Part shown: one piece after another, positions 1 through 47,362 of the stretch | How the letters are laid out: every line of letters begins with the position of its first letter | How positions within the stretch are numbered: position 1 is the stretch's first letter | IMG/VR virus record: IMGVR_UViG_3300020185_000077 | Coordinates: 1-47,362 of that record | Direction: 5' to 3' (one strand) | Length of the DNA stretch: 47,362 bases | DNA from: a virus | Notes under the pieces: generated by a model | Seen by the model: only the letters and a program-made list of their open reading frames with translations | What the model was told of the DNA's origin: nothing | Databases searched by the model: none | Translations under genes and position numbers: made by a program

Positions 1-105
1 GATGGAGATACGATATATTACGATAAACATGCTGGACACGACATATCATGGAAAGATGTACTTTACCGAGTCATTCGTGATGGTGACGTAGTTCTAGTAG
101 ATTAA
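1..105 (+). CDS. Co-chaperonin GroES-like protein, C-terminal fragment
   Basis: Only the last 34 codons are present; the gene enters from the left edge in frame 1 and stops at TAA 103-105. The fragment has the closing pattern of GroES/Cpn10: GD-hydrophobic-Y-x-K-x-AG near its start, then a strand with YRVIRDGDVVLVD at the end. In the GroES family this is the last beta-barrel strand pair following the AG turn. Phage co-chaperonins (for example T4 gp31) pair with host GroEL to fold the major capsid protein, and a late-gene position fits that role. The mobile loop lies outside the window, so function rests on the C-terminal pattern only. Confidence 0.6.
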   Translation, partial: DGDTIYYDKHAGHDISWKDVLYRVIRDGDVVLVD

Positions 106-179
106 CCTAAGCCACAAACTTTAAACCCCAAAACCTCAAACAAACAAACAAATTATTAATTAACAAAAAAAACAAAATT
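106..179 (+). promoter_or_regulatory. A-rich leader before the 98-residue gene, with four CAAA repeats
   Basis: This is a 74-base gap without a gene. It holds CAAA repeated four times (137-152), then an almost pure A/T run up to the ATG at 180. No Shine-Dalgarno sequence is visible, as expected for a Bacteroidetes host, where A-rich leaders support initiation. I looked for the Bacteroidetes TAnnTTTG promoter box and did not find one. Confidence 0.35.
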
Positions 180-476
180 ATGAAAATGTTACATTTTGTA
201 GATGCAGCTGGAACTGATGAGAATTTTTTCCCAGCAGCTAATTGCAATCAAATTTCAGTAGCCGATGGTACTTCTTGTATCCTTTACTTTGCTAACACTG
301 GAGACGAAGCTGACCACGTAGTGGATTTAACTTGCTCAGAGCCTGAAACTGTTGCTTTAAGATTAGCCGAAGAGATTAGTGCGGGTCAAATCCAATATGG
401 AGGCGTGCTTAAAATCATCGCTGCAACAGCGCCTTTCGCAGATGTTTCTGCAGTAGCGTTTACTGCTGGAGCGTAG
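180..476 (+). CDS. Small hypothetical protein, possible virion component
   Basis: A 98-residue protein of unknown function. It is acidic and Ala-rich, without a signal peptide or membrane segment; alternating hydrophobic residues suggest mostly beta structure (a strand near residues 31-38, another near 74-82). An in-frame ATG two codons downstream (186) is an alternative start. A/T-rich bases precede the ATG. It lies between a GroES-like gene and a winged-helix gene. A small capsid-decoration or accessory virion protein is possible, but I see no motif that shows it. Confidence 0.6.
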   Translation: MKMLHFVDAAGTDENFFPAANCNQISVADGTSCILYFANTGDEADHVVDLTCSEPETVALRLAEEISAGQIQYGGVLKIIAATAPFADVSAVAFTAGA

Positions 477-479
477 TAG

Positions 480-920
480 ATGAGACTAACCGCGCAAGAT
501 TTGCGTGAAATGAATATCCTTAAGTATTACAGGCTCACTAGAAAGTGGGTCTGTAAAACTTACGGGTTAAAAGATGCAGATTTAGAATTATTAATTTATT
601 TAGATTGTAAAGGAAGATTTACACGAAACGATTTTATCAACGGAGTTTATACATACTCATGGGATAAAAACAGATGGGAGAGATTAAAACGAGAAGGTTG
701 GATCGAAACCTGGAGACACAGGAATAGAACTACAATTAAGTACTCAGTATTTAAAACTTCATGGAAATGCTCTCAAATGATTAGTAGGATATATAGAATC
801 CTATTAGGTGAGGAGGACTTACCCACTTCAGAAAGAAGTGTATTTTATAAAAATAAATCATATACAGATAAAGTTTACAACAAAGCTATAGATGATATGA
901 TTAAAGATAAAGATAGATAA
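480..920 (+). CDS. Winged-helix DNA-binding-like protein
   Basis: A 146-residue, basic, Trp- and Arg-rich protein. Residues about 28-95 look like a winged-helix unit: a helix (LKDADLELLIYLD), a turn with GRFTRNDF, a recognition-type helix (DKNRWERLKREGWIE), then a wing hairpin rich in R/H/N/T leading to TTIKYSVF. The layout recalls MarR-like folds. The C-terminal third is helical and charged. It starts three bases after the previous stop. It may be a transcription regulator of late genes or a DNA-packaging helper; the sequence does not decide. I recall similar proteins from uncultured marine phages. Confidence 0.65.
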   Translation: MRLTAQDLREMNILKYYRLTRKWVCKTYGLKDADLELLIYLDCKGRFTRNDFINGVYTYSWDKNRWERLKREGWIETWRHRNRTTIKYSVFKTSWKCSQMISRIYRILLGEEDLPTSERSVFYKNKSYTDKVYNKAIDDMIKDKDR

Positions 921-922
921 TT

Positions 923-1186
923 ATGCCAAATTTTGACAAAATGAAAAAACAAACTAGAAGTGGCGGTGGACCATTTAATATGGGTTCGTATGGTAAGGGT
1001 AAGAACCCTATATCAATGCTAGGCGATTTAGATAAAGACGGTAAAATGTCTGGATACGAAAATGCTAGACAAACAGCTATAGAGAAAAATACAAAAGGAG
1101 GACCAAAAATGAAATACGGTAGTCCAATGGATATGTATGGTAAAAAAGGATCTATGGCTATGAAGCACGGAAAGTATAAAAAATAA
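923..1186 (+). CDS. Small basic Gly/Lys-rich protein with EF-hand-like loop
   Basis: An 87-residue basic protein. Residues about 35-46 read D-L-D-K-D-G-K-M-S-G-Y-E, matching an EF-hand/dockerin calcium loop (acidic at positions 1, 3, 5 and 12, Gly at 6). The flanks are Gly/Lys/Met-rich and probably disordered (KMKYGSPMDMYGKKG near 62-76). It starts two bases after the previous stop and abuts the next gene with no gap. Similar short EF-hand proteins occur, as I recall, in marine phage structural blocks. Calcium binding is inferred from the loop only. Confidence 0.6.
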   Translation: MPNFDKMKKQTRSGGGPFNMGSYGKGKNPISMLGDLDKDGKMSGYENARQTAIEKNTKGGPKMKYGSPMDMYGKKGSMAMKHGKYKK

Positions 1187-1609
1187 ATGGGATTTAAACT
1201 AGGTAAAAATAGAGGTAACTATGCCGTAGGCGGTGAAATCAAAACAAAAATGCGTTTTGGTAAACAAGCTGGAGATCATGGTTCTGTACCCGGTACACCT
1301 GTTATCAGAGTGCCATTAGAAGAGGGTGTAATGGGTGAAGCCAATATGGATGGCACTATATATGTTAATGAACTAATAGAGCCTGGTAGTTTTGAAGACA
1401 GGCAGGTAATAAATCATGAGATGAGACATGCTACAGATATGAAGCTTGGTAAATTAGCTTATACTGACAATAGTGTAACTTATAATGGCGAAGAGTTTCC
1501 TAGAATGGATATAGATGGTGTAGATTCTATATTAGTAGATGGAGAATGGAAGGAAGCTGGAGATACTGGTTTTCCTTGGGAAAATGACGCTAATAACGGA
1601 AACAAATAA
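1187..1609 (+). CDS. Small zincin-like putative metallopeptidase (HEMRH)
   Basis: A 140-residue protein whose key motif is H77-E78-M-R-H81, the HExxH zinc site of zincin metallopeptidases: two zinc-ligand His and the catalytic Glu. It sits in a helix (RQVINHEMRHATDMKLG) as expected for the family. A third metal ligand is not obvious; D84 or a downstream acidic residue could serve. There is no signal peptide, so it would act in the cytoplasm or virion. The ATG follows the previous stop directly. It might cleave a virion precursor or help lysis, since holin-like genes follow, but the target is unknown. Confidence 0.6.
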   Translation: MGFKLGKNRGNYAVGGEIKTKMRFGKQAGDHGSVPGTPVIRVPLEEGVMGEANMDGTIYVNELIEPGSFEDRQVINHEMRHATDMKLGKLAYTDNSVTYNGEEFPRMDIDGVDSILVDGEWKEAGDTGFPWENDANNGNK

Positions 1610-1610
1610 T

Positions 1611-1832
1611 ATGTGGAGTTTATTTAAAGATAAAAACGAAATTAACGAGAAAAACGTAGTAGGATTTATATCATTCATAGTAATGGTATTATTTGCTATA
1701 GCTGATCTTGTGACTAGCTTTATATTTATAGATGGAGAGTTAGTAATTAACGAGGTGATATACAATTCATTTGTGTGGGTAACACTAGGGTGTTTTGGTA
1801 TTAGTTCATTTGAAAAAGTAAAAACAAAATAA
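1611..1832 (+). CDS. Small two-helix membrane protein, holin-like
   Basis: A 73-residue protein with two hydrophobic segments (about residues 16-38 and 50-64) separated by a short acidic loop. I chose the ATG at 1611 because it follows the upstream stop by one base; the in-frame ATG at 1539 would run 70 bases inside the metallopeptidase gene. It lies directly before a recognisable 3TM-type holin and ends almost identically (FEKVKTK against LEKVKK), with a similar hydrophobic layout. This suggests the two are paralogues, perhaps a holin and an antiholin or partner. Function is inferred from topology and position. Confidence 0.6.
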   Translation: MWSLFKDKNEINEKNVVGFISFIVMVLFAIADLVTSFIFIDGELVINEVIYNSFVWVTLGCFGISSFEKVKTK

Positions 1833-1833
1833 T

Positions 1834-2220
1834 ATGTTAGGCAAACTATTTTCCGGTGGAGCTGCTGATTTAGTAAAAAGCGTAGGCGGAGTAATAGACA
1901 ACCTACATACATCTAAAGAAGAAAAACTTGCTGCTGAACTTAAAATCAAGCAACTTATAAGTGATTATGAAGTAGAGATGGAGAAGAATATAACTTCTCG
2001 TTGGGAGGCAGATTTAAAATCAGACTCTTGGCTAAGTAAAAATGTTAGACCAATGGTATTGATTTTTTTAATAGTATGCACCATGCTATTGATATTTATA
2101 GATGCAGGTGCAATAAAATTTAACGTAAAGGATTCTTATATAGATCTTTTACAATTAGTATTAATAACTGTGATCGGTGCTTATTTTGGCGGTAGATCAT
2201 TAGAAAAAGTAAAAAAATAA
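1834..2220 (+). CDS. Holin, GTA/3TM-like family
   Basis: A 128-residue protein with the plan of the GTA-type 3TM holin family. There is an amphipathic N-terminus (GKLFSGGAADLVKSVGGVID), a charged helix of about 45 residues, a W-x(n)-SKNVRP junction, then hydrophobic segments at about 72-90 and 103-118, and a GGRSLEKVKK tail. Holins accumulate in the inner membrane and open it at the end of infection so that endolysin reaches the wall. No endolysin is recognisable nearby. It starts one base after the preceding membrane-protein gene. Confidence 0.75.
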   Translation: MLGKLFSGGAADLVKSVGGVIDNLHTSKEEKLAAELKIKQLISDYEVEMEKNITSRWEADLKSDSWLSKNVRPMVLIFLIVCTMLLIFIDAGAIKFNVKDSYIDLLQLVLITVIGAYFGGRSLEKVKK

Positions 2221-2224
2221 AAAT

Positions 2225-3007
2225 ATGGGATATTTTAATGTAGAAGCAAAACCTTTTATTCTACCAAGTGAGCAGCACGACGGTAACATAACTGACGCAC
2301 AAATTTTAGCCGACTGGACATCTTTTGAGATACCAAAAGGCGCTGCTAGATTACTAGGAATGACGATTTTGTATAGAGGTAAAAATGGCGCTGATGTCAC
2401 TCCAACTGATTTTGAAATTATTTGGGCCAAATCAAACCCCGATGGATCGGCACCAACTTCTTTAGGCGCTGTTACAGCCGCAGTAGGCGCGCCTGCAGTG
2501 GGTTCACCACCTTGGTTTAATCTTATACAAGCTAGATCTTACATTGATATAAGTAACGGTAGTAATGATGGTGATCTTACTTATTTAAACGTAATAGTGC
2601 CTCAATCTATAGGTGGGAGAATCGCAGATACGTACTTAAACGGTGGCGTAGGTAACACGATAGTTCTTCAAGGTGAACCTAACAGTGGGACAAACGTTGG
2701 GTATGATAAATTATATTGCGCTTTAATTGCAAAAGCTACTCACAATTGGGGAGCTTCAACTATAACTGTTAATGGAACTCCAGCTACAACAACAAACGTA
2801 ATGACTGTAGCAGACGTTGATGCAAGACTTATGTTTGCTCCAGGAGACGTAATATACGATGAAGATGACAGGCTTATGGGTACAGTTAAATCTATTGACT
2901 CTGCAACGCAAATAACATTTGAAAACAATCTAGCTAATGCTGGTGTAAACGATAAAGTTTTATACAACGGTAGTCCAATTACATTAGTGCTATCATTTGA
3001 ACAATAA
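2225..3007 (+). CDS. Putative virion structural protein
   Basis: A 260-residue beta-rich, acidic protein without signal peptide or membrane segment. The first 170 residues look like a jelly-roll or sandwich (ITDAQILADWTSFEIPKGAARLLG). Residues about 185-245 form a second unit with V-x-D-V-D-A-R-L, PGDVIYDEDDRLMGTV and ATQITFENNLA, a pattern seen in phage decoration and fibre proteins. A similar unit occurs in the 398-residue protein at 24704. It is probably a head-decoration or appendage protein; the exact place in the virion cannot be read. Confidence 0.6.
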   Translation: MGYFNVEAKPFILPSEQHDGNITDAQILADWTSFEIPKGAARLLGMTILYRGKNGADVTPTDFEIIWAKSNPDGSAPTSLGAVTAAVGAPAVGSPPWFNLIQARSYIDISNGSNDGDLTYLNVIVPQSIGGRIADTYLNGGVGNTIVLQGEPNSGTNVGYDKLYCALIAKATHNWGASTITVNGTPATTTNVMTVADVDARLMFAPGDVIYDEDDRLMGTVKSIDSATQITFENNLANAGVNDKVLYNGSPITLVLSFEQ

Positions 3008-3044
3008 ATAACAAAAACAATTAAATTAACTTAAATTAAATAAA

Positions 3045-3320
3045 ATGGCAAAAAAAGAAGAGGTGGTAGACCTTAAACCTGCAAAGATAACTGACGAACA
3101 GTTAAAGAGTATACAAGAAGTAGTAAGTAACATTAATAGAGGTCAGATCGAATTAGGCTCTATGGAAGTTAAGAAACACAACTTGATGCACCAGATTAAC
3201 GGTATTCAAGAAGAGTTAGGTAAATTACAAACTGAGCTTGAGAAAGAATATGGTACTGTAGATATCAACATCCAAGATGGAACAATAAATTACGATGTCG
3301 AAGCTGATAAGAAAGATTAG
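3045..3320 (+). CDS. Small coiled-coil protein
   Basis: A 91-residue Lys/Glu-rich protein. Residues about 15-72 form a probable continuous coiled coil (IQEVVSNINRGQIELGSMEV, then HQINGIQEELGKLQTELEKE), and the tail is acidic with short strands (VDINIQDGTINYDVE). An A/T-rich leader of 37 bases precedes it. Its last 26 bases overlap the next gene, so the two are probably translationally coupled. Small coiled-coil proteins at this place are common in marine phages, as I recall; the role is unknown. Confidence 0.65.
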   Translation: MAKKEEVVDLKPAKITDEQLKSIQEVVSNINRGQIELGSMEVKKHNLMHQINGIQEELGKLQTELEKEYGTVDINIQDGTINYDVEADKKD

Positions 3321-3516
3321 TATCGGATCAAATTATAAGAATGACGCTATGCACTATGCCGTGGGGCAAGAAGTGTATGGTGGTCATACTATCTGTGATA
3401 TCATAGAGGAAGATGATAAGTTTTCTATCTACATAAAAAAGAATAAAGACGTATTGCCTTGGAAAGATTTTAACAAGAACATGGCTGTATCTGTAGAGTA
3501 TAATCTAGAATACTAA
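3295..3516 (+). CDS. Conserved small phage protein
   Basis: A 73-residue protein. The conserved-looking core is IGSNYKNDAMHYAVGQEVYGG, followed by beta strands (ICDIIEEDDKFSIYIKKNK) and an aromatic acidic end (SVEYNLEY). The start at 3295 lies 26 bases inside the preceding gene; the only other in-frame ATG (3349) would remove the core, so I keep 3295. Its stop overlaps the next start by one base (TAATG). I recall close relatives in uncultured marine phages but no function. Confidence 0.6.
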   Translation: MSKLIRKISIGSNYKNDAMHYAVGQEVYGGHTICDIIEEDDKFSIYIKKNKDVLPWKDFNKNMAVSVEYNLEY

Positions 3517-4106
3517 TGAAAAGCGTATACAACTTTGTTGTTACGCCAAAAGGAGATAGATACAATAATACAAAAGAAGTAGATGGTGGAAAGCTTATTC
3601 TTAATACTGAGATATTTAACCATCAATATGTAAATAGAGAAGCTATTGTGGTATCTACACCTATGGTAGGACAAACAGATATAAAACCCGGTGACACAGT
3701 TATAGTTCATCACAATGTGTTTAGAAGATGGCACGATGTTAAGGGTAAAGAAAAGAACAGTAGAAGTTATTTTAATGAATCTACTTACTTTATAACACAA
3801 GATCAAATTTTTTTATATAAAAGAGATGATAAGTGGATAGCTCCAAAAGGATATTGCTTTGTAATACCTTTAAAAGCTACAGATCAGTTTAATACTAAAT
3901 CTGAAAAACCTTTACAAGGTATTGTTAAATACTCTGACGGTACAGTTGAGGTTGGGGATCTAGTTGGTTTTAGACCAAGTAGTGAATATGAGTTTATCGT
4001 TGATGGCGAGAGACTATTTCGAGTTTTATCTAATTTTATTACAATCAAATATGAACATCAAGGAAACGAAGAAACGTATAATCCAAGCTGGGCACAAAGC
4101 AGTTGA
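3516..4106 (+). CDS. Tandem GroES-like (Cpn10-fold) protein
   Basis: A 196-residue protein that reads as two GroES-like halves. Half one (about 5-105) has VTPKGDRYNNTKEVDGGKLI, then REAIVVSTP, DIKPGDTVIVHHN and YFITQDQIFLYKR, matching the order DRV, GGI, G-V-V, KxGDxV and the closing strand of GroES. Half two (about 108-182) has PKGYCFVIPLK, LQGIVKY, VEVGDLVGF and YEFIVDGERLFRVLSNFITIKYE, the same order. Plastid Cpn20 also carries two Cpn10 units, so this plan has a cellular parallel. It would cap host GroEL during capsid protein folding, or reuse the fold in the virion. The end of a separate GroES-like gene lies at 1-105. Confidence 0.55.
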   Translation: MKSVYNFVVTPKGDRYNNTKEVDGGKLILNTEIFNHQYVNREAIVVSTPMVGQTDIKPGDTVIVHHNVFRRWHDVKGKEKNSRSYFNESTYFITQDQIFLYKRDDKWIAPKGYCFVIPLKATDQFNTKSEKPLQGIVKYSDGTVEVGDLVGFRPSSEYEFIVDGERLFRVLSNFITIKYEHQGNEETYNPSWAQSS

Positions 4107-4329
4107 AGAACTTATTAAGGTAGGTGAAGAAGCTATTGTCACTGACTCTGAAGATGATCTAACAGCTGATAAATTAAAAAATGCCGCAGCTTCTAAAAAA
4201 CTAGCTATATTTGACGCATTTGAGATACTTAACAGAATTGAAGAAGAAGAAAATTTGCTTGAGGGTAAAACACCTGAAGAGGCAAAGGAAAAAACCTTTA
4301 AAGGATTCGCTGAAAGTAGATCTAAGTAA
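4051..4329 (+). CDS. Putative terminase small subunit
   Basis: A 92-residue, highly charged, helical protein immediately before the large terminase, whose ATG overlaps this stop by one base. I chose ATG 4051, which has an A/T-rich leader; an in-frame ATG at 3964 would overlap the GroES-like gene by 143 bases instead of 56. Residues about 4-30 (ETKKRIIQAGHKAVEELIKV) and 41-70 (TADKLKNAAASKKLAIFDAF) look like helices of a DNA-binding, oligomerising small terminase. The call rests on position and size; no DNA-binding motif is certain. Confidence 0.55.
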   Translation: MNIKETKKRIIQAGHKAVEELIKVGEEAIVTDSEDDLTADKLKNAAASKKLAIFDAFEILNRIEEEENLLEGKTPEEAKEKTFKGFAESRSK

Positions 4330-6542
4330 TGTACGAGCAAAGTTTAGTTAATACAGTAGAACCTGTTAAGAAAACTACTATCAGTAGACTTAACAAGGGT
4401 AAGAAATGGAAATACGGTTACAATAAAGAACACGACATTGTAGTGTTATCTCATAATGGGCAAATAGGTGAGATAATAGAAGTACAAGGACTAGTTATTG
4501 CGTTACCAAAAACTCCTAAAGAAATATACAAAGATCCGAAGAACAAATGGGTGAAATTCGAGTATCCCAAGGAGTTGCAAAGAATTAAAAATATATTCGA
4601 TTGGAGAAATTATCCGGAAAGCAGTAAAGAAAAATGGTACGATTATATAGACGAGGAGTTCAGAAGAAGGGAGGAAGGATTCTGGTTCACGAATAATGGT
4701 AAACCAACCTGGATAACAGGTACGCAATACATGTACTTGCAATGGAGTAAAATTGATGTAGGTGCTCCAGATTTTAGAGAGGCAAACAGATTGTTTTATA
4801 TATTCTGGGAAGCTTGTAAGGCAGACAAAAGATGTTACGGAATGTGCTACCTTAAAAACAGACGTTCTGGATTTTCTTTTATGTCGTCAGCGGAAACGGT
4901 TAATTTAGCCACTCTTGCAAGTGATAGTAGATTTGGTATCCTGTCTAAAACTGGATCAGATGCAAAGAAGATGTTTACGGACAAAGTAGTTCCTATATCA
5001 ATTAATTATCCTTTCTTTTTCAAACCCATCCAAGATGGTATGGATAGACCGAAGTCAGAGTTAGCTTATAGAGTACCAGCTAGTAAGTTTACAAGGAAAA
5101 AGATGTCAGCTACAGATGGCATGGAGGATATCGAGGGTTTAGACACAACTATTGACTGGAAAAACACTGGAGACAATAGTTATGATGGTGAGAAACTAGC
5201 TTTATTAGTTCATGATGAATCTGGTAAATGGGAGAGACCCGATAATATTTTAAATAACTGGAGGGTTACAAAAACATGTTTACGATTAGGTAGTAGAATT
5301 ATTGGTAAATGTATGATGGGCTCAACTTCAAACGCTCTAGACAAAGGTGGAGAAAACTTTAAAAAACTATATAATGCCTCAGATGTCACGAGAAGAAATA
5401 GAAACGGTCAGACAAAGTCTGGATTATACTCTCTTTTTATCCCAATGGAGTGGAACTACGAAGGATTTATTGATGAGTATGGAATTCCAGTCTTTACTAC
5501 TCCTGATATCGACAGACTTACACCAGACGGTGAATTAATAGATGTTGGTGTAATAGATAACTGGCAAAATGAGGTTGATGGTTTAAAAGATGATCAAGAT
5601 GCTTTAAACGAATTTTACCGTCAGTTTCCAAGAACGACTGAACACGCGTTTAGAGATGAAACAAAAAACAGTATATTTAACTTAGTTAAATTATACGAGC
5701 AGATAGATTACAACGAAGAGATGACTAGGACCCTAGGGATTACAACTGGTAATTTTCAATGGGTAAATGGAGTTAAAGATTCACAAGTTATATTTTACCC
5801 AGATCCAAAAGGTAGATTTAAAACTAGTTGGGTTCCACCTCAACAATTACAAAATAGAGTGGTACTTAAAAACGGTATTAAATATCCTGGCAACGAACAT
5901 ATGGGTGCTTTTGGTTGTGATAGTTACGATATATCAGGTACAGTGGATGGAGTTGGATCCAAAGGAGCTTTACACGGTTTAACCAGGTTTAGTATGGAAG
6001 ACGCTCCTGCTAACAGTTTCTTTTTAGAGTACTTGTCAAGACCACCAACAGCTGAGATGTTCTTTGAGGACGTTCTAATGGCTTTAGTATTTTATGGGAT
6101 GCCTATACTCGCAGAGAACAATAAACCTCGTCTCCTGTACTATCTGAGACGTAGAGGATATAGAGGTTTTAGTATGAATAGACCTGATAAGATATGGAAC
6201 AAATTATCTGTTGCAGAAAAAGAAGTTGGTGGCATACCCAACTCTTCTGAAGATATTAAGCAAGCTCACGCGGCGGCAATCGAGATGTATATACAAGATC
6301 ACGTTGGAATGAAACGAGATGGAACGTTTGGTGATTTGTATTTCAATGAACTTTTAAACGACTGGGCTAAGTTTGATATAAACAAAAGAACAAAGCATGA
6401 TGCGTCTATAAGTTCTGGTTTAGCTATAATGGCTAACAACAGACATTTATATGCGCCTAATGCAAAGGTTGAAAAACAACCACTAAATATAAACATTTCT
6501 AAGTATAGTAATACTGGAAGTAATTCACAAATAATCAAATAA
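4329..6542 (+). CDS. terL: Terminase large subunit (packaging ATPase-nuclease)
   Basis: A 737-residue packaging motor. ATPase half: a deviant Walker A at about 175-183 (LKNRRSGFS), Walker B with the catalytic acid at 294-298 (VHDES, E297), and a coupling motif GSTSN at 331-335. Nuclease half: RNase H-like acidic residues at D531/D534 (GCDSYD), an acidic strand-helix around 577-581 (FFEDV), and D691 in KHDASISSGLA. It cuts concatemeric DNA and pumps it through the portal. The length is above the 450-650 residues usual for TerL, with an N-terminal extension of about 120 residues. It follows the putative small subunit and precedes the portal. Confidence 0.9.
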   Translation: MYEQSLVNTVEPVKKTTISRLNKGKKWKYGYNKEHDIVVLSHNGQIGEIIEVQGLVIALPKTPKEIYKDPKNKWVKFEYPKELQRIKNIFDWRNYPESSKEKWYDYIDEEFRRREEGFWFTNNGKPTWITGTQYMYLQWSKIDVGAPDFREANRLFYIFWEACKADKRCYGMCYLKNRRSGFSFMSSAETVNLATLASDSRFGILSKTGSDAKKMFTDKVVPISINYPFFFKPIQDGMDRPKSELAYRVPASKFTRKKMSATDGMEDIEGLDTTIDWKNTGDNSYDGEKLALLVHDESGKWERPDNILNNWRVTKTCLRLGSRIIGKCMMGSTSNALDKGGENFKKLYNASDVTRRNRNGQTKSGLYSLFIPMEWNYEGFIDEYGIPVFTTPDIDRLTPDGELIDVGVIDNWQNEVDGLKDDQDALNEFYRQFPRTTEHAFRDETKNSIFNLVKLYEQIDYNEEMTRTLGITTGNFQWVNGVKDSQVIFYPDPKGRFKTSWVPPQQLQNRVVLKNGIKYPGNEHMGAFGCDSYDISGTVDGVGSKGALHGLTRFSMEDAPANSFFLEYLSRPPTAEMFFEDVLMALVFYGMPILAENNKPRLLYYLRRRGYRGFSMNRPDKIWNKLSVAEKEVGGIPNSSEDIKQAHAAAIEMYIQDHVGMKRDGTFGDLYFNELLNDWAKFDINKRTKHDASISSGLAIMANNRHLYAPNAKVEKQPLNINISKYSNTGSNSQIIK

Positions 6543-6547
6543 TAAAT

Positions 6548-8974
6548 ATGGCAGAGTCTGGCATTAGAAGTTATTTCCCGAGTCAAACAGTTAGCGATGC
6601 TGAGAAGCTAAGCTACGACTATGGTTTGAAAGTAGGTAAAGCAATAGAGCAAGAGTGGTTTAACAGCGACAGAAGTTCTAATAGATATAGAACTAATCAA
6701 AATGATTTTCATAATTTAAGGTTGTATGCTAGAGGCGAACAATCAATACAAAAATATAAGGATGAGTTATCTATAAACGGTGATTTGTCCTATCTTAATT
6801 TAGACTGGAAACCAGTTCCAATTATATCTAAATTTGTAGATATAGTTGTAAATGGTATAGCTGAAAGAACTTATGATATAAAAGCTTACTCTCAATCTCC
6901 AAACGGTGTGGAAAAAAGAACAAAGTACATGGAGGCGATACAGAGCGACATGGAAATGAGGGAGTTTAACCAAGAAGTTGAATCTAGGTTTAATGTTAAC
7001 ACAAAAGAAACCAATATAGCCAATGAAGATTTACCAGAATCTAGTGAAGAGCTCGGTATACACATGCAGCTTAATTATAAGCAGGCCGTAGAACTAGCTG
7101 AGGAGCAAGCTTTAAATGTATTGTTTGAAGGTAATAAGTACGAGTTAACTAAAAAACGTTTTTATCAAGATTTAACTATATTAGGTGTTGGTGCTGTAAA
7201 AACAAGTTTTAATACATCCCAGGGTGTTACAATAGATTACGTTGATCCTGCTAATCTAGTTTATTCTTACACTGAATCCCCGTATTTTGAAGATATTTAT
7301 TACGTTGGTGAGGCTAAAACTATTCCTGTAAACGAACTAGCAAAAGAGTTTCCTCACTTAACAGAAAGTGACCTTGAGGACATAATGAAGAACAAGTCTA
7401 ATAACAGATCTAACTACAACTCTAGACATAGCGAGGATAAAGAAGACAATAATACAATTCAAGTTTTATACTTTAACTATAAAACTTATATGAATGAAGT
7501 TTACAAAGTAAAAGAAATGGCTACCGGTGCCGACAAGGTTATACCTAAAGACGACTCTTTTAATCCTCCAGAAGACATGGAAGGTGTGTATAGCAAAATG
7601 TTAAGATCAATAGAGTGTTTATATGAGGGAGCTATGATCCTTGGTACTAATAAACTACTTAAGTGGGAGATGTCAAAAAACATGATGAGACCTAAAAGTG
7701 ATTTCACCAAAGTTAAAATGAACTACTCTATTGTTGCACCTAGAATGTACAACGGTAAAATAGATTCGCTAGTAAGACGTATAACGGGTTTTGCTGACAT
7801 GATTCAACTAACGCATTTAAAGCTACAGCAAGTATTATCTAGAATGGTTCCAGATGGTGTGTACTTAGATGCTGATGGTTTAGCTGAAGTTGATTTAGGC
7901 AATGGAACAAACTATAACCCACAAGAAGCTTTAAACATGTTTTTTCAAACTGGATCTGTAATAGGAAGAAGCTTTACGTCAGAAGGTGATATGAACCCAG
8001 GTAAAGTGCCTATTCAAGAAATTACATCAGGATCTGGTGGTAACAAAATGCAAGCACTTATTGGTAATTACAATTACTACCTGCAAATGATAAGAGATGT
8101 AACCGGGCTTAACGAAGCGAGAGATGGTAGTACTCCAGATAAAAACGCTTTGGTTGGTATTCAAAAAATAGCAGCAGCAAACTCAAACACAGCAACTAGA
8201 CATATATTACAGGCTGGTTTATTCTTAACAGCTGAAACTGCTGAATGTTTATCGCTTAGAATATCTGACATTATAGAGTACTCTCCAACAAAAAATGCTT
8301 TTATTCAAGCTATAGGAGCTCACAACGTAGCGACTCTAGAAGAAATGTCTGAGTTACATTTATATGACTTTGGTATTTTTATAGAGCTACAGCCAGACGA
8401 AGAGGAAAAAGGTATGTTAGAAAACAATATACAAATGGCGTTACAGCAAAAAAACATTGAATTAGAAGACGCAATTGACCTTAGGGAAATACGTAATATT
8501 AAACTAGCAAATCAATTGTTAAAAATACGTAGAAAAAAGAAAGAGCAAAAAGACAGAAAGTTACAAATGGAAAATATCCAAGCTCAAACAGAATCTAACG
8601 CTAAGGCTGCCCAAACATCTGCGCAGCTAGAGGTTCAAAAGGAGCAAGCTCTAGCACAAGGTAAAGCTCAATTTGAACAAATGAAAGCACAAATAGATAC
8701 GCAGAAAATGCAGCAAGAAGCTATGTTGAAAAAAGAGTTAATGGCATTAGAGTTTCAATACAACATGCAGCTTAAAGGCGTAGAAGTAGAAGGTAAAAAA
8801 GCTGGAGAAAAAGAAAAAGAAGATCGTAAAGATGAAAGAACAAAAATACAAGCATCTCAACAAAGCGAGATGATCGAGCAAAGAAATAGTGGAAAACCAC
8901 CTAAAAACTTTGAGTCCGCAGGTAATGATACATTAGGTGGAGGATTTGATTTAGGTTCGTTTGACCCTAGTTAG
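6548..8974 (+). CDS. Portal protein
   Basis: An 808-residue protein between terminase and scaffold, the usual portal place. The core runs from the N-terminus to about residue 620, with LYARGEQSIQKYKDELS, PVPIISKFVDIVVNGIAER (about 89-107) and a crown/stem region with GSGGNKMQALIGNYNYYLQM and VTGLNEARDGSTPDKNALVG (about 495-540). Residues about 638-775 are a long Gln/Lys/Glu-rich coiled coil, and the last 20 are Gly- and acid-rich. Portals form a dodecameric ring through which DNA passes. The C-terminus carries FESAGND (788-794), nearly identical to a motif in the next gene product. Confidence 0.88.
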   Translation: MAESGIRSYFPSQTVSDAEKLSYDYGLKVGKAIEQEWFNSDRSSNRYRTNQNDFHNLRLYARGEQSIQKYKDELSINGDLSYLNLDWKPVPIISKFVDIVVNGIAERTYDIKAYSQSPNGVEKRTKYMEAIQSDMEMREFNQEVESRFNVNTKETNIANEDLPESSEELGIHMQLNYKQAVELAEEQALNVLFEGNKYELTKKRFYQDLTILGVGAVKTSFNTSQGVTIDYVDPANLVYSYTESPYFEDIYYVGEAKTIPVNELAKEFPHLTESDLEDIMKNKSNNRSNYNSRHSEDKEDNNTIQVLYFNYKTYMNEVYKVKEMATGADKVIPKDDSFNPPEDMEGVYSKMLRSIECLYEGAMILGTNKLLKWEMSKNMMRPKSDFTKVKMNYSIVAPRMYNGKIDSLVRRITGFADMIQLTHLKLQQVLSRMVPDGVYLDADGLAEVDLGNGTNYNPQEALNMFFQTGSVIGRSFTSEGDMNPGKVPIQEITSGSGGNKMQALIGNYNYYLQMIRDVTGLNEARDGSTPDKNALVGIQKIAAANSNTATRHILQAGLFLTAETAECLSLRISDIIEYSPTKNAFIQAIGAHNVATLEEMSELHLYDFGIFIELQPDEEEKGMLENNIQMALQQKNIELEDAIDLREIRNIKLANQLLKIRRKKKEQKDRKLQMENIQAQTESNAKAAQTSAQLEVQKEQALAQGKAQFEQMKAQIDTQKMQQEAMLKKELMALEFQYNMQLKGVEVEGKKAGEKEKEDRKDERTKIQASQQSEMIEQRNSGKPPKNFESAGNDTLGGGFDLGSFDPS

Positions 8975-9001
8975 AATTATTAATTATTATTATATTATAT
9001 T
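8975..9001 (+). promoter_or_regulatory. A/T-only translation leader before the scaffold gene
   Basis: The 27 bases between the portal stop and the scaffold ATG contain only A and T, in TTA/TAT steps ending TATTATATTATATT. The same ending precedes the gene at 11776. No Shine-Dalgarno sequence is present. An unstructured A/T leader is consistent with initiation in Bacteroidetes and with high expression of scaffold protein. Confidence 0.4.
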
Positions 9002-10165
9002 ATGGAAGAAGAAAACAAAGAAGTAGTCGAAGAGACTACCCAAGAAACGACTGAGCAAGTCGATGAAAGTAAATTTGAATCTGCGGGTGATGATAGTGTT
9101 ATTAAAGTAGATTTAAACGCTCCACCACAAAAAGAAAAAGAAGAAACTGAAGTTGTGGCAGAGGAAAAAACTGAAGAAGTAGAAGCGGTAACAGAGGTTA
9201 CTGAGGAAACAGAAGTACAACCAGAAGCTGAAACACAAGAAACTCCAGTATTAGAAGAGATTACTGAAGAAGAAGTTGAAGAGGTTGAGGAGCAGGTTGA
9301 AGAGGCTGTAGCAGAAGCTGAGGCTACTGGAAAACCACTACCAGAGAACATCCAAAAGCTAATGGACTTTATGGAAGAGACTGGTGGAGATTTAAGTGAC
9401 TATGTCAAGCTTAATCAAGACTATTCAAAATTAGATGATCAAAATCTATTATATGAGTATTACAAGCAAACAAAACCTCATTTAAACAATGAAGAAATTA
9501 ACTTCCTTATGGAAGACACGTTCTCTTACGACGAAGATGTAGACGACGATAGAGATATACGTAGAAAAAAATTAGCGCTTAAAGAGCAAGTTGCCAGCGC
9601 TAAGAGCCACTTAGACGGGCAAAAGTCTAAATACTATGACGAGATCAAAGCTGGAAGCAAACTTACGGGTGAGCAACAAAAAGCAATTGATTTCTTTAAT
9701 AGGTATAACAAGGAGTCAGAAGCAACTCAAAAAACAGTTAAAACAAACTCTGATATTTTTACACAGAAAACAAATAATGTTTTTAACGACAAGTTCAAAG
9801 GTTTTGAATATAACGTCGGTGACAAAAAATACAGGTTTAATGTAAACAACGCTGAAGAGGTTAAAAACACTCAGAGCGACATAAGCAATTTCACCAAAAA
9901 GTTTTTGGATAAGAACTCTGCTTTAACAGACGCTAAGGGTTATCATAAATCTCTATACACGGCGATGAATGCAGACGCTGTTGCAAAACACTTTTACGAG
10001 CAAGGAAAAGCAGATGCTATGAAAAATAGTATTGCTAAAGCCAAAAACGTTGATATGAACCCAAGGCAAAGTCACGGGAAGGTTGAAGCGGGTGGTATGA
10101 AGTTCAAAGTGTTAGGCGATAATTCTTCTGATTTTAAGTTTAAAATTAAAAACAAAAACAAATAA
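9002..10165 (+). CDS. Capsid scaffolding protein
   Basis: A 387-residue protein with the make-up of a scaffold: residues 1-100 are very rich in Glu, Val and Thr (disordered and strongly acidic), the middle (about 110-260) is helical and charged, and the end is basic (KFKIKNKNK), as in scaffolds that bind capsid protein through a positive C-terminus. It lies between portal and major capsid genes. The role is a temporary core that directs shell size and portal insertion. FESAGDD at residues 25-31 matches the end of the portal protein. I see no separate protease gene and no protease motif here. Confidence 0.75.
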   Translation: MEEENKEVVEETTQETTEQVDESKFESAGDDSVIKVDLNAPPQKEKEETEVVAEEKTEEVEAVTEVTEETEVQPEAETQETPVLEEITEEEVEEVEEQVEEAVAEAEATGKPLPENIQKLMDFMEETGGDLSDYVKLNQDYSKLDDQNLLYEYYKQTKPHLNNEEINFLMEDTFSYDEDVDDDRDIRRKKLALKEQVASAKSHLDGQKSKYYDEIKAGSKLTGEQQKAIDFFNRYNKESEATQKTVKTNSDIFTQKTNNVFNDKFKGFEYNVGDKKYRFNVNNAEEVKNTQSDISNFTKKFLDKNSALTDAKGYHKSLYTAMNADAVAKHFYEQGKADAMKNSIAKAKNVDMNPRQSHGKVEAGGMKFKVLGDNSSDFKFKIKNKNK

Positions 10166-10185
10166 CAATTTAAAAAAAATTAATT

Positions 10186-11703
10186 ATGGCAATTACTCCC
10201 GGTGGGGCGTTGAATAGTGTAGCTGCTTCACAAAAGCAAACACTAGCAACAAACTATATTGACTTCAACCAAGATATGGGTTGGGCTCAACAATATTTAC
10301 CAGACCTAATGGAACAAGAAGCTGAAGTTTTCGGACCGAGAACTATTTCAGGTTTCTTATCACAAGTTGGGGCTGAAGAATCTATGACTGCTGATCAAGT
10401 TGTTTGGTCAGAGCAAGGTAGATTACATTTATCATATAAAGGTAACGTTAACTCAGCAACTGCTGGTGCGGATCCAGGTACTGGTGTATCTAATATCGCA
10501 CAAGTTACAATTGAAGATGATATTGATGGAAACGTTGGTTCTGGTTTTACAGCGGCTAGTCATGGTATTAGAGTAAATGATACTATTATAGTTTCTAACT
10601 CAGATGGTGTTTTCAAATGTTTAGTATCAGTTGTTAATGGTGCTGTACTTGATGTATTACCTTACGGTTCGTCTGCTTTATCAGCAAACACTGTATCAAA
10701 AGCAACAACTATATTAGTTTATGGTTCTGAATATGGAAAAGGACAAAGTTATGTAGCTGCTGCTGGTACTACTAATACTACGGATCAAAGAGGTGCTAAC
10801 GAGCCTACGTTCAAAACTTTTGACAACAAACCAATTATTATTAAAGATTACTACGAAGTATCAGGTTCTGATGTTTCTAGAATTGGTTGGATTGAGGTTG
10901 CTTCTGAAAATGGAGCTACTGGATACATGTGGTACTTAAAAGCTGAAGCTGATACAAGAGCTAGGTTTACTGATTATTTAGAAATGGCAATGTTAGAAGG
11001 TGAGCTTGCTGTTGCTGCTTCTGAGGTTCCTGGTGCTACAATCGCTCCATCTTCTACGTTAAACACAGCTGATACTGCTGGTACTGAAGGTTTATTCGCT
11101 GCTGTAGAATCTAGAGGAAATGTTACTTCTGGTATTACTGGTGTTAACGCTGCAACTGATTTAGCTGAGTTTGATGCTATTTTAGCTGAGTTTGATAACC
11201 AAGGTGCTATTGAAGAAAACATGATGTTTGTAAACAGAGCTACTAGTTTAGCAATAGACGATATGTTAGCTTCTATGAATTCTTACGGAGCTGGTGGTAC
11301 TTCTTACGGAGTGTTTGACAACTCTGAAGATATGGCTCTTAATTTAGGTTTTTCTGGTTTCAGAAGAGGTTCTTATGACTTCTACAAGTCTGACATGAGA
11401 TACTTAAATGACAAAGCTACAAGAGGTGGTATTAATGACGCTAGTTCTGCTAACGCAATTAGAGGTGTTGTTATTCCAGCTGGTACATCAACTGTTTATG
11501 ACCAAATGTTAGGGAAAAACTTAAAGCGTCCGTTCTTACACGTTCGTTACAGAGCTTCTCAAACTGATGACAGAAAACTAAAAACATGGGTTACTGGCTC
11601 TGTTGGAGCTGCTACATCTGCTTTAGACGCAATGTCAATACACATGTTATCTGAAAGATGTCTAGTTACACAAGGTGCTAACAACTTCATGTTAATGAAA
11701 TAA
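10186..11703 (+). CDS. Major capsid protein
   Basis: A 505-residue protein after the scaffold and before a strong terminator, both typical of a major capsid gene. There is a helical N-terminal region (LATNYIDFNQDMGWAQQYL), a beta-rich insertion with a Gly/Thr-rich stretch (about 90-200), a conserved-looking central part (PIIIKDYYEVSGSDVSRIGW, about 220-240), and a C-terminal domain with VYDQMLGKNLKRPFLHVRYR. It probably has the HK97 fold, as in other tailed phages. The leader is A/T-rich (TTAATT before the ATG). Identity rests on position, size and composition. Confidence 0.82.
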   Translation: MAITPGGALNSVAASQKQTLATNYIDFNQDMGWAQQYLPDLMEQEAEVFGPRTISGFLSQVGAEESMTADQVVWSEQGRLHLSYKGNVNSATAGADPGTGVSNIAQVTIEDDIDGNVGSGFTAASHGIRVNDTIIVSNSDGVFKCLVSVVNGAVLDVLPYGSSALSANTVSKATTILVYGSEYGKGQSYVAAAGTTNTTDQRGANEPTFKTFDNKPIIIKDYYEVSGSDVSRIGWIEVASENGATGYMWYLKAEADTRARFTDYLEMAMLEGELAVAASEVPGATIAPSSTLNTADTAGTEGLFAAVESRGNVTSGITGVNAATDLAEFDAILAEFDNQGAIEENMMFVNRATSLAIDDMLASMNSYGAGGTSYGVFDNSEDMALNLGFSGFRRGSYDFYKSDMRYLNDKATRGGINDASSANAIRGVVIPAGTSTVYDQMLGKNLKRPFLHVRYRASQTDDRKLKTWVTGSVGAATSALDAMSIHMLSERCLVTQGANNFMLMK

Positions 11704-11717
11704 GCATTTATTATATT

Positions 11718-11756
11718 AAAGACCGGGGCTTCGGCCTCGGCCTTTTATTTTTATTA
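11718..11756 (+). terminator. Rho-independent terminator after the major capsid gene
   Basis: A hairpin with stem CCGGGGC/GCCTCGG (11723-11729 and 11734-11740, one G-T pair) closes a stable TTCG loop. The stem is extended after one mismatch by AAAG/CTTT, and a T-rich run follows (to about 11756). It is one of very few GC-rich stretches in the window. It should end or reduce transcription after the capsid gene, so that capsid protein is made in excess over the downstream tail genes. Confidence 0.85.
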
Positions 11757-11775
11757 ATTTATATTATATTATATT
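11757..11775 (+). promoter_or_regulatory. A/T-only leader after the terminator
   Basis: Between the terminator's T run and the ATG at 11776 the sequence is only A and T and ends TATTATATTATATT, the same as before the scaffold gene at 9002. A promoter for the tail genes could be expected here or in the terminator region, but I see no clear -33/-7 pair, so only a translation leader is supported. Confidence 0.35.
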
Positions 11776-12621
11776 ATGGCAAAGAAAAAAGAAACAAAAA
11801 AGGTTGTAGAACCTTTAATAGAAAAAGACTTCGAAGAAGTTGTGGTAGAAACACCAGTGGTTGAAGAACCAAAAGCAAGAGAAAGAAAAAAACCTTCAAA
11901 CGAGTGGGAAATTAAAGACAGGATGTACAATTTGAAAGGAGATAAAAAACCTCTTTCGAGATCTATTAAATCAGCAAATATATTTTGGTTTGATGAAGAA
12001 AAAGGTTATGAAAGAGAATTAAAATATACAAGAAATCAAAGAACTCCTTTTGTTGATGAAATGAAAGGTGATCAAAGGTTAGAGCATATTATATTTAGAT
12101 CTGGTTCTTTATTTGTTCCAAGAGAACAAACAACATTGCAAAAGTTGTTAAGCTTATATCACCCTCATAGAGATAAATTATATGAAGAATACAAGCCAGC
12201 AGCGTTAGCAGAAGAAGAGATTGATATACTAGAAATGCAAGTTGACGCATTAACAGCAGCTAGAAATGTTGATATTGATATGGCTGAGGCTATTATGCGT
12301 GTTGAAAAAGGTTCTAACGTATCTACAATGAGTTCTAAGGAGCTTAGAAGAGATTTATTAGTATTTGCTCGTAACAACCCTAAACTCTTCTTAGAGTTAG
12401 CGGATGACGAAAATGTAATGCTAAGAAATTTTGGTATTAGAGCTGTTGAAGCTGGTATACTAAGATTGTCTTCTGACCAAAGAAACTTCTTATGGGGTTC
12501 AACTGGAAGAAAGATAATGGTAATACCATTTGATGAACATCCTTATACTGCGTTAGCACATTGGTTTAAAACTGACGAAGGTATGGAGATTTACTCCAAT
12601 ATTGAAAAAAGATTAAATTAA
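11776..12621 (+). CDS. Conserved marine-phage structural protein (head/neck region)
   Basis: A 281-residue protein. The first 45 residues are a Lys/Glu/Val-rich disordered tail, followed by a mixed domain with ANIFWFDEEKGYERELKYTR, RLEHIIFRSGSLFVPRE and TLQKLLSLYHPHRDKLYEEY (about 75-138). The C-terminal half is helical (MSSKELRRDLLVFARNNPKL, NVMLRNFGIRAVEAGILRLS). It lies between the capsid and connector-like genes, which suggests a neck or head-completion role. I recall the family from uncultured marine phages but know no tested function. Confidence 0.65.
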   Translation: MAKKKETKKVVEPLIEKDFEEVVVETPVVEEPKARERKKPSNEWEIKDRMYNLKGDKKPLSRSIKSANIFWFDEEKGYERELKYTRNQRTPFVDEMKGDQRLEHIIFRSGSLFVPREQTTLQKLLSLYHPHRDKLYEEYKPAALAEEEIDILEMQVDALTAARNVDIDMAEAIMRVEKGSNVSTMSSKELRRDLLVFARNNPKLFLELADDENVMLRNFGIRAVEAGILRLSSDQRNFLWGSTGRKIMVIPFDEHPYTALAHWFKTDEGMEIYSNIEKRLN

Positions 12622-12626
12622 TCTAA

Positions 12627-12659
12627 CTGTAGATGCGATCGCTCTACGGGGCGATTGCA
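12627..12659 (+). promoter_or_regulatory. Pair of mutually exclusive hairpins in a 59-base leader
   Basis: Two stems compete. Hairpin A pairs 12627-12633 (CTGTAGA) with 12643-12649 (TCTACGG). Hairpin B pairs 12634-12642 (TGCGATCGC) with 12651-12659 (GCGATTGCA), nine pairs with one G-T, around an eight-base loop. The right arm of A is the loop of B, so both cannot form at once. No T run follows B, so it is not an ordinary terminator. It lies upstream of the ATG at 12681. Confidence 0.45.
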
Positions 12660-12680
12660 AATACAAACAAAAAAGAAATT

Positions 12681-13442
12681 ATGGCGGCAAGTATAAACAA
12701 TGTATATCAAAAGGTATTGGCTTTAGCCAACAAGGAGCAAAGAGGATATATAACTCCACAAGAGTTTAACTTATTTGCTGAATATGCTCAACTTGATATT
12801 TTTAATAAATACTTTGATGACTTAAGAGGCATCAAAAGCATTAATGTTAATTCAGATTATTCTGACTCTAAAATATCTATAAAAGAAAGAATTAGCGCTT
12901 TTGAACTTTCTATCCAAGGGCTAAACAGTTATAACAATGGTTTTTCTGACTTACCTAATGACCTTTACAGTTTAGGTAGTGTGGTTGTAAACTACGATAG
13001 TGTAGGTCAATTTAGTGCTGATATATCTAAAACGGTTCAAGTTCAAAGAGTTGATACAAAAGAAGCAAACAAGTATATCAACACCGCTTTAGCCGCTCCA
13101 ACAAGACTAAACCCAATATATACACATGTAGGAGGGGACATAAGTAATCAACATAATGGCGTGATAAGAATATATCCAAAGCCAAATGCCTCGGACTCCG
13201 TAAATATAAACTACATAAAAAAACCTAACAAACCTAATTGGACATATGTTATTAGTGGTAACAACAACGCTTTGTTTAATAATACTTCTTCTAATTATCA
13301 AAACTTTGAACTACATGAGTCCGAAGAAAACAATTTAGTTATAAAAATACTTCAGTTGGCTGGCATAAGCATAAAAGATGGCGGTTTAGCTCAAGCGGCG
13401 TCTCAAGAAGAAATAAAGAAAATTCAACAACAAAAACAATAA
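12681..13442 (+). CDS. Connector/adaptor-like virion protein
   Basis: A 253-residue protein starting MAASINNVYQKV. I chose ATG 12681 because it has an A-rich leader and opens a conserved-looking segment (KEQRGYITPQEFNLFAEYAQ, residues about 18-37); the in-frame ATG at 12633 falls inside a hairpin arm. The N-terminal third is helical and the rest is beta-rich with Ser/Asn loops. The C-terminus is Gln/Lys-rich. It precedes a second connector-like gene and the nozzle-like gene, as head-to-tail adaptors do in podoviruses. The adaptor role is inferred from position. Confidence 0.65.
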   Translation: MAASINNVYQKVLALANKEQRGYITPQEFNLFAEYAQLDIFNKYFDDLRGIKSINVNSDYSDSKISIKERISAFELSIQGLNSYNNGFSDLPNDLYSLGSVVVNYDSVGQFSADISKTVQVQRVDTKEANKYINTALAAPTRLNPIYTHVGGDISNQHNGVIRIYPKPNASDSVNINYIKKPNKPNWTYVISGNNNALFNNTSSNYQNFELHESEENNLVIKILQLAGISIKDGGLAQAASQEEIKKIQQQKQ

Positions 13443-13445
13443 TAA

Positions 13446-15059
13446 ATGGGATTATTAAGTGAAAACGCAAGAGAATACTACCAAGGTAACAGTTTTGGTG
13501 ATTATCAATTTACTTCTTTAGCTAATATTATAAATCAATTCGAAATAGCTTACGTTGGTGATGGAAAAATAATTCCTAAAATAAACAAGCTTGATATTGC
13601 TTTTCATGCACAAAGAGCTTTGCAAGAACTTTCTTTTGACACGCTTAAATCTATAAAATCACAAGAAATAGTTTTACCACCATCATTAACTATGATACTC
13701 CCCCAAGACTATATCAACTATACTAAACTTTCTTTTGTAGATTCTTCTGGTGTAAAACGCCCACTATACAAAACAAACTCAACTTCAAACCCTTTATCTA
13801 TAAAGCAAGATACTGATCTTACCTATGACTTTACGGCGTTTGCTAACGGTGGTTTTATAACAAACTATAATTTTGAAGGAGACAACAACCTTGTTAAGAA
13901 CGGCGACCCACAGGGTGGAGAGTGGGCTAGATCACATTTTTTTTCTCCAAAATCAGATACTATCAATATAGAATCTAATCAACTTGCTTTCACCCACGGC
14001 GCAAGAGATTTTGCTGGCGGAACTGAGACAGGTAGTAGGGTGTATGTGGCTTACCAGGGTTTTGATGTTAGCGGTATAGATTTAATATCAGTAGACGCTG
14101 TTGCTACGGTGGCTGCCGCTGCTAATTTATCTCATGGTGGTACAAAAGGAATCGGAAACATAAGGATAGGCGTTACTAGTCTTGAACCAACCACAACAAG
14201 CCTTAACAATCCGGGTTACAGTGATACCCAGGTTAATGTTGGTAATCAAGCAACAAATCCATTTTATCGTGTTGGTGGAAATCCTGTTTGGACTTACTTT
14301 TCACCTTTGCTTGAAGATGCTATTTTTAACTTAAACAAGGAGGACGGCACTAAGGCTTTTGAAGACTTCACATCAACAGTAGAGCAAACTAAAACCTTAA
14401 ATGTTTCTACAGCAAACATTCTGCCGGATGCTAATAATCAAAAATGGGTGTACTTACTTGTAATAAGTCATATTAAAGATTTTTTAACCGTAACTGATCC
14501 ATTGGCCCCTGTTCCTACTGGGACCTTAGATGACTTAAGTATAAATAAAGTAAACTCTATAACTGTTAGTGCTGACGTTGATGTAGACTATTTACAAGAA
14601 AACCCCGAGTCTAAAACTTGGGCTAACTACAAATCTTCTTTAGCGGTGCAAAATAGCAATGATGATTATTTAGAAGACGATTACTATCTTATGAGCGGAA
14701 ATAGATATGGTCTAGACCCTCAACACACTCAAGCTAATGGCTCTTTTTATATAGATGGTAGATTAGGAAAAATTAACTTTAGCTCTAATATTTCAGGAAA
14801 AACTGTGATATTAGATTATATAAGTGATAGTCTTGGTACCGATGCTGAGATGCAGGTTCACAAATTTGCTGAAGAAGCTATGTATAAGTGTATAGCATAC
14901 TCTATATTATCAACAACTGTTTATGGCCAACAGCTGGTACCTAGGTTTAAAAAAGAAAAATTTGCAGAAGTAAGAAAAGCAAAACTAAGATTATCAGGCT
15001 TAAAAATAGAAGAATTAACTCAAATACTTAGAGGTAAATCTAAGCAAATAAAACACTAG
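13446..15059 (+). CDS. Connector/tail-like virion protein with a large inserted domain
   Basis: A 537-residue protein. The N-terminal part (1 to about 130; YQFTSLANIINQFEIAYVGD, AFHAQRALQELSFDTLKSIK, LPPSLTMILPQDYINYTKLS) and C-terminal part (about 390-537; YGLDPQHTQANGSFYIDG, SLGTDAEMQVHKFAEEAMYK, ending ILRGKSKQIKH) resemble a marine-phage family I recall. Between them lie about 250 beta-rich residues that begin NLVKNGDPQGGEWAR, reminiscent of a carbohydrate-binding sandwich. It probably belongs to the neck or upper tail. Its start follows the previous stop by three bases. Confidence 0.65.
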   Translation: MGLLSENAREYYQGNSFGDYQFTSLANIINQFEIAYVGDGKIIPKINKLDIAFHAQRALQELSFDTLKSIKSQEIVLPPSLTMILPQDYINYTKLSFVDSSGVKRPLYKTNSTSNPLSIKQDTDLTYDFTAFANGGFITNYNFEGDNNLVKNGDPQGGEWARSHFFSPKSDTINIESNQLAFTHGARDFAGGTETGSRVYVAYQGFDVSGIDLISVDAVATVAAAANLSHGGTKGIGNIRIGVTSLEPTTTSLNNPGYSDTQVNVGNQATNPFYRVGGNPVWTYFSPLLEDAIFNLNKEDGTKAFEDFTSTVEQTKTLNVSTANILPDANNQKWVYLLVISHIKDFLTVTDPLAPVPTGTLDDLSINKVNSITVSADVDVDYLQENPESKTWANYKSSLAVQNSNDDYLEDDYYLMSGNRYGLDPQHTQANGSFYIDGRLGKINFSSNISGKTVILDYISDSLGTDAEMQVHKFAEEAMYKCIAYSILSTTVYGQQLVPRFKKEKFAEVRKAKLRLSGLKIEELTQILRGKSKQIKH

Positions 15060-15062
15060 TAT

Positions 15063-18000
15063 ATGCCGGAAATTAAAAACACTTTCCTTAAGGGGAAGAT
15101 GAATAAAGATCTTGACGAAAGGTTAATACCAAATGGAGAGTACAGAAACGCTTTAAATGTTGAAGTTTCTACCTCCGAAGGATCTGACGTTGGTACGGTA
15201 CAAAATATACTTGGTAATCACGAGTTAGCGGGTGATTTAATACCAGATGGATACACGTGTGTAGGTAGTATAGCTAACGAAAAAACAAATAAGCTTTACT
15301 GGTTTATATCTAGCTATAGTACAGATGCTATAGTTGAATACGATCTTGAAAACAACCAAGGAAATTATGCTGCTGTTGATGCAAAAAGTGGTACTTCAAA
15401 AGCATTTTTAAAGTTTTTTGGTAATATTATAACTGGAATTAACATTATAGATAACCTTTTATTTTGGACTGATAATAGAGGTGAACCTAAAAAAATAAAT
15501 ATAGATATTTGTAAAGCTGGAACTACAGATATAACTACAACAACTAAATTAAGTTTTAAAAATGGTAGTTTTAATGGTATAACAGCAGATCTAATATCAG
15601 TTGATGCTTCTACTCCAGCTGCAACTAACATTGGTCAATACGTTTATTTTGAGCAAAAACAAATGGAAGCTTTGCTTGGCGAGTCTCTTGAAGAGTTTAT
15701 TGATGCAAGCACTGGTAACGTTAATGAAATTAGAAATTTTAATCACTATAGAAAAGGAAAGTTTTTAGGAACTAAAGAGGTGAGAATTTTTCAAAATAAT
15801 AATGGAAATCATTTTAGATATAATTCTAATCACACCGCAACTGATTTTGAGCTTGGAGATGTTTTTTTTAATGAAAATTTACCTTTAGATATAGAAGAGA
15901 GCCACATAACAGTTATAAAGCCAAAACCTCTAAACACTTTTTCTGTAAAAATAAACCACGCAGAACAATCACTAAACACGAGTAAAATTCCTAATTTATT
16001 CGAAACAACATTTCCAAGATTTTCTTATAGATACAGGTTTACAGACGGAGAGCATTCAGCTTTTGCTCCGTTTACTCAACCTGTGTTTAATGCTAAATAC
16101 CCAAAAGATACTAGTAAGTCTATAGACGGAAGTGTTTCTTACACCAAAGACAATGCTTACGACGTTAAAGAGCCCTACAATAAAGCTATGGCCAACTCCA
16201 TTCACTCTATAGAGTTAGGCGGTTTTATAACAACACACACCCCGGAAGACGTAGAGGAAATAGAAATACTTTACAAAAAAGAAGATTCAAGTGTTATATA
16301 CTCTATAGCTACTATAAATCACATAGATAAACAATGGCATTATAGTAGTGGTAACGAAGAGTTTATTACACGTGTTGTTGGTGGTGTTACTGGTGGTAGA
16401 TATATTGTAACAACCGAAAACATATACGCTGCTTTACCAGCAAATCAATTACTAAGACCATGGGACAACGTTCCAAGAAAAGCACTAGCGCAAGAAGTGT
16501 CAGGAAGTAGAATAATATATGGTAATTACTTGCAAAACTACGAAGTTCCTTATTTACCTACGGTAAGCTTAAATCACGATAACAGAAAAAATTTAAACAA
16601 TAGCTTTGACACCGGGGGTTTAAAGTCAGCAAAATCACAAAGAAATTATCAGTTAGGAGTTGTGCTTACCGATAAGTACGGAAGAGAAACACCTGTATTT
16701 ACATCTAACGATGGTGCTACTAACATTCCTTGGCAAGATTCTACAGGTAACAATAACGCTAGTAAAAGTAATCAACTAGTAGCTAGTGTGGGCTATGAGT
16801 TTCCTGAGTGGGTTGATACTTTAAAGTTTTTTGTAAAACAAACTTCAAACGAGTATTATAATTTAATAATGCAAAGAGCTTGGGTTACTAAAAGCACTTA
16901 TGAACTAGATAACTCTGAAGGACATCTTTGGATATCTTTTCCATCATCTGATAGAAATAAAATATCTGAAGAAGATTATATAATATTAAAAAAGAAAATA
17001 GAGCCTAACGCTAGTCAAGTAACTTTTGAAAATAAGTTTAAAGTTGTTGACATAAAAAACGAGGCTCCTGACGCTATAAAGTATAGATTAGTAAATTACG
17101 GAACAGCCGCTAATAACGGTAGTCAAACTGGAAATGCTAGCGATTTATTTGGTGAACCAAATGAAAGTCTTGATTTTTATGATGTTACTACTAAAAAAGG
17201 AACAGACACTTTACGTTTAAATCACAGCGAGTGGCAAAACTTGTATAATAGCGTTTTAGAACAACAACTTGCTGGCGAAAATGGTGCAGAGGGTTTAAAC
17301 GTAAAAGATCTTTATGTTTCTTGGTCTAGAGTTTCTAATAGCGGTGATAACATGGCTTCTAAAAAATATAAGGTAGTTGGAGGTTTTATGGGTTCTAGTA
17401 ACTATATTTTAAAACTAAATACTCACATATCTAAAACAGATGCTGATATAGCGCATTGTTTTGGTGATGCCGCTACAAACACCACTGTTTTTAACGCTGG
17501 TAGTTACACGGATACAGCAGACGGCCTTCTAGATCCCCTTGACGGCTTGCATCCAAATTTAGTGTTTCAAATACAAAGAAAAGAACTTATAGACTCTGAA
17601 GATTTTTCAGGTAGTTTCTTTGTTAAAATATCTAAAAACCAAGTTTCTAGTATAATTGAAACAGGCAACGAAGTTAACGAGTTAGATAAATACAAAGTTT
17701 TAGCAAAAAATGGACATTGGTTTTTTAGAGATGACATAGCTTCTGGTAGCAATGCTTATATTTACAGTGCTGGTGGTGGGCCTTATGGTTTAACCAATTA
17801 CAATGGTAGTTTTGGAACAGGTGGAATTGGTACTGATGACGACCACCAACGAAATGGTAGTGGGTATGACAATAGTACAGGTGACAATGGTACTATGCGT
17901 GTTTCCGATAACTCAGCGGTTTGGTCAACCATTTTAAGCTCAATAACAACATACTCAAAGTATACTAGATTTTTTGTAGATGCTGTTCACATGGTTGCTG

Positions 18001-21000
18001 GTCAAAGTGACACTAGTGATTATGCTAAGTACAGTTGTATAACTTGGTCTGGAGCTACTATTGGAGATACAAATTCGGCGGAGCAATCAAGTTGGAGTTA
18101 TCCACCTTTAAAAAAATGGCTTTCAGATCAAGATGGTTTAAATAATTATGACTCTATATACTATCAAAATGATTTAATATCAGAAAGTCCAAACCATATA
18201 ACTGCTGGTGATGATAATTTTAACGGCTTAAAAGTTGATGGTTGGGTTGGCGCTTTACAAAACGTAAGCAGAAACACACCTTTAACAGCAACCTCTTTAA
18301 ACAATAATCATATTAACGGTTTAGAAGGTATAGTCACAACGGTAGAAGATCATACAACAGGTCCTAGAAGATGGTTTAGTGGTATGAATGGTGTTGACAG
18401 CGGTGTTGGACAAGATACGAAAACCTATGCAAACGACGAAGAAGAAGGTAGACACTTTATGCATTTATCGTTTTTTGCTCCAGGTAAAGATTTGCACGAT
18501 GGAAGTTTTAGTACTCTTGGTACTCAATTAGAAAGAATATATGGACCTACGTCGTTCGCTGCTAACCTTCAAGGTATATGGGGTGGTGGTGTTTTTACAG
18601 GTGAAAATTCTAGTGATTTGTTTGGTACTGAAACAAATAATTTTAAACACTTTCCAATGGAAGGGAACCACGATGCTTCTTACAATTACATAGCGGAAAC
18701 TCCAGCTCCCGGTGTTGGTCAAGGTTATGATATGAATTATAGAGAGCTACATGAAAGACAATGGGACCCTACTTTTTTACATGATAGTGCTAATACTTTT
18801 ATTGGTGATCCTCAAAATGAGACTCGTGACTTTATTAGAAACTTATATCCAGGTTCTAAATTTAGATTTAAAAGACCTAAAAATCCTAATTCATCAGTTG
18901 TAGAAAAAACATTTAATGGTGTTTATACTATTAAAAAAGTACAAATAAAAAAACTATACAACCACACTTCTTGGAGAAAAGCATACAATAGATATGTTTC
19001 CGGCGAAGGTTATGACCCAACTACACTACCACATTTAGATTATAGAAGTGTTGAAGAAGTTGCTTTAGAATACTTAAACACCTTAGCTGATGATGGATCA
19101 GGTGGGGATGCTACTAACCTTAAGGCTAAAATACAAGACTTTGGAGCTTCTCACAATAGAAGACTTTGTTACATAATAGAGTTAGATAAAAACCCGGTAG
19201 ATTTTGATAGTCCACTTGGAAATCATTATGCTACTGGAGATATTGATAATCATAACTTTAACAACATAGAATTTTTAGATCCAATACAAGATTTATTATT
19301 ATCTGATTTAAGTAAGTTTCCAGCTGTCTGGGAACTTGATCCTAAAAAACAACAAACAGATTTAGATATATACTACGAAGCTAGTGACGCTATACCAATT
19401 AGAATAAACGAACAAACAAACGAGCTTTTTGCTCCAGTTGGCTGTAGAGTTGAGCTTATTAACCCACCTTGTGAACTACTTGCGTCAGATGTCTACCTAG
19501 AATATTGGGATGATAATATAGCTCACTTTAGTCCTGGTTTTGCAGCTCATGATGGTGCTAACGAAATAGATTACACTAATACATCTATTAAATTCATAAA
19601 ACAAGATGGTAGCTACGTTATAGCTGAAGCGGGTCAACAGCAGTTAATAGGTGGTAGTGCTGCTCAATCAGCTGTTTATAAAACAAATTTTATTGTAAAA
19701 AGAGAAATAGGTGGTGAAATAAAAACTGGTTTACCTTGGTATAATTGTTTTTCTTTTGGTAACGGCTTAGAGTCAAACAGAATTAAAGATGATTTTAACG
19801 AGGTATTTATCACCAACGGCGTGAAGGCATCTACAACAACGCAAGAAACATACAGAGAAGAAAGAAGAAAAAGTGGTTTAATCTATTCTGGTATATACAA
19901 CTCTAACTCTGGAGTAAACGATCTTAATCAGTTTATACAAGCTGAAAAAATAACTAAAGATTTAAACCCTACATACGGTAGTATTCAAAAGTTGTTTAGT
20001 AGAAACAGTGATTTAGTTGCTTTTTGTGAAGATAAAGTTTTAAAAATACTAGCAAATAAAGATGCTGTGTTTAATGCTGACGGAAACCCTCAACTAACAG
20101 CAAACCAAAATGTTTTAGGACAAACTATACCATTTGTAGGTGAATATGGCATATCTAAAAACCCAGAGTCTTTTGCGTCTGAATCATATAGAGCTTATTT
20201 TGCAGACAAACAAAGAGGCGCTATATTAAGACTTTCAAAAGATGGTTTAACTCCAATATCAAAAGCTGGAATGCATGATTGGTTTAGAGACAACCTACCT
20301 CAACATGAGTCTTTATTAGGAACATACGACGCATACAAAGAAGACTACAACATAACGCTTAATGATGTTTATACTGAAAACATTATATTTAACACTAACT
20401 TTGTTTTAGGTAGAGAAAGTGATGATTTTGATTTACAAAACAACGACTTGATTGAAGACGGTAACGTTTACGGTTCAACTGGAACTTATAAAACTTCTAT
20501 ACAAGATACAACCGTTGATTTCCCAAATAGTTCTAATTTTGACTGGGCTAATAGTAACGAGACTTTTTTAAGTAGCGTTACTGTTACTAACCATGACACG
20601 ATACCAAGAGAATATTTTCAAAATTTTATTCAACAGGAGAATGAAGTTACAGCTATAACTACAACCGCTGATGTTACAAATGAAGTTCCTTTTGTTGCGC
20701 CTAGCTACGCAGATTACAGCGGGCTTTATGATGGTGGTTGGTGGTACGATCCTGGTGGTGACGGTGGTTTTATGAGTGTTTCTGGTGATTTATTTGGTGC
20801 TAGCGCAACTATTAATGCGGATGCGCAAGCTACTAGTAATATAAGAAGAGCTGCTAGTGGAAATTTTATTACAGAAAGCAACAGCATAACTTACTCGGCA
20901 AAAACCCTTGGTTATACAACAAGTGATCCTTCTGTAGAAGATTACATAAGGTATTATACAGATAGCTCTAGCTCTACAGCCTTAAAAAGCCGTTTTTCAC

Positions 21001-24000
21001 AATGTGTTACTAGAAATAATGGTTCTGGATCTGGCGCTGACAACGCTATTGTTTTCGATAGACCAGAGTCTTCCGGAGCTTGGGTGGAGTTTCAAGCTAT
21101 AGGTGGAACTACAGATGGTCAATTAGATTTGTATATAAACGACGGCGGTATTGATTACAGTGGTGGAGGTTACGATGCTTTTTTTAATGGAGATGAACTA
21201 CACATACAACTTGAAGTGATGTGTTGGCCAACCTTTGATGGTACAACCGGAAGAGAAGCTCGATTTGGTTATAATTATATAATACCAAAATTAGAACTAA
21301 TTGACGGTAACACCGGCCAAGTTGTGGATGCAAATAAGTTTTGCCAACCTGTTTCAGGTGGTAGTGGTAACTTTGAACAGCTACAAACCACACATGATGA
21401 GATGGGGTCTGAATGGGAAGACATAACAGTAACTAATAGTGATAAATATATATACCCTACTAGTGTTACAAGTCCTAATTTCGTGTGCATAAAAGGTAGT
21501 TGTTCGCCTTCTGGAACAGTGTTATTTCCAGACACTAAACCAACTAATACAAATAGTAACTTTAATGTACCTGATCCTGGGACTTATATTTGGCAAAACA
21601 TGAATCCTCTTGCTAACTGGGATTCTTATAGTTCTAGCAATAAACAACCGGTAACACTTCGTCTTGGCGCAACTTTTAAATTTAGAGATCCAGCGCAGCA
21701 AAATTCTAATGGATCAGCAAACGGCACTATAGACACAGTTAACGCAGGTATTAGGGAGGTTAATGTGGTAGATAACCTTAGAATAAGAATAAGCAACCAC
21801 AGAGCTATTGCTAGTAGTGGTTATGATTACGAAACGGTAAGTGGTAGTGGTAACAAGCCTTTAAGGCACCCGCTATGGGAAGTACACAAGTTGTTTTGCA
21901 AAAAAGGATTTGGAGTTACTTCTACTAGTACTGCATTCGAGGATGAAATAGTTACTTATGACAACCCTTTAACAACAGGAACTTCAGAAACGTTGACTTT
22001 GTCTGAAATGCAAACTTTGTTTGGAGCTGATTTACTTATAGACAATAACACAACGCCACCTACTCTTACTGTTAATGGTACTTTAATACAACAAGCAGTA
22101 CCAGGTCAGCCTGCTATTCCAGATTACGAAATACCTTCTTGGGTAGAAGTTTCTCACGCCGGTCTTACAGACTGGCAGGTTGGAACAAGCGTTGGTACTG
22201 GTGGTGGTAATGGTGGTGGCTACACCCAATATCCTCAGGCAAAGTCGCCTAGTTGGTTTGGAGATCATAATTACGGTACTGATGTAACAGTTGATAGTTA
22301 TACTTGGAGAGAGCCTGTAAATGGCCCTACAACTGGTGGTGACGCTACTGGAGCTCAAACATATCCTTTTCAAACTATATCTCTTGGAAGCAACAACTTA
22401 ACAGCAGCGCCTTTAAACACTTTACCAGCTTCACCTGGTAGTTACAGCCCGCAATCACAAGTTTATACTGATATTGAAAATGGATATTGGTATTTTACAC
22501 ATAACACAGCTGGTAGTGGTAGGTCTCTCGCTATTCACCATGACATATCTTCAGGAGCTTATACTACTAATGATTGGTATCTTGTTGACGTTGAATTTGA
22601 ATATAATACTAGTACTTACAGCGAAAGCAGTGGCCCACCACCGCCAGGCACTGGTGTAACAACGCCTAATAAAGGTACTGTATATATACCTGGCGTTTTA
22701 GACACGGGTTCAACACCTCAACATTTAGATCTTATTGATCCTAATTATGTTGGTGAGTGGGGAGGTGGTAGTAATATGAGACACGTTCATTTAGTGCCTG
22801 TTTTTAGAAAAGAATATAGTGGTGATCGTTGGGTTTTAAGAGCTATATTTAAACCTCAAAGCAATAGTTATATAGATACCAATTCAAAAGAAAATTATTT
22901 TACATTAAGATTTTATGAGTTTGAAAACCAAGAAATTAAAGTACAAAAAATAATATCTAAAAAAATAAACGAATTAAGCCTTAGTGGTGACCCTACTAAA
23001 TGGGTGAGTAGTAGTGTTTATGGTAGAGAACACACTTTTTCAAACGGTGAATACTTTAACTTTAGTAGCTCAAGTTATGGACCAAAGTCCAATATGTATT
23101 TTAGTAACTCTGCGCTGTGTTGGGATAACGTTCCTAAAACAAATGCTAGTAGTAACGTTTCTTATTGGCTACAAAACCTTGTAGTTGCTCCAAATACAAC
23201 TTCAACTAACTGGAAACTTAACTTTAAAGTTATTGATAATCCTTATATAGGTGGTAGCAACTTTAGTGGAGAATTGCAAGTAAGAGTTACTAACACTACT
23301 CACGGTATGTTGGCCACCGGTATAAATGCTGTTGGAGATTACGAAATAGAGTTTAACATGGAAACTTCCACGTCAGATTGGGCAATAACACCTTCTGGCG
23401 CAACTCTAGCGTACTATGATGTTGCCGCAAATGGAAATGCAGATGAAATATCTTTTTCTAATTCACACGCAAGTGATCCTTTGACGTGTGCTGTTAGACA
23501 AATAGAACTTACTGATTTAACTAGAGTTTTTACTGGTAATACTACTGGTTCTTGGAACCTTGGTGGTTTTGAGCCTTCTCTCAAGCAATTTGTCCAATGG
23601 GACAACCAAGGTCAACCAGGTATTATAGGTAGAATACAGTTTGAAAACGCTCCCTTGTTTGATGATACTTTTGATGGTGTTAATCCAGTTATGATAAACC
23701 AATTAATAGAAACACCTATAAACAGACATGAGCAGTATAGAATACAATTTGTTTACAAAATAGAAAATATAGAAGGAGGTCCTGGCAGTGGCGAGCTAAC
23801 CATGTATTACTTTAATTCATTAGGTTATGGTTTTAGAATAACTAATATTGGTGGTGCGACTAGTTACAATGGTACCACGCTAAGTGGAGATGAGTTAACT
23901 TTTGACCAATTTTCTGGAGCGTATTCTGTAAACAAAGTCGTGACAATAGAAGAGTTAGAACAAACTGAAGTTGATGATATAAACGTTAAAGCTTTAAAAA

Positions 24001-24695
24001 ACACTTTAGTTATAAGAAAAGAAAATGAAAATGATCCACTATCTGAAGTTACAGCTTGGATAGATAATATATCTATGCAGCGGGTGTATAGCATAAACCC
24101 AGAGTTTCCTTCTACAACCGTTACTTTTAATGAAAATGTAAATGGTTGGTCTAGTTTTAAATCTTTTATACCAGAAAGTGGTTTAAGTTTATCAAAAAAA
24201 TACTTTACATTTAAAGACGCTTCTTTATACCAGCATTATATAGCAACTTTAGATGGTAACACATCAGATTTAGAACAAGCAAACAACTACAATGTTTTTT
24301 ATGGTATACCTTATAAGTCAACTATAAAAGCAGTTTTAAATCAAGAGCCTTCTGTAGTAAAAACTTTTCACACGGTTGGATACGAAGGAAGCCAAGCTAA
24401 CGTTTTACCACCAGACGCAAGTGGGGTTACTATAAATAACGCCAATGCTATAAGTGGAGAAATTAAAGGTTGGAAGTCTACTGACATAACCACAGACATG
24501 GACAAAGGTAGTTTACATAGTTTTATTAAAAAAGAAAACAAATGGTTTGGTTACATAAAAGGAAAACCATCTGATGTTTTGGATTCTTCTAAGTTTAGCG
24601 TTCAAGGTATTGGTTTTAGAAATAGCGATCCTACTGGTAGTGGTAGTGGTAGTGGTGGTGGTAGTGGTGGTAGTGGTGATGGTACATACGAATAA
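15063..24695 (+). CDS. Giant tail nozzle-like protein (3210 residues)
   Basis: The largest gene of the window. The N-terminus (FLKGKMNKDLDERLIPNGEY, RNALNVEVSTSEGSDVGTVQ) has the opening pattern of podovirus nozzle/tail tubular B-like proteins. A second conserved-looking block lies at about 1595-1735 (GIYNSNSGVNDLNQFIQAEK, VLKILANKDAVFNADGNPQL, YRAYFADKQRGAILRLSKDG), and a third at about 3015-3110 (VTFNENVNGWSSFKSFIPES, YFTFKDASLYQHY, VVKTFHTVGYEGS). Between them are long beta-rich stretches that look like inserted binding domains. T7 gp12 has 794 residues, so this is about fourfold larger. The C-terminus is a Gly/Ser linker. It may combine nozzle and host-contact roles. Confidence 0.7.
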   Translation: MPEIKNTFLKGKMNKDLDERLIPNGEYRNALNVEVSTSEGSDVGTVQNILGNHELAGDLIPDGYTCVGSIANEKTNKLYWFISSYSTDAIVEYDLENNQGNYAAVDAKSGTSKAFLKFFGNIITGINIIDNLLFWTDNRGEPKKINIDICKAGTTDITTTTKLSFKNGSFNGITADLISVDASTPAATNIGQYVYFEQKQMEALLGESLEEFIDASTGNVNEIRNFNHYRKGKFLGTKEVRIFQNNNGNHFRYNSNHTATDFELGDVFFNENLPLDIEESHITVIKPKPLNTFSVKINHAEQSLNTSKIPNLFETTFPRFSYRYRFTDGEHSAFAPFTQPVFNAKYPKDTSKSIDGSVSYTKDNAYDVKEPYNKAMANSIHSIELGGFITTHTPEDVEEIEILYKKEDSSVIYSIATINHIDKQWHYSSGNEEFITRVVGGVTGGRYIVTTENIYAALPANQLLRPWDNVPRKALAQEVSGSRIIYGNYLQNYEVPYLPTVSLNHDNRKNLNNSFDTGGLKSAKSQRNYQLGVVLTDKYGRETPVFTSNDGATNIPWQDSTGNNNASKSNQLVASVGYEFPEWVDTLKFFVKQTSNEYYNLIMQRAWVTKSTYELDNSEGHLWISFPSSDRNKISEEDYIILKKKIEPNASQVTFENKFKVVDIKNEAPDAIKYRLVNYGTAANNGSQTGNASDLFGEPNESLDFYDVTTKKGTDTLRLNHSEWQNLYNSVLEQQLAGENGAEGLNVKDLYVSWSRVSNSGDNMASKKYKVVGGFMGSSNYILKLNTHISKTDADIAHCFGDAATNTTVFNAGSYTDTADGLLDPLDGLHPNLVFQIQRKELIDSEDFSGSFFVKISKNQVSSIIETGNEVNELDKYKVLAKNGHWFFRDDIASGSNAYIYSAGGGPYGLTNYNGSFGTGGIGTDDDHQRNGSGYDNSTGDNGTMRVSDNSAVWSTILSSITTYSKYTRFFVDAVHMVAGQSDTSDYAKYSCITWSGATIGDTNSAEQSSWSYPPLKKWLSDQDGLNNYDSIYYQNDLISESPNHITAGDDNFNGLKVDGWVGALQNVSRNTPLTATSLNNNHINGLEGIVTTVEDHTTGPRRWFSGMNGVDSGVGQDTKTYANDEEEGRHFMHLSFFAPGKDLHDGSFSTLGTQLERIYGPTSFAANLQGIWGGGVFTGENSSDLFGTETNNFKHFPMEGNHDASYNYIAETPAPGVGQGYDMNYRELHERQWDPTFLHDSANTFIGDPQNETRDFIRNLYPGSKFRFKRPKNPNSSVVEKTFNGVYTIKKVQIKKLYNHTSWRKAYNRYVSGEGYDPTTLPHLDYRSVEEVALEYLNTLADDGSGGDATNLKAKIQDFGASHNRRLCYIIELDKNPVDFDSPLGNHYATGDIDNHNFNNIEFLDPIQDLLLSDLSKFPAVWELDPKKQQTDLDIYYEASDAIPIRINEQTNELFAPVGCRVELINPPCELLASDVYLEYWDDNIAHFSPGFAAHDGANEIDYTNTSIKFIKQDGSYVIAEAGQQQLIGGSAAQSAVYKTNFIVKREIGGEIKTGLPWYNCFSFGNGLESNRIKDDFNEVFITNGVKASTTTQETYREERRKSGLIYSGIYNSNSGVNDLNQFIQAEKITKDLNPTYGSIQKLFSRNSDLVAFCEDKVLKILANKDAVFNADGNPQLTANQNVLGQTIPFVGEYGISKNPESFASESYRAYFADKQRGAILRLSKDGLTPISKAGMHDWFRDNLPQHESLLGTYDAYKEDYNITLNDVYTENIIFNTNFVLGRESDDFDLQNNDLIEDGNVYGSTGTYKTSIQDTTVDFPNSSNFDWANSNETFLSSVTVTNHDTIPREYFQNFIQQENEVTAITTTADVTNEVPFVAPSYADYSGLYDGGWWYDPGGDGGFMSVSGDLFGASATINADAQATSNIRRAASGNFITESNSITYSAKTLGYTTSDPSVEDYIRYYTDSSSSTALKSRFSQCVTRNNGSGSGADNAIVFDRPESSGAWVEFQAIGGTTDGQLDLYINDGGIDYSGGGYDAFFNGDELHIQLEVMCWPTFDGTTGREARFGYNYIIPKLELIDGNTGQVVDANKFCQPVSGGSGNFEQLQTTHDEMGSEWEDITVTNSDKYIYPTSVTSPNFVCIKGSCSPSGTVLFPDTKPTNTNSNFNVPDPGTYIWQNMNPLANWDSYSSSNKQPVTLRLGATFKFRDPAQQNSNGSANGTIDTVNAGIREVNVVDNLRIRISNHRAIASSGYDYETVSGSGNKPLRHPLWEVHKLFCKKGFGVTSTSTAFEDEIVTYDNPLTTGTSETLTLSEMQTLFGADLLIDNNTTPPTLTVNGTLIQQAVPGQPAIPDYEIPSWVEVSHAGLTDWQVGTSVGTGGGNGGGYTQYPQAKSPSWFGDHNYGTDVTVDSYTWREPVNGPTTGGDATGAQTYPFQTISLGSNNLTAAPLNTLPASPGSYSPQSQVYTDIENGYWYFTHNTAGSGRSLAIHHDISSGAYTTNDWYLVDVEFEYNTSTYSESSGPPPPGTGVTTPNKGTVYIPGVLDTGSTPQHLDLIDPNYVGEWGGGSNMRHVHLVPVFRKEYSGDRWVLRAIFKPQSNSYIDTNSKENYFTLRFYEFENQEIKVQKIISKKINELSLSGDPTKWVSSSVYGREHTFSNGEYFNFSSSSYGPKSNMYFSNSALCWDNVPKTNASSNVSYWLQNLVVAPNTTSTNWKLNFKVIDNPYIGGSNFSGELQVRVTNTTHGMLATGINAVGDYEIEFNMETSTSDWAITPSGATLAYYDVAANGNADEISFSNSHASDPLTCAVRQIELTDLTRVFTGNTTGSWNLGGFEPSLKQFVQWDNQGQPGIIGRIQFENAPLFDDTFDGVNPVMINQLIETPINRHEQYRIQFVYKIENIEGGPGSGELTMYYFNSLGYGFRITNIGGATSYNGTTLSGDELTFDQFSGAYSVNKVVTIEELEQTEVDDINVKALKNTLVIRKENENDPLSEVTAWIDNISMQRVYSINPEFPSTTVTFNENVNGWSSFKSFIPESGLSLSKKYFTFKDASLYQHYIATLDGNTSDLEQANNYNVFYGIPYKSTIKAVLNQEPSVVKTFHTVGYEGSQANVLPPDASGVTINNANAISGEIKGWKSTDITTDMDKGSLHSFIKKENKWFGYIKGKPSDVLDSSKFSVQGIGFRNSDPTGSGSGSGGGSGGSGDGTYE
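24636..24683 (+). repeat. GGTAGT/GGTGGT microsatellite coding a Gly/Ser tail
   Basis: Forty-eight bases of GGT and AGT triplets, with one GAT, near the 3' end of the giant nozzle-like gene encode a Gly/Ser linker. Such a triplet run is prone to slippage in whole-codon steps, so tail length may vary between relatives without changing the frame. Confidence 0.8.
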
Positions 24696-24703
24696 TATAA
24701 CAA

Positions 24704-25900
24704 ATGAATAAAATAAACAGTTTTACAATAGATACATCTAACATGTCTGCTGACGCGGGTGAAAGAAAATTTCAAGTAAATGGATCTGTAGGTTCTAAAT
24801 TTTTAATCGTAGCGCTTCAAGATGCTACTCAAAAATATTATAATTTTTCTAGCCAAGCTTTTGAAGACGGTCATGACGCTACTAAAAACCTTGTTATTAC
24901 TATGAGTAAAAGTGTTTATAGAAATAATTTTTCTATACCAGCGGGTGGTGGTGATTTTGTTATTAAACTAATACCTTTAGAAGACACTATTATTAACGGT
25001 GGCAAATCTAACGCTCTAACTAGAAAAATATCAAAAACAGCTAGTAATACAACTTTAACATTTCAACCAAACTCTGATGCTTTAAACGCTGGTAGTGACC
25101 CTTGGTACGACACGTTTCCTACGTTTATCTCTGTTGGGTTTGGAAACATAGAAAATACAACCTCATTTTCTTTAACAATAGATAATCTTGTTAGCGATCA
25201 AAGTGGTTATGGATTTATAGTTCAAGCCGCAGCTCAAGACATAACTGAAGATTTCTTTTTTTATAGCGTAACTGACACTGTTGATGGTGCTACTAGCTCT
25301 TCAACTACTGTTGTTGTTAATGATCTAACAGGTATAGTTGTTGGAACAAAAATATATGGTGTTAGCAGCGGAAGCTTAAGTGGTAATCCATCTATAACAA
25401 ACATTGACACTGCCACTAAAACTTTAACTCTTAGTGCAGCTCAGTCGTTCGCTGACGGTATAACTTTAACGTTTAGATCTTATGGTAAGGCTAATATTAA
25501 AAGCGCTTTAGGTTTAAACTTTTCTGTTGTTAGAAGTCCAATAACAACTTTTAATAGCGTGTCACAAGTTGTGAGAGCCGACTCAAGCGGATCGTCAACA
25601 AACGTAGCTATTTTAAATACTTTTGGTATTGGAGCTGGTTCTACTGTTTCTGGCTTAAGGGGTGGTGGCGTAACAACAGTAAGCAGTATTACAACAGCAG
25701 ACGCAGCGGGAGATAGCAATAATGGCGTTATAGTTATATCTGCGGCTTCAATAACAGCTAAAGGACAAATTTTGTCATTTAGTAAAATGAGCACGCAAGC
25801 TGTTATATCTGGCTCTATTGTCGTTTCAGAATATCCAAGTGCAAACGCAGATATAAAGCTTGATATAGATAAATTTATAAATATAGGAACTTCATCATAA
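24704..25900 (+). CDS. Beta-rich virion structural protein
   Basis: A 398-residue Ser/Thr/Val-rich protein, very poor in Cys and Trp, as in extended beta fibres or tail decoration. The N-terminal 110 residues form one unit (INSFTIDTSNMSADAGERKF, FSIPAGGGDFVIKLIPLED). Residues about 195-260 and 285-350 look like two repeats of one small beta unit, each with TTVVVNDLTGIVVGTKIYGV or TNVAILNTFGIGAGSTVSGL followed by an S-I-T-x(n)-T-L/I stretch. A similar unit appears in the protein at 2225. It lies directly downstream of the nozzle-like gene and is probably a tail appendage. Confidence 0.65.
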   Translation: MNKINSFTIDTSNMSADAGERKFQVNGSVGSKFLIVALQDATQKYYNFSSQAFEDGHDATKNLVITMSKSVYRNNFSIPAGGGDFVIKLIPLEDTIINGGKSNALTRKISKTASNTTLTFQPNSDALNAGSDPWYDTFPTFISVGFGNIENTTSFSLTIDNLVSDQSGYGFIVQAAAQDITEDFFFYSVTDTVDGATSSSTTVVVNDLTGIVVGTKIYGVSSGSLSGNPSITNIDTATKTLTLSAAQSFADGITLTFRSYGKANIKSALGLNFSVVRSPITTFNSVSQVVRADSSGSSTNVAILNTFGIGAGSTVSGLRGGGVTTVSSITTADAAGDSNNGVIVISAASITAKGQILSFSKMSTQAVISGSIVVSEYPSANADIKLDIDKFINIGTSS

Positions 25901-25909
25901 AACAATACA

Positions 25910-26239
25910 ATGCCAATAGAACTTATACAATTTAACCAACAAATAAACGTCAACATTGAAAACAATGATAAAGTTTATTTTTCTACTTCTAACCAAGGAG
26001 TGCTAGGTGACCATCAATATGCTGGTGAAGTCACAAATATTTATGGTGAAAAAATTGAAGTTAACGTTGTTGATGGTGTTGTAATTCCTCTTGATGCGTT
26101 CATATTTTTCTCAAAAAATATAACTGTTAACGAGTCTAGTCTTAAAGGTTATTATGCTGATTTAACTTTAGAAAACAGTTCTAATAAAAAAGCAGAGCTG
26201 TTTGCCATTAACTCTAACATTACTGTTAGTAGTAAATAA
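25910..26239 (+). CDS. Small conserved virion-associated protein
   Basis: A 109-residue all-beta protein (INVNIENNDKVYFSTSNQ, IYGEKIEVNVVDGVVIPLD) ending GYYADLTLENSSNKKAELFA and INSNITVSSK. The end pattern, a strand with KAELF then SSK, recurs in small marine-phage structural proteins as I recall. No signal or membrane segment is present. The 9-base gap from the preceding structural gene suggests co-expression and perhaps a shared tail substructure. The specific role is unknown. Confidence 0.6.
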   Translation: MPIELIQFNQQINVNIENNDKVYFSTSNQGVLGDHQYAGEVTNIYGEKIEVNVVDGVVIPLDAFIFFSKNITVNESSLKGYYADLTLENSSNKKAELFAINSNITVSSK

Positions 26240-26247
26240 AGCACAAA

Positions 26248-26271
26248 AAGTGTGACTATAAAATTACACTT
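26248..26271 (+). other. Weak hairpin in a 44-base gap
   Basis: AAGTGTG (26248-26254) can pair with TACACTT (26265-26271), seven pairs including one G-T, around a ten-base loop. There is no T run, so it is not a clear terminator. It may stabilise an mRNA end or have no role. Confidence 0.25.
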
Positions 26272-26283
26272 AAATTAAATTAA

Positions 26284-26724
26284 ATGGATGATAATATAAA
26301 CTTTAGGTCTTTTAAAGAAGGAGACTATGAAACTTGTTGTGAATGGTGGAAATGGTGGTGGGAACGTACTGGTTTAAATCCAGTTCAAAGAGCTCTACTA
26401 CCAGATGATGATAAATGTTTTATTATAGAAAAAAACGGAGAACCTGTAGCAGCTTATTTTTTGCTGGTGTTTGAATTCAAAGTGGTGGCTTTCACCACGT
26501 ATTTAGTTACTAATCCAAAATACAAACAAAAAGACAGAAGAGAATTAATAAAACGCTTAGTATTAAGTGTTGAAAAAGAAGCAGAGAAAATAGGTGTTAT
26601 GCAGCTATTTACAATCTGCATGAATAACCACATGACAAATATACATGAAAGTTTAGACTGGATGTTAGTACCCGTACAGAATGAAGGGTTTAAATATCTA
26701 ACAAATAACTTTATAAAAAAATAA
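26284..26724 (+). CDS. GNAT-like acetyltransferase
   Basis: A 146-residue protein with GNAT layout: strand 1 and helix 1 (INFRSFKEGDYETCCEWWKW), strands 2-4 (KCFIIEKNGEPVAAYFLLVF, KVVAFTTYLVTNPKYKQKDR), the helix that normally follows the acetyl-CoA loop (RELIKRLVLSVEKEAEKIG), and a late strand-helix pair (MQLFTICMNNHMTNIHESLD). The acetyl-CoA loop reads KYKQKDRRE rather than the classical Q/RxxGxG/A, so cofactor binding is uncertain. The WWKWWW cluster near residue 21 is unusual. It lies between structural and ejection-protein genes. The substrate could be a virion or host protein; nothing in the sequence says which. Confidence 0.6.
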   Translation: MDDNINFRSFKEGDYETCCEWWKWWWERTGLNPVQRALLPDDDKCFIIEKNGEPVAAYFLLVFEFKVVAFTTYLVTNPKYKQKDRRELIKRLVLSVEKEAEKIGVMQLFTICMNNHMTNIHESLDWMLVPVQNEGFKYLTNNFIKK

Positions 26725-26730
26725 AAGATA

Positions 26731-27621
26731 ATGGGAGATTTTTTTGGTAAAAAAAGCAAAAGAAAGCAAACCGCTACTATGAATGAAATGAACGCTATGA
26801 TTCAAGGGCAGGTTGATGAAGCTGCTGGTTTTAGAGAAACCGCTCAACAAACGGCAGACCAAAGTAGAGCTGACTACGCTAATTTTCAGTTTACAAATCC
26901 TTTTGGCGGCGCACAAAACACTTACGCTGGCGCTCAAAATGCTTATGCTGGGTTGCAAAATCAATTTTCTGGCTTAGAAAATAAGTATGAAGGTATGGAA
27001 AACCGTTTTGAAGATATGACGGTTGATATGCGTGCTGCAGATTTTCAAGTACAACAAGGGCAACAGCAGAGAGCAAATATACTACAAGGTTTAAGGGGTT
27101 CCGCTGGAAGCTCTGGTGTGGCTGGTTTAGCACAATCGTTAGCAAACGCAGGTTCTATGCAAGCGCAACAGATATCAGCAGGTATTTCACAACAAGAAAG
27201 ACAAAACGCGATGATGTCCGCTAAAGAGGGCGCTAGAATAGATCAACTACAAAGAGGCGCTGGTATGCAACTACAACAACAACAAGCGGCTGGTGCGCAA
27301 CAACTACAAGGCCAACAAGCAGCTGGCGCTATGGCGGTTCAACAAATGCAAATGGCTGGTGCTGATAAACAACAGCAAATGATGATGCAAGGAGCAGCTG
27401 ATGTTCAAGCGGCTCAAGCAGCGCAGCAATCAACGTTATTAGGCATGGATTACGCAGCTTTAGCTGGTGCAAATCAATCTTACCAACAGTCTTTGGCTAA
27501 TCAAATGTCTGGTATGGGTATGAAAGCAGATATGTACGGAGCACAGTCTCAAAACAATATGTTCAGCACTTTAGTAGATGCTGCTGCAACTTATGCTGGC
27601 GCTGGTGGCTTTTCAGTATAA
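26731..27621 (+). CDS. Internal virion (ejection) protein A, Gln/Ala-rich
   Basis: A 296-residue protein very rich in Gln, Ala, Met and Gly, predicted mainly helical. Residues 58-99 form six heptads of pattern F/Y-x-G/D-x-Q/E-N-x. Then comes a conserved-looking helix pair (QQQRANILQGLRGSAGSSGV, AGLAQSLANAGSMQAQQISA, about 109-150), a long Gln-rich region (about 170-235) and a small hydrophobic end. Its size and place before two larger internal proteins recall T7 gp14, which is ejected and helps form a channel through the envelope. The role is inferred from composition and order. Confidence 0.6.
   Translation: MGDFFGKKSKRKQTATMNEMNAMIQGQVDEAAGFRETAQQTADQSRADYANFQFTNPFGGAQNTYAGAQNAYAGLQNQFSGLENKYEGMENRFEDMTVDMRAADFQVQQGQQQRANILQGLRGSAGSSGVAGLAQSLANAGSMQAQQISAGISQQERQNAMMSAKEGARIDQLQRGAGMQLQQQQAAGAQQLQGQQAAGAMAVQQMQMAGADKQQQMMMQGAADVQAAQAAQQSTLLGMDYAALAGANQSYQQSLANQMSGMGMKADMYGAQSQNNMFSTLVDAAATYAGAGGFSV
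26902..27027 (+). repeat. Six tandem 7-codon repeats in ejection protein A
   Basis: Six consecutive 21-base units encode residues 58-99. Each unit starts with Phe or Tyr; Gly is at position 3 in the first five, Gln/Glu at position 5 and Asn at position 6. Examples are YAGAQNA, YAGLQNQ, FSGLENK and YEGMENR. The units drift from uncharged (GAQN) to charged (GMEN, EDM) along the array. The heptad period suits a coiled coil or helical bundle with an aromatic seam. Confidence 0.75.
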
Positions 27622-27644
27622 AATAAAAAAATAAAAATACAAAT

Positions 27645-29540
27645 ATGGCGAGTAAATTAAATCCAGGAGCAGATTCAACGTTAGTAAACGTAGCTTATAG
27701 AGCCGCGATGGCTGATACACCTGCGGATTATAGTAAGACGTTTGAAAACATGGCTGATAGCTACGAAAAAACAATGCAAGCTTCTAGTGATATGTGGGGT
27801 AATGTAGCTAAAGTTGGAGCTGCCATTGGTGGCGAAATGATGAAAAACGCACAAGAGCTTACAGACATGGTTGCCAAGGGCGCTACTCTAAATCCAACTG
27901 ACGCGGAAATGTTTACCAACGAGATATACGGTATTAAAGACGAGTTAAGTTCGTTAGGTATGTTTAGCGGTCAGTTTGGCAATAGAGAAACTAGATTGAA
28001 AAGAGCTGAACTTAAAATAAAACAACAAGAGCTATTTGCAGACATCGACAATGCCGTAGCAAATCTTAAGGTTGGGGCTGATGCTGTTGCTGCTGGTACT
28101 TTTGACGCTAATTTAGCTATGGGTGATGGAGAAATGGTAAACGCTATTATTAAAAGTAACTTGAAAAACAATGTTACAGACAATAAAAACATAGCTAGAC
28201 TAAGTCGTGATGAAGATACTGGTGAGTTAATGTACACGTTATACGATGTTGAAAACAATCCTGATGGAGAAGTTTTAATGGGTGATGATGGTAAACCGCG
28301 TACAATGACTATTAAGCAATTTAACGAAAGTATAGCAACCAATGTTAAAGATGGTGGCGTTATGATGAAATCTTTTGTTGATCTTAGAGAGGCAGAGGCT
28401 AAAGCTGGTAATGGGGCTTTAAACGGCACATATGATCCTGAAAGAAAACAAATGATGTTAAATAATTTAGATCTTTTACTAGGAGACAAACCTGTTAATT
28501 TAAAAAGAGCAATGAGAACTCCAGTGGGTTATTCAAACACGTCTTTATACGATGATTTAATTAGTAAGAGCGTTCTATCAGCTGAATTATATGGCGCGTT
28601 AAATAAGGTGTCAGGAAATGAAAATGGAGAGCTTACTGGTGGCGTGGTTGATGGTATTGAAGATGTTGATGGTAGTGGAGGTATAAGTGCAAGTGAAATA
28701 AATTATGACGTTTTAGTTGGTAATATAACTGGATTAAAAGACGCTGAAGTTAGTAAAGAATTTTTTAAACAATATGCGGTTAAACAAATGGAGGCTGCGT
28801 ATGAATATGGGTATAGCAAAAAACCAATTGTACCTGGCAGTGGACCAGATGGTAGTGGTTTTAGTCTACTTAAAGGTTCAGGAAAAAGTGAAATTGGTGC
28901 TGATGATGGTAATGGCTATATTCCAAACTCCGCTTTAAATACTATTGGTAAAAAAGCTCACAACAGAGATGATATAAACATAGGTGCAAATAATTTTATT
29001 TGGGACAAAGAGGAAAAAGTTTATAAAATTAAAGGCGTTGAAGTTCCAAACAAGCTTGCTTTGTTTGATGCAATATATGGTAGTGGGTTTGATCCAAAAA
29101 ATATATTAAGCATGTACAACAGTATTGAAGACTGGCAAGGTGACACGAGACTGGAAGGCACTTTTGACGAAAAATCTGGTCTTAGTATAAGCGTTTTAGA
29201 ACAAGATGATAACCTTGTTGCTACAAAGTTAAACGAATCAATAGCTAAGGTTAGAACAGAACAAAACCCAGAAGGTTATCATTTTGATATAACTAAAAAT
29301 ATATTTGGTGTTGGTGACTTTGTGAACGATGCCGTTGTTTTGTTAGATAAAAATAACGATCCAGTAGAATTTCCAGAAGGACATGAGTTTGCTGGACAAC
29401 AAGCTTCTTTTTACGTAGATCAAGACAATGAAGGAGACAAACAAGCCTCGTTTGACTACTTAATGGAAATACTAGAGCATTTCAATTTAAAAACTGAGAA
29501 AAAAGAATTAACAGCAGCGGATTACGCGGCGGGAAAATAA
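27645..29540 (+). CDS. Internal virion (ejection) protein B with EF-hand-like loop
   Basis: A 631-residue, acidic, mostly helical protein without signal or membrane segments. The N-terminal 150 residues are Ala/Met/Lys-rich helices. Residues 340-351 read D-V-D-G-S-G-G-I-S-A-S-E, a textbook EF-hand calcium loop, followed by INYDVLVG. The C-terminal part is mixed alpha/beta and ends LTAADYAAGK. It lies between ejection protein A and the giant polyvalent protein, the order of a T7-like gp14-gp15-gp16 set. It is probably an internal core or ejected protein; calcium binding is a motif-based inference. Confidence 0.6.
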   Translation: MASKLNPGADSTLVNVAYRAAMADTPADYSKTFENMADSYEKTMQASSDMWGNVAKVGAAIGGEMMKNAQELTDMVAKGATLNPTDAEMFTNEIYGIKDELSSLGMFSGQFGNRETRLKRAELKIKQQELFADIDNAVANLKVGADAVAAGTFDANLAMGDGEMVNAIIKSNLKNNVTDNKNIARLSRDEDTGELMYTLYDVENNPDGEVLMGDDGKPRTMTIKQFNESIATNVKDGGVMMKSFVDLREAEAKAGNGALNGTYDPERKQMMLNNLDLLLGDKPVNLKRAMRTPVGYSNTSLYDDLISKSVLSAELYGALNKVSGNENGELTGGVVDGIEDVDGSGGISASEINYDVLVGNITGLKDAEVSKEFFKQYAVKQMEAAYEYGYSKKPIVPGSGPDGSGFSLLKGSGKSEIGADDGNGYIPNSALNTIGKKAHNRDDINIGANNFIWDKEEKVYKIKGVEVPNKLALFDAIYGSGFDPKNILSMYNSIEDWQGDTRLEGTFDEKSGLSISVLEQDDNLVATKLNESIAKVRTEQNPEGYHFDITKNIFGVGDFVNDAVVLLDKNNDPVEFPEGHEFAGQQASFYVDQDNEGDKQASFDYLMEILEHFNLKTEKKELTAADYAAGK

Positions 29541-29550
29541 TATCATACAT

Positions 29551-32500
29551 ATGAAAGAATTAGAATCTATAGTTCAGCGCATGATGGATGCTGGAGAGTC
29601 GGAAAGTAAGATTAGAGAAGCTGTTCGTATTTACAAACAAAATCAAAAGGGAAAAGCAAAAGACTCGACGGTAGATCCGACGATGAGTCAAAACGATATG
29701 GGATCAGAATTGGACGATGGTTCATCGGAATCAGTAAGTTGGTTTGATCAAACTTGGTTTGGCCGAGGTGTAGCTGCAGCTAGTACAACTGGTGAAGCTA
29801 CAGACTTAATGGCTCAAGACTTTTCTAATATAGACATGAAAAGTATACAAGAGTTTATGAAGGCCAAAGAAAGTGAAGCTAAGACACATGTTCCATCTGA
29901 ACGTATGGAAAAGTTTCAAAAAAAATATAAAGAAGAAGGTAGTACTTGGTCTGCATTTTTTAGAGGTGTAAAAGATCAACCAGGTTTATTACCAGAATTA
30001 TTCGTGCAATCTTTAGGTACTCAAGTTGGTACTTTAATTGATTCCCCTGGGGCTTCTTTAGCCGCTGCTGGAACTGGAGCTGCTGGTGGTGCTATGGTTG
30101 GTGCGGTACCTGGTGCTGTTGCTGGTTTCATGGGTGGTCTAGCGACATCGATGGAAGCTGCGTTAACTTTTGGTGAGTTATTAGAAACTGAACTTAAAGA
30201 AGAAGGTAAGGAATTTACAGACGAAAATATTAAGGCATTATTAGAAGGACCAAAAGGAAACTCTATAAGAAATAGAGCTATTGGTAGAGGTTTAACTATT
30301 GGTGCTGTGGAAGGATTGTCTGGTGGTGTCGCTGGTAAAGCAGCTGTTGCCACCAGAAAAGCTGTTGCTACCGTTAAAGGTGCTAAAACCACTGCTATTG
30401 CAACTGGTGCCGCTGGTGTGGCTGTCGAGGGTGTTGGTGGTGGTGTTGGTGAGGTCTTAGGTAGAGTTGTAGCTGATCAAGAAATGGATGCTGCTGAAAT
30501 TGGTTTTGAAGCTATAACCGGAACTACAACCGCTCCAATTAATATATTAACCGCTTTAAAATCTGCAAAACAACCTACGTATAATCTTAATGGTGTCGAT
30601 GTTACATATAAAGAAATGAAAGACTTTGTTGAAACGGCTGATGACATTGATGTAGCTAAAGCTAAGATTAAAATAGAAGACGATTTTACTGGTGTCGGTA
30701 CATTAGCTGCTAAAAAGCAAAACAAAGCTATAGTAGATTCTCAAATTGACGACAAGATAACAGATAAAAAAGATAGAGATACATTAATAGAACTTAACGA
30801 CAAAAGAATCGAGGCAGAGGCTAACGTTAAGAAGAAAGGTATTGACAAAGTTCCAAACGCGCCTGAGGAGTTAGCTACAATACAAGCTGAAATCGATGCT
30901 ATCATAGGTAAGTATGAAGGTGCTATGGGTATTGGTGAAACACAAAAAGCTCAAGACGTTGCTAAAGTTGTAAGAGAAAACAGGATATCAGATACTATCG
31001 CATTTGCAGAAACTCAAGGTCAAAGAATTGGTAAACAAACTATTGTTGTTGACAACAACGAGCAAGCTCAAGCTGCTCATGATAAGATAGCCAAAGAAAT
31101 GGGTCTTAAAGCACAGGATGTTACTGACGCTGATGGGTTTATAGTTGGTGATTCTATTATTATTAATAAGGATGTGGCTGGTAGAACTGGTGCTATTAAC
31201 GTTGGTGCTCACGAGGTACTACACGGTGTTTTAGCTAAACACATGCAAAGCCTGGATAATACAGGTAAGAAGAAATTAATATCTAGCTTTAAAAAAGTAT
31301 TGAGCAAAAATCAACTAGCTGCTGTTACTAAAAGATTAGAAGATAACTATAGTGATGTTAAAGGTTTTGATATTGAAACTACAGAAGAGTGGTTTACAGC
31401 TTTCTCCGATGCTATAGAACAAAATGAAATAGCTTTTGATGAAGGTGTTTTTGGTAAAATCAAAAATACAATACAAGAAATATTAAGAAAGTTTGGTATT
31501 AAAAAAGACTTTGCTGATGGTAGGCAGGCTTACAACTTCTTAAAAGACTATAGTAAAAGTATTAAAAATAATAAGTTAAGTTCTAGAGCAATGGCTTTGG
31601 CTGGTGAAGGTGCAACTGTTATCGATGCTAAAATGTCTGTGTCGGAAGCGAAGGTTATATCTGATGATGCTAAAAGAGCTTCAAAAACAATAGATGATAT
31701 AGGTAAGAAGGCTACTACAAAAGCAGAGTATGATGCTGGTGTAAATTTAGAAGCTTACGACTACTTGATAGACAAAAAAGGTTTAGACGGTTTAATCCTA
31801 GCTCAGTTAATGCAAAACAACGTAGATATAAAAGCTGAAGACGCTAATGTTAACGGAGTCCCATTAGACGACTACATGGAAGATGTTAGAACAAAACTAC
31901 TACCTGACGTGCTAGGTTTTAACCCTGAAATGGAGGTTACTAAAGAGGGTAAGTTTGGTCTGTCTGGATATATAAACCAACGTCTTATATTTAGAATGGG
32001 TACCGTTGCTACTAAAGCTAAGAAAACAGTTACAGGTAGATCACTAGAAAAACCTGTTGGTACAACTGGAAAAACTATAGCAGACACTATTGAGGGTGAA
32101 GTGGATCAAAGAACAAAAGACTTTGAAGAGCAAGACATGTCTATAGCTGCTCAAAAAAAGAGAAAAGAAGAAATAAGAATAACCGAGAAAAGTAAAGCTA
32201 TAAGAAAACATGGAGTAACGGCTCAAGATATTGAAAATATAAAAAATGATGTCGCCGAAGGTTTAGTTAATCCAAAACTTCCTAGAATAGATGAGTTCGA
32301 GTGGACACAAGCGTTTAGAGACAAAGTGGCTAACAAAAAAAGCCCGCTATTTAAGAAAATTCAAAAGTTAGTTGGAACTGGAGATAAATTTGCTCAAACG
32401 CTAAAAGATACTAGAAAAGTAATGTTCGGTAAAGAAGGTTTGCCAACGTCTGATTTAGTTCAAATGGAGAAGATGGAAAAAGAAAAGATCTTTGCCGAGC

Positions 32501-35500
32501 TAGATTATAGAGCTACTAATCAAGAGTTAATAGATGAGGCTGTGGAAAAAGGTTTAATCAAAACTTTTGAAGCTAAAACAGAAAAACAAGGACCTGCGAT
32601 ATATGATAGAAAGTATCCTAGTGAAAAAGAATTATTGAATTTCTTTGGAAAATACCAAACTAAAATGGTAAAAGGTAAGGAAGCTAAAGTATATGTTCCG
32701 CACAGAGGTAGAAGAGAATCTTATATAATTAATATCTCTAATTTCTTTGCTCAAGACGCTGTAGCTGACGTGTTAGAAAACAAACCGAAAGTATACGACA
32801 CTGTAGTTAAAAATAACGCCGAAAAAGGTTTTCCTAGCAGTAAAAACCCTATAAGCGTTATTAAACAGAGAATAGATAGAAATATGGACGTTATGTTTAG
32901 CAAAAGCTTTGGTGAAGCTGAGGTTACTCATAAAATGATTTTTAGTAGAGGTTTAGATAAATTTAATAAAAATCTTATAAAAAATAAATTTAACGTTAGA
33001 AAAGCTTTTGAAGAAACTTATCCAAAAAGATTATTTGTAAAAGGTAGAAGTGAAAAGTTGAGGAATGAGATAATACAAGATCTTGAAAAGTACGTTGGTT
33101 GGTACGAAAAACAAAGTGGCACGGAAGTAAAACCAGAGTTAACGCTAACAGATTATATAGAATTAGAACTTAGCTCTCCAGAGCTAACCGTTAAGGATCT
33201 TAGGCAAGCTTACGGTTTGAGTAAAAAAGATATTAATTTTTCTAATATAGACCAAATTGTTTCAGCTAGAGTTGCTTTGTTAAAAATAATGCAACATCCT
33301 AAAATGGGTAAAACTAGGGTTATTAGATTTATGAAAAATCTAACAGAACCAACTCAACTCGGTAATACCGATGCTATAGCGTTGTCCGTTGATCAAGTTA
33401 GCGAAACGGGTAAGCTACAGAAGAAGATAGATAGGCTGAAAGCTAAAAACAATTTAACCACAAACGAAAAGAAAAAATTAAAAAAATATCAATCTACTAA
33501 TTACAAAAGAAGACCGGGTTACGGGATATTAGAGGATACAGCAGATTTCAACGAGAACTTCGTGGCGCGGCTAACCGATGACGCTGTTGAGATTAGAGGT
33601 AGAAATGCCCAAACACCTTCTTTAATCGTAAACAAAAAGGGAATTGATAAGGCTAAGTATAGTGAGTTAGAGAAAAATGCTGAGGTTGAGGCTGACTTTT
33701 TAATAGATTTAATGGGTGTAATGCGTGAATTGAGAGATGATAATGTTATATCAACCAACGACGCTGCTATGATTCAAATGACTCTGAGTAGCGGTATGAA
33801 CACCTCTTTAGCCGCGGCCGCAAAGCCTAGATATATTCCTTACGTTGGTAAGGACCAAATGTATACAGGTAAGATGAGGTGGGAACACATGATACCTAGA
33901 GTTATAATTTCTTTATATTTAGCTGAGTATCAAAATGGAAAAATATCTAAAAAGGATATTAAGTTTTTGTTAGACAACTTCCACGTAGCAGCACTCCCAA
34001 TGCATCTTGATGTGTTAGTTACTGAGGTTGGTTATCAAGCCAAAATGCACGCTGGGTGGGGTTTGTTTGATACAGATGGAAACCTAAGCCTGTTAACTGT
34101 AAACGATATAAGAAGGTACATAAACATGAGAACTTTTGGTAAGTGGGACATACCTTTGTTTGACTTGAAAGAACAAAAAATAGAACCAAAGTCTTTGGTT
34201 TTCGCTGAAAAAGGTGGTGTTTATAACCCCGAAAAAATACAAGCAAGAAAAACAATGGTTAAAGCCGTTCAAATGTCTCGATCTACTCAAAAAGAATCTA
34301 AAGGTATTACAGTCTTAGATTTTGACGATACATTGGCTACGAGTAAATCTTTAGTTATATCTACATCACCTGACGGTGTTGTTAGAAAGCTAACAGCTGA
34401 AGAGTTTGCTACTGAAGGCGCTGATTTACTAGATCAAGGTTGGGTGCATGATTTCTCAGAGTTTAGTAAAGTTGTAGACGGTAAAGTTGCTTCTTTATTT
34501 AAGAAAGCAATGAAATTGCAAGGTAAGTTTGGTCCTGAAAATATGTTTGTATTAACAGCGAGACCTGCTGATTCTGCTCCAGCTATATTTGAATTTTTAA
34601 AAGCTAATGGGTTGAATATACCACTAAAGAATATTACTGGTTTAGCTAATTCTACATCAGAAGCTAAAGCACTTTGGATTGCTGATAAGGTTGGTGAAGG
34701 TTATAATGACTTTTATTTCGCAGATGATGCTTTGCAAAACGTACAAGCTGTTAAAAACATGTTAGATCAATTCGATGTTAAGTCTAAGGTTCAACAAGCT
34801 AGAGTTAAGTTTAGTAAATCAATGAATGATCAGTTTAATGATATACTAGAAAACGTTACAGGTATTGAAGCTAACAAAAGATTTTCTATTATTAAAGGTA
34901 GAAAACGTGGTGAAGGTAAAGGTAAGTTTAGAGTGTTTATACCGCCGTCACACGAAGATTTTGTAGGCTTGTTATACAACTTTTTAGGTAAAGGTAAAGA
35001 AGGTAATGCTCATAGAGACTTTTTTGAACAAGCTTTAATTAGACCTTTAAATAGAGCTAACAGAGAGTTTGACACAGCTAGACAAAGCGTTGCTAATGAT
35101 TATAAAGAGTTAAACAAGCAATTTGAAGATGTAAGAAAAAAGCTTACTAAGAAAACCGCTGATGGTGATTTTACTTTTCAAGACGCTATAAGAGTATACC
35201 TATGGGATAAACATGGTCATAAAATTCCTGGATTAAGTGAGACTGATCAAATAAAATTAGTTGAGTTAGTAGCGTCCGATCCACAGCTACAGGCTTACGC
35301 TGAAACTTTAAACGTTATTTCTAAGCAAGAAACTTATGTTAATCCAACTGACGGTTGGAATAGCGGTGATATAAGAATGGATCTAGATGATGCCACGGGT
35401 AGAATAGGTAGAAAACAATTCTTTGCTGAATTCATTGAAAATGCTGATATTATATTTTCTGAAGAAAACTTAAATAAGATAGAAGCTGGTTACGGTAAAG

Positions 35501-36888
35501 GTGTTAGAGAGTCTTTAGAAGACATGTTATATAGAATAGAAACTGGTAGAAACAGGCCAACTGGACAAAATGAGCAGGTTAACAAGCTTATGAACTATCT
35601 AAACGGATCTGTTGGTACGGTGATGTTTTTTAATATGAGATCTGCGTTACTTCAGCAAATGTCTATTGTTAATTACATTAACTTTGCTGATAATAATATT
35701 TTTGCAGCAGCTAAAGCTTTTGCAAATCAAAAACAATATTGGAAAGATTTTGCGTTTATATTTAACTCTGACATGTTAAAGCAAAGAAGAGGTGGTATAC
35801 AGACAGATGTTAATGGCGCTGAACTAGCTGCTAGTTTACGTAACTCTAAAGATATAACTAGAAAATTAATATCTAAATTGTTAGAGTTAGGGTTTTTACC
35901 TACGCAAATTGGTGATAACATTGCGATTGCAACAGGTGGCGCTGCTTATTATAGAAATAGAATAAACAAGTATGTAAAACAAGGTATGTCTCAAAAAGAA
36001 GCTGAAGCAGCTGCTTTTACAGATTTTCAAGATATAACTCAGTCTACTCAGCAGTCAGCAAGGCCTGACATGGTTTCTAAGCAACAAGCATCTGTTATTG
36101 GTAAAGTTATATTAAACTTCCAAAACGTTACCTCTCAGTTCAATAGATTAGGTAAGAAAGCTTTTCAAGATATATATAACAGAAGAATAACAAAACCTAA
36201 CTCTACCCAAATGCAGAGCGATATATCTAACGCCGCTAGAATAACGTATTACTTTGCTATTCAAAACGCTATATTCTATACATTACAAACAGCTTTGTTT
36301 GCTATGATGTTTGATGATGACGAAGAAGATAATAACAAGTTGTTTTTAAAGAAAAAAGAAAGATTAATAAATGGTAGTATTGATTCTGTATTAAGAGGAT
36401 CTGGTTTGATTGGTGGTGTGGTTGCTACTTTAAAAAACGTAGCTATTGCTTTTGCTAGACAAAGAGATGCTAAGTATAATCCAGATGAAAGTGCGGTTTT
36501 ACTAGAAGCGCTAAACTTATCACCCGTACTAGGTATTAAAGGTAGAAAAATAACTAACGCTGAAAAAACTCTTAACTACAATAAAAAAGTTATAGATGAA
36601 ATGGAAACTTTTGATATAGATAATCCTCAGTGGTCATCTGCTACAAATTACACAGAAGCGCTTACAAATATACCTTTAAATAGGTTGTATAATAAAACGC
36701 AAAACGTTAGGCAAGCTTTAAACAACGATCACTCAGCTTGGGAAAGATCTTTAATGTTTTTAGGTTGGAGTCAGTATAATCTTGATCTTGAAAACAAGAA
36801 AATGGAAGAGATTAAAGAAAAAACTAAAAGTAAAAAGAAAAAGAAAAAAAATACTAACTCAAGAGATATGAAAGTTATAGTTAGATAG
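29551..36888 (+). CDS. Giant polyvalent ejection protein with zincin-like and HAD-phosphatase motifs
   Basis: A 2445-residue protein. Gly/Ala-rich hydrophobic stretches at about 165-205 and 245-310 look able to enter membranes. H554-E555-V-L-H558 in INVGAHEVLHGVL is a zinc metallopeptidase motif, with an acidic helix (EEWFTAFSDAI) downstream. A HAD unit lies at about 1585-1740: D1590-F-D1592-D-T1594, T1669 in VLTARP, K1706 and D1725-D1726, which gives all four HAD motifs. Residues 2230-2255 are hydrophobic, and the end is very Lys-rich. The order and size match large polyvalent proteins that phages inject with DNA. It may cut the host wall or proteins and modify a phosphorylated substrate during entry. 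Confidence 0.65.
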   Translation: MKELESIVQRMMDAGESESKIREAVRIYKQNQKGKAKDSTVDPTMSQNDMGSELDDGSSESVSWFDQTWFGRGVAAASTTGEATDLMAQDFSNIDMKSIQEFMKAKESEAKTHVPSERMEKFQKKYKEEGSTWSAFFRGVKDQPGLLPELFVQSLGTQVGTLIDSPGASLAAAGTGAAGGAMVGAVPGAVAGFMGGLATSMEAALTFGELLETELKEEGKEFTDENIKALLEGPKGNSIRNRAIGRGLTIGAVEGLSGGVAGKAAVATRKAVATVKGAKTTAIATGAAGVAVEGVGGGVGEVLGRVVADQEMDAAEIGFEAITGTTTAPINILTALKSAKQPTYNLNGVDVTYKEMKDFVETADDIDVAKAKIKIEDDFTGVGTLAAKKQNKAIVDSQIDDKITDKKDRDTLIELNDKRIEAEANVKKKGIDKVPNAPEELATIQAEIDAIIGKYEGAMGIGETQKAQDVAKVVRENRISDTIAFAETQGQRIGKQTIVVDNNEQAQAAHDKIAKEMGLKAQDVTDADGFIVGDSIIINKDVAGRTGAINVGAHEVLHGVLAKHMQSLDNTGKKKLISSFKKVLSKNQLAAVTKRLEDNYSDVKGFDIETTEEWFTAFSDAIEQNEIAFDEGVFGKIKNTIQEILRKFGIKKDFADGRQAYNFLKDYSKSIKNNKLSSRAMALAGEGATVIDAKMSVSEAKVISDDAKRASKTIDDIGKKATTKAEYDAGVNLEAYDYLIDKKGLDGLILAQLMQNNVDIKAEDANVNGVPLDDYMEDVRTKLLPDVLGFNPEMEVTKEGKFGLSGYINQRLIFRMGTVATKAKKTVTGRSLEKPVGTTGKTIADTIEGEVDQRTKDFEEQDMSIAAQKKRKEEIRITEKSKAIRKHGVTAQDIENIKNDVAEGLVNPKLPRIDEFEWTQAFRDKVANKKSPLFKKIQKLVGTGDKFAQTLKDTRKVMFGKEGLPTSDLVQMEKMEKEKIFAELDYRATNQELIDEAVEKGLIKTFEAKTEKQGPAIYDRKYPSEKELLNFFGKYQTKMVKGKEAKVYVPHRGRRESYIINISNFFAQDAVADVLENKPKVYDTVVKNNAEKGFPSSKNPISVIKQRIDRNMDVMFSKSFGEAEVTHKMIFSRGLDKFNKNLIKNKFNVRKAFEETYPKRLFVKGRSEKLRNEIIQDLEKYVGWYEKQSGTEVKPELTLTDYIELELSSPELTVKDLRQAYGLSKKDINFSNIDQIVSARVALLKIMQHPKMGKTRVIRFMKNLTEPTQLGNTDAIALSVDQVSETGKLQKKIDRLKAKNNLTTNEKKKLKKYQSTNYKRRPGYGILEDTADFNENFVARLTDDAVEIRGRNAQTPSLIVNKKGIDKAKYSELEKNAEVEADFLIDLMGVMRELRDDNVISTNDAAMIQMTLSSGMNTSLAAAAKPRYIPYVGKDQMYTGKMRWEHMIPRVIISLYLAEYQNGKISKKDIKFLLDNFHVAALPMHLDVLVTEVGYQAKMHAGWGLFDTDGNLSLLTVNDIRRYINMRTFGKWDIPLFDLKEQKIEPKSLVFAEKGGVYNPEKIQARKTMVKAVQMSRSTQKESKGITVLDFDDTLATSKSLVISTSPDGVVRKLTAEEFATEGADLLDQGWVHDFSEFSKVVDGKVASLFKKAMKLQGKFGPENMFVLTARPADSAPAIFEFLKANGLNIPLKNITGLANSTSEAKALWIADKVGEGYNDFYFADDALQNVQAVKNMLDQFDVKSKVQQARVKFSKSMNDQFNDILENVTGIEANKRFSIIKGRKRGEGKGKFRVFIPPSHEDFVGLLYNFLGKGKEGNAHRDFFEQALIRPLNRANREFDTARQSVANDYKELNKQFEDVRKKLTKKTADGDFTFQDAIRVYLWDKHGHKIPGLSETDQIKLVELVASDPQLQAYAETLNVISKQETYVNPTDGWNSGDIRMDLDDATGRIGRKQFFAEFIENADIIFSEENLNKIEAGYGKGVRESLEDMLYRIETGRNRPTGQNEQVNKLMNYLNGSVGTVMFFNMRSALLQQMSIVNYINFADNNIFAAAKAFANQKQYWKDFAFIFNSDMLKQRRGGIQTDVNGAELAASLRNSKDITRKLISKLLELGFLPTQIGDNIAIATGGAAYYRNRINKYVKQGMSQKEAEAAAFTDFQDITQSTQQSARPDMVSKQQASVIGKVILNFQNVTSQFNRLGKKAFQDIYNRRITKPNSTQMQSDISNAARITYYFAIQNAIFYTLQTALFAMMFDDDEEDNNKLFLKKKERLINGSIDSVLRGSGLIGGVVATLKNVAIAFARQRDAKYNPDESAVLLEALNLSPVLGIKGRKITNAEKTLNYNKKVIDEMETFDIDNPQWSSATNYTEALTNIPLNRLYNKTQNVRQALNNDHSAWERSLMFLGWSQYNLDLENKKMEEIKEKTKSKKKKKKNTNSRDMKVIVR

Positions 36889-36922
36889 GTAAACAATTCA
36901 AAAAATAAGTGATAATAAAAAG

Positions 36923-38002
36923 ATGGTAAGAAAACTAATAATACTGCTACTATTTATATCTAATATAACAGTAGCACAAACATTTGGAAACATTAACGTT
37001 AAAGGCTTGTTAAAGTACTCTACTTTTTACGCGGCTGTTAACGGTGGGACATCACTTTCTGATGTTGATGTGTTCTCTGTGGATAATGGTTTATCTACAC
37101 AGACTATATCAACTCCTTATGATTATAATTTTACCATAGGATTACGTAAGATCGCAAGGTTTGGCTATGAAAACAAAGCACAAACTTTTTATGATGGAAC
37201 GGAATCTAATTACAGTGATGCGGCCACTGTCGGTAAAGTTAGAGGAGTTGAATATTTATTTGAGATTGATTACAAGAGGCAAGAAGGTATCGACTACTTA
37301 GATCAACATCACTTTGTTAGGTTTAGTTCTGACGATGGTTGTGCTGATGAATTATGTATGAACTTTTTTGCTTTAAAACTAGAGTATTTAGAAGATGGCT
37401 TTGCTGATATTAAATACTTTGAAGCATCAGAGAGATACAGACATCGTAAAGGTAAAAACCTATCGTGGAACATCGGGTTAACACATAGACTTGCTGAACC
37501 TTACGGTTATAACGCTTTAGACGAGTGGATGTTAGACAATGGAGATTTACACTACACGTATTTAGCTTTACAAGAAGGTTATGAAGTTGATGTGTATAGC
37601 AGTGAATACTTCAATCCTAACGGAGAACTAGTTGCTACTAGCCCAGAGGTTTGGGAGGCGGTTGTTATACCTAAAGTACTAGCTGATTACACTGAAAAGA
37701 AAAGAAACGAATTAAAGAAAACTATACAGCATTCACTTGTTGTAGGTTTTGATTACTATAGGTATTCTAAGAAAACATGGTTACACGCTTGGGGGAGTTT
37801 AATGCCGTATCACTATAATGATGGTGGTGAATTCTCTTATCACAATTACGTTGATGGACAGTGGTATGATTATTCTGGTGGATTAATATATGGAATAAAA
37901 GTAAGCAAAAACTTAGGATACTTTATGGAAGGAAAATATAACAAGTACTGGAACAGAGAATGGTACGACTTTAAATTAGGATTAAACTACACGATTTTTT
38001 AA
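36923..38002 (+). CDS. Exported outer-membrane beta-barrel-like protein
   Basis: A 359-residue protein with a clear Sec signal peptide (KLIILLLF core, cut probably after VA before Q19, typical of Bacteroidetes). The mature part has many aromatic, alternating strands and short turns (HSLVVGFDYYRY, GGLIYGIKVSKNLGYFMEGK, WYDFKLGLNYTIF) and ends in Phe, as outer-membrane barrels do. It opens a block rich in exported proteins after the ejection genes. Possible roles are superinfection exclusion, envelope damage at lysis, or surface change; none is shown by the sequence. It could have been acquired from a host. Confidence 0.65.
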   Translation: MVRKLIILLLFISNITVAQTFGNINVKGLLKYSTFYAAVNGGTSLSDVDVFSVDNGLSTQTISTPYDYNFTIGLRKIARFGYENKAQTFYDGTESNYSDAATVGKVRGVEYLFEIDYKRQEGIDYLDQHHFVRFSSDDGCADELCMNFFALKLEYLEDGFADIKYFEASERYRHRKGKNLSWNIGLTHRLAEPYGYNALDEWMLDNGDLHYTYLALQEGYEVDVYSSEYFNPNGELVATSPEVWEAVVIPKVLADYTEKKRNELKKTIQHSLVVGFDYYRYSKKTWLHAWGSLMPYHYNDGGEFSYHNYVDGQWYDYSGGLIYGIKVSKNLGYFMEGKYNKYWNREWYDFKLGLNYTIF

Positions 38003-38003
38003 A

Positions 38004-38285
38004 ATGGCAAAAGAGTTAAACGAGGACACGGGTTTTGTACTTAGCGTAAAAACATTAATAGCTATAGGATTTGCTATGGCAACTTTAATTAGCATGTGGT
38101 TTATGTTGCAAGCAGATATTGCCGAGGCAAAAGAACTACCTATTATCCCACCAGATGAGGTTACTCGTATGGAGTTTAACATGAAAGATCAAATGATTCG
38201 CAATACTATTATGGAGACAAAAAAAGATGTTGACGAGATAAAAAAAACCTTAGATAAGATAGAGGATAAACTATACAGTAGATAA
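38004..38285 (+). CDS. Single-pass membrane protein with coiled coil
   Basis: A 93-residue protein. Residues about 12-36 (VLSVKTLIAIGFAMATLISM) form one membrane helix after a short charged N-terminus; a Pro-rich link (ELPIIPPDEV) leads to a charged helix (about 55-92; TKKDVDEIKKTLDKIEDKLY). This N-in, C-out plan resembles inner-membrane spanins or small accessory holins. It starts one base after the outer-membrane-like gene and overlaps the next gene by one base. I recall relatives in marine phages. A spanin role with the exported neighbours is possible but not shown. Confidence 0.6.
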   Translation: MAKELNEDTGFVLSVKTLIAIGFAMATLISMWFMLQADIAEAKELPIIPPDEVTRMEFNMKDQMIRNTIMETKKDVDEIKKTLDKIEDKLYSR

Positions 38286-38644
38286 TGGAAAAGACTATTA
38301 CTTGTAGAATATTCGGTGTATACATGTTAATACTATTTTTCATGCTAGTTGCTAACATTGTCTTTGGTCAAATCAAAGTAACTCAATTTAACGCTGGTTG
38401 GAATAGCACAAATGAAGTGCCTTGGGTTATGAGTTTAGAGGACTGTAACACGTATAACTACGTAGATATAGCTAAGGATACAGAGGCACAAACAAAACAT
38501 AAAATAGCAGTTATACCTACTATTATAATATTTAAAGACGGGGAGGAGGTTGCTAGATTTCAAGCTGATTTAAGCTTTAAAATGGTGGCAACAAGAGAAG
38601 AAGTACAAGAGGAAATAGATAATCAATTAATGAGCGACTTTTAA
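38285..38644 (+). CDS. Exported thioredoxin-like protein lacking the CxxC site
   Basis: A 119-residue protein. Residues 1-28 form a signal peptide or anchor (FGVYMLILFFMLVANIVFG, cut probably before Q29). The rest follows the thioredoxin fold: VTQFNAGWN in place of the F-W-A-x-W-C-x-x-C strand and helix, YVDIAKDTEAQTKHKIAV, the cis-Pro strand VIPTIIIFKDGEEVARFQA (P78), and a final helix. The redox cysteines are absent; only C7, in the signal region, and C54 remain. It is therefore unlikely to be an oxidoreductase and may act as a binding or folding protein in the periplasm. Confidence 0.65.
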   Translation: MEKTITCRIFGVYMLILFFMLVANIVFGQIKVTQFNAGWNSTNEVPWVMSLEDCNTYNYVDIAKDTEAQTKHKIAVIPTIIIFKDGEEVARFQADLSFKMVATREEVQEEIDNQLMSDF

Positions 38645-38654
38645 AAAATAAATT

Positions 38655-38738
38655 ATGAAAAAAGCAGTTTGTAAAATTATAAAGAAAATAACTTTTGGTA
38701 AAGTATGCCTTGGATGGTGTGCTTGTAAAGTAAAGTAA
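38655..38738 (+). CDS. 27-residue Cys-rich basic microprotein
   Basis: A very short gene between two tightly spaced ones, starting ATG 38655 after an A/T-rich leader and stopping one base before the next gene. The protein is MKKAVCKIIKKITFGKVCLG followed by WCACKVK. It has four Cys (6, 18, 22, 24) and nine Lys, suggesting metal binding or disulfide links and perhaps membrane association. I recall very similar microproteins at this place in other marine phages, which supports a real gene. Function is unknown. Confidence 0.6.
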   Translation: MKKAVCKIIKKITFGKVCLGWCACKVK

Positions 38739-38739
38739 T

Positions 38740-39108
38740 ATGGCTGGTAGCGAGATGCAAAACAGTATGTTTAAAAAAACTAGAGGATACGTTCAAGAAG
38801 ATAATCCTTTTGCTGTTACTAGTTGTGGTCGTAGAAGAAACGATGGCTCGCCGTTAGAAAAAAGATTAAGAAAAACAACAAAAGGTAAAGGCCGTAACTT
38901 TAGAACAACAAAGGAGGGTGCTGGTATGACTTCTAAGGGAGTTAAAGCTTATAGACGTAAAAACCCAGGTAGTAAGTTAAAAACTGCAGTTACTGGTAAG
39001 GTAAAACCTGGTAGTAAAGCCGCTGGTAGAAGAAAATCATTTTGTGCTAGATCCAAGGGTTGGACTGGCGAAAGAGGTAAAGCAGCGCGTAGACGCTGGA
39101 AATGTTAA
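38740..39108 (+). CDS. Small basic phage protein, DUF6321-like
   Basis: A 122-residue protein extremely rich in Lys, Arg and Gly. Its second half (about 60-122) reads EGAGMTSKGVKAYRRKNPGS, KLKTAVTGKVKPGSKAAGRR, KSFCARSKGWTGERGKAARR, then RWKC. This pattern matches what I recall as DUF6321, found in many marine phage proteins. Three Cys (29, 102, 122) are present. It has no signal peptide. The basic character suggests nucleic-acid or acidic-surface binding, perhaps DNA condensation in the head; this is inference. Confidence 0.65.
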   Translation: MAGSEMQNSMFKKTRGYVQEDNPFAVTSCGRRRNDGSPLEKRLRKTTKGKGRNFRTTKEGAGMTSKGVKAYRRKNPGSKLKTAVTGKVKPGSKAAGRRKSFCARSKGWTGERGKAARRRWKC

Positions 39109-39119
39109 AACAATAAACT

Positions 39120-39329
39120 ATGAGAAATTCAGCATTACCAGGATTGGTAAAAAGAGAATGTGGTTGCGTTGGCAACTGTAACTGTAAGTCATCGCCAATG
39201 ACCAAAAGAGGTCTTTGGGATAATATACATGCTAAAAGAAAAAGAATAAAAGCAGGTTCTGGAGAAAAAATGAGAAAACCTGGTAGCAAAGGCGCTCCAT
39301 CAGCTAAAGATCTTAAAGACTCTCAATAA
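39120..39329 (+). CDS. Small Cys-cluster basic protein
   Basis: A 69-residue protein with a Cys cluster near the N-terminus (C14, C16, C20 and C22 in ECGCVGNCNCK), which could bind one metal ion, followed by a basic conserved-looking stretch (KRGLWDNIHAKRKRIKAGSG, EKMRKPGSKGAPSAKDL). I recall the KRGLWDNIHAKRKRIKAGSGE pattern from many marine phage genomes, often near DUF6321-like genes. The stop codon directly precedes the ATG of the T9SS-tailed gene. Function unknown. Confidence 0.6.
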   Translation: MRNSALPGLVKRECGCVGNCNCKSSPMTKRGLWDNIHAKRKRIKAGSGEKMRKPGSKGAPSAKDLKDSQ

Positions 39330-41531
39330 ATGAAAAAATTACTATTACTATTATTACCGTTATCAATATTTAGTCAAAACTCTTATATAGTAGTTGAGGC
39401 TCAGTATGATAGTTTTGGCCCTACGGAGTCAGAGCTTTACATTACAGATAATAATGGTGATACTGTATTGTATCACTCGCCTACAGCACAATTTGAATAC
39501 TACATCGACACTTTGTGGACTAACGCTGGATCACACACAGTTATAATGCTAGATAGTTATGGTGACGGTTGGCAATCAACAAGCATGGCTGGATCTTTTA
39601 GAGCTTGGAACGATTGTCAAGATACTATAGTAGAGTTTTTATGTAATCCTAGTAATGGTTTTGCTACAGAGATTATAAACTTTAATATAGGACCGTGTCA
39701 ACCAAACGCACCACCACCACCTGTACCCTGTGTACCAGCTAAAGTTATTATAAACTTAGATCAATATCAAGATGAAACATCTTGGGAAATAACAGATACA
39801 AACGGCGTTGTTTATGCCTCAGGAAGTGGTTACGGTAGTAACCCTGATTATGCTACAGTTATAATACCAGTGTGTATACCTAAAGGTCCATTGAACTTTA
39901 CTATATTTGATTCATACGGAGACGGTTTAAATGGAGCTATATGGCAAGGGCAAGATGGTTCTTACTTTGTCAAACAGTGTAATGATACTTTAGTATACGG
40001 TACAGACCCTGCTTTTGGTAATGATTCTACACATGTATTTGCATCTGACTCATGCCCACCGATATTAGGTTGTACCGACAACGATTATGTAGAGTGGAAC
40101 CCGTTTGCTAATCTAGATGACGGAAGCTGTCAAACACTTAAGATATTTGGCTGTTTAGATACAACTATGTTTAACTACGATGCAAGCGCTAATACAATGG
40201 AGCTTATTGATACTTGTACGTACACTTTAATACTACACGATTTAATGGGTAACGGTTGGGTAGGTTCAAACTTAGAGTTAGTTCACCCTGATACATCTTA
40301 CAACTTTACTCACAACAGTACGTTTAGTGATGTTCACTATGTAGGACTTACGGCTCCAGATCCTATAAGATTTATATTTTCAATTGATCCGTTAGCACAA
40401 CTAACAACCATAGAGTGTGGGTTTACTCTGATTAATCCAGAAGGAGATACAATGATTAGTATTCAACCTCCTTTCATACAGCCACTACTGCCTTACTTCC
40501 TTATTACTAATTGTGGTAATACTTGTGAAGAAAAAATATTTGGATGCTTAGATGCTCTAGCTGTTAACTATAACGATACAGCTAACACGTCGGATACAAG
40601 CTGTTACTACATACCAGGTTGCACAAGTCCAACATACATTGAATATAATGCTTTAGCAGACTTTGATGATGGATCCTGTGATGTCCCTGTGGTTTTAGGA
40701 TGTATGGATTCAACTGCGTTCAACTACAATCCACTAGCGAACACTGAACTGACTGGTTCTTGTATTGCTATTGTTACCGGTTGTATGCAGCCTTTAGCTT
40801 TTAACTATAACCCTAATGCTAATACTCCTGACACGTGTATAGCACTTGCTTACGGTTGTACAGATCCTACAATGTTTAACTACGATCAACTAGCAAATAC
40901 TGATGATGGTGGTTGTGAACCTTTTGTATATGGCTGTACAGATAGTACAGCTTTTAATTATAACCCGCTAGCTAATGCTGATAACAATTCTTGTGTACCT
41001 TACATATATGGTTGCACGGATCCTTCTATGCTCAATTACAGTCCATCAGCAAACACGGAGGATTTTAGTTGTATTGCTTATATTTATGGGTGTATGGATA
41101 GTGCCGCTCTTAACTTTGATTCACTTGCTAACACGGATAACAACTCGTGCATTGAAATCGTTGTGGGTTGCATGGATCCAAACGCATATAACTATGAATC
41201 AACTGCTAATTTTAGCGATTCTATATCTTGTTTGTATGACGCTAATTGTTTTACTGGTCCTGGAATCCCTTATTGGTTAAATGACGAGTGTTACGCTTGG
41301 GTTATTTCAGTAGATGATTACTGTTGTGAAAACGAGTGGGATGAAATATGTCAATTAACTTATAACTACTGTGATGGTACTTGGTCAGGTCCATTGGTTA
41401 AAAGAGTAGATAAAAAAGAACTAGTAAAAATAACTGATTTATTGGGTCGACCAACAAAAGAAATTAAAAATCAACTTTTATTCTACATTTACGATGATAA
41501 TACTGTAGAGAAAAAAATAATAAAACAATAA
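39330..41531 (+). CDS. Secreted repeat protein with T9SS-like sorting tail
   Basis: A 733-residue protein with a signal peptide (MKKLLLLLLPLSIFS, cut before Q16). The N-terminal part holds three related units marked by D-S/L-Y/M-G-D/N-G-W/L (SYGDGWQ, SYGDGLN, LMGNGWV). Residues 247-634 carry eleven GC-x2-x2-NYN-x-x-AN-x-D-D-x-S-C units. The last 45 residues read KRVDKKELVKITDLLGRPTK, then EIKNQLLFYIYDDNTVEKKI, closely like the C-terminal sorting domain of T9SS cargo in Flavobacteria. All three features are common in secreted Bacteroidetes proteins. T9SS would export or anchor it on the infected cell. It is probably host-derived. Confidence 0.75.
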   Translation: MKKLLLLLLPLSIFSQNSYIVVEAQYDSFGPTESELYITDNNGDTVLYHSPTAQFEYYIDTLWTNAGSHTVIMLDSYGDGWQSTSMAGSFRAWNDCQDTIVEFLCNPSNGFATEIINFNIGPCQPNAPPPPVPCVPAKVIINLDQYQDETSWEITDTNGVVYASGSGYGSNPDYATVIIPVCIPKGPLNFTIFDSYGDGLNGAIWQGQDGSYFVKQCNDTLVYGTDPAFGNDSTHVFASDSCPPILGCTDNDYVEWNPFANLDDGSCQTLKIFGCLDTTMFNYDASANTMELIDTCTYTLILHDLMGNGWVGSNLELVHPDTSYNFTHNSTFSDVHYVGLTAPDPIRFIFSIDPLAQLTTIECGFTLINPEGDTMISIQPPFIQPLLPYFLITNCGNTCEEKIFGCLDALAVNYNDTANTSDTSCYYIPGCTSPTYIEYNALADFDDGSCDVPVVLGCMDSTAFNYNPLANTELTGSCIAIVTGCMQPLAFNYNPNANTPDTCIALAYGCTDPTMFNYDQLANTDDGGCEPFVYGCTDSTAFNYNPLANADNNSCVPYIYGCTDPSMLNYSPSANTEDFSCIAYIYGCMDSAALNFDSLANTDNNSCIEIVVGCMDPNAYNYESTANFSDSISCLYDANCFTGPGIPYWLNDECYAWVISVDDYCCENEWDEICQLTYNYCDGTWSGPLVKRVDKKELVKITDLLGRPTKEIKNQLLFYIYDDNTVEKKIIKQ
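40068..41231 (+). repeat. Eleven GCxDxxxxNYNxxANxDDGSC protein repeats
   Basis: Eleven units within the secreted protein, each beginning GC, with an N-Y-N/D centre, AN and a closing C (most also with a D/S-rich end such as DDGSC). Units 2 and 3 are separated by a GNGW-type domain; the others are about 26-31 residues apart. The two Cys per unit probably form a disulfide outside the cell. At DNA level the units are diverged, so the array is not a recent duplication. Confidence 0.8.
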
Positions 41532-41532
41532 T

Positions 41533-41940
41533 ATGGCAACAACAACAGCAACTATAACACTAAGTAGCACTGATTTATTATCAGATGAATTATCGTTAAA
41601 CACAACAGCAACTCTTACGGCTGCTGATAACTCTACCGGGTTAACGCTAGCTTCAGGGTTAAGCAGAAAGAAAACGGGTAACACGACTGAATATACTTTA
41701 TTTGCGGCCGCAGATTACACAGATGATAAGGCACACAAGTTGTATTTAAAAAATATATCAACTACAGCTACTGAGTACTTTGAAGTACAAGTAGCTGGAA
41801 CAGTTATAGGTAGGCTGTACGCTGGCGACTGGGCTTTGTTTCCTTGGGCAGCAGATAGTACTGGCACAAACTGTGACGTAGACATAACACCATCTGCAGC
41901 AAACATGACTTTAGAGTACATGCTATTTATAGACGAATAA
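41533..41940 (+). CDS. Small beta-rich structural protein, tandem paralogue 1
   Basis: A 135-residue Thr/Ser/Ala-rich protein beginning MATTTATITL. Shared motifs with the next two genes are KLYLKN (about 73-78) and the motif V-I-G-R-L-Y-A-G-D-W (about 94-103), followed by an end strand (LEYMLFIDE). No signal or membrane segment. The repeated plan and place just before the fibre gene suggest decoration or fibre-associated proteins of the virion. The ATG follows the secreted-protein stop by one base. Confidence 0.65.
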   Translation: MATTTATITLSSTDLLSDELSLNTTATLTAADNSTGLTLASGLSRKKTGNTTEYTLFAAADYTDDKAHKLYLKNISTTATEYFEVQVAGTVIGRLYAGDWALFPWAADSTGTNCDVDITPSAANMTLEYMLFIDE

Positions 41941-41976
41941 ACAATAACAAAAATTAAACAACAAAAATAATTAATT

Positions 41977-42390
41977 ATGGCAACAACAACAGCGGCGGTA
42001 ACGCTAACTAGTGATCTAATGTCAACAAATATGTCCGTAAGCGCGTCTACAACGTGTATGAAAGCGGGTACTACTGCTGACGGTTTAGATCAAATGGAAT
42101 ATGGATACTTAGATTTAATAACTGGAGATGAGTATGATATTATAGCCGCAACTCCAACAGCAGGTAAAGCAAGTAAATTATATTTAAAAAACCACTCAAC
42201 AGACGAAACTTATTTTATAGCAGTAACTCAAAACGCTCAAGCTATAGGTAAATTATACGGTGGTGACTGGATGTTTATACCTGCAGATTTTCACGATGCA
42301 GCGGGAGATATTGCAATAACTGCAAATGGAGGTACAAACAAAATATGCTACGCTTTATTCCACGAAGGAACAGCTTTAGTTACTACTTAA
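41977..42390 (+). CDS. Small beta-rich structural protein, tandem paralogue 2
   Basis: A 137-residue protein of the same family as its neighbours: MATTTAAVTLTSDLMSTNMS at the start, KLYLKNHS in the middle, AIGKLYGGDWMFIP near 90-103, and CYALFHEG at the end. A 36-base A-rich leader ending TTAATT, like that of the major capsid gene, precedes the ATG and may mark high expression. The overall identity with paralogue 1 looks low, so the duplication is old. Confidence 0.65.
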   Translation: MATTTAAVTLTSDLMSTNMSVSASTTCMKAGTTADGLDQMEYGYLDLITGDEYDIIAATPTAGKASKLYLKNHSTDETYFIAVTQNAQAIGKLYGGDWMFIPADFHDAAGDIAITANGGTNKICYALFHEGTALVTT

Positions 42391-42393
42391 TAA

Positions 42394-42414
42394 TAAATAA
42401 ATAAATAAATAAAT
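42394..42414 (+). repeat. TAAA tetranucleotide repeat forming a leader
   Basis: Five copies of TAAA and one extra T directly precede the ATG at 42415, making the whole leader of paralogue 3 a simple repeat. Slippage here could change leader length, and perhaps translation rate, without touching the protein. Confidence 0.75.
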
Positions 42415-42837
42415 ATGGCAACAACAGCAACAATAAGTATATCTTCAGATATAGCTCCAGGTTTTGGTGGTATTAGCGAAAGCATGACACTAACGCAAGC
42501 TGGTAGTTTAGTAGATATAGATAGCACAACAGGGTTTTCTATAAGAAAGTTATCAGCTACAGGCGCAGTAGATTTAGTAACAATGGCTAACGAACTTGTA
42601 GAACCAAAAGACAGTGTGGCTGCAAAAATATACATTAGAAACATTGGTTATAGAGATGTTATTGATAAATCAGTAGGTGTCACTATAGGTGTAAATGCAG
42701 AGCCTATTGGTAAGCTTTACGGTGGTGATTGGTTAATGATGCCTCTTACCTGTGTAGACGCTGACGATATTACGGTAAATCCAGACAACGATAACACTGT
42801 AGTTATAGAATACGTTTTATTCTACGAAGAAGCATAA
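42415..42837 (+). CDS. Small beta-rich structural protein, tandem paralogue 3
   Basis: A 140-residue protein: MATTATISISSDIAPG at the start, KIYIRNIGYRD in the middle, PIGKLYGGDWLMMP near 101-114, and VIEYVLFYEEA at the end. The GKLYGGDW motif is almost identical to paralogue 2. The most variable part among the three is residues about 15-70, which would be expected if that face meets different partners. It lies two genes before the fibre. Confidence 0.65.
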   Translation: MATTATISISSDIAPGFGGISESMTLTQAGSLVDIDSTTGFSIRKLSATGAVDLVTMANELVEPKDSVAAKIYIRNIGYRDVIDKSVGVTIGVNAEPIGKLYGGDWLMMPLTCVDADDITVNPDNDNTVVIEYVLFYEEA

Positions 42838-42840
42838 CAA

Positions 42841-43158
42841 GTGGCCTTGCATTACAACATAGTAGGCGCTACATCTTCTATTGTAGAGTTAATAGCCCCG
42901 AGTGTTTCTCAAAGTATTAAATCTATTTTGTTTACAAACGTACATGACACCGCAGAAGCTACGGTAACTCTTTTTATTGAAGACAGCCCTTCCAGTGGTT
43001 CGTCTAGCAAGTATAATATTATACACACGGTAAATGTGCCATCGGATACATCTTTGCTTTTAGATAACAAATCCATGTTAAAGTACGAGTCTAAGTACGG
43101 TTTATATATAGAGGTAGGATCTACAGATACCGTAGATGTAATGATAGGAACTAATTAA
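42841..43158 (+). CDS. Small structural protein with GTG start
   Basis: A 105-residue beta-rich protein. The only good start is GTG at 42841, three bases after the previous stop; no ATG lies near. Motifs: QSIKSILFTNVHDTAEATVT, LFIEDSPSSGSSSKYNI, TSLLLDNKSMLKYESKYGLY, ending VDVMIGTN. The pattern is that of a small one-domain sandwich protein of the virion surface. The GTG start may keep its level below that of the ATG-started neighbours. Confidence 0.6.
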   Translation: MALHYNIVGATSSIVELIAPSVSQSIKSILFTNVHDTAEATVTLFIEDSPSSGSSSKYNIIHTVNVPSDTSLLLDNKSMLKYESKYGLYIEVGSTDTVDVMIGTN

Positions 43159-43181
43159 TTACGTAATAATAAACTAATTAT

Positions 43182-46100
43182 ATGAAGTGGATAGGCCAAC
43201 ATATATACGACTTAGCAGCTAGGTTTCGTGGTAATGTAACTATTGAAGGCGATCTAACTGTAAATGGTACGTATACTCAAATAGACACAGATGTAACCAC
43301 TACGGAGCAATGGCTCGTCACAAATGACGGTACAGGCCCTGCTGCTATAATAAATCAAAAAGGTAGTCAAGATATATTCGACGTGCAAGATGATGGCACA
43401 AGTGTATTTTACATTGAAGACGGTGGTAATGTCGGCATCGGAACGGCTTCACCGGACGGAATACTTGATGTAAGTGGAGCTGATAACGGTGTGTTTTTTA
43501 GAAGAAATGCCTATCAATATTTAACATTTACAACCGACGCTCATAGTAATAGAATTGAATCGGCTGGTAAAACAGTTTTCCTGGGAACAACTGATGCACA
43601 AACTTTATATTTAAAAACTAATGATAGTTCAAGATTAACAATCACATCAACTGGCAACGTCGGCATAGGAACTACTAGCCCGTCAGTTGGACTTCAACTT
43701 GGTAACAATTCGTCAGGACAAACAAAATTAGCTATATTCAATAGCGAAGGAGGTAACGAAAACGGATTAACCATACAATCAAGAGTTAATAGAGCTAGAA
43801 TTAAAGTGGCAGACAACGACACATCTGTTTACATGGTAGCCGAAGGCAGTATAGCTTCTTTTGGAATGGCTGATTCAGCGGCGGCTACTAATATATCTGT
43901 ATTGTCTTCTGGAAATGTTGGCATCGGAACAACTTCGCCGAGTGGAAAACTTGATATTGTAAGTTCTAGTGCTACTGGAGTTGAAGTGAACACAACTGGT
44001 GGTTATTTTGCTGCAACTTTCACAACTGATTATGACAACGTAGCAAGATTTTTAAGTTCAGATTCAGATTCATCAATTGTTATACAAGATTCAAATTCCA
44101 CAAATAATGGGAATAAAATTGGGGTGATAACTGATGATATGTATTTCAAAACTACTGGCGCAGAAAGAATGCGTATCACATCAGGTGGAAACGTACTAAT
44201 TGGAACAACATCTGATAATGGACAAAAACTTAATGTTGATGGCTCTGGTAGATTTACTGGAACTGCTTTTTTAGAGGGAGAAGTTAAAGTTGGAACTACA
44301 TCTGGTGCAAGTTTAAATCTTTTAAGAACAAGTGCAAATTACATAAGTGCTACAAGTGGAACTGGATATTTAGCATTTAGAACTGGAGGGTATGATATTG
44401 CTTTAACTTTAGACGCGCAACAAAACGCTTCTTTTGCTGGCGCATTAACTGTCGGCGTAGACGACACAGGTCATGACGTTAAATTTTACGGAGCAACATC
44501 TGGTAGGTATTTATTATGGGATGAAAGTTATAATGGTTTAATATTTTCAGATAACACTAAGTTGCAACTAGGGTCTAGCACTGGACATGGTGACTTACAG
44601 TTGTTACATGATGGCACCAACAGTTACGTAAAAAACCATTTTGGTAATTTATATATAATGAATAACGCCGACGACGGCGATATTATCTTCCAATCAGACG
44701 ATGGCTCAGGTGGTGTTAAAACTTATTTCTATTTAGATGGTAGTATTGGTACCACAATATTTCCTGATAGTACAAGTTTAGGTTTTGGAACAGGTGGTGA
44801 TATGTATATTAACCACGACGCTACAAACTCGAATATAACAAATTTTACTGGTGATTTATATATTACGAACAGAGCTGATGACAAAGATATTATCCTTCAA
44901 TCAGATGATGGATCAGGTGGTTATACGCCTTATTTGACTTTAGATGGTAGCGCTGGGACAGTTGAGGTTGCTAAACAAATGAACTTTAACAACCACGTTA
45001 AGTTCGTTGATAACGCACATCTTTACTTAGGGTCTGCTAACGATCTGTCTATTGATCACAATGGAACAGACACTTATATTGGTAACTCAACTGGACATTT
45101 ATATATAACACAATACGCTGATGATAAGGATATAGCGTTTTACTGCGACGATGGTTCTGGTGGGATAACTCCTTATTTAACTCTGGATGGGAGTACTACT
45201 AGAATAGAGGTTGCTAAAAACATGAGGCTAGCAGATAACGTTAGCTTATTAATAGGTGGATCAAGTGATTTGTACTTAAAACACGATGGTAGTCATAGTT
45301 ACATTTCTCAAGGCGGTACTGGGAATTTATATATACAGCAAAATACCGCTGATGCGGATTTAGTATTACAGTGCGACGACGGTTCCGGAGGAACGACAGC
45401 TTACTTAACTTTAGATGGGAGTGTTGGATATACTCAAGCTCACAAAACAATAAGAGTAGCTGATGGTCAAAAAATACAATATGGTAATAGCGGTGATTTA
45501 AATATATACCACGACGCTACTAACAGTTGGATAATAAACGATACAGGCGATCTGTATATTAGAAACACCGTTGACGACAAAGACATAATCTTCCAATCAG
45601 ATGATGGTTCGGGGGGAGTTGAAACGTATTTTTATTTAGATGGAAGTGAGGGTTTAAATAGATTTTTCAAAACCACTATGTGGCAGGATAATGTGTATTT
45701 AAAAATTGGCTCTGGACAAGATTTGCAATTATCGCATGACGCCACTAACTCACATATAGTCAATTACGCTGGTGATTTAAAAATTACTCAAAACGCAAAT
45801 GATAAAGATATAATATTCAATTGCGATGATGGATCAGGAGGTAATACAGCTTATTTGACTTTAGATGGGAGTGCTGGGTATACTACAGTTCAGAAACAAA
45901 TTAGGTTTGATGATAGTGTTCCTGCTAAGTTTGGTACAGGTAATGACCTCCATATATTTCACGATGGCACGGATAGTTTAGTAGATAATTATACTGGTGA
46001 TTTATATTTTAGACAGACAGCTGATGATAAAGATATCATCTTCCAATCAGATGATGGTTCTGGTGGATTAACGGCTTATTTAACTTTAGATGGTGGATTG

Positions 46101-47362
46101 GGTTGGACTGTTGCATCAAAAAATATACAGTTTTCAGATAGTATAAAGGCTTCGTTTGGATCTAGCGTTGATATGATTATCCAACACAACGGTACTAATT
46201 CTTATATTGAAAACGCTACTGGTAACTTAGAAATTATAAACGGTCAAGACGATGGTGATATCATCTTCAAATCAGACGACGGGTCTGGAGGTTTAGCTGA
46301 ATATTTTAGATTAGATGGTGATAGCGCTACAAATATATTTAGCAAAGACGTTTTATTAACTGATAACATTAGTTTAAAAATAGGTAGCGCTGCTGATTTA
46401 AAAATATACCACGATGGTAGTAATAGTTATATAAAAGATGGTGGAACTGGTAATTTAAGAATAGCCGGGCAGTCTGTGGATATTCTTAACCCTGATGCAA
46501 ATGAGTTTAAAGCAAGATTTAAAGACAATGCAGAGGTTGAGCTATACTACGATAACGCTTTAAAACTATCAACTACAAATACTGGTATAGACGTAACCGG
46601 AGAAGTTAAAGGTGACAGTTTAGACATAGATGGAAACGCTGATATATCTGGTAACGCTCAATTAGGTGGAACTCTTACCGTAGGCGTCGACGACACAGGC
46701 CATGACGTAACATTTTTTGGAGCTACATCTGGTAGATATTTACAATGGGACGAAAGCTCTGATAGATTAGAGTTTCGTGACAGTGTATCTGCTGTATTTG
46801 GTAATGGAGCTGATTTGCATATACAACATGACGGTACTAATAGTAGTATTTCAAATAATACAGGTAATCTTACTTTCACACAAAATACAGATGATGGTGA
46901 TATAATTTTCCAGTCAGATGATGGATCTGGTGGAGTTGCGGAGTACATGTCTCTTGATGGTAGTATTGGTTATGTTAAGTTTAGTAAACCCGCTTTGTTT
47001 CTTGACAGTGTTGTAGCTGGGTTTGGTGGTAATGTTGACTTAAAATTAGTGCATGATGGTACAAATTCTAATATTACAAATATAACTGGTAACCTAAATA
47101 TCATTAACTACGCAGATGATAAAGACATAATATTCCAATCAGACGACGGATCAGGTGGAGTTGAGACATACATGTACTTGAACGGTGGAGTTGGGGTTGT
47201 CACTATCCCAGATAATAAAAGCTTAGGATTTGGAGCGGATGGTGGTAATGATTTTTATATATCTCACAATGGTACTAACACAAACCTCAGTAATTACCAA
47301 GGTGATTTATACTTTAATCAAAATGCCGACGACAAGGATATAATCTTCCGAAATGACGACGG
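43182..47362 (+). CDS. Repeat-rich tail fibre protein, 3' end outside the window
   Basis: An open frame from ATG 43182 to the window end (1393 codons, no stop). The N-terminus (MKWIGQHIYDLAARFRGNVT) probably attaches to the virion. Residues about 85-340 have GNVGIGT-S/T-SP motifs (three copies plus one variant) common in long phage fibres. From about 460 on there is a 75-residue repeat with the core G-x-L-Y-I-x-x-x-A-D-D-K-D-I-I-F-Q-S-D-D and YLTLDGS, eleven copies of the S/C-D-D-G-type core being visible. Proteins with GIGTTSP motifs often end in a self-cleaving S74 chaperone, which may lie beyond the window. It probably binds the host surface. Confidence 0.75.
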   Translation, partial: MKWIGQHIYDLAARFRGNVTIEGDLTVNGTYTQIDTDVTTTEQWLVTNDGTGPAAIINQKGSQDIFDVQDDGTSVFYIEDGGNVGIGTASPDGILDVSGADNGVFFRRNAYQYLTFTTDAHSNRIESAGKTVFLGTTDAQTLYLKTNDSSRLTITSTGNVGIGTTSPSVGLQLGNNSSGQTKLAIFNSEGGNENGLTIQSRVNRARIKVADNDTSVYMVAEGSIASFGMADSAAATNISVLSSGNVGIGTTSPSGKLDIVSSSATGVEVNTTGGYFAATFTTDYDNVARFLSSDSDSSIVIQDSNSTNNGNKIGVITDDMYFKTTGAERMRITSGGNVLIGTTSDNGQKLNVDGSGRFTGTAFLEGEVKVGTTSGASLNLLRTSANYISATSGTGYLAFRTGGYDIALTLDAQQNASFAGALTVGVDDTGHDVKFYGATSGRYLLWDESYNGLIFSDNTKLQLGSSTGHGDLQLLHDGTNSYVKNHFGNLYIMNNADDGDIIFQSDDGSGGVKTYFYLDGSIGTTIFPDSTSLGFGTGGDMYINHDATNSNITNFTGDLYITNRADDKDIILQSDDGSGGYTPYLTLDGSAGTVEVAKQMNFNNHVKFVDNAHLYLGSANDLSIDHNGTDTYIGNSTGHLYITQYADDKDIAFYCDDGSGGITPYLTLDGSTTRIEVAKNMRLADNVSLLIGGSSDLYLKHDGSHSYISQGGTGNLYIQQNTADADLVLQCDDGSGGTTAYLTLDGSVGYTQAHKTIRVADGQKIQYGNSGDLNIYHDATNSWIINDTGDLYIRNTVDDKDIIFQSDDGSGGVETYFYLDGSEGLNRFFKTTMWQDNVYLKIGSGQDLQLSHDATNSHIVNYAGDLKITQNANDKDIIFNCDDGSGGNTAYLTLDGSAGYTTVQKQIRFDDSVPAKFGTGNDLHIFHDGTDSLVDNYTGDLYFRQTADDKDIIFQSDDGSGGLTAYLTLDGGLGWTVASKNIQFSDSIKASFGSSVDMIIQHNGTNSYIENATGNLEIINGQDDGDIIFKSDDGSGGLAEYFRLDGDSATNIFSKDVLLTDNISLKIGSAADLKIYHDGSNSYIKDGGTGNLRIAGQSVDILNPDANEFKARFKDNAEVELYYDNALKLSTTNTGIDVTGEVKGDSLDIDGNADISGNAQLGGTLTVGVDDTGHDVTFFGATSGRYLQWDESSDRLEFRDSVSAVFGNGADLHIQHDGTNSSISNNTGNLTFTQNTDDGDIIFQSDDGSGGVAEYMSLDGSIGYVKFSKPALFLDSVVAGFGGNVDLKLVHDGTNSNITNITGNLNIINYADDKDIIFQSDDGSGGVETYMYLNGGVGVVTIPDNKSLGFGADGGNDFYISHNGTNTNLSNYQGDLYFNQNADDKDIIFRNDD
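44563..47362 (+). repeat. 225-base (75-residue) tandem repeats in the fibre gene
   Basis: The codon opening the SDDGSGG/CDDGSGG core occurs at 44694, 44901, 45144, 45372, 45597, 45822, 46047, 46272, 46914, 47139 and, as a variant, 47352. Spacing is exactly 225 bases in five intervals (45372 to 46272, and 46914 to 47139) and 207-243 in most others. One 642-base interval (46272 to 46914) holds a different insert. Core stretches remain similar at DNA level, so recombination between copies is possible. Confidence 0.85.

Follow-up and report, generated by a model that had tools for sequence, protein, structure and literature searches.

The window analysed here is a stretch of 47,362 nucleotides of viral DNA (IMGVR_UViG_3300020185_000077), in which a block of late virion genes holds the gene for a giant protein. 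The genes are ordered as terminase, portal, capsid slot, ring-type, muzzle-like, small ORFs, 631-aa, 2445-aa, further ORFs and tail fibre (Table 1), and the virion structural protein matching phrog_13704 occupies the usual slot of the major capsid protein. Judged by its terminase and portal, the phage has its kin among the Flavobacteriia phages elemo, phi38:1, phi19:3 and Gundel; these sequences ally it with the podoviruses phi38:1 of Cellulophaga and elemo of Flavobacterium, with the crAss-like phages more distant. A scan of genome contigs for the giant-protein family returned two MAG contigs only, one of just 6.6 kb, and the phage host is therefore uncertain. Inspected by eye, most start codons of the ORFs between 15063 and 43182 have no clear purine-rich ribosome-binding site upstream, a situation common in Bacteroidetes. 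An ORF at the position of the 631-aa gene is free of Cys in 36 of the 40 relatives listed, and no homologue of the 631-aa or the 296-aa protein was found among cultured phages. Further downstream, and in contrast to its Cys-free neighbours, a 733-aa ORF (39330-41531) is rich in Cys, with 38 of them (52 per 1000), and it has no Pfam or PHROG match.

Table 1. Genes of the late block and features of the giant protein, with their positions in the window.
Feature	Positions	Strand	Remarks
Large terminase, portal, 387-aa ORF, virion structural protein	4329..11703	+	phrog_6681 (terminase), phrog_6547 (portal), phrog_13704
3210-aa muzzle-like tail protein	15063..24695	+	Pfam crAss_MUZ_C, E 1.3e-7; phrog_14478 (virion structural), E 1.1e-122
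398-aa Cys-free protein, 3' of the muzzle-like gene	24704..25900	+	
296-aa protein, probable small ejection/cargo protein	26731..27621	+	0 Cys, 30% G+A; upstream of giant
631-aa protein, probable ejection/cargo partner	27645..29540	+	0 Cys; directly upstream of giant
Giant Cys-free polyvalent/ejection protein, 2445 aa	29551..36888	+	no internal stop; relatives in 245 IMG/VR stretches
Gly/Ala-rich hydrophobic region, residues ~160-345	30028..30585	+	36% G+A vs 16% overall
Zincin-like domain, residues ~470-651	30958..31503	+	HEVLH 31210-31224; E613, candidate third ligand, 31387-31389
Segment resembling sigma-70 domain 2 (tentative), residues ~695-825	31633..32025	+	VIA-align, profiles
Region exchanged between relatives, residues 700-1574	31648..34272	+	identity at background in most relatives
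HAD domain, residues 1575-1760	34273..34830	+	motif I 34318-34332; T1669 34555; K1706 34666; D1725-D1726 34723-34728
All-helical C-terminal domain, conserved, ending in a Lys-rich tail, residues 1760-2445	34828..36885	+	model helical

The giant gene had been picked out in a preliminary description as a single frame joining zincin-like and HAD-phosphatase motifs. The frame does translate into 2445 residues free of stops, and HEVLH (554-558) and the HAD residues D1590, D1592, T1594, T1669, K1706, D1725 and D1726 all lie where that description placed them. Shuffling the protein 2000 times yielded the full HAD motif set once and HExxH 22 times; we take the motifs as real because they are conserved in relatives, which is a stronger test than shuffling. 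The relatives were collected by an IMG/VR profile search, and 80 loci were retained, with 73 full-length members; an HMM found the HAD domain in 72 of the 73, its catalytic motifs being intact in every case that allowed a match, and HExxH is likewise present in 72. The family layout consists of a variable N-terminus, the HExxH domain, an exchanged region, the HAD domain and a helical C-terminus. The latter, about 690 aa long and conserved, is 70-98% identical in most relatives, and its BFVD matches are other large polyvalent phage proteins. A more distant relative, L016, has kept the C-terminus and is missing the HAD. Residues 73-404 match phrog_32588, and Lys makes up 10.4% of the whole chain. 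The preliminary description had the motifs flanked by hydrophobic Gly/Ala-rich and Lys-rich regions: both a Gly/Ala-rich stretch and a Lys-rich tail exist, but neither borders the HAD directly, its immediate neighbours being the exchanged middle region and the helical C-terminus. Searching cultured phages by tblastn with the whole protein, its N-terminus or its middle gave no direct homologue, and the C-terminal part gave weak matches only, with E of 0.01 or worse. The LPD38 C-terminal domain (PF18857) had no match in the giant, in a search in which the controls were also silent.

Three features had no place in the preliminary description: the absence of Cys, the exchanged middle and a sigma-like segment. 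The first concerns the whole chain. The giant protein has no Cys, although the remaining proteins of the window contain 5.2 per 1000 once a single Cys-rich ORF is set aside, a rate at which 12.7 would be expected (Poisson P(0) 3e-6). As many as 60 of the 73 full-length relatives also contain none, their total being 50 Cys in 191,543 aa, and all 81 family sequences together hold 52. Most of these Cys belong to a C-terminal extension of about 60 aa found in seven members (L028, L032, L035, L046, L051, L052 and L094), each with six Cys in zinc-finger-like spacing. Most of the remainder lie in a conserved WCL motif module (PWCLCAR in several), which is the sole source of Cys in L019, L040, L076, L081, L086 and L088. 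A link between the absence of Cys and passage through the tail has been proposed (PMC3915230). Among proteins used for calibration, the N4 virion RNA polymerase (vRNAP) has no Cys in 3500 residues, T7 gp15 none in 747 and T7 gp16 none in 1318, while the cargo giants of crAss001 have 0.4-1.2 per 1000 (gp47, one in 2341). The other virion proteins of N4 and T7 in this comparison mostly contain 2.6-13 per 1000; the N4 major capsid protein is an exception, also without Cys (0 of 401).

The slot of the gene points in the same direction. Phages phi38:1 (gp101), elemo (gp18), phi19:3 (gp129) and Gundel (gp74) carry in this slot giants that are annotated as structural and contain no Cys, and these show N-terminal homology to some family members (E 1e-15 to 1e-7); the N-terminal family HMM matches elemo gp18 at 3.7e-25. 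Unlike the window protein, they have no HAD motif, and most of their chain is unrelated to it. No detection of phi38:1 gp101 in virions was found in PMC13288928, where the phi38:1 virion proteins listed as methylated are GroEL and the major capsid protein only. The cultured-phage collection we searched contains no HAD-bearing member. Cysteine exclusion, gene slot and homology to the annotated structural giants, all of them indirect signs, make it very likely that the giant is a virion protein ejected into the host. One might instead suppose a late enzyme of assembly or scaffolding that stays in the producing cell, where its HAD and zincin would serve virion maturation. The late position of the gene would suit such a role, and the conserved C-terminus could be structural, but Cys exclusion is what the giant shares with the proven ejected proteins N4 vRNAP and T7 gp15 and gp16, and it is not seen in the T7 portal, tail and fibre proteins or the N4 portal, sheath and appendage proteins, so that we regard this role as very improbable.

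Known ejection systems offer several likenesses to an ejected giant. The N4 vRNAP (gp50, Schitoviridae) is also a giant free of Cys, adjoins small Cys-free virion proteins, and possesses an HExxH domain as well as a large helical domain at its C-terminus (PMC12633501). The window giant, by contrast, has no recognised RNA polymerase domain, with no match to RNA polymerase families in the general Pfam and PHROG scans, and carries the HAD and exchanged modules instead. T7 gp16 and its partners gp14-gp15 are likewise late proteins ejected with the DNA, of which gp15 and gp16 are Cys-free, and the endolysin domain of gp16 recalls an N-terminal lysozyme domain in one member of the giant family. The window protein is nearly twice as large as gp16 and has a zincin and a HAD, and no sequence homology between the two was detected. 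In crAss001, the cargo genes gp45-gp47, gp49 and gp50 are located 3' of the muzzle gene and encode large, nearly Cys-free proteins; the crAss001 giants differ in being associated with RNA polymerase, and none was seen to match the window giant in sequence.

Four residues of the zincin-like domain, H554, E555, H558 and E613, are invariant among 49 aligned N-terminal regions, and E613, a Glu downstream of HExxH, is the candidate third zinc ligand. Residues 470-651 are predicted with high pLDDT, and their best fold matches are zincin catalytic domains, at a Z of only 6.0 and a Foldseek E of 0.15. The zincin of polyvalent proteins has been discussed as a self-processing enzyme or as one active after injection (PMC5512222).

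The middle of the chain behaves differently, since local homology to parts of the exchanged region is confined to 3-33 relatives. At its start, residues 695-825 gave VIA-align rows to many sigma factors, with Z up to 5.6, and a sigma factor was the single match of a PDB profile search, at a weak E of 0.5. Comparison by hhalign lent weak support (P 0.005-0.011 vs 0.16-0.74 in controls), and a Pfam scan of the segment gave no sigma match. The segment HMM is present in 35 of the 73 relatives. We consider the chances even that these residues form a domain resembling sigma-factor domain 2. Other relatives carry other modules. At L079 (5162-8044), a locus placed by motif search, the N-terminal region matches Phage_lysozyme (Pfam E 1.1e-14), and at L037 (10034-10603) one of the 68 HADs scanned has ART-PolyVal (PF18760, E 0.002) at the cap site, the match being assigned to L037 from a reading of its insert. 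The notion of several enzyme-type domains within one chain of the polyvalent type is thus borne out: a zincin-like domain and a HAD in the window protein, to which relatives add ART-PolyVal, a kinase and a lysozyme.

The HAD unit was described as catalytically intact, and the relatives reveal a strong constraint on it. The 68 aligned HADs show no variation at D1590, F1591, D1592 or T1594 and at least 90% conservation at the remaining catalytic positions. By pattern search, 79 sequences have motifs I and IV, and 70 of these have motifs II and III as well; the misses are at least partly the fault of the pattern, since L066, which was missed, has both. In an AlphaFold model of residues 1575-2445 the region takes a Rossmannoid HAD topology (pLDDT about 60-80). 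Its top VIA-align match is the 3'-phosphatase of T4 Pnkp (Z 9.2, 117 aligned residues), followed by Nir2 and KimA at Z 8.2-8.6 within a long series of HAD phosphatases running from Z 9.2 to 6, rows to be read with the caveat that for neither model did Foldseek alone find a PDB match at E below 0.001. The whole chain gave no match in a Pfam scan, the HAD becoming visible only when scanned alone: at E up to 1, DUF2608 was matched by 64 of the 68 HADs (best 4.8e-6) and HAD PF12710 by 23 (best 3.4e-4). We conclude that the domain is, with high probability, an active Mg-dependent phosphatase.

What such a phosphatase might act on is suggested by its nearest matches. At E up to 0.01, 41 of the 68 HADs match PHROG 415 (best 6.8e-7; window protein 0.0067), and the phosphatase domain of T4 PseT matches the same profile at 3e-24, over the range that it has in common with the HADs. 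Aligned by hhalign with PseT alone, the HAD shared only motif I, and searching PDB sequences with that of the HAD as a profile gave nothing significant, although rows 2 and 3 of the 4 were Pnkp. The HAD is diverged and far from T4 PseT, whose Z of 9.2 is only modestly above the rows of Nir2 and KimA.

Some relatives carry a P-loop kinase between motif I and motif II (L047, L054, L061, L062, L066, L086 and L087), detected by a nested-kinase HMM in 6 of the 73 full-length relatives; the window protein has none. A kinase nested within a HAD cap is, to our knowledge, unusual, and no description of it was found in the literature searched. The kinase matches Pfam Zeta_toxin at 5.7e-13, slightly better than AAA_33, and the PseT kinase domain with an hhalign P of 3.3e-7, while its best PDB sequence match is PezT. 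The zeta-like side of this kinship invites a different reading, in which HAD and kinase would act on UDP-sugar precursors and weaken the wall locally at entry. Such a role has been proposed for zeta-like kinases in polyvalent proteins (Iyer et al., PMC5512222), and one viral relative is annotated as a UDP-N-acetylglucosamine kinase. Nevertheless, the kinase accompanies so small a share of a family in which the HAD is nearly universal, and the HAD has no match here to a sugar-specific family, that we hold an action on the wall to be improbable.

The preliminary description had the HAD dephosphorylate a host nucleotide, lipid or protein on entry; this can be taken as a guess only, and the nearest matches favour nucleic-acid ends. 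Its substrate could still come from the host, be it a lipid, a protein or a small molecule, for instance a sugar phosphate or a nucleotide that serves as an alarm signal, as HAD phosphatases are mostly small-molecule enzymes and Nir2/lipin-type, phosphoserine and acid phosphatases appear among the fold rows. The HAD cap in the window is also short, with about 76 residues from motif I to II, so that larger substrates could be accommodated. Polynucleotide phosphatases, however, provide the best single matches, and we find a host substrate possible but less likely. Based on the Pnkp fold match, the PHROG 415 profile common with PseT and the PseT/zeta-like kinase of some relatives, we prefer nucleic-acid ends, with a confidence that stops somewhat short of even. 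The likeness to T4 PseT (Pnkp) extends to the HAD fold, the DxDxT motif, PHROG 415 and the match of the relatives' nested kinase to the PseT kinase; PseT differs as a free enzyme of 301 aa with an N-terminal kinase, whereas the window HAD is embedded in a giant chain and the relatives' kinase, where present, sits inside the HAD cap. T4 PseT and RNA ligase repair tRNA cleaved by a host defence nuclease (T4 PseT record note). It counts against the PseT-like reading that only one of 20 related contigs had an RNA-ligase match (L104 in G002, 61462-61956; E 2.9e-7, under the curated cut-off), and RtcB was found in none of these contigs, which are fragments.

The giant may thus be pictured as a cargo/ejection protein, the largest of the internal proteins in a podovirus of marine Bacteroidetes type. 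Stored in the virion, it would pass largely unfolded via portal and tail and refold in the host. During entry or afterwards, the zincin would cut either its own chain or some protein of the host; the helical C-terminus would anchor and package the chain, and the middle region would supply exchangeable effector modules. The HAD would be enzymatically active, a Mg-dependent phosphatase like the 3'-phosphatase of T4 PseT/Pnkp, and would heal nucleic-acid ends in the first minutes of infection, either in nicked phage DNA or in RNA cut by a host defence system. Taken as a whole, this proposal of an ejected cargo giant with a zincin, exchangeable effectors and an end-healing HAD is plausible, at slightly worse than an even chance.

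Polyvalent and ejection proteins are a known class, to which the HAD-bearing giant adds a new form. It resembles the polyvalent proteins of Iyer et al. 2017 (PMC5512222) in its zincin hub, in the ART and zeta-like kinase modules of its relatives and in predicted injection; it differs in its HAD, as the words "phosphatase" and "haloacid" are absent from the main text of that paper. The near-absence of Cys over 73 giants provides a simple sequence mark for proteins that pass the tail, and the exchanged middle is a place to seek entry effectors in uncultured marine phages. A PseT-like 3'-phosphatase, joined in some relatives by a 5'-kinase, may even be delivered together with the genome and a sigma-like domain, an unlikely combination on present evidence. 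If true, end repair and the recruitment of host RNA polymerase would precede all phage gene expression, and a virion-borne version of PseT, acting at time zero, would represent a new counter-defence layout.
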